Positions 1 through 64,000 of a DNA stretch of 64,000 nucleotides are shown in pieces. Within the stretch, counting starts at the first letter, position 1. Each line of letters begins with the position of its first letter. The notes beneath the pieces are model-generated. The model was not told where the DNA came from and did no database searches. It saw only the letters and a program-made list of their open reading frames with translations. The DNA lies in the NCBI GenBank assembly GCA_036874045.1, contig CM072344.1, forward strand, positions 4,002,501 through 4,066,500. The letters run 5' to 3'. Made by a program: the position numbers and the translations under genes. This stretch comes from Cymodocea nodosa (taxonomy: Eukaryota; Streptophyta; Magnoliopsida; Alismatales; Cymodoceaceae).

Positions 1-2784
1 TATATATTTATATATAAACATAAAAACTGATTTCTTACTAAGTAAAGCTCAAGTAGTCCTCTACTCTGACTTCTTCTATAATTCCAAAGGAGTTTTTTGG
101 TGTTTTCAGAATAGGTCTAAGTCTTTGTCCATTTACTTTAAATATATTCAGATTTTTAGGATTTTCAATTTCAATAGCTCCATAAGGATAAATATTTCGA
201 ACTATGTAAGGTCCTGCCCATCTAGATCTTAATTTTCCTGGATGGTTATGGAGTCTAGCCATATAAAGATATACTTCTTGTCCTATTTCAAAGCTTTTTG
301 GAATAATTTTCCTATCATGCTAGAATTTCATTTTCTCTTTTTCTCTTACAGTCTTCGAATAAACTTTATTTCTAAATTCTTCTAATTCAATTAGTTACAT
401 TTTTCTATTTTCAGCAGCTTGATTTAAATTAGTGTTCAGAGTTTTTAATGCCCAATAAGCTTTATGTTCTATTTCAGCTGGTAAATGACAACTTTTTCCA
501 TATACTAGCCTAAAAGGTGACATACCTAAGCTTGTTTTATAAGCAGTTCTATAAGCCCAAAATGCATCTATCAATCTATCAGCCCAATCTATTCTAGTAG
601 GATTTACTACTTTTTCTAAGATTAACTTAATTTGTTTGTTAGCACTTTCTACTTGTCCACTTGTTTGCGAATGATATGATGTTGCAAACACAACAGCTAA
701 TAGTTCTTTTTCAATAGTTGTGTAATTAACTTGAGCATCATTTAAGGTTTTACTTGCATAATGAATCACTTTAGGAGATTTTTCTATCTTCTGTCCCAAC
801 ACTGCTCCTACAGCAAAATCAGATGTATCGCACATTAATTCAAATGGATGGTTCCAATCAGGTGCTTGAATTATAGGAGTTGAAATTAAGCTAGTCTTAT
901 GTCTGAAAAATGCTTCCTTGCAATTTTTATCAAAGTTAAATGGGACATCTTTTAATAGGTTAGTTAAAGGTCTAGCTATTTTGCTAAAGTCTTTAATAAA
1001 TCTTCTATAAAAACCAGCATGTCCTAGAAATGATCTAATATCTTTTACTGATTTAATGATCTAATATCTTTTACTGATTTAGGTTCTGGTATATTTGAAA
1101 TTACTTCTATTTTAGCTTTATCTACTTCCAACCCTTTCTTAGAAACAACATGCCTTAAGACTATTCCTTGTCTAACCATGAAGTGACATTTTTCCTAATT
1201 TAAAACCAGATTTTTTTTCACACAGTGTTTCAATATTTGGTCTAAATTGCTTAAACAAACTTCATATGAGTCGCCATATACAGTAAAATCATCCATAAAT
1301 ATTTTTAAGAAATCTTCAGTCATTCTAGTAAATATGCCCTGCATACACCTTTGAAAGGTAGCTGGTGCATTGCATAATCCGAATGGCATTCTCTTAAAAG
1401 CATAAGTTCCATTAGGACAAGTGAAAGTTGTTTTCTCTTGATCATCTAATGCTACTGGAATTTGATTATAACCTGAATACCCGTCTAGGAAACCAAAATA
1501 TTCTTGCCCTACTAATCTTTCCAGCATTTGATCTATAAAAGGTAAGGGAAAATGATCTTTCCTAGTCACAACATTCAACTTTCTATAGTCTATACATACT
1601 CTCCAACCTGATTGAATTCTAGTAGGTATCAAGTCTTGACTTTCATTCCTAATAACTGTTAATCCTGATTTCTTGGGAACTACTTGGATTGGGCTAACCC
1701 CCGAGCTATCAGAAATCGGATAAATTATGTCATTATCTAACCATTTCACTATTTTCCTCCTGACTACTTCTTTAAGGTTTGGATTTAATCTCCTCTCAGG
1801 AATTCTAACAGGTTTAGCATTTTCTTCTAAATATATGTGGTGACAGCATAAAGTTGAACTTAACCCTTTTATATTAGTCATAGTCCATCCTATTGCTTCT
1901 TTATAACGTTTTACTACATCTTTTAATTTAGCTATTTGATCCTCTTTTAAATCTGAAGCAATAATGATTGGACAGGTTCGTTTCTCTTCCAGTAATATAT
2001 AGGTTAATTCAGAAGGTAAATGTTTTAATACTAAATGTTGCCCATCAGAAGCTAGAGCTCTTAATTGAACATCATCATTTTCTAAATTAATTTCTTCCAG
2101 AATTTCGTTATTCTCATGATGTTTTTGTATATCATTTTCATGTTTATGATCTTTAATTGTTTTTAGTTTTAAAGTGCATTCTTTAAATTCTCTTACATTA
2201 ATATTTTCTGTTTGTTGTATATTTTGCAAATTATGTAGGTTTATAATATTATAATTTTCATTGTCCTGTTGCATAACTTGTATTTTCGTTGTATATTCGT
2301 CCAATGCTTTTAGTTTTCTTTCCAGATCATCTAATCTCATTGCATTCAATTTTTGATTAATTTTCATTATGGTTTTTTCAGTTTCGTAAATTATATCCTT
2401 TTTAGGTTCTGAATATGCTTTCTTATAGTTTAATTGGTTGACTTCTTGTTGTTGACACATAAAGTATTCTAGTTTGTCCAGGTTTTGCTCTATACTACGC
2501 TCCAATCTGTCATACCTATCCCAAACTTTCGTGTCTCTCAACATATTACACATTCTATACTGACCATCAGTTTGGTAAACTATAGGATTCTCATACTCGG
2601 CTCCATTATATTGAGAATAATTCATTTGTTGTTCATGGGATCTAACCATCTGTAAACATCTCAGTTTCAAACAGTCAGAAATGTCATGTCCTTCAGAATT
2701 ACAGAATTCACATATGCTAATTACAGGTTTTAGAAATCTTTGAGCATAAGCATATGCCATATTCTCAATTACAGAAGAAAACAC
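1..2784 (-). pseudogene. GA-1 coding fossil: zinc-knuckle ORF plus pol (RT, RNase H, integrase)
   Basis: From the primer-site side, the first residues include MAYAYAQRFLKPV and a CCHC-like knuckle (CEFCNSEGHDISDC), not a capsid gag. A region with coiled-coil potential follows, then reverse transcriptase with VCIDYRKLN, FLDGYSGYNQ, MPFGLCNAPATFQRCM and the catalytic FMDDF. RNase H ([15 protein letters not shown]) and integrase ([22 protein letters not shown]) lie near 400-835, and the integrase C-terminal domain near 38-262. In life it would copy RNA to DNA and integrate it. It is broken several times. The same first ORF follows the primer site of GA-2, so this start is a family trait. Confidence 0.9.
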
Positions 2785-2852
2785 ACAATACTCTAGCTAT
2801 TAAAATAAAATAGCTCTAACAGTTGCTTATATTAATTCAATTCAATTCAATT

Positions 2853-2869
2853 CCCTGGCAACGGTGCCA
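2853..2869 (-). other. Primer-binding site, tRNA-Asp type (GA-1)
   Basis: On the minus strand this reads TGGCACCGTTGCCAGGG, close to the complement of a plant tRNA-Asp 3' end. It lies 7 bases inside the LTR boundary. Athila/Tat gypsy elements are known to use tRNA-Asp. Confidence 0.85.
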
Positions 2870-2876
2870 TAAAACT

Positions 2877-4874
2877 TGTTCGGTTACCCAGCACAACACT
2901 AGAAAACTTGTTTGAATCTCGAGCAAAGCACTAGAAAAACTATGATTTGTTAACTTTTGTTTTTACTTAGTTAATTTATATTTATGCCTATTCTTTCTCT
3001 TTTAGAAGTAAACAAACAACCTTTAATACAATTTAGATATTAATTCCAATTTGTACTTTAACTGCAAGTACATAGTGTCTATTGTATCAGGGTGCAAGTA
3101 CAGGTCGATCCCACAAGGAATTGCTTAAGAGTTTAGAACTGTCCGTTTGTTAACAATCAAATTTATATATTCAATAAGCTCTCCATTGAATTACAGTTAA
3201 CTCAATGGACAAAGTTCATTGAGTTATAGCTAACTCAACGGTCTAACCTCGTGGACTTAAGTTAACTCCACGAGTCTGTGTTTTCTTTTTAAATACTACT
3301 ATTTACAAAGGAATTTGGCCAGCCATTGGGCGGTTCCACATATTGTAAATAACATCAATTAAGCTCTTTAATGTTAGTAAACACTAGATTTATCATTAAG
3401 CAATACTAACATTCAGATAATTCAAACAGTGACCACTAAAATTTTTAAGTCTTTTGAACGAACCAATTTTAGTAAATTGTAAAACTAAAACAAACATAAA
3501 ACAATCACAACACTGACAAAGATAACATTAATCACGATACAACACAAACAATACAACACTCAAATACAACATACAATAGCAGATAAGTTGTTTTTGGTAT
3601 TTTTGGTTTAATATGAACATGGAAATGAGCGAAAGGTGAAATGTAAAGTAATCTCAATCGACAGTAAATACTTTTGTCACTACATACGACACGATTACAC
3701 CACTTACAATCCTGTCTCCTCTCCCTATAGAATCGCAAGTCCAGAATTGCAAGATAATCTCCTCTTCAGCATATAGGCATCAACCCGAAGTCAAGGCTAG
3801 AAGCTTTTCGATCTCCTCCAATGGTTGGTGATTGTGGTGGTGATGGTGGTGATAACGATGGTTGGTATGGTACTTTGGAGAACTGCCGATACTACCTGTA
3901 GAAAGCCTAGTGCTCCTCCTCTATACACATTGGCCGTCCATCGATCACACACTTTTCTTCTTTTTCTTCTTTTCTTTTATATTTCTTTAGTAGTAACTAC
4001 TTTTGCTTGAATGGTTGGTTGGATTTTCTTCATTCATATCAACGACGATGATTTCTTCTCCCTATGCAATACATGCAATCGTGGTTTTTCTTTCAACTGT
4101 CCTGTTTCTGTAACCGCTATAGTGGCATATTAGAAAATAAATAGTCCGTGGAGTTAGAGATAACTCAATGGACTTACCTCGTTGATTTATCTGTAAAACA
4201 CATGTAAAATTTTAACTATCTGATGATCAGGTGCATTTTGGATACTTATAAATTTAACTATCCGATGCTTAGATGCATTTCGAATAGTTACAAATAACTC
4301 ATCGATATATAACTTAAGTAAATCTACCAGATCTCGACACGTGTCAACAACAGTTTAATAATAAAATACACATTTCGGAGAGTTACAGGTCTAACTATTT
4401 GATGCTTAGATGCAATTTCAGATAGTTATAGATAACTCACCGAAAGTTCACATAAGTCATGCGTTATGGTTTTGACACATGTACTTCTAGAAATAATAAA
4501 ATATTCTTTTAAAGCATAACTGTTTAGCAATATAAACATAACTATCCGATACATGTTCGGTATGTTAAACATAACTGTCTAAAATATGTTCGGTATGTTA
4601 AACATAACTGTTCGAAGTATGTTCGGTATGTTAAACATAATTGTCCGAAATATCAGAAAATTCGGATACTTAAGAATTTCACAGCCTGCAACTTACCGAC
4701 AGTTCAGAAATGTACTAAATTGACATTAATTCCCCAAAATTAAGCAGATTCTTTAATTAAAGCATATAACAGTGCAATTATAACATAATGGCTTAATTCT
4801 CATATGATAAGCTAAATATTATGCAACTAACCATCATTTAACCGTTAATAATATGCCCCTTTTCATTTTAAACA
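2877..4874 (-). repeat. GA-1 5' LTR (about 2.0 kb)
   Basis: The LTR has TG...CA ends (minus strand TGTTTAAAATG... to ...GAACA) and is 1,998 bp. U3 (high-coordinate side) carries arrays of CGGATAGTTA/CCGAAATGCAT-type motifs. A TATAAAAG box lies at 3974-3981, followed on the minus strand by a more GC-rich leader block, a GTAAGT donor-like site (3712-3717) and three tandem hairpin modules (3174-3276). Short open frames on the plus strand here are antisense to the element and recur in every LTR copy; I do not call them genes. Confidence 0.88.
3974..3981 (-). promoter_or_regulatory. TATA box of GA-1 LTR (TATAAAAG)
   Basis: TATAAAAG on the minus strand occurs at the same place in every GA/FBX LTR of the window. 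It would start the genomic transcript about 30 bases further left. Confidence 0.6.
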
Positions 4875-5336
4875 TTCTCCATGTACTAAAATTCTGATCT
4901 AAGAAGGATCATTTGGTTCATGGCTTCTACCTTAAAGCTTCATTCAAGTGGTTGGTTTGAGTTTCGACTTGAAAACTCAAAAGGTTGGTTTACTGAAGTT
5001 TATACTTCAAAACTTCTATGTGGTTGGTTAGAGCTATGACTAGAAAACTCAAGTGAATGGTTGGTTCTTGCTTCAAATTGAAAGCAAGTGTATGTAAGTG
5101 TTAAGACACTTAGTGAAACACAAGTGATCCTTAGGGGTGGACTAGCCGAGTAGGTGAACCACCTAAAATTCCCTTGTGTTTCTTATTTATATTTCCGCTA
5201 TGTATGTTTTATATATTTGTTTAGTACTTGTGCTAGTTGATTATTCAAATTGGTTAACTAAGTTAGTAAAAGTTTTAATTACACACTGATCACCATTCAC
5301 ACCCCCTCTAGTGAAGCCATATGTTCCTATCAGGAA
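4875..5336 (+). repeat. Fragment of a third copia-type LTR (3' end)
   Basis: This segment resembles neither the S1 nor the S2 LTR. It has repeated GGTTGGTT motifs with ACTTGAAAACTC-like arms, and ends with CACACCCCCTCTAGTGAAGCC, the kind of C-rich end common at copia LTR termini just before the primer site. It is joined directly to S1 gag sequence, so only the tail of the donor remains. Assignment to copia is inferred from the end motif alone. Confidence 0.5.
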
Positions 5337-5559
5337 TCGGTAATCAAATAATGTCAGAAATGAAAATTTCAACTCTAGTTTACACAGAGATAAATGTTTT
5401 GATAATTATAACACTAAGAGAAATAAATGCAAGAATAATTATCAAAAAATAGATAAGTTGAAGTTTAAAAATATTGATTATTTTGATATAACTCTCTTTA
5501 AAATTCTTGGACCCACTCAGAAATGAGTTCCAAGAGAAAAAATCTCTTCTTAACTATTT

Positions 5560-8500
5560 TGTAAGTATAAAAATCAAAATGGATAATGGACAGTGGAGCA
5601 TTTAGCCATATGACTAGAGATATACGATTACTTACAGAAGTAACAAAGACCAAGAACGGACAAGTTACCTTTGGAAATAAAAGCAAAACAAATATCCTTA
5701 GGTCTGGCAAGGTTCAGGTAATTGAAAAATGTTTTATAAATGATGTCTTATTAGTGGAAAACTTAAGTTTTAATTTATTGAGTGTTCCTATTTTAATGAA
5801 GTTTTATAGAGTAATTTTTGAAAAAGATTCCTATAAAATTATGGACATGTCTACAAACGAAATTTTATTCATTGCATACAAGAAAGGATCCGTTTGTATT
5901 CTGAATTTTCCTTGTGATATTATTAAAGACAATGCTTGATTAATTGCAAAATCAGATGAAGTTATTTTATGGCATAGAATGCTAGGACACTCAAACTTAA
6001 AATTATTACAAAAGCTATCTAAAAAGAATCTAGTTAGAGGTTTACCTAGTATTAAGTACTCGAAAGAGTTTATGTGTGATGTATGTCAACTAGGTAAATT
6101 ACATAAAACATCCTTTAAAAGTTTAAATGAAATAACAAGCAAAAGAGTATTAGAACTAGTGCATATGGATTTATTTGGACCTACTAGGACAACAAGTCTA
6201 GGAGGTAAACATTATGCTTTTGTACTAGTTGATGACTATTCTAGATTTACTTTGGTCTATTTTCTAGCTAATAAAACTAAAGTTTGTGAAATATTTAAGA
6301 TATTCTGTAATAAAGTTTAGAACGAGCAAAATGTTAAAATTCAAAAACTTAGGAGTGATCATGGTACAAAATTTGATAATGATCAAATGGACACCTTTTG
6401 TGAAGATTTAGGCATAGATCATAGGTACTCATTTCCAAGAGCTCCTTCACAAAATGGAATAGTAGAACGTAAAAAAGAGATCACTTCAGGAAATGTCTAG
6501 AACCATGTTAAATGAAAATAAGTTACCCCTATCTCTCTAGGCAGAAGTAGTTCATACAACATGTTATGTTATAAATAGAGTACATCTAAGACCAATTTTG
6601 GATAAAACTCCTTATGAGATATGGTATAACAAGGTTCCCAAAATAAGTTATTTAAAACCCTTTGGCTCTAAGTGTTTTATTTTAAACACTAAGGAACGAA
6701 GAGACAAATTTAGAGCCAAATCAAATGAGGGTATTTTTGTTGGTTATTCCATTAGAAGTAAGGCATATAGAGTATATAACAAATCAACAAAAACCATTAA
6801 GGAAACCCTACATGTGAAATTTCATGAAAATTCTCATTTGGATTTTAGACATGTTGAAAACTTTGATTCAGAAATTCTCCTAGAAATGGTATCAAATGAT
6901 GTTGACAGAGAAATTGAGAGATTATCTGACAGAATAAGAAATATAAACCTAAATGATAAAGATTTAGAAGAAAATATTATCATACCTATAGAAAATGTAG
7001 AACAACATAGAAATTGGCGTTATGCTTCATCTCATCCTATTGATTAGATAATAGGCGATCCTAATCAAGGAGTTAGGACTAGGTCATTAGTAGTCAACAT
7101 TTGTGGTGCTTACTCATTTGTTTCTTTACTAGAACCTAAGAAAATTGAAGATGTCTTAGAATATGAATTTTGGTATTTAGCTATGCAAGATGAGCTAAAT
7201 CAATTTATAAGAAATGAGGTATGAGATCTAGTTCCACCACTTGAAAATCAGTCCATAATAGGAACAAGGTGGGTATTTAGAAACAAAGTAGATCAAGATG
7301 GACACAGTTAAAAATAAAGTTAGATTAGTTGCTCAAGATTACAAGCATGATGAAGGAATTGACTATGATGAGACATTTGCTCCTGTTGCTAGACTAGAGT
7401 CAATACGAATTTTGTTAGCATATGCTTATTATATGGATTCCAAATTATATCAAATGGATGTTAAGACTGCTTTTTTAAATGAATATATAAAAGAAGAAGT
7501 TTATGTAAAACAACCTCTAGGTTTTGAAGATTCAAAACATCTTGAGTATGTTTATAAGCTTAAGAAGGCACTATATGGCCTTAAACAAGCCCCTAGGTCT
7601 TGGTATGAGAGATTATCTAAATTTCTTATGGAAAAATGGTATTCTATGGGAAAGGCAGATCACACTCTTTTTATCAAGAAGATCAAAAAAGATATATTGG
7701 TAGTTCAAATCTATGTAGATGACATCATATTTGGAGCAACAAATGATAAATTAGTTGAGTCTTTTTTGAAAGACATGACCAATCAATTTGAAATGAGTAT
7801 GATGGGTGAACTATCATTTTTCCTAAGCTTACAAATTAAGTAATTAGATCATGGTACTTTTATTTCACAAGAAAAATATACTCGAGATTTATTAAAGAGG
7901 TTTGGTTTAGACAACATTAAAACAAAGAATACACTAATGAGTACTATCACCAAGTTGGATAAAGATGACTCTGGAAAAACTATAGATATAAAACAATATA
8001 GAAGTATGATTGATTTATTACTTTATTTAACAGCTAGCCGACTAGATATAATGTTAGTGTGTGTACTTGTGCTAGATATCAATCTAATCCTAAAGAATCA
8101 CACCTATTTGCTGTTAAATGAATTTTTAAATATCTATTAGGAACCATCAATTTCGGATTGTTTTACTTTAAACACAGTTCTTTAAATTTAATAGGTTATA
8201 GTGATACTGATTTTGCAAGATGTAAGTCTGAAAGAAAAAGCACTAGTGGCACATGTCAATTATTAGGAAATTCTTTAGTGTCATGGTTTAGCAAAAAGCA
8301 AAATTTTGTAGCATTATCTACAACTGAAGCTAAATATATTGCTTCTGCACTTTGCTGTGTTCAAATCCTGTGGATCAGACAAACTTTAAAAGATTTTAAT
8401 TTAACCTATGAACCAACTAAGATTTTCTATGATAGTAGTTCTGCAATAAGTTTGTCTAAAAATCTTGTCTTACATTCATGAGCTAAACATATAGAAGTTC

Positions 8501-8660
8501 GACATCATTTTCTAAGGGATAATGTTATAAAAGGAAAAATAGTATTAAATTTTGTTCCTACCATAAAACAATTAGTAGATTTTTTTTACAAAATCCTTAG
8601 ATGAGAATACCTTTTTAAAATTACGATTAGAACTTGGTATCTGTAGGTTATTTGATGTTT
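5560..8660 (+). pseudogene. S1-B pol fossil (protease, integrase, RT, RNase H)
   Basis: The domains follow Ty1/copia order. Protease has MDSGAFSHM near 5586. GAG-pre-integrase (MLGHSNLKLLQKL) and the integrase core (LVHMDLFGPTR, FVLVDDYSR) lie at about 5979-6480. Reverse transcriptase has [24 protein letters not shown] and the catalytic IYVDDIIF at about 7300-7850. RNase H (SERKSTSGTCQLLG, VALSTTEAKY) lies at about 8158-8640. Integrase before RT separates copia from gypsy. The reading frame is broken about ten times, so it is not functional. Confidence 0.92.
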
Positions 8661-9724
8661 AATTTGTCCTGTTCATTGCATAACATTTTGGTTTATTAGA
8701 AAGTAACTTTAGAATTTAATTTTTTTATTAAAAAAAAAACTCAAAATGTTTATTTTAGACTTACTATTTATTGGTAGTTAAGAATTTATGAAATTCTGAT
8801 TTTTATTGATGTCAATTTATTTAAGAAAAATTCAGAAAAGATTACTTATGGAAAGTTAATTTGATTCAATGTGAGTGCAAACTATATTTTTGTTACTTAT
8901 GTATATGCTATTACAAAGATTTTAACTAGAAAATACATAGAAAATATGTACTATTTGTTAAAGGAAAGTTATTAATATACTGTTAGAAAAATTAAGTCTT
9001 GCAGTTGCCTCTTATTCAATTTACTATCTTATTTTATTGTTTATCTGCAATTACTTGAGTAATTATGTACGTTGGGGGATCTTAAACCCTAGTCACTTAA
9101 ACCAACTAGTTTGGGATGTACTGACTAAAAACTCATTTTACAAGTAATTCAGATTATATTTAAAAAAATTAAAAAATTTACCTGTTCTCACTTGTCATTG
9201 AGTAATTGGTTATCTTTCTCCTAAGCAAGGGATTGTGATCACGTAAAAAGATGATATTGTGGGAGGTAATACATAAAGTATATATATATATATAAATATA
9301 AACAAAAAAAAAGGGGCAATGTACTCAAGCTTAATTTATTTTACAAGTGTTATAACAATCTTGCCATAATCTGTGCATATAATCTTTGTTATTTCTCTTT
9401 GTTATTATCTACTCTTTACACATAATGTACTGTATTTATTTTCTTAGGTTTGTGTACTCCTTATTGAATTCTTTTAACTTACTTGAAGGCATATCTCTAT
9501 GAATTATCTTTTGTAAACTGAATAAGATAAAAGCTAGAAAGTCTAAATTGTTAAATCTACTACTTATTTTTGTATTTAATTAATAAAAAAAAGGAGAGAG
9601 AGACTAAAATCTTTTAAGGCTTAGTAACCAACTTAAGTTAGATATTTGACCTTTTAATGCCAAATCTATTGGGGCTTGGCAACCCAGTTTAAGTACGCCA
9701 TAGATTCTTTAGACTCCATTTATG
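8661..9724 (+). other. S1-B noncoding spacer after pol
   Basis: This AT-rich interval has no convincing ORF. It matches 33260-34260 on the minus strand in S1-A. It includes a block (9059-9150: TGGGGGATCTTAAACCCTAG, then TGGGATGTACTGACTAAAAA) that weakly resembles the conserved core in S2 (15551-15757) and FBX. A purine run (GTGGGAGGTAATAC, near 9259) sits where a central polypurine tract sits in FBX. A short AT dinucleotide run lies at 9278-9300. Confidence 0.6.
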
Positions 9725-10548
9725 TAGGAGGAGTAATTTCTCATATAATAATTCAACCATTATGAACTATTATATGCTTTAATGAAAGAATTTGCATAAT
9801 TTCAGGAAATTAACATTAATTAAGTATATTTCTGAATTGTCGGTGAAATACAAGCTTTTTAGTTCTTAAGTATCCGAATTTTCTGTTATTTCGGAAGGTT
9901 ATATTGTATATACTGGACAGTTATGTTTTAAACGATTAAAAGAATATTTTATTATTTCTTGAAGTATACGTGTTGAAGCCTAAATGCATATCTTAAATGA
10001 ATGTTCGGTAAGTTATCTGGTAACTCTCCGAAATGCATCTGACCATCGGATAGTTAGGTTTATAAGTATCCAAAAATATCTAAACTCCTTAAGTTACAAT
10101 TATGCACGTGTTGAATTTCATTGCTTTATTTTGTCTCTTGTTGAAACTCGAACAGTTATGCTTAAGTCTTCGACTTTTACGCATATCCATCCGAGAAACT
10201 CGAATAGTTAACTTAATATTATTATATTTTTCTGACAGACTTAAACTATGACAATAACTATTCTAGTTTGTCATATAGTTATGTGCTTTACTGCTCAGAA
10301 AACTCGAATAGTTATCATAAGTTTTTGAGTTTTCTCACCTTTTCACTTAGCCTATAGTTATTTTCTTCACACGAATAGTTACGCTAAGTATTCTGCTTTT
10401 GTCGGTTGTAAAACTCGTACAATTATTGTAATCATTCTAGTTATTTATCACTAATGGATCTTATATTTATGATTTCAATGATTGAATCCATTTATAAACT
10501 CGAAGAGTTATAAATGTTTTACTGACAACCTTTCGTGTTTCTAATCCT
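9725..10548 (+). promoter_or_regulatory. Gypsy-U3-like block with TATA box ahead of the S1 envelope-position ORF
   Basis: From ATTATATGCTTTAATGAAAG onward the sequence follows the start of the GA/FBX gypsy LTR (compare 38041-38350): stretches with AATTTCAGGAAATTAA, CTGAATTGTCGGTGA and TTCTTAAGTATCCGAATTTT occur in the same order, followed by the same CGGATAGTTA and ACTCGAATAGTTA motif arrays. TATAAAT lies at 10509-10515. In S1-A the same block is intact and ends about 100 bases before the ORF start, so it is placed like an internal promoter. Promoter activity is an inference. Confidence 0.6.
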
Positions 10549-10554
10549 TAATAT

Positions 10555-11532
10555 AAAAACATTTGTTTATTACTGGTTCGTTGAGTTATCATAATACAAC
10601 GGAGATGGTTCGTTGAGATAGCATAACACCACGAACTTAGTTCGTTGAGTTAGCTACAGTACTTGTCACGTGAAATGGCACATGAGGAACTCGTTAAGTT
10701 AGAAACGTTAAGTTATATATATACTTGTGTTACTCGTTTAGTTAACATTAAAGTAACGACTTCTTATTACACTGATGAAAAACTTTTGGATGAGAAATTT
10801 TATTTTGCAGGAAATTTTTCAGAGATCCAAGACTGATGATTAAAGGAAATTTGAAATATAAATGTGGGTTAGAACGTGTGTGTTTCGATGAAGGAAAAAG
10901 AAAAGACGTGGAGAAGTGGAAAACTGGTAGTGGTTAAACGTGAAGGATATGCATGAAATGAAGATACAGTATAAAAGGCATAGAATTCTTGTTGATCAAT
11001 TTATCCTTGCACACAAAACGAAAAATTTTTTCAAGGATCAAACCATCCCTACACACCAAAAGAAAAATCTTTTTCAGGGATCAAAAACACCTCTTCGGGA
11101 AAAATCTCTCAAGTGGAAGAAACTTCAGTGAAGCATAAAAGGTAAGATTTTCGTCACTGAAGATTTGAAGTATCAGAAGAAAGCAAATTTGGTGAAGCAT
11201 GAAAAGACAAGATATTCGTCATTGAAGAATTGCTGAAGAAGAAAAAGAAGAAGAAGAAAGATCTCAAACAGGGAGAAAAGTTTTAAATTCCCAAATTAGT
11301 TTTCTCTGTTTGTAGTTATGAAATTGTTTAGATGATACATGGTATCGAAATATAATTGCATCTACAATTTCTGAGGAGAATTGAATTGTATATTGTAATT
11401 GAAACCTTGAATAAAAATGATTTTATGAAAACAATGTCTCAACTTGTTTTTGAGTTTTAAAGTTTCAATTATATTTCAGAAAATATTAATATACAATTCA
11501 CCCCCCCTCTTGTGTAGCCATACGATCCTAGA
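10555..11532 (+). repeat. S2 5' LTR (partial)
   Basis: It aligns with the right-hand ~980 bp of the 3' LTR (19990-20972) at about 97% identity by hand count. It contains two or three CGTTGAGTTA modules, the TATA box at 10970-10978, AATAAA at 11410-11415 and the C-rich end (CACCCCCCCTCTTGTG). Confidence 0.9.
10970..10978 (+). promoter_or_regulatory. TATA box of S2 5' LTR (TATAAAAGG)
   Basis: A canonical TATAAAAGG, repeated at 20405-20413 in the 3' LTR. Transcription would start near 11000. The poly(A) signal AATAAA at 11410-11415 (20847-20852 in the 3' LTR) follows at a spacing that fits a terminal R region. Confidence 0.65.
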
Positions 11533-11534
11533 AG

Positions 11535-11546
11535 TGGTATCAAAGC
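11535..11546 (+). other. Primer-binding site, initiator tRNA-Met type (S2)
   Basis: TGGTATCAAAGC, one base from the usual copia TGGTATCAGAGC, starts 3 bases after the LTR end. Confidence 0.85.
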
Positions 11547-11731
11547 TTTGTGAATAATCTTTGATATAAAATCGATACCAACTTATTTAATATCATTGCT
11601 TATTCTACCTTCCTTGTTTTTAAACGGAAATTAATATCTAAGCATACATTTAACTCTATTGATTTAAGGCTCAAGTTGTTTTAATGTTTTTAGACTGTTT
11701 AAATCAAATAGGTTGAAAAATCTAAGGTAAA

Positions 11732-13990
11732 ATGGCTACTGGAAATGGTAATTTTTCTTTATATGAAGGCCAAAATCTTAATCGTCTTCCTTTATTTGAT
11801 GGAAAACATTTTGAATATTGGAAATATAGGATGACTGTTTTTCTTCAAAGTATAGATCATAAATTGTGGTTCATGATTTCTAAACCATATACTCCGTTAA
11901 CTACTCCTTATAATACTTAGACAATTACTGAAAAAGAAAATGAAACTCTGAATGTTAAGGGCTGAAATATTTTATTTTGTGCATTGAGTTATGAACAGTT
12001 CAGTAAAGTGTCGGCATATAAATCTGCTTATGAGGTGTGGCATGCATTAGAAGTTTCACATGAAGGTACTTCTCAAGTTAAAGAGACAAAAATAAACATG
12101 TTGATTCATAAGTATGAACTCTTTAAGATGCATGAAGACGAAAATATTTCTGAGATGTTTTCTAGATTTCTTGATATCATAAACTCTTTAAAATGTTTAG
12201 GAAAGAATTTTGAATAGAAGGATTTGGTGAGTAAAATTCTCAGATCCCTAAGTTCTAAATGGTCTCAGAAAGTAACATCAATTGAGGAATCACGAGATTT
12301 AAATGTTTATACTATGAATGAACTTATAGGAAATTTAACAGCTTATGAAGTTCAATTAAATGAATCATTGAGTCACAACAAACTAAAAATGAAGAAAGAA
12401 ATAGCCTTCGAAATTAATTTAGATTCTAGTATATCTACTGATTCTGACGAGGATTTGATTTTGCTGACTAGGAAATTCAAGAAAGCATGGAAAGCTAGGA
12501 AATAGCAAAGGAACAAAAATGATAAACCCTCAACGTCAAAATCATTGAATGACAAGAATTCTTCATCCAAAAAGTATGTATGTTACAATTGTAAGAAACC
12601 TGGACACCTTTCTCCAGATTGTCCTATGAGGAAAAATGAAAAGCAAAGTAGGACAAATCAAAAGAACATGGCTCAAAAAACTTAGAAAAAGTTTTACAAG
12701 AAAAATGCTTTGAAGATCACTTGGGTTGACACGTCTGAAGAGTCTGAATGTGAGGAATTAGCATCAAAATCTTCACATTCAGAAGGAGAACAAGAGTTAG
12801 AAGACGTTGCTTATGTGTGCTTCGTGGCAGATGAGTCTGAGGTAATATCTGATCCTAAAAGTCATTTAGATTTCAACTTTGATGAATTATTATGTGCTTA
12901 TCATGCATTATTACAAAAACTTAAAGTATGTAAAATGGAAAATAAGAATATTAGAAAATCTTCATCCATTATGGAAGAAGAAAATTGTTTATTGTCTACT
13001 ACTTTAGAAAAGTTTAAATGTGATAATGAAAATCATGCTAGAGATTTGCAAAAATTTAGATTTAATGAATGTATCTTGCATGAACAAATACAGAATATAA
13101 ATGCTGAAAAATTAAAGATAGAATCTGAAAATGAAATGTTGAGAAACAATATAAATGAACTTGAATTAGAGATAGAAAAATTAAAACTGAGAGAGCAAGA
13201 TTTAAATTCTACCTTTGAGAAATCGAATTTAAGTCAAACTAAGTTAGACAAACTAACTAGTAGCCTTGTGGTGTCTTATAAATTTAGCTTAGGATTTGAT
13301 TATCCTGATTATCTTGAATGTCAAGCCAATAAAGGATTTATTAGTTGTAGTTCAAGTAAATCTAAGACTAAAATTCCTTTTATTATGAAACAAGGTAATA
13401 AATATGTAGAAGTAGGTACTTCAAGGGATGAATCATGCAGTAATAATATAAATCAATGTGATTTGTCAAATTGTACTTCTAACATGACTATAAATGTGTC
13501 TAAAAATCTTGTTTCTTGTTCTAGAAATTCAATTTCTAATGTTTCTAAAATTTCAGACAATTATAGTAAACTGAAAATTCAGAAACCTGAGCATGTAATT
13601 GAATACACTAGTATTAGACCAATTACTCATTCTACATGTGATAAAACAAAAAATTCTTGTGTAGAAAAAGATTTTGTATGTACGGAAAGTGTTAATACAA
13701 GTACAAAATCTTGGTATGAACTAACAGAAATGTATAAGCATGACCAAAATAAATTAACATCTGATAAAAATGTGTTTGGTCTTGATTATACTACATCTGA
13801 AAATAAAAAGAATGATTGCAAAAGCAATAATGCTATATGTGAGTATGAAGCTAATGATAAATCAATAGTACTTACAACTAATAAGAATTTAAATGATAAT
13901 GTTAAACTATTTTTAAACAAAAAGAAGAAATATATGTTTAATGAACTTGGTCCTCAACAACATTGGGTACCAAGAAAAAGTTTTTCTTAA
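11732..13990 (+). pseudogene. S2 gag fossil with zinc knuckle and coiled-coil tail
   Basis: The start reads MATGNGNFSLYEGQNLNRLP followed by FDGKHFEYWKYRM, the typical N-terminus of copia/Sirevirus gag. A CCHC knuckle (CYNCKKPGHLSPDC) lies at about 12580-12620. A long charged stretch rich in Lys, Glu, Asn and Ser (12710-13990) has heptad-like coiled-coil character (residues about 60-170 of that part). Long coiled-coil gag extensions are known in Sireviruses. In life it would form the particle and bind RNA. Broken a few times in the first half. Confidence 0.85.
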
Positions 13991-13993
13991 TTT

Positions 13994-15050
13994 GTGTTGC
14001 AGGAGGAAACAACATCAAAATGGATCTTGGATAGTGGAGCGTCAAGTCACATGATCGGACAAAAAAGTCTATTACAAAATTTTACAAATACCATGAAAGG
14101 AAGTGTAACATTTGGAAACAAAAGCAAAGATAAAATCATAGGTATGGGCAATGTTCAAATAACTCCTACTTGTGTTATTTCGAATGTACTATTTGTAGAA
14201 AACCTAGGTTTTAATTTGCTGAGTGTCATAAATGGATAAAGATATATTTTTAAATCAGGAAAAATATGCAGATGAAATGCTTAAGAAATTTAATTTTAAT
14301 GATACATGGATTCGAGGAACTCCTATGAGTACTACTTTAAAGTTAGATATTGATGACATAGGAAAATCTATAGATCAAAGAAAATACAAAAGTATGATTG
14401 GTTCTTTACTTTATTTGACTACTAATAGACCTGATATTATGTTTGTTGTGTGTGTTTGTGCTAGATTTCAAACTAATCCTAAGGAATCACACTTAATTGC
14501 AGTTAAAAGAATATTTAGATATATATAAAGAACTAAAAATTTCAGACTGTATTATTCTAAGGATAGTTCAATAGATCTTATAGGATATACTGATGTTGAT
14601 TATGCAGGATCTAAATCTGATAGAAAGAGTACCAGTGGCACATGTCAATTATTGGGAAATAATTTGGTGTCATGGTTTAGTAAAAAGCAAAACTGTGTAG
14701 CACTTTCTACTACAGAAGCTGAATATGTTGCTGCAGCATTGTGTTGCACTCAGATTCTGTGGATAAGGCAAACTTTAGAAGATTTTGGATTATCTTATGA
14801 TACAACTGAGATTTATTGTGATAGTAGTTTTGCAATAAATCTTTCCAAAAATCCTGTATTACATTCAAGAGCAAAGCATATAGAGGTTAGATATCATTTT
14901 CTAAGAGATAACGTAATTAAAGGAAAAATTAAATTAGAATTTGTGTCTAGTAAAAATCAATTAGCTGATATATTTACAAAACCTCTAGACGAAAATACAT
15001 TCTGCAACATTAGATTAAATTTAGGTATTTGTAGGCTATGTGATGTGTAA
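13994..15050 (+). pseudogene. S2 protease and RNase H fossil
   Basis: Protease is recognised by KWILDSGASSHMIG near 14030. The remaining pol sequence is the end of the RT region and RNase H: MSTTLKLDIDDIGKSID, then DRKSTSGTCQLLGN, VALSTTEAEYVAAALC, YCDSSFAINLSKNPVLHSRA and QLADIFTKPLDENTF, a complete-looking copia RNase H end. The integrase and RT core are not represented, so this copy depended on other elements for movement. Confidence 0.88.
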
Positions 15051-16533
15051 AATGGTTAAACTCTACATAAAAAGATAAATATTATTTATGATGTTGTTCA
15101 CCTCATAGATATTATATTCTTATTATAAATATCTAAAGTAATATCTAAACTGCTGCTTAAGATACTATTTATTTATTGTAAAATCATAGTAGTATCTTAT
15201 TGATTTTAAGAAGTTTATCAATTTTAATAGTTTTTACGATTTTAAGTGGAAGTGTAAATGAAAAACATTAAATACTTCTGACATTTTGAAATTTTGATTA
15301 AATGTTTTCTTTGAATCAAGGAAAATGCATATGATCATGCATAAATTTGACTTAATTGATTAAACTTGTAGAATAAGTTATATGTAACTCATCTTAAACT
15401 GTTAATCAAAAGTATAAGCTTATTGAAACTGATTCATATTCTCAGTACAATCATAGAAGTAAAAATTGTATGAGATTTGTGTTTTATTGCATCTGTATTA
15501 ATGGAATACATATATACTGTGCTTAAAATGAAAAGTGCTTACAAAGTAAAAATCTTTGAGAGTTTATTGATTAGTTTGATCACGATCCTTTTGTACTTGA
15601 GCAGATAGGTATGTAAGGATTGTTGTCCTGAAAAGGATTCTTTAAATCTGGCAACCTAAGGTCCTGATCAGATCTGGGATTGTTGACTGAAAGCTCATTA
15701 CACAGGTACATTAGAAAGCTCTTGTATGATTCAAGCTTTTCAAACTAACTTTTAAAGAAAATTATCAATATTTATTGTTTTGAAAAGAAAAAGTTGTTCC
15801 ATTAATTACAAATATCTTTGAATCGCATATAGTTTATACCAATATGACTACTGATTTATTGAATCAACATTAGTACTTTTGAAAACGTTTATTTGAGATA
15901 CATTCTTTTATTCTCCTTGAATTAATCGAATTGAGTTCAAAGTTGTGTTTTGATTCATATACAGTAGGAATTGATTCTGGAAATCATTTTTGATGATCTC
16001 AGGATAACGGAAGTCTCTGAAAAGAAAATGTAAAAGTATAGTTATACTTAACATCTATTGTCACTACAAGTATATTTTGTATTTTGATTGAATATATTTG
16101 AAGTATATTTGTAGGGGGAGGATTAATAATGTCGAAAACAGATTAATATAATTTAGAATACAAATCTTAGTTAATCTGAATTAATGTCCTCTTAAAATCT
16201 TGATGAAATAATTTAAAAAGACAAATAAACTATTTTAGATTCAAAGGACAAAATGTTCAAATAGTTTATAATGTTCTCAAGATAATGTTAAGTTTAGCAT
16301 GTGTGTTGTTTTCAGAACGTTTCAGTTGGAAGTATCCGAAAATTGGTGTACTAACTAGATGTTATGTTAGATAAGGTAACGTGTAAAATTGCCTTTAGAC
16401 ACCATTTTACTCGTTAGGTTGGTTAACTCAACGAGTTATACTTGAATATTTTGGGTACCTTGATTGAATAAACTTTATTCATTATTTATTTAAGCTGACT
16501 TCTCTTCACGTTGAGTTATACAACTAAAAACCC
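15051..16533 (+). other. S2 spacer between pol and envelope-position ORF, with gypsy-shared core
   Basis: There is no convincing ORF. From about 15300 to 16160 it is related to the FBX spacers at 27355-28165 (plus) and about 45750-46580 (minus). The core 15551-15757 is the best kept part, about nine bases in ten identical to 27585-27790, including GCAGATAGGTATGTAAGGAT, GGCAACCTAAGGTCCTGATC and GGGATTGTTGACTGAAAGCT. A purine tract (GTAGGGGGAGGATTAA) lies near 16111. The part right of 16270 carries CGTTGAGTTA-type motifs. Confidence 0.65.
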
Positions 16534-16541
16534 TATTTAAA
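16534..16541 (+). promoter_or_regulatory. Possible internal TATA box before S2 envelope-position ORF
   Basis: TATTTAAA inside AACCCTATTTAAACACTT lies about 85 bases before the ORF start (ATG at 16624). The spacing matches the TATAAAT in S1. An internal promoter is an inference. Confidence 0.4.
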
Positions 16542-16623
16542 CACTTATTACACGGGGACTTAGGTTATTTGTAAACTTTGTCAAGAAAATCTTTCCCACT
16601 TGTTGCTGTTACAACCTGTGACG

Positions 16624-18855
16624 ATGGTCTCCAAGTTCTGCATTGGTCGTGGCAGAGGAAAAGGCAAAAGCAGAAGAGATGCAAGAGGAAAAGAAATAGA
16701 GAATGATGAAGTTCCACGTAATTGGTTCAAGAAAATATTTCAAGTGGAGAAAAGGTTAGCAGAACTTTATAGAGATTACTTTTTTCCTTAGGGAATATTA
16801 GATGAAGTTAGACAAGAACTTCAACATACTGATGTAAATGTTACATACATGGGTATTCGTAGTAAATTTGATAGAGAATACAGAATGAAATGTGCTGAGA
16901 TTGCATTTTTGGAACAGTATGCAAAATATTTGGAAAAAGGTGTAGGTTCATCAAATAGAACTCCTCAAACTCCTATAAACGGTACAAGACTACATGCATT
17001 TGAGGAAGAGCATGAATCAACTATCCCTACTCCTTTATATTCAAGACAAGTAGAATCAGATATTGCTGTAGACAAAACAAAAGTTGACAGTCTTCGAAAG
17101 GGCGTTGCAATAGAAAGTGCCTTAGAAGAATTAAAGCAGAAAACTTTTATGGAGCAATTTGAAAAGAAAACAGCAATACTTCAAAAGGAGAAACAAAAAT
17201 GTTATAGAAGATGGAAAGTCAAAAAAATTATGTCTAAGGAAACAAAGTCTTTTGAAAAAGGGAAATCAGATGAAAATTTATTTCCAAAGGACAATGTATG
17301 TCTAGACATTGTACCTTATTGTGCATCTGATAAACTCATCAATTCCGAACACACTGAAACTAATGAAGATAATGAGACTTTATTTTCCCTTGCTAGAAAA
17401 CTTGAGAAGAAATCCAAGTCAAATATGAGCTCAAGTTTTTCTTTTAGTACAAGTCCTGATGATGCAAAATTTAACAAATCAGAGCATCAGATACCTAACA
17501 TTGAACAAGTTATTGCAAATATAATTGACAATGTTGAAGCAGTAACTAGTTCAAAGGCTGAATTGTCTAGAGTAGCAGATATTGAAATTGTTAAGACTCT
17601 AGAAGAGCTAAAAGTTAACCAGCCTTTTACGGAATCTATAGAAGCAGAGTCTGAGAATTCACAGCATGAATCAATGGAATTATCTGTTGAACAAAATGAA
17701 CAATTACAGACAGATACACCGGTTGTAGAATTTGTGGAAAAATTGTACTCTGAACATTCTATAGAGACTGAACAAATGAATGTTGAGTATATTGACAATG
17801 TTCCTAACACTGTTGAAGCTGAAGAATCAAGCTTACTTGAGTAGCTTCAAGATAATATTTTGGAAGAGGAACAACATGACATTCATTTTGAAGAAAAGGT
17901 TCCTGAAGATGAATAAAACTCTGAATCACGGCTTCAGGTATCACCTTCTTTGTGTACAATATTAAAAATTCAAGGTAATGCAATTCATTTTAGATCTGAA
18001 GAAGCATTGCAGAAATACAATAATCTGATTACATGTCAGATTCTACATGCTCGTCCAATAAAATTCAGAAATTTGATGGAAATAAGAGATTTGTTTGAGT
18101 TTCAAGGCCTCATTAAATTCTTGCTAGTAGGAATGAAATGAAAGCAATACACATAGCTTATTGCAACTTTTTATAGCAATCTAGTCAAGAATGGAAATTT
18201 TTTGAAAACTCAAATAAATGAATAGGAGTTTATGTTGTCTCCTGAGTTAATTTTTGAAGTTCTAGGATTAAAGAATGAAGGTGTTGTTGTTACTAACAGA
18301 TTTGACATAATAAGACAACTGGAATGGAACATTCAGTCTTTATCAAAAATTCCAGATGTATATTCTGAAATGAGATTAATGGAAAATCTGAATGTAGAGG
18401 CAAGATTTATTGCAAATATATTGCATGTAAATTTATTTCATAGAGTTGGACACAATTTGGAAGTCAGCAGAAGTTGTTTATATGCAACTTATGGCCTGCT
18501 AAATAGAATTCAAATAAATTGGTTTGATGTTTTTATGTCTCAACTACAACATATGAGTTCAAAGTTATTTTATGGCGATGCTGTATGTAGAATCCTTGCA
18601 AGCCAAATGACTTTATCTAACTGACCCTCTGAAACTAAAGGCATGAAAGCATTTAGTATCAAAGATTTGCAAAAATTCTAGGCCATGCATAAACCTCAAC
18701 GACAACAACAACAACAACCTGATACAGACCATATACAACAACAACAACAAAGTTATTCAGTTCAAGCAGAACAGCAAACCCAGCTACCTCCTGAGTTAGA
18801 TGTAGTGCTTAACGACATCAGAAATGATATTAGGCATCTAGGAGATAATATGTAA
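16624..18855 (+). pseudogene. S2 envelope-position ORF fossil (plant-transposon-protein-like)
   Basis: The start (MVSKFCIGRGRGKGKSRR) is Arg/Gly/Lys-rich and nuclear-signal-like. A long acidic, Glu/Ser-rich middle follows (to about 17840). A conserved C-terminal block at about 18230-18620 includes LSPELIFEVLGLKNEGV, ARFIANILHVNLFHRVGHN and LYATYGLLNRIQINWFDVF, and matches the S1 ORF. A Gln-rich tail (CAA repeats, 18700-18780) ends it. The block resembles the plant family annotated as putative plant transposon protein. I see no clear signal peptide or membrane segment, so envelope refers only to position. Broken several times. Confidence 0.7.
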
Positions 18856-19376
18856 TGCTCTAAGTGATATACTTAGGAGGGGTCGATAACTGTTTTTGTT
18901 TGTTTCTGAATACAAAATGTAATGTTTGTATTACTTGTTTGATTTGATTGAACAATACATTTTTCTGTAAATGTCTTCAATTATTATTCTTGTTTACAGA
19001 AAGAGTTGTTGTAATTATATCTCTTATATATATATATATATTCTCTGTAATTATCTTTTTGATTAATTACAAAAAGGGGGGGAAATATTATAAAAAGATG
19101 ATTATGATCTTAATTGCATATATATATTATAAAAGGAGATGCTATTTAAATGGTTATTGTAATCTGACAGATGATAATTAGAAAACTGATACTTATATAA
19201 TTATTGACATCTGAGAGTTTTAGTTCTGAGAGGTAAAATTTACACAAACAATAGAAATAAGCTTAAGTGAACTTAAGTCAACAAACAAGTTTGTTGAATT
19301 AAAAGTTAACCCAACGAAGGTTCTTTGTTAAGTTAAACATATTTCATAATTGATTTAATATGGTTTTGTCATCATC

Positions 19377-19390
19377 AAAAAGGGGGAGAT
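19377..19390 (+). other. S2 3' polypurine tract
   Basis: AAAAAGGGGGAGAT directly abuts the 3' LTR start (TGTTGATT); it would prime plus-strand DNA synthesis. Confidence 0.85.
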
Positions 19391-20972
19391 TGTTGATTAT
19401 TTTTGTTTTGATGATGTGTGCTGAATGAAAATAATCATATTTGCTCAATTACTATTGCTTGTGAAAAGAAATTAAAATCATCAATTAATACAGAAAAAGC
19501 TTACTAATATAAATACTTGTCTGTATTGGATCTGAAGTTAATAACTAGTCGTTTCGTTGCATTAATTTCTCATTTAGCTAAACGTTAAGTTAACGTGTGT
19601 TTTTATTGAAAAACATGATATGTTTTAATGTTATATCTTCTGTATCATGAACAGTGCACGTTTAGACAACTCGTTAAGTTAGAGTTTTGTTTGTATAGAG
19701 GTCACGTGAGAACTCATTAAGTTAGAGGCTTAAAGGTTAAAATAGGTCATGTGATAACTCGTTAAGTTAGTGAGTAAAAGAAGAGACGAACTTGTTAAGT
19801 TAGTGTTATACACATGGTGAAATTATAAGTTACGAATGTTGTATTGTATCACGTGAGGTGCACATGTTTAACTCGTTAAGTTAACATAACTAAACACGTT
19901 GAGTTGCTATATTGAACACTAAGGCAATGCATTAGGTTAGTGTTATAAACTTAAGTTGTTATTTTTGCACGTGGTAAAATTCTTATTTTAAAAACATTTG
20001 TTTATTACTGGTTCGTTGAGTTATCATAACACAACGGAGATGGTTCGTTGAGTTAGCATAACACCACGGACTTAGTTCGTTGAGTTAGCTACAGTACTTG
20101 TCACGTGAAATGGCACATGAGGAACTCGTTAAGTTAGAAACGTTAAGTTATATTTATATTTGTGTTACTCGTTTAGTTAACATTAAAGTAACAACTTCTT
20201 ATTACACTGATGAAAAACTTTTGGACGAGAAAGTTTATTTTGCAGGAATTTTTTCAGAGATCCAAGACTGATGATTAAAGGAAATTTGAAATATAAACGT
20301 GGGTTAGAACGTGTGTGTTTCGATGAAGGAAAAAGAAAAGACGTGGAGAAGTGGAAAACTGGTAGTGGTTAAACGTGAAGGATATGCATGAAATGAAGAT
20401 ACAGTATAAAAGGCATAGAATTCTCATTGATCAATTTATCCTTGCACACAAAACGAAAAATCTTTTCAAGGATCAAACCATCCCTGCACACCAAAAGAAA
20501 AATCTTTTTCAGGGATCAAAAACATCTCTTCGGGAAAAATCTCTCAAGTGGAAGAAAGTCTAGTGAAGCATAAAAAGGTAAGATTTTCGTCACTGAAGAT
20601 TTGAAGTATCAGTAGAAAGCAAATTCGGTGAAGCATGAAAAGACAAGATATTCGTCACTGAAGAATTGCTGAAGAAGAAAAAGAAGAAGAAGAAAGATCT
20701 CAAACAGGGAGAAAAGTTTTAAATTCCGTAAATTAGTTTTCTCTGTTTGTAGTTATGAAATTGTTTAAATGATACATGGTATCGAAATATAATTGCATCT
20801 ACAATTTTTGAGGAGAATTGAATTGTATATTGTAATTGAAACCTTGAATAAAAATGATTTTATGAAAACAATGTCTCGACTTGTTTTTGAGTTTTAAAGT
20901 TTCAATTATATTTTAGAAAATATTAATACACAATTCACCCCCCCCCCTCTTGTGTAGCCATACGATCCTACA
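19391..20972 (+). repeat. S2 3' LTR (1,582 bp)
   Basis: TG...CA ends. U3 carries CTCGTTAAGTTA and TTCGTTGAGTTA motifs about every 40-60 bases (19660-20180) with CACGTG cores between them. TATA box 20405-20413, AATAAA 20847-20852. Confidence 0.9.
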
Positions 20973-22634
20973 ATTTCCTATGGAAAGAGAACATGTAGGA
21001 AATTTTAATGATACATATATAGATGATATCAATTTTGATGATATTTTTGACGACATAGACATTGAGTCTATGAATTTTGAAGATATTTCATCTGAAGAGG
21101 AATGTACAACTTTTCTTCCTCTTACTGTATCTTAGATAGAGACTTTTGATTTTTGGTATAGTTACTTGTACTATAGTTTATACATATGGTTATGTTTGTT
21201 ACAGTATACAATATATTTGTTGATAACTGTATATAATTAACAAACTACACAATTACAAATAGAATATAACACTGCCAATGTCTCAAATATAGAAATTTTA
21301 GAAATACAGAAAGAATCTATTATAGAACATTCTTTCATACAAAGACAATTGTTGTATAGATCAATCATAGAGATATATGTTGCTGATGGACAAATTAATA
21401 CAAAGACTGTTGCTACTGATATGTTTCAAGAAGATCAAATAGAGGAATTTCAGTAGATTATTGATACAACAATAACAGATATTTCAGACATTAATACTAG
21501 CTTTGATGGAAATTCCACCAGTTTTGAAAGATCTGAAAGTATAGATACTACTGATACTGTTGAAAAATGTCCCAAATCTGAAATCATGATTGGAAAATAC
21601 CTAATCTTGAACATAATTTAGACGAAAATACATTATTATGGTTCAGAAATAGTTCCTGTTATGAAAAATTTCAAACATATAAAACTTTTACAATTTTATA
21701 TTCAAGACTAGTTAAGTTTGAAGGGATGGCACATATACGAGAAATGTTTGAATTTTAATGCTTGTTGACTCTTCTTCCACAATAGTCAGGTCGTCTTGTT
21801 ATACCAGAACTTATAAGTTACTTTTACTCAAACTTAACAGTAGAAGAAGGTATTTCTGTTTCCAATATACAATACTACAACATATATTTAACTCCAGATT
21901 TACTTTATCAAGTACTTGTTCTGAAAAATGAAGGAGTTAAATTATCAGAAAGAAAACAGGTTTATCAGTTGGGATGGGACATTAAAAGTTTAGCCAAAGA
22001 TCCGACTACTAACAATCCAATGAGATTACTAAATGATTTAAATGGCTAAACACGTTTTATTGCAAAAATACTGCTTGCTTCACTCTTTTAGAGGTTTAGT
22101 CATGGTGTAGAAGTTGGCAGATGCTGTCTTTATGCTACATATGCATTAATTAACCATATACAGGTGAACTATTATGACATTTTTGTTTCTCATATCATAC
22201 ATTTGTAGAGTAAATTATTTTATGGTGATACGATTTTGAGAATTATGGCAAGTCAAACAGATATTACACCTTGGCCACAGAAAAGATTAAAATCAAGATC
22301 TTTCTCAGCAAAGGAACTACAGAAATACCAGAAAGCAGATGCACCTGCAATTCGACAGCAACAACAACAATAGGATCGACAAACTCAGTCACAACAACAA
22401 CAACAATCGACACAGTTTTCAGAACAATAGCAACATACAGATACAAATATAGGTATAAATACAAATATACATACAGATTTAAATACAGACATACATACTG
22501 AATTTTTATAGCAACCATCACAAGTTTCACAAAATGATTTAGATCAAGCATTAATTGATCAGATAAACAAAGTAAGTACAGAAATTGCAAGGCAAATTTC
22601 AGATTCTCTGATCAATATTTTTCAAAGACAATGA
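20973..22634 (+). pseudogene. S1-B envelope-position ORF fossil (right part)
   Basis: It resumes S1 sequence right of S2 and matches 29755-31430 on the minus strand in S1-A. Recognisable parts are the acidic stretch (DINFDDIFDDIDIESMNFED), the block with ELISYFYSNLTVEEG, LLNDLNG and CLYATYALINHIQ, and a Gln/Thr/His-rich tail coded by CAA/CAG and ACAGATACA-type triplets (22350-22500). It is related to the S2 ORF. Broken many times (about ten). Confidence 0.75.
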
Positions 22635-22968
22635 GACTTGTGATTATAAAAATTATGTATTGCATGATTTCTTTCTTGTAATTTGTTGTCAAGAATTATT
22701 TATGTAAAGAAATTGCATTATGTAAACTGTTTACTGCACTTAATACTTATGTGATTGTTTTTGACATTTTATGTTTAAAACAGTTCTCTTTAAATAGTTT
22801 ATGCTTAATCCACGAAAGTGATGCATGTTTAAAAATATCTTTTTGAACGATATGTACTTAGCACATTTTTCTTCCTTACATTTTGTTTACTTTTTTATAA
22901 TGCCAAAAAGGGGGAGAAGATAGATTATTTGACTTATTAGGTTTTGACATCATCAAAAGGGGAGAGAT
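22635..22968 (+). other. S1-B 3' untranslated stretch with polypurine tract
   Basis: AT-rich, no ORF. Two purine runs occur: AAAAAGGGGGAGAAGATAG near 22904 and AAAAGGGGAGAGAT at 22955-22968, the latter touching the LTR. Confidence 0.75.
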
Positions 22969-24156
22969 TGTTAGGAATTTTGTTTTGATGATATATGTTT
23001 TATTAAAGTTTTTAAATAAGTCTAAATAATATTCTCTAAGTATAATTGTCATGTAATTAAATGTTAACAGGTTATTGGAAAGTTTCATTTTTATTTCAGA
23101 TAGTTAATTTTCAGATAGTTAAAGTTTTCGAATAGTTAGATTTTCGATAGGTAAACTTTTAGATAGTTAACGTTTCGTTTTTGTTGAATAGTTATGTTAA
23201 AAACTTGTATAGTTAAGTTATCTGCACGTGTGTTTTTAATGTTTTAAGTTGTCACGTGTTTTCCATGTGTGTTCGGTAATGAAAATCGAAGAGTTAGATA
23301 ATTGTTCGAGTTTTATAAAATGACTAACAAACAGATAAGTTTTTTATGTTCAGTCACGTGTTTTGTAGGTGCAAAAACTCAAAGAGTTACAAATAAGTGT
23401 TTGAGTTTTTACAAGACTTAAAGGATAAGTGTTCGACTAAAATGAAGAGTTAGAAGATATTCTACAAGACTCTAGGAAGATAAAGTTTTGGTGAATCTAC
23501 AAGTGGAGATCGTGGAAATTCAAAATGATAGTGGAGAAAGTGGAAATTCAAAAAGATAGTAATTTGGATTAAAGAAAAAATTAGTACGTAGATTATGGAT
23601 TAAGTGGATGAACATGCTGAACGTGAAGACATAGTTCAACTACTAATAGAGAGTATGAGCTACATTACAATTAAGGATCCCAATCTCGAAAAGCAAGTCT
23701 GAATATTCAATCCAGATCCCTAACTGAAAAGTTAAGTTTGAATATTCATATTCAGAAAAGTTCTCCAACATCAGAAGAAGTTCGAAATTCCAAGCAATTT
23801 CAGAAAAAGAGCTGCAAACGCAAGAAGTCTGGAAATTCGACAACTAGTGAAGAAGAGATATAGAAGCTGAGCAAAAAGAAGGAAATGAGCTATGTGCATA
23901 AAGATCAAGTTTTATACAATTCGAAATTAGTTTTGAATAAGGACTTCATTTTTCTATTTGAATTGTATATTGGACATTACTGTATCAAAACTGTCAAGAA
24001 GGGAATTGAGCTAAAAAGATATTGTAAATTTTGTCTTTAAAGTTTATAGAGAATAGAATTTCATTTACGAGTGTTTTGTGCTCTTGTTTTATCCACTGGT
24101 AAGTTAATTACTAAAGACACAATTCACCCCCCTTCTTGTGATACAACGATCCTACG
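22969..24156 (+). repeat. S1-B 3' LTR
   Basis: It starts TGTTAGGAATTTTG and ends with the C-rich CACCCCCCTTCTTGTGATAC run and GATCCTAC. It contains arrays of CGAATAGTTA, ACTCGAAGAGTTA and CACGTG motifs (23100-23450). It matches 28191-29420 and 36574-37807 in reverse. Confidence 0.88.
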
Positions 24157-24665
24157 ACTTTTTGCACCTACAAAACATGTCATTAAACATAGAAAACTTA
24201 TCTATTCATTAGTCATTTTATAAAACTCGAAAAGTTATCTATCCATGCGTATAAAAACTCAAATAGTTATTTAACTCTTCAATTTTCATTACCGAACGCA
24301 CATGGAAAACACATGATAACTTAAAACATTAAAAGCACACGTGTAGATAACTTAACTATACGAGTTTTTAACATAACTCTTCGACTAAATTGAAACGTTA
24401 ACTATCCGAAAACTGTAACTATCCGAAAGTTAACTATCCGAAAAATTTTCAACATTTAATTACGTGACTATTGTTAGGAATTTTGTGCTTTTTCTTTCAA
24501 ACTTATCCTGTGAAATTAGCATCACTATAACCTATTAAATTTAAAGAACTATGTTTAAAGTAAAACAATTCGAAATTGATGGTTCCTAATAGATATTTAA
24601 AAATTCATTTATAGCAAGTAGGTGTGATTCTTTAGGATTAGATTGATATCTAGCACAAGTACACA
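24157..24665 (-). repeat. Inverted S1 scraps: LTR piece and pol piece
   Basis: 24157-24471 is an S1 LTR piece in reverse orientation, facing the S1-B 3' LTR; a short LTR-start remnant follows, and 24495-24660 matches S1 RNase H sequence in reverse (compare 8030-8220). It fills the gap between S1-B and FBX-2 and reflects old rearrangement. Confidence 0.7.
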
Positions 24666-25030
24666 GAAGTTAAATTAACAGAATTTAACAAAGAAAATAG
24701 AAGAGTTATCATTAAATCAAAAGCTAGTAGAAAAGAATGCAAACATTAATAATTTAGATATTATTTATGCTAGAAACCAAAAAGATAAATTTGGAAATTC
24801 TTATAACCCTAATTGGAGAAATCACCCGAATTTATCTTGGAGAAACAACAATTTCCAGGGAGGAGAAAATATAAATGACAAAAATATAAGTTATGAAGCA
24901 TTAATTGAACAAGGATCTAGAATAAAGAAATTAGAAAAGATAATCCAACAATGAAACAATCGTCTAGATCTTGTATTTGGAAATGCTGCAATTCAAAATC
25001 AAAATATGAATAGAAATATACCTCCTAGAT
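24666..25030 (+). pseudogene. FBX-2 gag remnant
   Basis: Sequence encoding NPNWRNHPNLSWRNNNFQGG and a coiled-coil-like tail matches the end of FBX-1 gag (48780-49085). The NP.WRNHPN.SW motif is a known hallmark of Athila gag proteins. A few breaks. Confidence 0.8.
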
Positions 25031-25232
25031 AGAAGGAATCAATGGAAGTTTGACCTACTAGAGGATTGCCAATGTAAGCAGTACCTAGCCCTTTCAACAA
25101 AACTGTAAATGAAATTGATACCTCTTATGGGTGGGAAGCTGAATGAAGTAGTAGAACTGAAGTAACTATGTAGAATATAAAATATATAAAAAAATATAAA
25201 ATGAAAAAATGTAAGTTTAATTATAGTTAGTA

Positions 25233-25303
25233 ATATCATAGAGTTATTACTTAACTCAATGGACTAAGTTCGTTGAATTATGACCTAACTCCACGAGGGT
25301 GTA
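25233..25303 (+). promoter_or_regulatory. Hairpin module upstream of F-box (FBX-2)
   Basis: Paired arms of the type AGAGTTATTACTTAACTCAA and TTCGTTGAATTATGACCTAA followed by CTCCACGAGG match the modules of the gypsy LTRs and the segment before the F-box in FBX-1 (48582-48645). Role unknown; RNA stem-loops or protein sites are possible. Confidence 0.55.
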
Positions 25304-25366
25304 TAAGTAGCTATGTTAATTTTATCTCTGTTAAATTTTTGTTTATGTTATATAGAATCACAACAT

Positions 25367-26508
25367 ATGGAATTGATGAAATTACCACTAGATGCACTAA
25401 GGGAAGTACTAAGCAACCTATCAACTAAAGATCTGTGCAGATTGTGTTGTGTATCAAAGGAAATCAAAGACTGTGTCAAAGAAAAATATTTTCATGGACT
25501 ACAAGCAGCAAAAATGATTAACATTAGAAATGGATTTTTATGGAAGTCATTTAATCGTAGTTCAATTAGCTATGAATATCTGAATATGGAAGAAACTACT
25601 GGAATTCCACCTAATACATTAGAAGGAATAGATCATATTATGGGGATAAATGAAGGATTAATTATTTACAGAACCAAACCAAGGTATGCAATTTTGTTAC
25701 CCGACATTTTGATTAGAAATCCTATCACAAGAGAAGAATGGAATATAGAAAGGCCTAATATATGTGAAGTACCAACTGAAAATTGTGGGTTAGCATTAAT
25801 TTTTTCTGATTAAAATTTGACCTTTCTTGAAAAATTGTATTACTGGAAACAAACTGGAAATTGGGATGAAGAGTTATGCTTAAGTGTATATAATTTTCTA
25901 AATAGATCTTGGATTGAAAATACTATGATTTATTTAAGACAGAAAGCATTAATTAACAACATGCATGTCATACTTGATGGATATATATATTTAGTCATAA
26001 ATATATCAGTTGCATTTAGATCTAATTTATACATAGTAAGCATAGACAGTTTTGATGATGACTTTATAGAAATATTACCTATACCAAGTGATATAGCTAA
26101 ACCAGCGTCTTCAGAATATGATAAAATTCAATTAGGAATGTGGTATAATGAATATGATGATCCTACTTTATGTCTGATAAAATGGTGGGATGAATTGAGG
26201 AAATTTCAAATATGGATTATGAAAGACCTAAATGAATGGAAGTGGGAAGAGGAATATATTGAAATAGATGTAGAAATAGAAACAACTACATTATCGTGGA
26301 ACAGAAGAGGATCCCTTTCTGCATTTCATTTCATTAATGGAAATACACTTATATTTAGTATTGATAACATACTGCAAATTTAGAAGTTAAAAAGAAAAAT
26401 GGACTACATTAAAACAGAATTAATAGCAAGAAGAATTATGCCTAAAAAGTTTGCATGGACTAACATGTTTATTCCATTTCTTACCACTTTTCAATCATGT
26501 TCTTAAAG
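25367..26508 (+). pseudogene. F-box/FBA protein cargo of FBX-2
   Basis: The start is the ATG at 25367 (MELMKLPLDALREVLSNL), chosen because it matches the start in FBX-1 and lies 12 bases after an acceptor-like TATAG. Residues about 5-45 form an F-box (LSTKDLCRLCCVSKEIKDCV), which binds SKP1 in SCF ubiquitin ligases. The rest resembles an FBA-type substrate-recognition region: ILIRNPITREEWNI, LYIVSIDSFDDDFIEILPIP and KFQIWIMKDLNEWKWEEEY. Length (about 380 residues) is normal for plant F-box/FBA proteins. It is about three quarters identical in protein to the FBX-1 cargo over the first half. It carries about two breaks. A host origin is inferred from the domain pair. Confidence 0.82.
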
Positions 26509-27354
26509 TGTGATTTTGTACTTTTAATGTTGTGTGTATTTTGCATTTATTTTTAGAAAAAAAAGAAGAAAGGAAAAATTTTAGTTTTAGTTTTATTTTA
26601 TAAAAAAGAAAAAGAAAAAGAAAAAAAATATCAATCCAGTTTGTTGGTATCTATTCTGGAAAACCAACTAGCTTGCTTGTGAGTCACCAAAGGCATAGGA
26701 GCCTAGGTTCCACACAAGACACAAATTTAACAAGTTAAGTTGTTATTTTGTTATATATTTTGCTTGTATGTGTCAATGAAAAGTTTTTCAGAATAAAAAT
26801 CAGAAGATATGGAAGGAGATACAAAAGAACAAGGTATGTAATTGATTACTTATCCTGAATTTACATTTAAACTCAGTTCATAGAGTTATTCATTAACTCA
26901 ACAAATTAAGTTCATTGAGTTAGGTGCTAAGTCAACGAAACAATATTCATGCCTGCTACAATTACTATAAAATCTTTTACATTGAGGACAATGCAAAATG
27001 TATGTATGGGGGGAGGTAATTAGATTAACATCCATGTAATTTTGATAACTAAAGGAATTAGAATGGTACTGCAAAGTTCTATAGAAATTGAAAATTTTTT
27101 TTTATGAATTTGCTGTAACTATCCGATAATTGAAACTGTAAACTTTTTAAGAACTGTAATTGCTTGAATGTTATATTTATAATCTTATATAAGATGCTAC
27201 AAAATTTTACTATTCATAAAAATCTAGATATAGTATCTTATGTTTTTGTTGAATTTTATGAGTTTAACAATTTCACGACTTTAAAAAGAAAACAAAATGT
27301 TTAACTAAAACTCAGTAAATTATCTGAAATCTTGGAAGAGTTGAAATGTTGATT
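26509..27354 (+). other. FBX-2 region after F-box, with central polypurine tract
   Basis: No ORF. A second hairpin module lies at 26872-26941 and is absent at the equivalent place in FBX-1. At 26978-27016 come CATTGAGGACAATGC and GTATGGGGGGAGGTAATT, a pair known from Tat/Athila elements just after the coding region, acting as a second polypurine tract. Flanks match 46590-47350 in reverse. Confidence 0.65.
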
Positions 27355-28190
27355 TTTTGGATTAAATGACATACATATGATCAAGGATACATTTAATTTG
27401 ATTGATTAAACTTGTAGAACGATTTATGTGTAGAGTTTATTAAACTACAGAAAAAGTATGAGCTTATTGACATAGATTCATATTTTCAGTAGATAATAGA
27501 AGTAAAACCATATGAGATTTGTATTTTATGGCATTTGTATTAATGAAATACATACATATACTGTGTTGAAAAAAAAAAAAAAAAAAACTTTGAGAGTTTA
27601 TTGACTTGTTTGATCATAAGTCTTTTGTACTTAAGCAGATAGGTATGTAAGGATTGTTGACCTAAAAAAGGACTCTTTAAATTTGGCAACCTAAGGTCCT
27701 GATCAGATTTGGGATTGTTGAATGAAAGCTCGATACATGGGTACACTAGAAAGCTCTTGTAAGATTAAAGCTTTTCAAATTAATTTTTAATGTACAAATA
27801 TGCATATACTGTTCTGAAAAGATAAAAGTGTTTTGTGAAATACAGATATCTTTTGAATCAAGTATATTTTCTATTATCTAAGATTGTTGAAGTATGAATC
27901 TAGAATAGACTTTGAAGTTGTTTATCTAAGATACAATTCATTATTCTACTTGTCTTAATCATATTGAATTGGATTGTACTTTGATTCGTATGTAATTGAA
28001 ATTTATTATAGAAATCATATTGGAAAATTCAAGATAATAGATGTTGAAAAGAAGAAATGATAATATAATTAACACCTATGTGATGCTGATATATTTTGTA
28101 TGTAATTTACATATGTTTTAAATATATTTGCAAGTTGAAGAGGAAAAATAAAGTTAAAACAGATTACTGAAAAATATAGAATATCTATAT
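27355..28190 (+). other. FBX-2 spacer shared with copia S2
   Basis: Related to S2 15300-16160 and to FBX-1 45750-46580 (reverse). The best kept core is 27585-27790. An A-run at 27569-27586 has a counterpart T-run in FBX-1 near 46330, so it belongs to the spacer and is not an inserted tail. Confidence 0.65.
28186..28190. other. Target-site duplication TATAT, left of S1-A
   Basis: TATAT here and at 37808-37812 flank the TG...CA ends of S1-A exactly, and FBX sequence continues on both sides. Confidence 0.9.
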
Positions 28191-29420
28191 TGTAGGATCG
28201 TTTGTATCACAAGAGGAGGGGTGAATTGTGTCTTTAGTAATTAAATACTAGCGGATAAAACAAAAACACAAAACACTCGTAAATGAAATTCTATTCTTTT
28301 ATTTCAAGAAAGAATTTACAATATCTTTTCAGCTCAATTCCCTTCTTCACTATTTTGATACAGTAATGTTCGATATACAATTCTAATATAACAATAAAGC
28401 TCTTATTGAAAACTAATTTCGAATTGAATAAAACCTGATATTTCTTTGTCTTTGCTCAGCTTCTGTATCTCTTCTTCTCCAGTTGTCGAATTTCCAGACT
28501 ACTTACATTTGCAACTCCTTTTCTAAAATTGCTTGGAATTTTGAACTTCTTCTGATGTTGGAGAATTTTTCAGAATATGAATATTCAAACTTAACTTTTC
28601 AGTTGGGGATCCAGATTGAATATTCAGACTTGGTTTTTGAGATTGAGATCCTCTGCTGTAATGTAGCTCGTACTCTCTATTAGTAGTAGAACTCTGTTGT
28701 CTTTCACCTTCAGCATGTTCATCCACTTGACCACAATCCATAATCCACGTACTAATTTTCTCTTTAATCCAAATTACTTTCTATTTTAATTTCCACTTTC
28801 TCCACTAACATTTTGAATTTCCACGATCTCCACTTTGTAGATTCACCGAAACTTTATCTTCCTAGAGTCTTGTAGAATATCTTCTAAGTCTTCGATTTAG
28901 TCAAACATTTATCCTTTAAGTCCTGTAAAAACTCGAACACTTATCTTTTAACTCTTCGAGTTTTTACACCTGCAAAACACGTGACTAAACAAAGAAACTT
29001 ATCTGTTCGTTAGTCCTTTTATAAAACTCGAACAATTATCTATCCATGCATATAAAAACTCGAACAGTTATCTAACTATTCGATTTTTCATTACCGAACG
29101 CACATGGAAAACACGTGACAACTTAAAACATTAAAAACACACGTGCAGATAACTTAACTATACCAGTTTTTAATATAAAGTATTCGACAAAAATGAAATG
29201 TTAACTATCCGAAAGTTTAACCATCCGAAACGTTAACTATCCGAAAGTTTAACTATTGCAAATCTAACTCTTCAGAAATCTTTAATTTATCCAACATAAA
29301 AATGAAACTTTTCGATTATCTGTTAACTATTATACTTAGAGAAATATGCTTAGAGAATATTATGTAGACTTATTTAAAAACGTTAATAAAGCATATATCA
29401 TCAAAATTAAATTTCTAACA
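28191..29420 (-). repeat. S1-A 3' LTR (1,230 bp)
   Basis: TG...CA ends; matches 36574-37807 at about 95%. CGAACACTTAT, CGAACAGTTAT and ACTATCCGAAAG motifs and CACGTG cores cluster at 28920-29290. Confidence 0.92.
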
Positions 29421-29435
29421 ATCTCCCCCTTTTTG
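29421..29435 (-). other. S1-A 3' polypurine tract
   Basis: On the minus strand, CAAAAAGGGGGAGAT abuts the LTR start TGTTAGAAATTT. Similar runs further inside (near 29472 and 29513) echo those in S1-B. Confidence 0.85.
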
Positions 29436-29754
29436 ATGATATCAAAACCTAATAAGTCACATAATTTATATCTCCCCCTTTTTGGCATTATAAAAAAGTA
29501 AACAAACTATTTTCTCCCCCTTTAGGAAGTTAAGCAAGTTAAATGTAAGGAAGGAAATCTTACTAAGTATATATTAATCAAAATGATAGTTTCAAATATA
29601 CATAGGATTTATGGATTAAGCATAAACTGTTTAATGTCATAAACTGTGAAAAATAATCACGTAACATTAAAATCAGTAAACAGTTTACATAATGGTTTTG
29701 GTTACAAATTACAAAAAATAAATCATGGAATGCATAATTTGTATAATGACAAGA

Positions 29755-32335
29755 CTATTTGTCTTCGAAAAATATCAATCAGACTATTTGAAATTTTCTT
29801 TGCAATTTCTGTACTAACTCTGTTTATCTAATCAAGTAATGCTTGATCTAAATCATTTTGAGAAACTTGTGATGGTTGCTGTAGGAATTCAATATGTATG
29901 TCTGTATTTATACCTGTATGTATTTCTGTATGTATACCTTGTTGTATATATGTATGTTGTTGTGTTTCTGTAAATTGTGTGGATTGTTGTTGTTGTGGGT
30001 GTGATTGTGCTTTCCGATCTTGTTGTTGTTGTTGTCTAAGGACAGGTGTATCTGCTTCCAAGTATTTTTGGAGTTCCTTTGCAGAGAAGGATCTTGATTT
30101 TAATCTTTTTTGTGGCCAAGGTGTAATATCTATTTGACTTGCCACAATTCTCAAAATCGTATCACCATAAAATAATTTATCTACAAATGTAAGATATGAA
30201 AAAAAAAATATCATACCAGTTCACCTGTATATGGTTAATTAATGCATATGTAGCATAAAGACAACATCTGCCAACTTCTACACTATGACTGAACCTCTGA
30301 AACAATGTAGCATGCAATATTTTTGCAATAAAACGTGCTTGGCCATTTAAGTCATTTAGTAACCTCAATGGTTTGTTGGCAGTTGGATCTATGGCTAAAC
30401 TTGTAATATCCCATTCCAATCGATAAACCTGTTTTCTTTCTGATAATTTAACTCCTCCATTTTTCAGACCAAGTACCTGATGAAGTAAATCTAGAGTTAA
30501 ATATATGTCATTGTCTTGTATATTAGAAACAGGAATACCTTCTTCCACTGTTAAGTTTAAGTAAAAATAATTAATAAGTTCGGGTATAGCAAGATGGCCT
30601 AGCTGTTGTGGAAGTAGAGTAAACAAGCCTTGAAATTCAAACAGTTCTCGTATGTGTGCCATCCCTTCAAACTTAACTAGTCTTGAATATAAAACTATAA
30701 AAGTTTTAAATGTCTGAAATTCATCATAATAGGAATTATTTCTGAACCATAATAGTGTATTTTCATCTAAACTCTGTTCAGGATTAGGTATTTTCCTGTC
30801 ATGATGTTCTGATATGGGACTTGTTTGAAAATTATCAGCAACATCTAAATTTTCAGATCTTTCAGAACTAGTGGAATTACCATCAAAACTATTATAAATG
30901 TCTGAAGTATCTAGTATTGTCATATCAATAATCTGCTAAAATTCTTTTGTGTGTTCTTTTGAAAACATTTCACTAGCAACAGTCTATAATAATCTGTATA
31001 TCAGCAACATGTATGTCTATATTTGATCTATACAACTGTCTCTGTATGAAAGAATGTTCTATATCTATCTGTGGAATAGAATCATCTTGTATTTCTGAAA
31101 TTTGTATGTGTGAGACATTGGTAGTATCATATTCTATTTGTAATTGTGTATTTTGTTGATTATATACATTTATCAACAAGTATACTATAAATTGTAACAG
31201 ACATAACTATATATATAACCTGTAGTATAAGCAACTGTACCAAAATTCAAAAGTCTCTATTCGAGATATAGTAAGAGGAAGAATATCTGTACATTCCTCT
31301 TGAGATGAAATATCTTCAAAATTCATAAACACAGTGTCTATGTCATCAAAAATATCATCAAATTGGATATCATCTGTATATGTATCATCAAAATTTCCTA
31401 CATTCTCTTTCCATAGGAAAAGAATGTATGCTTGCAGCATTGTGTGAAAAACTATCCATTGTATTAAAAGATACATTATGCACTAATGTGACACAATACC
31501 TTAGAGTATATGCTTGTAAGCCAATATTTGTCACATTTGCTGGTATTCTTGACAAAAATGTCTGTCCAACTTCTGCAATGGAGCATAGTTTTCAATTTTT
31601 CACTGATTCTTCTTTTTGCTGCAATATTCCTTGTACACCTACAGTTAGTCTAAAATATTCAATTGTCTTTTTCTTTTTCTGACTATATGTCTACAGTGTT
31701 TCAGGTTGTTTAGGAGGTTCTAAAATTGTCTTAATTTCTCCTATTAAAGGCACCTGGGGTCTTGATGGTCCTTCACCATGATGCTTAGGTGGTGATAATG
31801 GAATATAGAGTTTTAAGCTCTCCACCTCTACCATTTTGAGTTGATAAACTCTTTGTCCTTCACTTCAAAGGCCCATTTTCCTAATGGCAGTTTTCTGTTC
31901 ATCTATATACTGTTTAATATCATCTAAAATAGTTGGGGGAAAATAATTTTGGGAATACAAGGATTGTAATTCCTTGTTTGCATTTTCGATCATTGGTCTC
32001 CATTTCTTTCCGTAGTAAGTGATAGACTGTACTGATGTGTCTTGTACATGTTTAGAACTTACAACCATAGGGTTAGGTTGTAAATTTCTTTTCCATAAAT
32101 GCAATGCGGAAAGTTCAGTCTGTTTTAGTCTAAACTGTGTTTATACATAATTTCGAATAAATTTCCAATAGAAATTTTTCTCATCTTGAATGGCTTTTCT
32201 TATTTCATGCAGTATTTCATTTGAAAAAGTGTACCTAGAGTAGATGTCGTTGATTTCACTCTGTATTTTTTGTAATTCCAGCTCTCTTTTCTACACTTTT
32301 GTCATTCTACCACGTCCTCTTCCACATCCTGACAT
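29755..32335 (-). pseudogene. S1-A envelope-position ORF fossil
   Basis: Start MSGCGRGRGRMTKV (ATG at 32335) is Gly/Arg-rich like the S2 ORF. A helical region (EEKNFYWKF-like, LHLWKRNLQPNPMVVSSKHV) follows, then an acidic stretch (about 31200-31430) and the conserved block at about 30180-30920: MAHIRELFEFQGLFTLLP, IPELINYFYLNLTVEEG, ARFIAKILHATLFQRFSH and CLYATYALINHIQVNWYDIF. A Gln/His/Thr-rich tail (29828-30050) ends it. The block resembles the plant putative-plant-transposon-protein family. No signal peptide or fusion peptide is visible. Several breaks, but the block itself is long and open. Confidence 0.75.
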
Positions 32336-32399
32336 TGTCGATTAATCTTCACTTTGCATTATAGAACTTAGTGGAAGTAAAGATTTTGAAGCTAGGGTT

Positions 32400-33260
32400 T
32401 TACCAAGGTAGAAACACGAAAGGTTGTTAGTAAAACATTTATAACTCTTCGAGTTTATAAATGAATAAATAGATTCAATCATTGAAATCATAAATATAAC
32501 ATCCGTTACTGATAAATAACTCGAGTGCTTACAATAACTATACGAGTTTTACAATTGACAAAAGCAGAATACTTAACCTAACTATTCGTGTAAAGAAAAT
32601 AACTTCGGGCTAAGTGAAAAGTGAGAAAACTCGAAGACTTATGATAACTATTCGAGTTTCTCGAATGGATAGGTGCAAAAGTCGAAGAGTTAACCATAAC
32701 TGTTTGAGTTTTGATTGAGACATTATAAAGTAGTGAAATTCAACACGTGCACGATTTGAACTTAAGGTGTTCAGAAAGTTTCGGAGACTTATAAACCTAA
32801 CTATCCATTGCTTAGGTGCATTTTGGAGAGTTACAGATAACCTTTCGAAAGATAACTTAAGTCAATCTTCCAAATCACGACATGTGTACTTAAGCAGTTT
32901 TATAGTAAAGAGATGTTTCGGATAGTTACAAATCTAACTTTCCGATGCCCAAACGCATTTCGGAGAGTTACAGATAACTTACCGAAAATCCACTTAAGTC
33001 ATGCATTATGGTTTCGACACATGTACTTCAGGAAATAATAAAATATTCTATTGAACGTTTTAAAACATAACTGTCTGATACTTGCAATATAACTTGCCGA
33101 AAAAATGGAAAATTCGGATACTTAAGAATTTAAAAAGCTTGCAAGTCACTAACAGTTCAGAAATGTACTTAATTAAAGTGTATTTCCTGAAATTTTGTAG
33201 ATTCTTTCATGAAAATATATAATAGTTCATAAGAGATGAATTATTATATGAGAAATAGCT
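32400..33260 (-). promoter_or_regulatory. Gypsy-U3-like block before the S1-A extra ORF
   Basis: Reverse-strand counterpart of 9725-10548. It contains two degenerate copies (32790-33015) of the roughly 140-base U3 unit found in GA LTRs, with CATTTCGGAGAGTTACAG and CACTTAAGTCATGCATTATG. A TATAAAT sits at 32437-32443 on the minus strand, about 102 bases before the ORF start, followed by a leader with AAAACCCTAGC. Inferred internal promoter. Confidence 0.6.
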
Positions 33261-34379
33261 ATCCCTACATAAATGTAGTGTAAAGAATCTATGGCGTACT
33301 TAAACTGAGTTGTCAAGCCCTTCAATAAATTTGGCTTTAAAAGGTCAAATAGCTTACTTAAAAAGGATGTTAAGTCTTAAATAGATTTGAGTCTCTCTAA
33401 ATATATATATATATATTTTAAATATGAATTAAATACAGAAAGAAGTAGTAGATTTAATAATTTAGACTTTCTGGCTTTTATCTTATTCAGTTTACAAAAG
33501 ATAATTCATAAAGATATACCTTCAGGAACTTAAAAGAATTCAATATTGAGTACACAAACTTAAGACAATAAATATCGTACATTATGTGTAAAGAGTAGAT
33601 AATAACAAGAAAAAAATAAAGATTATATGCACAGATTATGGTAGGATTGTTATAACACATTGAAAGATAAATTAAGCTTGAGTACATTGCCCCTTTTTTG
33701 TTTTTGTTTTTATTTTTTTTGTTTATATTCATATATATATATTATGCATTACCTCCCACAATATCATCATTTTACGTGACCACAATCCCTTGTTTAAGGG
33801 AAAGATAACCAGTTACTCAATGACAAGTGAGAACAGGTAATAATTTTTTTTATTTTAAATATAATCTAAATTACTTGCAAAATGAGTTTTCAGTCAGCAC
33901 ATCCCAAACCAGTTGGTTTAAGTGACTAGGGTTTAAGATCCCCCAACGGACTTAATTACTCAAGTAATTGCAGATAAAAACAAACAAAAAATAAAACAAG
34001 ACAGTAAATTAAAATAGAGGCAACCGCAAGACTTAATTTTTCTAACAGAATGTTAATAACTTTCCTTTAATAAAAAGTACATACTTTCTATGCATTTTCC
34101 TGTTCAAATCTCTGTAATAGCATATACATAAGTAACAAAAATATAGTTGGCACTCACATTGAATTAATTTAAATTTCCTTAAGTAATCTTTTCTGAATTT
34201 TTCTTAAATAAATTGACATCAATAAAAATCACAATTTCATAAATTCTTAACTACTAGAGAACTGTAATTCGAAAATAGATTTTTTTTAATAGACTTTAAT
34301 AATACTACCAAAAAGCCATTACAAGAGTAATCGTTCTTAACCTACAAAACAGTCAAAAAAAGATTTTATCTCTTGAAAC
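33261..34379 (-). other. S1-A spacer
   Basis: No ORF. It matches 8690-9724 of S1-B in reverse and contains the counterpart of the conserved core (about 33880-33960). It joins gag-derived sequence at about 34260-34380. Confidence 0.6.
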
Positions 34380-36362
34380 CCATTTTTGAGTGGGTCCAAG
34401 AATTTTAGAGAGTCATATCAAAATAATCTATATTTTTAGACTTCAACTTATCTATTTTCTGATAATTATCTTTTCGTTTCCTTCTCTTAGTGTTATAATT
34501 ATCAGAACATTTATCTCTATGTAAACTAGAGTTGAAATTTTCATTTCTAACATTATTTGATTTCCAATATCCGATATTCTTTAAATATGAAGAAAATTGA
34601 TCAAGAATATTAAGATTCTCAAATGACTTAGCTTGATTTTTCTGAAAGTTTCTTTTGACAATCTTGCATCGTGTGCTATCATTTATATGCTACATTTTAT
34701 CAACTTGCACATATTTTTCTCCCTTTTTAATTACACATGGAATAGTTTTTCTCTTACTATTCTTAGTACTGGAAATAAAGACATTATTTTTAGCAGTACC
34801 ATTATGCAATATATAATTTTCAGAAGATGCATCGTGTAAACCAATACCCTGTTTTTCTATATTTGATATTTTACTACTAAGTTCATTTGTTATAGTTTGA
34901 CTATTATTCCATTTACTTAATATAGCCTTTTGATCGTAGATCTTAATCTTTAGCATATCAATTTCTAAATTTAAATCAGTAATAGTCAGTTCTAGTTTTT
35001 CAATTTCACAGATCATTTTCTTCTTATCAGCAATTAAATTTTCACAATTAGTATGCAATTTTCTTTCTAGTACAGTAAACTTTAAAATTTCTTATGCTTG
35101 CCTTTGATTTTCTTCTTTAAATTTATTCAATGTAGAGTTTAGAAAATCAACCTTATTTTCAGATTCATCTAGCATTTTCCTAGTGTCCTTTCCTTCTATT
35201 TTTACATTCTTATATTTTCTGGCTAGTCTATTGTATTCAATAAGTAATCCATCAAACCTATCAAAGTTAGCATTTTGATTAGAGGATACCTCACTGGATT
35301 TTGCCATGAAGCATATATTTGCCAGATTTTCTTCTGAATCTGATGTTGATGAGGATTCATTGTCTGATGTTGAATCCTTTGTTTCTTCACTTTGTGAAGC
35401 TGAAAAGTAATCCCATGTCACTTTAAGCGCCCTTCTCTTTCTAATTTTCTTACTCCTAAAATTCCTCCTCGAATTCTTCTTATCTTTGTTGAGCGGACAA
35501 TTAGTTTGAAAGTGACCCGGTCTATTGCACTTGTAGCATATGATTTTGTCTTTCGTGAATGACTTCTTCTCCATATCTCTAGATGTCTTTGCTAACCTGA
35601 AGTTCCTACGTTTCTTCAACAGATTTCTAAATTTTTTGGTCAACAACAATAAATCATCGTTAGAATCACTAGTGACTTCTGAGACTTTATCAGCCTCAAA
35701 AGCGAGATTTCTTCTAGGATTTTTCCCTTTTGGATCTAAATGTTGTACTTCATAGGCTGTCAGATTTCCTATGAGATCATCAAGAGTATACGTATTAAAA
35801 TGTTTGGACTCTTCAATAGATGTTGTCTTTTGAGCCCAAATTTTAGTTAAAGATCTAAGGATCTTTCTTACCAAGTCTTTTTCCTCGAATTTCTTGCCTA
35901 AGATTTTAATGAATTTACAATCTCAAGAAAACGAGAAAACATGTCAGAGATACATTCATTTTTGTGCATTTTAAAAAGCTCATATTTATGTACTAACATA
36001 TTAATCTTAGATTCCTTGACCTGGTTAGTACCTTCGTTGGCAACTTCTAATGCATGTCATATCTCATATGTAGTTTGATATGCAGAAACTTTATTAAATT
36101 GATCATGAGATAAAGCACAAAACAAGATGTTTAAACCTTTAGCATTCAGTGTCATTCGCTCCTTTTCATTAAAAGTCCAAGTATCATATGGAGTCGTAAC
36201 TAACACTATAGGATTGCTAATTATATGCCATAATTTAAAATCGATTGACTGAAAGAATACTTTCATCCTATATTTTCAGTAGCCATAATTGCTACCTTTG
36301 AACATAGGAGGACGATTAGTGGTCTGTCCTTTAGTCATAACTAAGATTTCAGTATTATTCAT
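34380..36362 (-). pseudogene. S1-A gag fossil
   Basis: It starts at 36362 with MNNTEILVMTKGQTTNRPP. The capsid-like part includes FFQSIDFKLWHIIS and LIGNLTAYEVQHLDPKGKNP, the CCHC knuckle CYKCNRPGHFQTNC lies near 35500-35545, and a long coiled-coil tail (Lys/Glu/Asn-rich) covers 34690-35330. Same gag type as S1-C and S1-D, and related to S2 gag. About four breaks. Confidence 0.85.
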
Positions 36363-36561
36363 TTTAAATAGATAATCCTAAGAAAATGATAGGAAAAACC
36401 GATTCCTAAATAGAGAAATAAAAGCTCTTAATTATGATAATAATGCTTTGATATCAGTTGGAGCAAAGCGTCTGTAAATCTGACAAAAATAAGTGAAAAA
36501 CTGCTTTGATACCAGTTGTAGCAGAGCGTAGTAAATATGACAAAAATAAGTTCAAAACAGC

Positions 36562-36571
36562 TTTGATACTA
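36562..36571 (-). other. Primer-binding site, initiator tRNA-Met type (S1-A)
   Basis: On the minus strand, TAGTATCAAAGCTG follows the LTR end ...CCTACA by two bases. It is a slightly decayed form of TGGTATCAGAGC. Confidence 0.7.
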
Positions 36572-36573
36572 GT

Positions 36574-37807
36574 TGTAGGATTGTCTGTATCACAAAAGGG
36601 GGGTGAATTGTGTCTTTAGTAATTAAATACTAGTAGATAAAACAAGAGCATAAAACATTCGTAAATGAAATTCTATTCTTTTATTTCAAGACAGAATTTA
36701 CAATATCTTTTCAGCTTAATTCCCTTCTTGACGGTTTTGATACAGTAATGTTCGATATACAATTCGAATATAACAATAAAGCTCTTATTGAAAATTAATT
36801 TCAAATTGTATAAAACCTGATCTTTCTTTGTCTTTGCTCAGCTTCTGTATCTCTTCTTCTCCAGTTGTGGAATTTCCAGACTTCTTACGTTTGCAACTCC
36901 TTTTCTGAAATTGCTTGGAATTTCGAACTTTTGATGTTGGAGAATTTTTCAGAATATGAATATTCAAACTTAACTTTTCAATTGGGGATCCAGATTGAAT
37001 ATTCAGACTTGGTTTTTGAGATTGAGATCCTCTATGGTAATGTAGCTCGTACTCTTTATTAGTAGTCGAACTCTGTTGTCTTTCACCTTCAGCATGTTCA
37101 TCCACTTGATCCACAATCCATAATCCATAATCTATGTACTAATTTTCTCTTTAATCCAAATTACTTTCTATTTTAATTTCCACTTTCTCCACTAACATTT
37201 TGAATTTCCACGATCTCCACTTCATTGATTCATCGAAGCTTTATCTTCCTCGAGTCTTGTAGAATATCTTCTAAGTCTTCGATTTAGTCGAACATTTATC
37301 CTTTAAGTCCTGTAAAAACTCGAACACTTATCTTTTAACTCTTCAAGTTTTTGCACCTGCAAAACACGTGACTAAACAAAGAAACTTATCTGTTTGTTAG
37401 TCCTTTTATAAAACTCGAATAATTATCTATCCATGCATATAAAAACTCGAACAATTATCTAACTATTCGATTTTTCATTACCGAACGCACATGGAAAACA
37501 CGTGACAACTTAAAACATTAAAAACACACGTGCAGATAACTTAACTATACCAGTTTTTAATATAAAGTATTCGACAAAAATGAAACGTAAACTATCCGAA
37601 AGTTTAACTATTTGAAACATTAACTATCTGAAAGTTTAACTATTGCAAATCTAGCTCTTCAGAAATCTTTAATTTATTCAACATAAAAATGAAACATTTC
37701 GATTATCTATTAACTATTATACTTAGAGAAATATGCTTAGAGAATATTATGTAGACTTATTTAAAAATGTTAATAAAGCATATATCATCAAAATTAAATT
37801 CCTAACA
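36574..37807 (-). repeat. S1-A 5' LTR (1,234 bp)
   Basis: TG...CA ends, paired with 28191-29420. The right duplication TATAT (37808-37812) follows. Confidence 0.92.
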
Positions 37808-37812
37808 TATAT

Positions 37813-37935
37813 AGTAGTCTAATTTATGTATTCTAAAGAAGAACGGATTGAAGAATTAATTCTAGCACTTTAGAAAGACCAACTAGTTAGATCTTAGTTT
37901 ACTAAGGGACTAGTAAAATTTAAGTATGGGGGAAG
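37813..37935 (+). other. FBX-2 spacer end and 3' polypurine tract
   Basis: FBX sequence resumes after S1-A and runs to TATGGGGGAAG (37925-37935), which abuts the LTR start. The same tract appears reversed at 45620-45630 in FBX-1. Confidence 0.8.
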
Positions 37936-39924
37936 TGTTTAGAATGAAAAGGTGCATAATATTAAGGGTTAAATGATGGTTAATTGCATAATATTTAGCT
38001 TATCATATGAGAATTAAGCCATTATGTCATAATTGCATTGTTATATGCTTTAATGAAGGAATCTACATAATTTCAGGAAATTAATGTTAATTAAGTACAT
38101 TTCTGAACTGTCGGTAAATTGTAGGTTGTGAAATTCTTAAGTATCCGAATTTTCTGTTATTTCAGAGAGTTATGTTTAATGTACTGGATAGTTATGTTTT
38201 AAATGCTTAAAGAATATTTTATTATTTCCTGGAGTACACGTGTTGTAACCATAATGCATGACTTAAGTGAATGTTCAGTAAGTTATCTGTTAACTATTCG
38301 AAATGCATATGAGCATCAGATAGTTAAGGTCGTAAGTATCCGAATATCTGAACTCGTTAAGTTAGAATTATGCACGTGTTGAATTTAAATGCTTTAGTAT
38401 ATCACGTGAGATGCACATGTTTAACTTGTTAAGTTAGCATAACTGTACGTGTTGAGTTACATGAATACACACTAAGGTAATGCGTTATGTTAGCAGCTTA
38501 TTTCTTTATTGCATGTGTTTTATAGTTAAATCAATGAAGTAAGTCTGTTGAGTTATCTGTAACTCCATAGACCATTTATTTTCTAATATACCATTGTAGC
38601 AGTTACAGAAATAGGACATTTAAAGGAAAACAACGATTGCACGTATCATGTAGGAATTCACTCATGGAAGGAAGAAGAAATCACCATCGTTGATATGAAT
38701 GAAGGAAATCCAATCGATCATCTAAGTAGAAGTAGTTACTACTGAAAGAAATATAAAAGAAGAGGAGAAGGACGAAGAAGGGGTGTGTGGAGGACCACAC
38801 TAACTAGAGGCAGCGTCGGAAGTTCCTTGAAGCTCCACACCACCACCAAAACCACCACCATAATGACTAACCATCAGAGGTCTGTGAGGATACTTTCTTG
38901 ATGTCAGGTCGATTTCGAGCCAAACACGGTGCTTGACAACCACTATGAGGAGTGATCGCATTACAGGAAGGGAAGCCATTTTCACCAAGCACCAACTCAT
39001 ATCTCAAGAGATCGTAAAGCTTTTAGCCTTGGTTTCGGGTTGATGCCAGTATGCTGAAGAGGAGATCATCTTGTAATTTTGGACTCGTGATTCTATAGGG
39101 AGAGGAGGCAAGATTGTAAGTGATTATGTTTTCAGTGGTGTAATCACGTCGCATGTAGTGACGGAAGTATTTATTGTTGATAGAGATTTTTACATTTCAC
39201 CTTTCATTCATCTTCAAGAATATATCAAAACAAAAATACCAAAAACAACAAATTATCTATGTTTACATTTAGTATTTAAGTGTTATATCGTTTGTTTGGT
39301 ATCGTGATTAATGTTACCATTGTCAGTATTGTGAGTGTTTTATGTTTGTTTGATATAGAAAATAGAAAATAGTTTTACAATTTACTGAAATAGATTTGTT
39401 TTAGATACTTAACGATTTTAATGATTACTGTTTGAAATAATTGAATGTTAGTGTTGCTTAATGATAAATCTAATATTGACTAACATTGAAGAGCTTAATT
39501 GATGTTATTTACAATCTATGGAACCACCGAATGGTTGGCCGAATTCCTCTGTAAATAGCAATATTTAACTAGAAAGATAGGCTTGTGGAGTTAACTTAAG
39601 TCCACAAGGTTAGTCTGTTGAGTTAGTCATAACTCCACGAAGTAGGTCCGTTGTGTTAACTGTAACTCAACGGAGTACTTAGCTGAACACATAAACTCCA
39701 ATATAAAAATCGAAATAGTACACAGTTCTTACACAATCTCTATGGGATTGACTTGGACTTGCACACAAATACAATATACACTATGCACTTGCAGTTAAAA
39801 TACAAATTGGAATTAATATCTAATTTGTGTGAAAGGTTATTAGTTTACTTCTAAAAGTAATTATTGAGATAAGCATAAAGACAAATTAAACAAGTAAAAA
39901 TAGAAGTTAACAAAACCCTAAACA
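37936..39924 (+). repeat. FBX-2 3' LTR (1,989 bp)
   Basis: Starts TGTTTAGAATGAAAAGG and ends CCCTAAACA. U3 holds CGGATAGTTA/CGAATAGTTA-type motifs; TATAAAAG is at 38752-38759; a more GC-rich leader block lies at about 38790-39060; a GTAAGT donor-like site at about 39116; three hairpin modules at 39588-39685. It is joined to S1-C gag leader sequence. Open frames on the minus strand at 38800-39000 are antisense shadows. Confidence 0.87.
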
Positions 39925-39939
39925 GATCATCTATTTAAA

Positions 39940-42426
39940 ATGGATAATACTGAAATCTTAGTTATGACTGAAGGACAGACCACTAATCATCCTCCTATAT
40001 TCGAAGGTAGCAATTATGGCTATTAGAAATATAGGACGAAATTATTCTTTCAGTCAATTGATTTCAAACTATAGCATAAAATTAGCAATCCTATAGTGTT
40101 AATTACGACTCCATATGATACTTTGACTTTTGATGAAAAGGAGTGAATGACACTGAATGCTAAAGGTTTAAACATCTTGTCTTGTGCTTTATCTCATGAT
40201 CAATTTAACAAAGTTTCTACATATCAAACTGCATATGAGATATGGCATGCATTAGAAGTTGCCAACGAAGGTACTAACTAGGTCAAGGAATCTAAGATTA
40301 ATATGTTAGTACATAAATATGAGATTTTTAAAATGCACGAAAATGAATGTATCTTTGATATGTTTTCCCGTTTTCTTGAGATTGTAAATTCATTAAAATC
40401 TTTAGACAAGAAATTCGAGGAAAAAGACTTGGTAAGAAAGATTCTTAGATCTTTAACTAAAATTTGGGCTCAAAAAACATCTATTGAAGAGTCTAAATAT
40501 TTAAATACATATACTCTTGATGATGTCATAGGCAATCTGACAACTTATGAAGTACAACATTTAGTTCCAAAAGGGAAGAATCCTAGAAGGGATTTGGCTT
40601 TTGAGGCTGTTAAAGTCTCAAAAATCACTAGTGATTCTGACGACAATTTACTGTTGTTGACCAGAAAATTTAGAAATCTGTTGAAGAAACACAGGAATTT
40701 TAGGTCAGCAAAGACATCTGGAGATGTGGAGAAGAAGTCATTCATCAAAGACTATCATATGCTACAAGTGCAACAGGCTAGGTCACTTTCAAACTGATTG
40801 TCCTCACAACAAAGATAAGAAGAATTCGAGGAAGAATTTAAGGAATAAGAAATTCACAAAGAGAAGGGCACTTAAAGTGACATGGGATGACTCTTCAGCT
40901 TCACAGAGTGAAGAAGCAAAAGATTCAACTTCAGATAATGAATCCTCATCAACATCAGATTTAGAAGAAAATCTAGCAAATGTATGCTTCATGGCAAAAT
41001 CCAGTGAGGTACACAAATCAAAATGGATAATGGATAGTGGAGCATCCAGCCACATGACTAGAGATATACGATTACTTACAGAAGTAACAAAAACCAAGAA
41101 CGAACAAGTTACCTTTGGAAATAAAAGCAAAACAAATATCCTTGGGTTTAGCAAGGTTCAGGTAACTGAAAATTGTTTTATAAATGATGTCTTATTAGTG
41201 GAAAACTTAGGTTTTAATTTATTGAGTGTTCCTGTTTTTGTGAAGTTTTATAGAGTAAATTTTGAAAAAGATTCCTGTAAAATTATGGACATGTCTACAA
41301 ACGAAATTTTATTCACTGCATACAAGAAATGATCCGTTTGTATTTTGAAATTGCCTTCTGATATTATTAAAGACAATGCTTGCTTAATTGCAAAATCGGA
41401 TGAAATTATTTTATGGCATAGAAGGCAAGGACACTCAAACTTAAAATTATTACAAAAGCTATCTAAATAGAATCTAGTTAGAGGTTTACTTAGTATTAAG
41501 TACTCAAAAGAGTTTATGTGTGATGCATGTCAACTAGGTAAATTACATAAAACATCCTTTAAAAGTTTAAATGAAATAACAAGCAAAAGAGTATTAGAAC
41601 TAGTGCATATGGATTTATTTGGACCTACTAGGACAACTAGTCTAGGAGGTAAACATTATGCTTTTGTAATAGTTGATGACTATTCTAGGTTTACTTGGGT
41701 TTATTTTCTAGCTAATAAAATTGAGTTTTTTGAAATATTTAAGATATTCTGTAATAAAGTTCAGAATGAGCAAAATGTAAAAATTCAAAAACTTAGGAGT
41801 GATCACGGTACAGAATTTGATAATGATCAAATGGACTCCTTTTGTGAAGAATTAGACATCGATCATAGATACTCATTTCCAAGAGCTCATTCACAAAATG
41901 GAATAGTAGAACGTAAAAATAGATCACTTCAGGAAATGTCCAGAACCATGTTAAATGAAAATAAGTTACCCCTCTCTTTGGGTAGAAACAGTTCATACAG
42001 CATGTTATGTTATAAATAGAATACATCTAAGACCAATTTTGAATAAAACTCCTAATGAGATATTGTATAATAGGGTTCCCAAAATAAGTTATTTAAAACC
42101 CTTTGGTTATAAGTGTTTTATTTTAAACACCAAGGAATGTAGAGATAAATTTAGAGCCAAATCAGATGTGGGTATTTTTGTTGGTTATTCCATTAGAAGT
42201 AAGGCATATAGAGTATATAACAAATCAACAAAAACCATTGAGGAAACTCTACATGTGAAATTTCATGAAAATTCTCATTTAGATTTTAGACATGTTGAAA
42301 ATTTTGATTCAAAAATTCTCCTAGAAATGGTACCAAATGAAGTTGACTGAGAAATTGAGAGATTATCTGATGGAACAAGAAATATAAATTTAAATGACGA
42401 AGATTTAGAAGAAAATAATGTCATAC
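39940..42426 (+). pseudogene. S1-C gag, protease and integrase fossil
   Basis: It opens MDNTEILVMTEGQTTNHPP, continues through gag with a CCHC knuckle near 40757 (CYKCNRLGHFQTDC), then the protease KWIMDSGASSHMTRD near 41030 and the integrase zinc and core region (CDACQLGKLHKTSFKSL, LVHMDLFGPTR, FVIVDDYSRFTWVYF, RSDHGTEFDN) to about 42350. The RT part is not present. Very close to S1-B in the shared part. About seven breaks. Confidence 0.88.
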
Positions 42427-43301
42427 TATTTGGGGTTGTTAAGTTAATTCTTAAACTTGTTTAATTTGTCTTTATGCTTATATCAATAATTACTCTAAGA
42501 AGTAAACAAACAACCTTTCACACAGATTAGATATTAATTTCAATTTGTGTTTTAACTGCAAGTGCACAGTGTATATTGTATTTGTGTGCAAGTACAGGTC
42601 GATCCCACAGAGATTGAGTAAGAATTGTGTACTGTTCTAAATTTAATATTGGAGTTTATGTATTCAGTAAGCACTCCGTTGAGTTATAGTTAACACAATG
42701 GACCTAGTTTGTGAAGTTATGGCTAACTCTAAGGACTAACCTCATGGACTTAAGTTAACTCCACGAGCCTATCTTTCCAGTTAAATACTATTATTTACAG
42801 AGGAATTCGGCCAACCATTGGGCAGTTCCACAGATTATAAATAACATCAATTAAGCTATTCAATGTTAGTTAATATTACATTTATCATTAAGCAACACTA
42901 ACATTTAGATATTTCAAACAGTAATCATTAAAATCTTTAAGTATTTGGAACAAATCTATTTCAATAAACTGTAAAACTATTTTCTATTTTCTAAATCAAA
43001 CAAACATAAAACACTCACAATACTGATAATGATAACATTAATCACAATACAAAACAAACAATACAACACTTTAATACTAAACATAAACAGAGATAATTTG
43101 TTAGTTATGGTATTTTTGTTTTGATATGTTCCTGAAGATGAATGAAAGGTGAAATGTAAAAATCTCTATCGATAGTAAATACTTTCGTCACTACATGCAT
43201 TGCAATTACACCACTGAAACTTAATCACTTACAATCTTGCCTCCTCTCCCTATAGAATTGCAAGTCCAAAATTGTAAGATGATCTTCTCTTCGATATAAA
43301 G
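42427..43301 (-). repeat. Gypsy (GA/FBX-type) LTR fragment inside S1-C
   Basis: It carries the U5-side half of a GA/FBX LTR in reverse, including the hairpin modules (42667-42768) and the leader block with CTCCTCTCCCTATAGAATTG (about 43237). No internal gypsy sequence is attached. Confidence 0.8.
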
Positions 43302-43726
43302 GAGTTAAATATCAAGTATAAAGACAGATATATATTTAACTCTAGAATTACTTTATCAAGTACTTGATCTGAAAAATAAAGGAGTTAAATTATTAAAAAG
43401 AAAATAGGTTTATCGGTTGGGATGCGACATTAAAAGTTTAGCCAAAGATCCGACTGCCAACAATCCAATGAGATTACTAAATGATTTAAATGGCCAAGCA
43501 CATTTTATTGCAAAAATATTGCATGCTTCGCTCTTTCAGAGGTTTGGTCATGGTGTAGAGGTTGGCAGATGGTGTCTTTATGGTACATATGCATTAATTA
43601 ACCATATATAGGTGAACTGCTATGATATTTTTGTTTCTCATATCTTAAACTAGTATAGTAAATTATTTTATGGTGACACACTTTGGAGAATTATGGCAAG
43701 TTAAACAGATATTACACCTTGGCCAT
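43302..43726 (+). pseudogene. S1-C envelope-position ORF fossil, left of FBX-1
   Basis: It matches S1-B 21885-22270, with LLNDLNGQAHFIAKILHA and GRWCLYGTYALINHI. The same ORF continues at 52803-53021 beyond FBX-1. Broken several times. Confidence 0.8.
43722..43726. other. Target-site duplication GCCAT, left of FBX-1
   Basis: GCCAT at 43722-43726 and again at 52803-52807 border the TG...CA ends of FBX-1 exactly. Confidence 0.92.
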
Positions 43727-45619
43727 TGTTTAGGTTTTCCCAACACTACACTAGAAAAACTTGGATTTGTTACTTCTATTTCTACTTAGTTAATTTATCT
43801 TTATGCCTATTCTTTCTTTTAGAAGTAAACAAACAACCTTTAATACAATTTAGATATTAATTCTAATTTGTACTTTAACTGCAAGTGCACAGTGTCTATT
43901 GTATCAGTGTGCAAGTACAAGTCGATCCCACAGGGAATTACTGACGAATTTAAGAAATGTTTGATTGTGAACAATACAAATTTATATTCAATAAGCACTC
44001 CGTTGAGTTATAGTTAACTCAATGGACTAAGTTCGTTGAGTTATGGCTAACTCAACGGACTATCCTTGTGGACTTAAGTTAACTCCACGAGCATGTCTCT
44101 TCTTTATAATACTGTTATTTACAGAAGAATTCGGCCAACCATTGGGTGATTCCACAGATTGTAAATAACATCAATTAAGCTTTTTAATGCTAGTTAACAT
44201 TGGATTTATCATTAAGCAATACTAACATTTAGATGATTCAAACAGTCACCATTAAAATCTTTAAGTTTTTTGTACAAACCAATTGCAGTAAACTGTAAAA
44301 TTAAAACTAACATAAAACAATCATAAAACTAATACAGATAACATTAATCACGATACAACACAAACAATACAACACTCAAATACAACATACAAACAAAGAT
44401 AAATTGTTTTTGGTATTTTTGTTTTTGATGTAATGGGCGAAAGGTGAAATGTAAAGTAATCTCACTTGACAGTAAATACTTCCGACACTACTTGCAATGC
44501 GATTACACCACTGAAAATTAAACCACTTACAATTCTGTCTCCTCTCCCTATAGAATCGCAAGTCCAGAATTGCAAGATGATCTCCTCTTCAGCATATAGG
44601 CATCAACCCGAAGCCAAGGCTAAAAGCTTTACGATCTCCTGAAATATGAGTCGGCGCTTGGTGAAAATGGCTTCCCTTCCCACGATGCGATCACTCCTCA
44701 CAGTGGTTGTCAAGCACTATGTTTGGCTCGGAATCGACTCGACATCAGGTAAGTATCCTCACAGACCTCCGATGATTGGTGATTATGGTGGTGATACGAT
44801 GGTTGGTGTGATACTTCGGAGAATCGTCGATATTGTCTGCAGAAAGCTTGGTGCTCCTCCTTTGTATACACTGGCCGTCCATCGATCACACACACTTCTT
44901 TTTTTCTTCTTTTCTTTTATATTTCTTCAGTAGTAACTACTTCTGCTTGAATGGTTGGTTGGATTTCCTTCCTTCAGATCAACGGCGATGATTTCTTTCT
45001 CCCTACGCGATTGAATTCTTGTGTGATACGTGCAAATGTAGTTTTTCCTTCCAACTGTCTGTTCCTGCAACCGGTATAGTGGCATTTTAGAAAATATATA
45101 GTCTGTGGAGTTACAGATAACTCAACGGACTTTCTTCGTTGATTTAACTATAAAACACGTGCAAAAAATAACAACTTAAGTTTATAACGCTAACCTAATG
45201 TGTTGCCTTAATGTTCAATATAGCAACTCAACGTGTACAGTTATGCTAACTTAACGAGTTATAACTTAAGTAAATCTACCAAATCTCAACACGTGTACAT
45301 CTGGAAATAAAATATTCTCTTTAAACATAATTGTTCAGCAATTTAAACATAACTATCTGATACATATTCGGTCTGTTAAACATAACTGTCCGAAATATCA
45401 GAAAATTCGGATACTTAAGAATTTCACAGCTTGCAACTTACCGACAGTTCATAAATGTACTAAATTAACATTAATTCCCCAAAATTAAGCAGATTCTTTA
45501 ATTAAAGCATATAACAGTGCAATTATAACATAATGGCTTAATTCTCATATGATAAGCTAAATATTATGCAATTAACCATCATTTAATCGTTAATAATATG
45601 CACTTTTTCATTCTAAAAA
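43727..45619 (-). repeat. FBX-1 3' LTR (1,893 bp)
   Basis: About 96.8% identical to the 5' LTR by hand count. TATAAAAG on the minus strand at 44914-44921; hairpin modules at 43990-44092. Plus-strand open frames at 44646-44933 are antisense shadows. Confidence 0.92.
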
Positions 45620-45630
45620 CTTCCCCCATA
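45620..45630 (-). other. FBX-1 3' polypurine tract
   Basis: On the minus strand, TATGGGGGAAG abuts the 3' LTR. Confidence 0.85.
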
Positions 45631-46916
45631 CCTAAATTTTGCTAGTCCCTTAGCAAATTATGATCTAATTAATTGGTCTTTCAAAAAGTGCTAGAATTAA
45701 TTCTTCCCCTTTTGGTTTTTTTCTTCTATTTAGCATAAACATATATTCTGTATGTTTTAGTAATCAACCTGCAAAGATATTTAAAATATATGTAAATTAC
45801 ATACAAAGTATATCATCTTCATATAGGTGTTAATTATATTATCGTTTGCTCTTCTTTTCATCATTTGTAATCCTGAATTTTCCAATAAGTTTTCTAGAAG
45901 AAATTTCAACAACATACGAATCAAAATACAATCCAATTCAATCTGATTAAGACAAGTAGAATAAAGAATTGTATTTCCATTAAAACAACTTCAAAAGTCA
46001 ATTCCAGATTCATATTTCAACAATTCTAGATAACAGAAAATATACTTGATTCAAAAGATATCTGTATTTCACAAAACACTTGTATCTTTTCATAACAGTA
46101 TATGTTGTTTTTTTTTTTTTTTGCACTTTAAAAGTTAATTTGACAAACTTGAATCATACAAGAGCTTTCTAATGTACCCATGTAACGAGCTTTCAATCAA
46201 CAATCCCAGATCTGATCAGGATCTTAAGTTGCCAGATTTTCAAAGTCCTTTTTCAGGTCAACAATCCTTACATACCTATTTGCTCAAGTACAAAAGGCTC
46301 GTGATCAAACAAGTCAATAAACTCTCAAAGTTTTTTTTTTTTTTTAAATAAATGCACACACAAAACAAAACATAAATCACATAGTGTATATGCACGTATT
46401 TCATTAATACAGATGTAGTAAAACACCAATCTCATATAATCCTGCTTCTATCATTTACTAAAAATATGAATCCATAACAATAAGCTCATACTTTATCTGT
46501 AGTTTAATAAGATATACACATAAATCATTCTACAAGTTCAATCAATCAAAGCAAATGTATATTTCATCATATGTGTTTCATTTAATCTAGAATTCACATC
46601 TCAGCTCCTTCAGGACTTTAGATAATTTTCTGATTAAGCATTAAATATTCTGATTTCATTTTAAAATCATAAAACTGTTAAACTCATGAAATTCAGAAAA
46701 ATCATAAGATACTATATCTAGATTTACATAAATAATAAATTCTATAGCATCTTCTATAGCCTTCTAAATATAACATTCAAGCAGTTTATAAAAATTTTAC
46801 AGTCTCAATTATCGGATAGTTACAGCAAGTTCATAAAAATTTTCAATTTCCTCAAAACTTTGCAGTACCATTTTAATTCCTTTAATTAAAAAACTTACAT
46901 GGCTGTTACTTTAATT
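45631..46916 (-). other. FBX-1 spacer shared with copia S2
   Basis: Noncoding. About 45750-46580 is related to S2 15300-16160 and FBX-2 27355-28190. The core (46120-46335) keeps GGCAACTTAAGATCCTGATC and GCAAATAGGTATGTAAGGAT on the minus strand. T-runs at 46108-46123 and 46330-46343 are length-variable. Confidence 0.65.
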
Positions 46917-46962
46917 ACCTCCCCCCCATACGTACATTTTGCATTGTCCTCAATGTAAAAGA
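46917..46962 (-). other. FBX-1 central polypurine tract region
   Basis: On the minus strand, ACATTGAGGACAATGC is followed by TACGTATGGGGGGGAGGTAA. The pair is a known Tat/Athila signature after the coding region. Confidence 0.65.
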
Positions 46963-47359
46963 TTTGACAATAAGTACAGTAATTGTAGCAAGCATGAATA
47001 AAGTTTTGTTTGATTTAAAATTCAAGATAAGTAATTGGTTGCATACCTTGTTCCCTTTGTATCTCTTTCTGCATATTCCAATTTTTGATTCTGAAAAACT
47101 TTTCATTCCCAGATAAATACAGAATATAAAACAAAATAACATTTAACAGATATTAATAAATCAGTGTCTTGTGTGGAACCCAGGCTTCTATGCCTTTGGT
47201 GGCTCACAAGCAAGCCAGTTGGTTTCCCAAAACAGATACCAACAAATTGGATTTATATTTTGTTTTGTTTGTTTTTTTTATAAAATGAACATGAAAAACT
47301 TCAAAATTCCTTTTTTTTTTTCTTTCTAAAAATAAATGCAGAATGCACAACATTAAACA

Positions 47360-48512
47360 CACAAAATCACAGCTTAAGAACATGATTGAAAAGTAGAAAC
47401 AAATGGAATAAATGTATCAGTCCAAACAAACTTTTAGGCATAGTTCTTCTTGCTATTAATTCTGTTTTAATGCAGTTCTTGTTCCTTTTTAATTTGTAAA
47501 CATGCAATATATTATAAATTCCAAATACGAGTGTATTACCATTAATGATATGTAATGCAGAAAGGGATCCTTTTTGGTTCCAGGGTAATGTAGCAGTTTC
47601 TATTTCTACATCTATTTCAATATACTCCTCTTCCCACTTCCATTCATTCATGTCTTCCATAATCCATATTTGAAATTTCATCAGTTCATCCCACCATCTT
47701 ATCAGACATAAAGTAGGATCATCTTCTTCATTATACCACATTCCTATTTGAATTTCATTAAATTCTGTAGATGGTGGTTTAGCTATTTCACTCGGTACAG
47801 GTAAAATTTCTATATAATCATCATAACTATCTATGCTCACTATGTATAAATCAGATCTATATGCAAATGATATCTTCGTGACTAAATAGATATAACCATC
47901 AAGTATGACATGTGTTTAGTTAATTAATGATTTCTGTCCTAGATATATAATAATGTTTTCATTCCAAGATCTGTTCAGAAAATTATACACACTTAAGCGT
48001 AAATCTTCACCCCAATTTCTTGTAGGTCTCCAATAATATAATTTTTCAGGAATTGCAGAATTTTTATCAGAAAATATTAAAGTTGACCCACAATTTTCAA
48101 TTTGTACTTCAAATATATTAGGTCTTCCTATATTCCATTCTTCTCCTGTTATAGGATTTCTTATCAAAATATCAAGTAATGATAAACTTGCATACCTTGG
48201 TCTCGTCTTGTATATGATTAATCCTTCATCTATCCCCATAATATGACTCATTCCTTCTAATGCATTAGGTGGAATTCCAGTAGTTTCTTCCATAGCCAGA
48301 TATTCATGGGTATTTGAACTACGATTAAATGACCTCCATATGAATCCATCTCTAATCTTAGTCATTTTTGTAGCTTGTAGTCCCTGAAAATATTTTTCTT
48401 CAATACAATCTTTAATTTCCTTTGATACACAACACAGCCTGCACAGATCTTTAGCTAACAAGTTACTTAGTATTTCCCTTTGTGCATCCAACGGTAATTG
48501 CATTAATTCCAT
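47360..48512 (-). pseudogene. F-box/FBA protein cargo of FBX-1
   Basis: Starts at 48512 with MELMQLPLDAQREILSNL. The F-box occupies about residues 5-45 (KDLCRLCCVSKEIKDCIEEK). The FBA-like part shows ILIRNPITGEEWNIGRP, LYYWRPTRNWGEDLRLSVY, EILPVPSEIAKPPS, LCLIRWWDELMKFQIWIME and KWEEEYIEIDVEIE. It is the best preserved ORF in the element, with about one or two breaks. In plants such proteins select substrates for SCF ubiquitin ligases; here it sits in the 3' position where some Athila elements have an envelope-like ORF. A strong acceptor-like site (TTTTGTTTTATTTTACAG) ends nine bases before the ATG, and a hairpin module lies just upstream. Confidence 0.85.
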
Positions 48513-48521
48513 TTGTCGATT

Positions 48522-48540
48522 CTGTAAAATAAAAACAAAA
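48522..48540 (-). promoter_or_regulatory. Splice-acceptor-like tract before F-box (FBX-1)
   Basis: Minus strand TTTTGTTTTATTTTACAG, U-rich and ending in CAG, precedes AATCGACAAATGG. FBX-2 has a similar tract ending TATAG at 25355. Conserved placement suggests a spliced cargo mRNA. Confidence 0.55.
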
Positions 48541-48581
48541 ATTTAGCAGAGACAAAAATTAACATAACTACTGCACACCCT

Positions 48582-48645
48582 CGTGGAGTTAAGGTATAAC
48601 TCAACGGACTAAGTTCGTTGAGTTAAAAATTAACTCTACGATACT
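48582..48645 (-). promoter_or_regulatory. Hairpin module upstream of F-box (FBX-1)
   Basis: On the plus strand it reads CTCGTGGAGTTAAGGTATAA, CTCAACGGACTAAGTTCGTT and GAGTTAAAAATTAACTCTAC in succession, i.e. two paired-arm units. Same place as in FBX-2. Confidence 0.55.
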
Positions 48646-48779
48646 ATTAACTTAAAATAAAACATATATACATACAGATAGTTGCTTCAGATATGCTGCT
48701 TCATTCAGTTGCCCTCCCAGAAGAGGTATCAATTTCATTAACCGTTCTATTGATAGGATTAGGTATAGCTTGTATTGGC

Positions 48780-49985
48780 AATCCTCCAGTAGGTCTAACT
48801 TCCATTGGTTCCTTCTATCTAAGTGATATATTTCTATTCTGATTTTGATTTGCAGCATTTCCAAATATAAATTCAAGACGATTGTTTACTTGTTGGATTA
48901 TCTTTTCTAATTTCTCTATTCTAGCTCCTTGTTCAATTAATACTTCATAACTTATGTTCTTTTCATTTATATTTTCTCCTCCCTGGAAATTGTTGTTTCT
49001 CCAAGATAAATTCGGGTGATTTCTCCAATTAGGATTATAAAAATTTCCCAAGTTATCTCTCTAGTTTCTAGCATAAATAATATCTAAGTCATTTATGTTT
49101 GTATTCTTTTCTGCTAGCTTTTAATTTAATGATAACTCTTCTATTTTCTTTGTTAATTCATTTAATTTTACCTCAAGCATAGTATTAGAATCTATTTCAT
49201 GCATTCCTCTTGGCAATAATTTTTTATCTGCAATAGCTTCAGCCAAATTTTCCCACTGTGCAGTTCTTTTTGCAAAATTTTCTAAATATGCCCATGCTTC
49301 TTCACTAAATAATTTTAAAAATCCATTTTGACAAGTAGATTCTAATAAAGATTTCGTTGAAACATCTATGCCTTCATAAATTATGCCTATTAATTGTGCT
49401 TTACTCATTGCATGATGTGGACATTGAGTTAGTAAATCTTTAAATCTTTCAAAATATTTCCAGAATGATTCACCCTGTTTTTGGCTACACATTAATATTT
49501 CTTTCTTCTTTTTAATCGTTTGATGTGTTGGATAGTATTTTTCCAGAAAAACAGAGCAAAATTCAGTTCATGTAGAAATTGAATCAGGCGACAAAGTATA
49601 TAACCATCTCTTAGCTGTATCTTTTAAAGCAAAAGTGATATATCTAAGTTTAATAGCATCTATACTCATGTTCGGCATTCTCATCATTTGACAAACTTCG
49701 TTAAATTCTCTAAGGAAATAATAGGCATACTCTCTTTCTAATCCATGAAAATGTGGCAATTGACTAATATAATTAAATTTCAGTTCAAACCTATCTCCCT
49801 CAAAGTTTGGCAATCGAATACATGAAGGTTCATCAATTAATTCAGGATACAGAATCTCTCCTAATGGTTTTTCTACTGGAGCAGCCATCTCTACGTTCTC
49901 TTTTAAAGAAAGGTTAGCTACACCCCAAAGAATTTCATTAAAGTTCAGTATAGAAAATTTTTCAGTACTCCTCTGCAATGAAAAT
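48780..49985 (-). pseudogene. FBX-1 gag fossil (Athila type)
   Basis: From the N-terminus: IRLPNFEGDRFELKFNYIS, EYAYYFLREFNEVCQMM and LRYITFALKDTAKRWLYTL (retrotransposon gag domain, about 49570-49980), QGESFWKYFERFKDLLTQCP (about 49490-49430), a charged helical part, and NPNWRNHPNLSWRNNNFQGG near 49010-49045, an Athila hallmark. A coiled-coil-like tail ends it. It would form the particle. About three breaks. Confidence 0.87.
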
Positions 49986-50883
49986 TTCTAGGTAGGTGTT
50001 CTTACTAATCATTTAGTGCTTAGAGAACGAGTTCATGTGCTCATAAATAAATAATAGAAGATTAATTACATACCAGTCTGAAGCTTTCCATTCTATAAAT
50101 ATTTGTTGTTGGATGAAGTTGAATCAGCTGCTTCTCCTTCCAGTTCCTCCAACGCTTTCTCCTTTCTTTTAAAAGTACAGGTAACTCGTAAATAACATTC
50201 TGTTTCATATATATATTGCGCATCCATAAAGTGAATAAATCTTGTTGCAAGAACGTGTCTTGCAACGTGCATCGTGGTTCCTATTTTTATGGGTACGTAT
50301 ACCACTACTAATTTCAAATTTTGGTAACCGCTAAACCGACGAAGTTTCGTTTGTGGTTAAAAGAATAACCGTTCTGCTTAATCCATGAACTAACCTCGTT
50401 GAGTTACAGATTACTAAACAGAACACAGTCGGTTACTGTTGCTAACTCCACGGACTAACTTCGTTGAGTTACAGATAACTCAACGGAGTGACCTTATATT
50501 ATATTACTGACCTCGTGGAGTTACGGTTCACTCAACGGACTTACTTCGTTGAGTTAACACTTGGCAACTTCTAAGTTTCACTCTCATACGTTTTCTATTC
50601 TATTTTTTTTTTTATTACCGGATTAACCGATACTATCTTCGGTCAGACCTAAATATTTTTTATTTTTATTTTTATTTTTTTTTACTTTTCTTTCGGTTGG
50701 ATCGATACTATGTTTCGGTTAAACCAATATTTTTTTTTGAAAATTAATATACAATTTTTTTTAATGTTCCGATCATACCGATGGATCCAATCGGTTGAAC
50801 CGCAACTATTTTTATGTTATATATATTTTTTTAATATTTAACTCAATTCAATTCAATTCACTTCGACTCAACTCAATTCAATT
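49986..50883 (-). other. FBX-1 leader between primer site and gag
   Basis: No recognisable protein; short frames near 50062-50317 match nothing I know. Two hairpin clusters lie at 50395-50560 (TTCGTTGAGTTACAGATAAC, CTCAACGGAG, CTCGTGGAGTTACGG). At 50610-50830 there are T-rich runs and degenerate repeats of the form ACCGATACTAT...CGGTT...ACC. Typical of a long structured gypsy leader. Confidence 0.55.
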
Positions 50884-50900
50884 CCCTGGCAACAGCGCCA
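50884..50900 (-). other. Primer-binding site, tRNA-Asp type (FBX-1)
   Basis: Minus strand TGGCGCTGTTGCCAGGG, 8 bases from the LTR; same type as GA-1 and GA-2. Confidence 0.88.
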
Positions 50901-51707
50901 TAAACCATTGTTTGGGTCTTCCCAACACTACACTAGAAAAACTTGGATTTGTTACTTCTATTTTTACTTAGTTAATTTATCTTTATGCCTATTCTTTCTT
51001 TTAGAAGTAAACAAACAACCTTTAATACAATTTAGATATTAATTCTAATTTGTACTTTAACTGCAAGTGCACAGTGTCTATTGTATCAGTGTGCAAGTAC
51101 AAGTCGATCCCACAGGGAATTGCTGACGAATTTAAGAAATGTTTGATTGTGAACAATACAAATTTATATTCAATAAGCACTCCGTTGAGTTACAGTTAAC
51201 TCAATGGACTAGGTTCGTTGAGTTATGGCTAACTCAACGGAATATCCTCGTGGACTTAAGTTAACTCCACGAGCCCGTCTCTTCTTTATAATACTGCTAT
51301 TTACAGAAGAATTCGGCCAACCATTGGGTGATTCCACAGATTGTAAATAACATCAATTAAGCTTTTTAATGCTAGTTAACATTGGATTTATCATTAAGCA
51401 ATACTAACATTTAGATGATTCAAACAGTCACCATTAAAATCTTTAAGTTTTTTTGTACAAACCAATTGCAGTAAACTGTAAAATTAAAACTAACATAAAA
51501 CAATCATAAAACTGATACAGATAACATTAATCACGATATAACACAAACAATACAACACTCAAATACAACATACAAACAAAGATAAATTGTTTTTGGTATT
51601 TTTGTTTTTGATGTAATGGGCGAAAGGTGAAACGTAAAGTAATCTCACTTGACAGTAAATACTTCTGACACTACTTGCAACGCGATTACACCACTGAAAA
51701 TTAAACC

Positions 51708-51713
51708 ACTTAC
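51708..51713 (-). promoter_or_regulatory. Splice-donor-like GTAAGT in FBX-1 5' leader
   Basis: GTAAGT (minus strand, in AATTGTAAGTGG) lies about 360 bases after the expected transcription start. It is kept in GA-1 (3712-3717), GA-2 (near 62699) and FBX-2 (near 39116). Paired with the acceptor at 48522 it would remove gag. Confidence 0.45.
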
Positions 51714-52096
51714 AATTCTGTCTCCTCTCCCTATAGAATCGCGAGTCCAGAATTGCAAGATGATCTCCTCTTCAGCATACAGGCATCAACCCGAAGCCAA
51801 GGCTAAAAGCTTTACGATCTCCTGAAATATGAGTCGGCGCTTGGTGAAAATGGCTTCCCTTCCCATGATGCGATCACTCCTCATAGTGGTTGTCAGGCAC
51901 TGTGTTTGGCTCGGAATCGACTTGACATCAGGTAAGTATCCTTACAGACCTCCGATGATTGGTGATTATGGTGGTGATATGATGGTTGGTGTAATACTTC
52001 GGAGAATTGTCGATATTGTCTACAGAAAGCTTGGTGCTCCTCCTTTGTATACACTGGCCATCCATCGATCACACACACTTCTTTTTTTCTTCTTTT

Positions 52097-52104
52097 CTTT
52101 TATA
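52097..52104 (-). promoter_or_regulatory. TATA box of FBX-1 5' LTR (TATAAAAG)
   Basis: A canonical TATAAAAG preceded by a long U3 with G-box-like CACGTG/CATGTG cores and CGTTGAGTTA-type motifs. Confidence 0.6.
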
Positions 52105-52802
52105 TTTCTTCAGTAGTAACTACTTCTGCTTGGATGGTCGGTTGGATTTCCTTCCTTTAGATCAACGACGATGATTTCTTTCTCCCTGCGCAATTGAATT
52201 CTTGTGTGATATGTGCAAATGTAGTTTTTCCTTCCAACTGTCTGTTCCTGCAACTGCTATAGTGGCATTTTAGAAAATATATAGTCTGTGGAGTTACAGA
52301 TAACTCAATGGACTTTCTTCGTTGATTTAACTATAAAACACATGCAAAAAATAACAACTTAAGTTTATAACGCTAACCTAACGCGTTGCCTTAATGTTCA
52401 ATATAGCAACTCAACGCGTATAGTTATGCTAACTTAACGAGTTATAACTTAAGTAAATCTACCAGATCTCAACATGTGTACATCTGGAAATAAAATATTC
52501 TCTCTAAACATAATTGTTCAGCAATTTAAACATAACTATCTGATACATATTCGGTCTGTTAAACATAACTGTCCGAAATATCAGAAAATTCGGATACTTA
52601 AAAATTTCACACCCTGCAACTTACCGATAGTTCATAAATGTACTAAATTAACATTAATTCCCCAAAATTAAGCAGATTCTTCAATTAAAGCATATAACAA
52701 TGCAATTATAACATAATGACTAAATTCTCATATGATAAGCTAAATATTATGCAATTAACCATCATTGAACTGTTAATAATATGCACTTTTTCATTCTAAA
52801 CA

Positions 52803-53021
52803 GCCATAGAAAAGATTAAAGTCAAAATCTTTCTCTGCAAAGGAACTACAAAAATACTAGGAAGCAAATACACCTGTAATTCGACTGTAGCAATAACAAC
52901 AGGATTGGCAAAATCAATCACAATAGTAATAGCAATAGTCGACACAGTTTTCAGAACAATAGCAACATATAGATACAAATACAGGTATACATAGAGATAC
53001 ACATACAGATACAAATACATA
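52803..53021 (+). pseudogene. S1-C envelope-position ORF fossil, right of FBX-1
   Basis: It starts with the GCCAT duplication and continues S1 sequence equivalent to 22266-22480 (AGAAAAGATTAAAGTC, then the Gln/Thr-rich tail). Broken. Confidence 0.75.
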
Positions 53022-53763
53022 CTTAAAGGATAAGTGTTCGACTAAAATGAAGACTTAGAAGATATTCTACAAAACTCCAAGAATATAAAGTTTCAGTGAA
53101 TCTACGAGTGGAGATCGTGGAAATTCAAAATGGTAGTGGAGAAAGTGGAAATTCGAAAAGATAGTAGTTTGAATTAAGGAAAAAATTAGTACGTAGATTA
53201 TGGATTATAGATTAAGTGGATGAACACGTTGAACGTGAAAGACAGAGTTCGACTACTAATAGAGAGTACGAGCTATATTACAATGAGGATCCCAATCTCA
53301 AAATCCAAGTCTGAATATTCAATCTGGAACCCAAACTAAAAAATCAAGTCTAAATATTCATATCCAGAAAAATTCTCCAACATCAGAAGAAGTTCGAAAT
53401 TCCAAGCAATTTCAGAAAAAGAGTTGCAAACGCAAGAAGTTTGGAAATTTGACAACTGGAGAAGAAGAGATACAGAAGCTAAGCAAAAAGAAGGAAAGGA
53501 GCTACGTGCATAAAGATTAGGTTTTATACAATTCGAAATTAGTTTTGAATAAAGACTTCATTTTCTATTTGAATTGTATATCAGACATACTATATCAAAA
53601 CTATTAAGGGAATTGAGCTGAAAAGATATTGTAAATTTTTTCTTTAAAGTTTATAAAGAATAGAATTTTATTTACAAGTGTTTTGTGCTCTTGTTTTATC
53701 CGTTGGTAATTTTAATTACTAAAGACATAATTCACCCCTCCTCTTGTGATACAATGATCCTAT
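53022..53763 (+). repeat. S1-C LTR fragment
   Basis: It matches S1-B 23405-24156, from TTAAAGGATAAGTGTTCGAC to the C-rich end and GATCCTATA. It abuts S1-D, which runs the other way. Confidence 0.82.
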
Positions 53764-54618
53764 AGCATTGTGTGCTATTATTTATATGCTGCATTTTATT
53801 AATTTGCACATATTTATCTCCCTTTTTAATCACACACGGAATAGTTTTTCTTTTACTATTCTTAGTACTAGAAATAAAGACATTATTTTTAGCAATACCA
53901 TCTTGCAATATATAATTTTCAAAAGATGCATCGTGTAAACTAATACCATGTTTTTCTACATTTGATATTTTACTACTAAGTTCATTTGTTATGGTTTGAT
54001 TATTATTCCATTTACTTAATGTAGCCTTTTGATCGTAGACCTTAATCTTTAACAGATCAATTTCTGAATTTAAATCAGTAATGGTGAGTTTCAGTTTTTC
54101 AATTTCACAGATCATTTTCTTCTTATCAACAATTAAATTTTCACAATTAGCATGCAATTTTCTTTCTATTGCAATAAACTTTAAAATTTCTTGTGCAAGC
54201 TTTTGATTTTCTTCTTTAAATTTATTCAACATAGAGTTCAGAAAATCAATCTTATTTTCAGATTCATCTAGCATTTTTCTAATGTTCTTTACTTCTGTTT
54301 TTACTTTCTTATATTTTCTAGCCAGTCTATTGTATTTAACAAGTAATCCATGAAAACTATCAAAACTATCATTTTGATTAGAGGATACCTCATTGGATTT
54401 TGCCATGAAGCTTACATTTGCTAGATGTTCTTCTGAATCTGATTTTAATGAGGATTCATTGTCTGAAGTTGAATCCTTTGCTTCTTCACTCTATGAAGCT
54501 AAAGAGTCATCCCATGCCACTTTAGTGCCATTCTCTTTGTGAATTTCTTATTCTTAAAATTCTTCCTTGAATTCTTCTTATCTTTGTTGTGAGGACAATC
54601 AGTTTGAAAGTGGCCCAA
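53764..54618 (-). pseudogene. S1-D gag tail fossil
   Basis: A coiled-coil gag tail matching S1-A 34690-35520: VKYNRLARKYKKVKTEVKNI, then ISSTKNSKRKTIPCVIKKGD. Mostly open over 224 codons. Confidence 0.82.
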
Positions 54619-56444
54619 TGTAAATAACATCAATTAAGCTCTTCAATGTTAGTTAATATTAGATTTATCATTAAGCAATACTAACATTTAGATATTTCAA
54701 ATAGTAACCATTAAAATCTTTAAGTATCTAGAACAAATCTATTTCAGTAAACTGTAAAACTATTTTCTATTTTCTAAATCAAACAAAAATAAAACACTCA
54801 CAATACTGATAATGATAACATTAATCACGATACAAAACAAATAATACAACACTTTAATACTAAACATAAACACTAATAATTTGTTGTTTTTGGTATTTTT
54901 GTTTTGATATGTTCCTGAAGATGAATGAAAGGTGAAATGTAAAAATCTCTATCGACAATAAATACTTTCATCACTACATGCGACGCGATTACACCACTGA
55001 AAACTTAATCATTTACAATCTTGCCTCCTCTCCTTATAGAATCACGAGTCCAAAATTGTAAGATGATCTCCTCTTCAAAATACTGGCATCAGCCTGAAAC
55101 CAAAGCTAGAAGCTTTACAATCTCTTGAGATATGAGTCGGTGTTTGGTGAAAATGACTTCCCTTCCCGCAAAGCGATCACTCCTCACAGAGGTTGTTAGG
55201 CATCGTGTTTGGCTCGGAATTGACCCAACATCAGGAAAGTAGTCTCATAGACCTCCAATGGTTAGTGATTTTGGTGATGTTGGTGGTGGTGTGGAGCTTC
55301 AAGGAACTTTCGATGCTACCTGCAGTTAGCGCGGTGTTCTACACACACACTTCTTCATCTTTCTCCTCTTCTTTTATATTTCTTTCAGTAGTAACTACTT
55401 CTGCTTAGATGATTGGTTGGATTTCTTTCATTCATATCAACGATGGTGATTTCTTCTTCCTTCCATGAGTGAATTCCTATGTGATCATGCAATCGTGGTT
55501 TTCCTTCGAATGTCCTATTTTTGCAACTGCTACATTGGCATATTAGTATTCATTTTAATCGAACACTTATCCTTTAAGTCTTGTAAAAACTCGAACACTT
55601 ATCTATAACTCTTCGAATCTTTGCACTTGCAAAACACGTGACTGAACATAGAAAACTTATTTGTTCGTTAGTCATTTTATAAAACTCGAACAGTTATCTA
55701 ATAAAGACTCGAACAGTTATCTATCCATGCGTATAAAACTCAAACAGTTATCTAACTCTTCAATTTTTATTACCGAACGCACATGGAAAACACGTGAAAA
55801 CTTAAAACAATAAAACACACATGTAGATAACTTAACTATACGAGTTTTTAACATAACTCTACGACTAAAATGAAACGTTAACTATACGAAAGTTTACTTT
55901 TCCTATTTCTGCATAACACTAACACAATGCATATGGTTATGCTAACTTAATGAGTTAAACATGTGCAGCTTACGTGACATAATAAAGCATTTAAATTCAA
56001 CACGTGCATATTTCTAACTTAATGAGTTCAGATATTTCAAATACTTACAATGTTAACTATCCGATGTTCAGATGCATTTCAGATAGTTAACAAATAACTT
56101 ACCGAACATTCACTTAAGTCATGCATTATGGTTACAACACGTGTAGTCTAGGAAATAATAAAATATTCTTTAAGCATTTAAAACATAACTGTCTGGTACA
56201 TTAAACATAACTCTTTGAAATAACAGAAAATTTGGATACTTAAGAATTTCACAACTTGCAATTTATCGATAGTTCAGAAATGTACTTAATTAACGTTAAT
56301 TTCTTGAAATTATGTAGATTCCTTCATTAAAGCATATAACAGTGCAATTATAACATAATGACTTAATTCTCATATGATAAGCTAAATATTATGCAATTAA
56401 CCATCATGTAATCCTTAATATTATGCACTTTTTCATTCTAAACA
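54619..56444 (-). repeat. Mosaic gypsy LTR inside S1-D gag
   Basis: A GA/FBX-type LTR lacking its U5 end, ending at 56444 (...CATTCTAAACA). A stretch of about 340 bases (55556-55896) is not gypsy LTR but S1 copia LTR sequence (ACTTATCCTTTAAGTC, then AAACTCGAACAGTTATC), after which gypsy U3 resumes. Flanks share CCCA, consistent with an insertion whose left end was altered. Confidence 0.75.
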
Positions 56445-57036
56445 CCCAGCTTATTGCACTTGTAGCATATGATTTTGTCTTTCATGAATGACTTCTTCTC
56501 CATATCTCTAGATGTCTTTGCTAACTTGAAGTTCCTACATTTCTTCAACAGATTTCTAAATTTTCTGGTCAACAACAGTAAATCATCATCAGAATCACTA
56601 GTGACTTTTGAGACTTTATCAACCTCAAAAGCTAGATCCCTTCTAGGATTCTTCCCTTTTGGATCTAAATGTTGTACTTTATAGGTTGTCAGATTGCCTA
56701 TGAGATCATCAAGAGTATATGTATTTAAATCTTTGGACTCTTCAATAGATGTTGCCTTTTGAGCCCAAATTTTAGTTAAAGATTTAAGGATCTTTCTTAC
56801 TAAGTCTTTTTCCTCGAATTTCTTGCCTAAAGATTTTAATGAATTTACAATCTCAAGAAAATGGGAAAACATATCAGAGATACATTCTTTTTCGTGCATT
56901 TTAAAAATCTCATATTTATGTACTAACATATTAATCTTAGATTCCTTGACCTGGTTAGTACCTTTGTTGGCAACTTCTAATGCATGTCATATCTTATATG
57001 CAGTTTAATATGCAGAAACTTTGTTAAATTGATCAT
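56445..57036 (-). pseudogene. S1-D gag middle fossil
   Basis: It matches S1-A 35515-36110: KILKSLTKIWAQKATSIEES, LIGNLTTYKVQHLDPKGKNP, then the start of the knuckle (IICYKCNKLG). Few breaks. Confidence 0.83.
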
Positions 57037-57041
57037 GTGAT
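57037..57041. other. Degenerate target-site duplication, left of solo LTR
   Basis: GTGAT here and AAGAT at 59266-59270 each differ by one base from GAGAT, the sequence at this spot in S1-A (GATCATGAGATAAAGC). Confidence 0.55.
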
Positions 57042-59265
57042 TGTAAAGTTAAGATTTGTGCATTTTATGATATGTTAAAGCATGCACTTTATGGATTTCA
57101 ATTGCATATCACATGATATTTATATAAGATTACATGAAAACTATATTTTTAGGCTATGCATGTTTTATGTATTAAAATTTAATTAATGCACAAATTTACC
57201 TTTAATAAAATTAATGTCAAGTTACTAGCCCATATGGAGACACTTAGTTGTTGGGAATAAACCATTTATCACACATTTCAATTGCACACATGCATGACGT
57301 AATTGTTATATATGTTTTTCAATTGAATATTATTATCAACGGAAATCATTGGCATGATGTACATAATAAGTCCCATTTTATTGATGGTTAAAATCAAGAT
57401 CTAATATCAATTTTTATTACATCTATTTTATGTTCTTGTTATGTGCTAAGTATTCTCCAAGTTTCATTTTAATAGGTGGCATCTATTGGAGCTTAAAAGA
57501 TGAATTAATCTTCACCATTGGATGGAGATTCTAAATCATATATGGTTGGATTAATCCCAGCCATTGGATCAAAACTTACCCTTAATAAAAGGACCACGAG
57601 CATCCATGCAAGGCATCTCTCCATTTCAGGCAACTCCATTCACGCAAGGGCTGCAGCCGTTTCTTCCATTCCAGCACCGAGGGTGGAGGTGGATGGCCGT
57701 TTTCCAGTAATTCTCCATCATTTCCAGTACACTCCCTTCTCTTCCAAGGACGTGAACCAACTAGTTTCCCAAGAAAGGTGAGCATTTTTGCATCTTCCTC
57801 CTCCATTGAAGATACTTTCTCCTTTTTTAGGGCAGAATATTAGGCATAAGGAGCTTCATGGGTGGTTTTACGGTGGATTGGTGGAGAGAAGCCATGCCAA
57901 AATGTTCAGAAGCAAGGAAGGATGTGTTTTACAATGGACAGTGAATAAGGAGCATCTGCTTGGCTCGAGACAGCACAAGTTTGTTGCTTTGGAGGCTTAA
58001 GGACGTGCAACTCGCTTCTTCCATCGCATACCTAGGCGGATCCCTTCAAAAACACAATCCACGAGTGGTGACAATCTTGCGGAGAGCCAATTGAAGTGGT
58101 ATACAATCAAATAGGAAGCATATGCGAGGAAACAAGTGAAGACTTTATGGTAAAAAAATGGAGAGGAGAGATCCTCATACACAGTTCTTTGATGTTATTG
58201 CATATATATATGAGTGTCGGACGTGTGTGTTGATATATGGAATTCCATGTCTGTTTTATTTATTTACTGGTTTATTTTTAGATTTCAGAAGTTATTTAGA
58301 TACTGAATGATGTTTAATGTGATTTTTCAATGTTTATATGTGAATACTATAATCGTCAATCAAGTGTTTGAAGAAATAGTTGTGTTTATAAATGCAGAAA
58401 TTCGTGTACAGAGTTTTATCCGTTTTGTTTAATTGATTTCTATCAGCTCCAATGACGGTTTTGATCGAATCTTGAGGCAATCTCATATGGTTTTAAGTCT
58501 ACTTTCCAACAGATGTCATTTCATAATTTTTGGATGTCGTTTGAGTGTTTTCATGAATTAATTCTCAACAGGTGCATCTGACCTAGAATGCAGGTCCGCA
58601 TAGAGATTTTGTGCATTTTTGATCATTGATTTCTTTGAGCACAGATCAAGTTTTCATGATGGGTTTTCAAGATGAAGAAGTCAGTTTGTGATGAGATTTT
58701 ATTTCACACCATTTCGTAAAGATTCCAGAAAGTTATGGATTTTCTTGTAAAGACGTGTGTTTTGTGATTTGATATCCACGTTTTATGCTCTCTTGGTAGA
58801 TTTGATGTCAATAACTCTTAGGTTTGAATTAGATCGTGAAATTATGCTATATTTTAGATCTTTAAAAATCCTTTCCAAAATGTATTTTTACGTGAATTTT
58901 CAATGTATATTTTGGAAGGAATAAGTTTTACAATTGGAAGCCATTTCTGTAATTTCGAGAGCTATAATAGAGTTATAGGTGAGATTAATTTGGAGTTGAC
59001 TTTTGTTTGTATATTCGTGTATTTGTCCCAATTTAACTTTTAACCTTAAGTCTAATCATTGTTTAAATAAATTAAAATGCAAAGAAAGTTTTATAGTTAC
59101 TTTAGGATATTAATCAAACAATCAATCTAATAAAAGTTATTTAGACAAACTCCCTGTGGAAATGACCCGTACTTGCACTACTTAATACAATAAGGCACTG
59201 TGTGCTTGTGATTAAATTATAAATGTAAAACTTATGCTTTTAACGACACATGTTTCAACCTTACA
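57042..59265 (+). repeat. Solo LTR of a different gypsy family (2,224 bp)
   Basis: Starts TGTAAAGTTAAG and ends AACCTTACA, with no internal sequence attached. It interrupts S1-D gag. Near its right end CTCCCTGTGGAAATGACCCG and TACTTGCACTACTTAATACA are typical of Tat/Athila-type LTR ends, which also fixes the plus orientation. It shares little else with GA/FBX LTRs. A more GC-rich part at 57590-57990 contains open frames that resemble nothing I recognise. Solo LTRs arise by recombination between an element's two LTRs. Confidence 0.72.
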
Positions 59266-59270
59266 AAGAT

Positions 59271-59675
59271 AAAGCACAAAACAAGATGTTTAAACCTTTA
59301 GCATTCAGTGTCATTCGCTCCTTTTCATCAAAAGTCCAAGTATCATATGGAGTTGTAACTAATACTATAGGATTGCTAATTATATGCTATAGTTTGAAAT
59401 CAATTGACTGAAAGAATACTTTCATCCTATATTTCTAGTAGCCATAATTGCTAACTTCGAATATAGGAGGACGATTAGTGGTCTGTCCTTCAATCATAAC
59501 TAAGATTTCAGTATTATCCATTTTAAACAGATGATCCTAAGTAAATGACAAGAAAAACTGATTACTAAATAGAGAAATGAAAGCTCTTAATTATGAAAAA
59601 TGCTTTGATACCAGTTGTAGCAGAGCATAGGCAATCTGACAACAATAAATGCTCTGGCAAAATTCCTAACATTCC
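59271..59675 (-). pseudogene. S1-D gag start and 5' tip
   Basis: It matches S1-A 36112-36575 in part: gag start at 59524 (MDNTEILVMIEGQTTNRPP), then leader, and an LTR tip (AAATTCCTAACA) joined straight to GA-3. Confidence 0.75.
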
Positions 59676-61312
59676 CTATTTCTACCACAAATTCCTAAAA
59701 AGTTATTTGATCCCAAAATCTCTGTTATATCATGCACCATAGGAAATACCATTTTGGAAAGAACTTTAATAGACCTAGGTGTAGGTATAAATGTTATGCC
59801 TAGTGATATATATGCATCCTTAGGATTAAAAGGCTTAATATCTACCAAGACTGTCATTCAATTAGCAGATAGAAGTATAAGATACCCTAGAGGAAAAATA
59901 GAAGATGTCCTAATTAAAATCAAGAACTTCATATATCTTATTGATATTGTGATTTTGGATTCCCAACAAATTAAGCATCAAAATCATGATACATCTTTAA
60001 TTTTGAGAAGACCATTTTTAGCAACATCAGGGGCTGTTATAAATTATAAAAATGGAATAATGAAATTAGCATATGGTAATGAGGATACTCAATTAAACAT
60101 TTTTAAACCAAGAAAGTTTGAGGAGTTAGAAATGTCCTTACATACTATAGACTTTTTAGAGGATGAAGGAAATATGCTAGATGGTGTGATTCAAGAAGAA
60201 CTAAATAGGCAACTAAATTCTGAAACTTTAGGAGAAAGTGAAAGCATAAATATAGAAGAAGATCAAGAAATTAATATAGAAAATGAAAATGTTCAATTAG
60301 GAGCTTTAGCTTTTGATGGGCAACATTTAGATTTAAAACCTTTATCTCCTAAATTAACCTATATATCTTTGGAAGAAAAACGAACATGTCCAATCATTAT
60401 TGCATCAGATTTAAAAGAGGATCAAATTTCTAAATTAAAAGATGTAGTAAAAATTTATAAAGAAGCAATAGGATGGACTATGACTGATATAAAAGGGTTA
60501 AGTGCAACTTTATACTGTCACCACATATATTTAGAAGAGAATGCTAAACCAGTTAGAATTCTTGAGAGGAGATTAAATTCAAACCTTAAAGAAGTAGTCA
60601 GGAAGGAAATAGTGGAATGGTTAGATAATGACATAATTTTCCAATTTCTGATAGCTCATGGGTTAGTCAATCCATATAGTTCCTAAGAAATCAAGATTAA
60701 CAATTATTAGGAATAAAAGTTAGGACTTGATACCTACTAGAATTCAATCAGTTGGAGAGTGTGTATAGACTATAGAAAGTTGAATACTGTGACTAGGAAA
60801 GATCATTTTCTCTTACCTTTTATAGATCAAATGTTAGAGAAATTAGCAAGGCAAGAATATTTTTATTTCCTAGATGGGTATTCAGGATATAACCAAGTGC
60901 TAGTAGCATTAGAGGATTAAGAGAAAACAACTTTCACCTGTCCTAATAGAACTTATGCTTCTAATAGAATGCCATTCAAATTATGCAATGCACTAGCCAC
61001 CTTTCAAAGGTGTATGCAGGGCATATTCATTGGAATGACTGAAGATTTTTTAGAAATATTTATGGATGATTTTACTATTTATAGAACTTCATATGAAGTG
61101 TGTTTAAACAATTTAGACCAAGTATTAAAATGCTGTGTGGAAAAAAGTTTGGTTCTAAATTGGGAAACATGTCACTTCATGGTTAAACAAGGAATAGTCT
61201 TAGGACATGTTGTTTCAAAGAAAGGGTTGGAAGTAGATAAAGCTAAACTAGAAGTAATTTCTAATCTACTAGAACCTAAATCAGTAAAAGATATTAGATC
61301 ATTGTTTAGAAT
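59676..61312 (+). pseudogene. GA-3, Athila-like protease and RT fragment
   Basis: A gypsy aspartic protease near 59754-60060 (TLIDLGVGINVMPSDIYASL, SLILRRPFLATSGAVINYKN) is followed by the linker seen in GA-1 (TYISLEEKRTCPIIIASDL) and reverse transcriptase to about 61300 (VCIDYRKLN, FLDGYSGYNQ, NALATFQRCM, IFMDDF, VLGHVVSKKGLEVDKAK). It shows that the GA lineage coded protease upstream of RT. GA-2 is inserted in it at 61312. About four breaks. Confidence 0.88.
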
Positions 61313-63501
61313 GAAAAAGTGCATAATATTAACGGTTAAATGACGGTTAATTGCATAATATTTAGCTTATCATATGAGAATTAAGTCATTATGTTATAAT
61401 TGCATTGTTATATGCTTTAATTAAAGAATCTGCTTAATTTTGGTGAATTAATGTTAATTTAGTACATTTCTGAACTATCAGTAAGTTGCAGGCTGTGAAA
61501 TCCTTAGGTATCCGAATTTTTTGATATTTCGAACAGTTATGTTTAACATATTGAACATATTTCGGACAGTTATGTTTAACATACCGAACATGTATTAAAT
61601 TGTTATGTTTAAATTGCCAAACAATTATGCTTTAAAAGAATATTTTATTATTTCCTGAAGTACACATGTCGAAACCATAATGCATGACTTAAGTGAACTT
61701 TCGGTGAGTTATCTATAACTATCCGAAATTGTAGTTGGGCATCAGATAGTTATATGTGTAACTCTCCGAAATCTCCTTTTATTTATAAAATAGTTGTGGA
61801 CACGTGTCATGTTATGGGAGAATGACTTAAGTGGATTTTCGGTCAGTTATCTCTAACTATCCGAAATGCATCTGGGTATCAGATAGTTAGACTTGTAACT
61901 CTCCAAAGTATTTCTTTTATTATAAAACTACTGATGACACATGTTGTGATCTGGTAGATTTACTTAAGTTATATATCGATGAGTTATCTGTAACTATCCG
62001 AAATGCATCTAAGCATCAGATAGTAAAGTCTGTAAGTATCTGAAATGCATCTGAGCATTAGATAGTTAAGTTTATGCACGTGTTTTATAGTTAAATCAAC
62101 AAAGCAAGTCCGCTGAGTTATCTGTAACTCCACAGACTATTTAATTTCTAATATGACACTGTAGCGGTTGCAAAAATAGGACAGTTGGAAGAAAAAAAAA
62201 CTACGATTGCACGTATTGCGTAGGGAGAAGAAATCATCGTCGTTGATATGAATGAAGGAAATCCAACCGACCATTCAAGCAGAAGCAGTTACCATTGAAG
62301 AAATATAAAAGAAAAGAAGAAAAAGAAGTAAGTGTGCATGATCGATGGGTATGGCCAGTGTGTATAGAGGAGGAGCACCGAGCTTTTTGCAGACAGTGTC
62401 GACAATTCTCTGAAGTACCACACCAACCATTATCACCACCACCATAATCACCAACCATCAGAGGTCTGTGAGGATACTTTCCTAATGTCGGGTCGATTCC
62501 GAGCCAAACACAATGCCTGACAACGACTATGAGGAGTGATCGCGTCGCAGGAAGGGAAGCCATTTTCACCAAGCGCCGATTCATATTTCGGGAGATCGTA
62601 AAGCTTCTAGCCTTGGCTTCGGGTTGATGCCTGTATGCTAAAGAGGAGATCATCTTGTAATTCTAGACTCGCAATTCTATAGAGAGAGAAGACAGAATTG
62701 TAAGTGGTTTAATTTTCAGTGGTGTAATCGTGTCGCATGTAGTGACGGAAGTATTTACTGTCGACTGAGATTACTTTACATTTTCCCTTTCGCCCATTTC
62801 CATGTTCATATTAAAACAAAAATACCAAAAACAACTTATCTGTGTTTGTATTTTGTATTTGAGTGTTGTGTTGTTTGTTTTGTATCATGATTAATGTTAT
62901 CTTTGTCAATGTTGTGATTGTTTTATATTTGTTTTAGTTTTATAATTTACTGAAATTGGTTCATTCAAAAGACTTAAAGGTTTTAATGGTTACTATTTGA
63001 ATTATCTGAATGTTAGTATGCTTAATGATAAATCCAATGTTTACTAACATTAAAAAGCTTAATTGATGTTATTTACAATTTGTGGAACTGCCCAATAGTT
63101 GGCTGAATTCCTCTGTAAATAACAATATTAAATAAGAAATGCAGGCTCGTGGAGTTAACTTAAGTCCACGAGGTTAGTCCATTGAATTAGCCATAACTCA
63201 ACGAACTTTGTCTATTGAATATATAAATTTGATTGTTAAAAACGGAATAGTTCTCAATTCTTAAGCAATTCCTTATGGGATTGACCTGTGCTTGCACACT
63301 AATACAATAGACACTGTGCACTTGCCATTAAAATACAAATTGGAATTAATATCTAATTTGTGTGAAAGGTTGTTTGTTTTCTTCTTAAAAAAGAATAGAC
63401 ATAAAGATAAATTAACTAAGTAAAAATAGATCAAAGTTTTTCTAGTGCATTGCTGGAGATCCAATACAAGTTTTTCTAGTGTCGTACTAGCCAAGCAAAC
63501 A
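61313..63501 (+). repeat. GA-2 5' LTR (2,189 bp)
   Basis: TG...CA ends. U3 holds about three degenerate ~140-base units (61678-62075), each with GACTTAAGTG, TTTCGG, GAGTTATCT, TAACTATCCGAAATGCATCT, ATCAGATAGTTA and an ACACGTGT-like core. TATAAAAG 62304-62311, GTAAGT near 62699, hairpin modules 63147-63225. Open frames on the minus strand at 62234-62653 are antisense shadows. Confidence 0.9.
62304..62311 (+). promoter_or_regulatory. TATA box of GA-2 LTR (TATAAAAG)
   Basis: Same box and context (AAATATAAAAGA) as in the other GA/FBX LTRs. Confidence 0.6.
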
Positions 63502-63508
63502 AGTTTTA

Positions 63509-63525
63509 TGGCGCCATTGCAGGGG
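63509..63525 (+). other. Primer-binding site, tRNA-Asp type (GA-2)
   Basis: TGGCGCCATTGCAGGGG, 7 bases after the LTR end. Confidence 0.88.
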
Positions 63526-63600
63526 AATTAATATAAGCAACTATTAGAGCTGTTTCGTTTTAATAGCCAGAGTTGTGTGTTTTCTTCTGTGATTGAGAAT

Positions 63601-64000
63601 ATGGCATATGCTTATGCTCAAAGATTTCTAAAACCTGTAGTTGGCATATGAGAATTCTACAATTCTGAAGGTCACGACATTTCTGATTGTTTGAAACTGA
63701 GATGTTTGTAGATGGTTAGATCCCATGAACAACAAATGAATTATCCTCAATATAATAGGGTTGAGTATGAGAATCCTATAGTTTACCCAATTGATGGTCA
63801 GTATAGAATGTGTAATATGTTGAGAGACACTGAAGTTTGGGATAGGTATGACAGATTGGAGCGTAGTATAGAGCAAAACCTGGACAAACTAGAATACTTT
63901 ATGTATAAGCAACAAGAAGTCAATCAATTAAACTATAAGGAAGCATATTCAGAACCTAAAATGGATATAAATTACGAAATTGAAAAAACCATAATGAAAA
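63601..64000 (+). pseudogene. GA-2 zinc-knuckle first ORF fossil (partial)
   Basis: It starts MAYAYAQRFLKPV and continues NSEGHDISDCLKLRC, MVRSHEQQMNY and RDTEVWDRYDRLERSIEQNL, colinear with GA-1 from 2760 leftwards. It runs off the window. Broken more than once. Confidence 0.82.

Follow-up and report, generated by a model that had tools for sequence, protein, structure and literature searches.

LTR retrotransposons with conserved additional ORFs are the closest known kind of element to the family described here. In the excerpted text of PMC7264820, such additional ORFs (aORFs, env-like) are, as in this family, extra genes in sense orientation near the 3′ LTR that occur in many copies, and splicing is reported for the env of Bagy2. 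According to the same excerpts, inserts of host origin are confined to one or a few copies, and the widely kept ORFs lack host-like relatives, whereas here a host-type F-box gene is found in very many copies. The elements Athila, Calypso and Diaspora, as described in excerpts of PMC1142308, share with this family gag and pol kin, a tRNA-Asp-type primer site and a long region 3′ of pol. Diaspora, however, has one gag-pol ORF in that account, whereas the order here is 5′ LTR, CCHC-protease-RT frame, then capsid gag 3′ of pol, and the F-box last. According to that account, which dates from 2005, an intron upstream of gag was not known.

The window analyzed here is a stretch of 64,000 nucleotides of the Cymodocea nodosa genome (assembly GCA_036874045.1, contig CM072344.1, positions 4,002,501 to 4,066,500), and all coordinates refer to it. 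FBX-1 is a complete LTR element at 43727-52802 on the minus strand, with the two LTRs, target-site duplication, primer site and polypurine tract that define an LTR retrotransposon. These parts and the gag had been named in the initial annotation, and each of them was located in the sequence, as follows.

43722..43726, no strand: GCCAT target-site duplication, low side, read in the sequence
43727..45617, minus: 3′ LTR, from the LTR pair comparison (K2P 0.0316)
45618..47363, minus: noncoding 3′ spacer, also found after the F-box in other copies, with polypurine tracts at about 45623-45642 and, internally, at 46923-46942
47364..48512, minus: F-box ORF (PF00646 at 1.2e-8)
48522..50073, minus: longer intron, spanning gag and spliced out of the F-box message, with a donor and the acceptor TTTTACAG
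48700..49972, minus: capsid gag (the same region of copy L042 matches PF03732 at 1.1e-19)
49973..50073, minus: intron between the shared exon and gag (GT..AG)
50074..50091, minus: shared short coding exon (MESFRL), from the ATG to the splice donor GTATGT
50883..50900, minus: primer binding site, read in the sequence and presumably of the Athila/tRNA-Asp type
50909..52802, minus: 5′ LTR, 96.9% identical to the other LTR, ends read
52803..52807, no strand: GCCAT target-site duplication, high side, read in the sequence

A nearly identical primer site follows the LTR in L043 and L044, and the tRNA-Asp typing agrees with the Diaspora/Calypso legend in the part of PMC1142308 consulted. Both reading frames of FBX-1 are damaged: gag has stops at its codons 135, 284 and 304, and the F-box frame reads TAA, a stop, at codon 199 (47916-47918) and has lost one base near its 3′ end. 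No pol was seen in the interior of the element. FBX-1 looks like a pol-less deletion derivative, which would need pol in trans; internal deletions are common among the copies.

The second copy in the window, FBX-2, lies on the plus strand. It had been described as repeating the order of gag end, F-box, spacer and LTR; this order is indeed present, but in a fragment that is split by an insertion at 28139-37849.

24666..25166, plus: end of capsid gag, 87% identical to FBX-1
25367..26516, plus: F-box ORF (PF00646 at 2.9e-11), 85% identical to FBX-1 at the DNA level
26523..28138, plus: 3′ spacer, 79% identical to FBX-1
37850..39917, plus: end of the spacer and LTR beyond the insertion, by comparison with FBX-1

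In FBX-2, codons 150 and 339 of the F-box frame are stops. The FBX-2 protein is 74-77% identical to that of FBX-1 over the entire length, so that the identity of about three quarters, claimed earlier for the first half, holds well beyond it.

The family extends far beyond these two copies. The start of the F-box adjoining its intron end occurs 1,009 times in the source genome, and the spliced F-box start 191 times (≤2 mismatches; reversed control, 0 in both cases), and 11 of the 12 best PF00646 loci of that genome are cargo of this element. The 3′ spacer lies directly downstream of the F-box in 29/29 other copies, and gag lies upstream of it in all 24 unspliced copies. The adjacency of gag and F-box is kept in subfamilies down to approximately 55% amino acid identity, and the distances computed from gag and from the F-box are correlated (rho, 0.796; 0/2,000 permutations as strong). 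Target duplications were read in two of the four copies with ends read, FBX-1 (GCCAT) and C7 (AATAT), and no clear one was seen in C5 and C13. These counts bear out the earlier view of one family in which the F-box gene moves together with its element, and they do not fit a pair of copies sharing their flanks. By these counts, which cover F-box-bearing copies, the F-box fits the description of a conserved additional ORF, present in most copies and under selection. Overall, the retrotransposon family is large and old, with the F-box as its last gene. The tree built from 31 copies has a star-like shape. A recent single capture of the F-box gene was also considered and rejected on the deep codivergence with gag.

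Pol sequence was found upstream in 7 of the 10 copies examined, and RT, RNase H and an integrase zinc domain were detected in L043. The database kin of this pol are plant pols, the best rows being 54 to 67% identical. A CCHC-protease segment follows the 5′ LTR in 4/4 copies in which that LTR was seen, as well as in two other elements of the window. Capsid gag was found 3′ of pol, an unexpected order that departs from the gag-before-pol arrangement in one frame of the Athila lineage. Athila is the provisional name for this lineage.

Plants have large F-box families. A host source gene was not recovered from the protein database (0/832 candidates at E 1 and 0/3,976 at E 10), and one host F-box gene, L056, was weakly similar to the cargo F-box. 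The F-box search of the source genome was swamped by cargo copies. The initial annotation envisaged a gene captured and then amplified with the element; amplification and selection are borne out, but the gene is old and belongs to a family with pol-bearing copies, rather than being a recently captured fragment on a small nonautonomous element.

The spliced copies carry the short MESFRL exon joined exactly to the F-box exon, and in one copy it is joined to gag; this exact exon-gag form occurs once in the source genome (control, 0). Read from copies in the genome, the evidence for splicing is historical. It shows, at the level of these junctions, that the F-box message was made by splicing the MESFRL leader exon over gag onto the F-box exon, and that copies of this spliced form re-entered the genome on many occasions. 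Placing the spliced copies on the 31-copy tree requires four changes, and well-supported branches force only one; many of the 191 spliced copies may descend from few events. Since internal deletions are frequent, the junction copies might have been put down to chance deletions rather than spliced RNA, but we reject this explanation: the 191 copies have the same exact GT..AG joint, the diverged copy L061 has it as well, and gag provides a second exact joint. The gag and F-box products are linked in expression, because their first exon is common and gag is excluded when the F-box is spliced.

Next to the genomic counts, the pattern of substitutions bears on whether the gene has been maintained. 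Relative to L015, F-box omega ranged from 0.105 to 0.594 over 10 subfamily comparisons and was ≤0.30 in 8 of them, a constraint that resembles that on gag; between FBX-1 and FBX-2 it was 0.263 (2dlnL, 43.3). In the dN/dS check of cargo copies suggested by the initial annotation, omega between subfamilies is thus well below 1 rather than near it. The lowest value among three parts of the F-box protein was that of codons 1 to 60 (0.18). The spacers of FBX-1 and FBX-2 have diverged about as much (p, 0.15) as their F-boxes (0.143); therefore, much of the case for selection rests on the codon pattern. Gap events numbered 0 in the F-box and 63 in the spacer, in 27 of 28 pairs, a weak comparison, given that an F-box match was the basis for choosing the copies (L011 was left out since its spacer did not align). 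Judged by these codon comparisons, purifying selection between subfamilies is shown to have kept the F-box gene. In the young subfamily, four computed pairs gave omega values of 0.54 to 0.92, and stops interrupt 18 of 29 copies, as expected from decay after insertion but equally from weak constraint. Selection within this subfamily was not visible, the silent:replacement ratio being the same for shared (14:42) and single (41:127) changes. A captured gene that is passively copied along without benefit would account for the broken young copies and their omega values; nevertheless, we consider such a passenger very improbable, given the between-subfamily omega of mostly 0.10 to 0.30, and such a gene would not have remained recognizable beside gag at 55% identity.

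The F-box/FBA assignment of the earlier ORF stands in its first half, in a frame that is not open. PF00646, the domain expected of an SCF adaptor, scored 34.9 to 44.6 bits (cut-off, 20.5) in all tested proteins with that end. In the C-terminal half, no domain was seen above any Pfam cut-off; FBA_1 remained subthreshold, with 19.5 bits in FBX-2 and 14.5 in L015 (cut-off, 21.1). An FBA_1 search of the source genome matched 0/31 candidates but is uninformative, as the control was equally silent, and solved-structure searches gave 0 matches.

We favor, with a probability of roughly 0.7 for the whole, a presumably Athila-lineage Ty3/gypsy retrotransposon family with a long-kept, spliced F-box gene whose protein is an SCF adaptor serving the element, which suggests that the element exploits the host protein-disposal machinery. 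The predicted adaptor would contact SKP1 via its F-box and bind a target through its C-terminal half, and the element would thereby put host ubiquitination to work for itself; our favored guess for this target is a restriction or silencing factor of the host. More specifically, and tentatively, a rearranged lineage (pol, then gag and F-box, with one leader exon spliced to either) might have taken an SCF adaptor long ago as a counterdefense destroying such a factor, by analogy with the action on ARGONAUTE1 proposed for polerovirus P0.

Other readings differ in what the protein would act on. It could regulate the element itself by removing gag or pol, limiting insertions or timing particle formation, rather than oppose host defense; the common first exon, the exclusion of gag by splicing and the joint divergence of gag and F-box agree with this and nothing in the data conflicts with it, and we regard it as rather unlikely. 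That the protein is no SCF adaptor, its F-box being kept for another protein contact, for instance in an env-like or chaperone function of the 3′ gene, seems improbable: the C-terminal half without a domain over the cut-off would allow it, and the proteasome dependence of viral F-box proteins is disputed in the excerpts of PMC3588083 (P0), but PF00646 is well above its cut-off throughout and codons 1 to 60 are the most constrained part. Finally, host F-box genes lying near transposons, for which the size of plant F-box families might argue, or a segmental duplication are rejected, since in FBX-1 and C7 the F-box is enclosed by LTRs with target duplications, and on many contigs it has the same gag on one side and the same spacer on the other.

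Among known systems, Bs1 and the rice and sorghum captures likewise bring cellular-type coding sequence into LTR elements, but as gene fragments or single chimeras in the excerpts of PMC13317346, a review in whose consulted text the F-box has 0 occurrences. The gag RNA of barley BARE1/BARE2 is also spliced, and gag-less copies depend on others (PMC3735527, in part), whereas in the present family splicing would choose between gag and F-box protein. In the open-licence PMC full text, we found neither a conserved F-box gene in any retrotransposon nor a gag located 3′ of pol, and the gene order and gag splicing scheme described here were not encountered. Polerovirus P0 and nanovirus CLINK, in the excerpts of PMC3588083, offer by description a likeness of another kind, a parasite's own F-box protein able to use the host SCF machinery, here with a retrotransposon as the carrier. 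The present family makes it possible to test whether retrotransposons of plants turn the ubiquitin system of the host against defense, and F-box gene counts in the source genome could be dominated by transposons. Overall, the family looks like both transduced host genes and conserved aORFs: a cellular-type regulatory gene long kept as a gene of the element.

The complete LTR element FBX-1 had been described as carrying LTRs, GCCAT duplications, a primer site, gag, polypurine tracts and an F-box gene, and each of these was read in the sequence:

43727-52802, minus strand: FBX-1, complete LTR element (LTRs, target duplication, primer site, polypurine tracts)

Its LTRs are 96.9% identical, the target duplication is GCCAT, and the primer site is followed by a capsid-type gag, the F-box ORF and, beyond it, 1.7 kb of noncoding spacer, with polypurine tracts present; no pol was found in the element interior. 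The second window copy, FBX-2 (24666-39924, plus strand), is 5' truncated, with an insertion before its LTR. This inserted element (28190-37807) has terminal repeats at 28190-29420 and 36573-37807 that are 94.3% identical. As for the F-box/FBA ORF of the initial annotation, the F-box domain exceeded the Pfam cut-off in both copies, whereas the C-terminal FBA match of the cargo protein scored below it and the frame was broken in both (codon 199 plus a 1-base deletion in FBX-1; codons 150 and 339 in FBX-2). Elsewhere in the window, 5565-6985 and 41009-42426 are 93% alike, both with integrase- and polymerase-like ORFs that look like those of copia.

The source genome (374.6 Mb, 28 contigs) was searched for further copies. 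With the FBX-1 F-box DNA, all 40 scored places (of 4296 first-look candidates) were full length, namely FBX-1 and 39 others at 97%; with that of FBX-2, all 40 scored (of 4445) were full or almost full length, namely FBX-2 and 39 others at 92 to 94%, and the two lists shared no place. Complete pattern counts over the genome gave 1009 occurrences of the intron end next to the F-box start (≤2 mismatches; reversed control, 0), placing the proposed amplification far beyond two copies. A PF00646 search gave 4219 candidates, of which 150 were scored; 11 of the best 12 loci were FBX cargo at about 55 to 91% amino acid identity, the remaining one, L056, being a host-type F-box/beta-propeller gene. Since transposon cargo heads this list, automatic F-box gene counts in this genome could be inflated.

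That the gene travels with the element, as first proposed, was borne out by its surroundings. The spacer lies 3' of the F-box in 29/29 other copies (L010 to L038), and gag sequence lies 5' in all 24 unspliced ones, with at least 300 bases in 22. Gag sequence was also present in 10 of the 11 Pfam-found cargo loci, the eleventh (L061) being a spliced form; some of these loci are truncated or rearranged (L055, L058, L053 and L059), and in the last two the match spans just 184 residues. Gag and F-box distances were correlated (rho 0.796; 10 copies, 45 pairs), a value reached by 0/2000 permutations. The F-box gene belongs to the element.

In FBX-1, the short leader exon 1, ATGGAAAGCTTCAGACTG (MESFRL), is followed by GTATGT; TTGCAG precedes the gag start, and TTTTACAG precedes the F-box exon. 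A short repeat around AACTCAACGA, with inverted copies, was observed at 50380-50562 and 48581-48641 (minus strand) and near 44042, 51224, 20022-20086 and 10587-10651; its sites include the FBX-1 leader, the position immediately before the F-box intron end, the LTRs and other parts of the window. In 5/29 copies, gag is absent and exon 1 meets the F-box exon at an exact junction, which the diverged L061 also has. Genome-wide, it occurs in 191 copies (≤2 mismatches; control, 0), a count of copies and not of splicing events, and the predicted exon 1/gag junction has a single, exact occurrence (control, 0). Therefore, gag and F-box messages were both once made in cells that passed on their insertions. 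Because the spliced, gag-less copies are so numerous, they may form a self-propagating subfamily using the gag of others, as BARE2 does.

Upstream DNA was read in ten copies, and pol sequence (integrase at least) was found in seven (C5, C7, C13, L026, L031, L032 and L037). Downstream of pol come a repeat-rich leader, exon 1 and then gag plus F-box, or the F-box alone in C5 and C7. Five of the seven also have an ORF region between pol and the leader, complete in four of them and partial in L026; this pol-gag intervening region lies at L040:1254-4114 and L042:353-3154, the former matching PF20167 weakly and below the cut-off (8e-7; Putative plant transposon protein). A window ORF at 30177-30923 (minus strand) matched PF20167 at 0.0021. 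L036 reads LTR, CCHC region, leader and gag; L039 is rearranged, and L014 has other sequence upstream. In all four copies with a 5' LTR seen (C5, C7, L036 and C13, whose LTR lacks its last 57 bases), a CCHC-protease frame adjoins the LTR without capsid gag between, so the capsid gag of these copies is 3' of pol. Two other window elements (2876-2093, within 2876-94, minus strand; 63525-64000, plus strand) likewise have this frame right after the LTR, with no intervening capsid gag, and the pol-first order may reach beyond the F-box family. FBX-1 looks like a derivative from which pol and the ORF region have been deleted. In C7, where pol is accompanied by a spliced F-box, the target duplication is AATAT; C5 and C13 showed no clear duplication at their ends. 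LTR divergence, mostly transitions, was 0.032 for FBX-1 and 0.048 to 0.050 for C5, C7 and C13, corresponding to insertions about 1.2 to 3.6 million years ago if between 7e-9 and 1.3e-8 substitutions per site accumulate each year.

The dN/dS comparison of cargo copies divided by depth, with evidence for selection between subfamilies and against it within the young subfamily of close copies. FBX-1 and FBX-2 gave an F-box omega of 0.263 (pairwise codon model; 2dlnL 43.3 versus omega 1), and a simple count gave 0.333 (bootstrap, 0.238 to 0.478), with neutral simulations at medians of 0.62 to 0.93. For L015 against other copies, omega was 0.406 (L060), 0.594 (L061), 0.295 (L063), 0.287 (FBX-2), 0.289 (L057), 0.269 (L054), 0.223 (L062) and 0.228 (L052), and, at very high divergence, 0.11 (L059; 181 codons) and 0.105 (L053; 178 codons). 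Gag omega was 0.155 to 0.248 in five pairs, 0.397 for FBX-2 (117 codons) and 0.823 for L060. Between FBX-1 and FBX-2, the spacer (p 0.15) diverged about as much as the F-box (0.143), with 18 gap events versus 4. Within the young subfamily, omega was 0.54 to 0.92 (four pairs computed) and the silent-to-replacement ratio was equal for shared and single variants; moreover, stops interrupt the F-box frame in 18/29 copies, all of which counts against selection. The open-frame count (11/29) is itself biased upward because the copies were best-scoring matches. The young-subfamily pattern fits decay after insertion of copies from intact masters.

A pol query of the protein database, plants included, gave at least 8000 relatives, with 54 to 67% identity among the 120 listed. 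The cargo protein had no relative at E 10 among 3976 candidates in a search that needs shared 5-residue words and can miss remote kin, and the host gene L056 is laid out similarly, but the resemblance is not significant (hhalign probability, 1.2%). Judging from its F-box domain, the cargo protein would have an SCF role, and selection suggests that it benefits the element. Viral F-box precedents, P0 and CLINK, are described in PMC3588083.

No conserved retrotransposon F-box gene was found in the open-licence PMC literature searched. According to the review PMC7264820, on additional ORFs of plant LTR elements, captured genes are present in one or few copies, and the ORFs retained in most copies are of unknown origin. 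The FBX family can be classed among LTR retrotransposons that have a conserved extra gene; what sets it apart is the type of gene, its copy number, its splicing and the gene order. PMC1142308 describes Diaspora as having a single gag-pol ORF, whereas the pol-bearing FBX copies that have capsid gag carry it 3' of pol, and states that, as of 2005, no intron was known upstream of gag. BARE, as portrayed in PMC3735527, has a spliced gag message, and BARE2 exists without gag.
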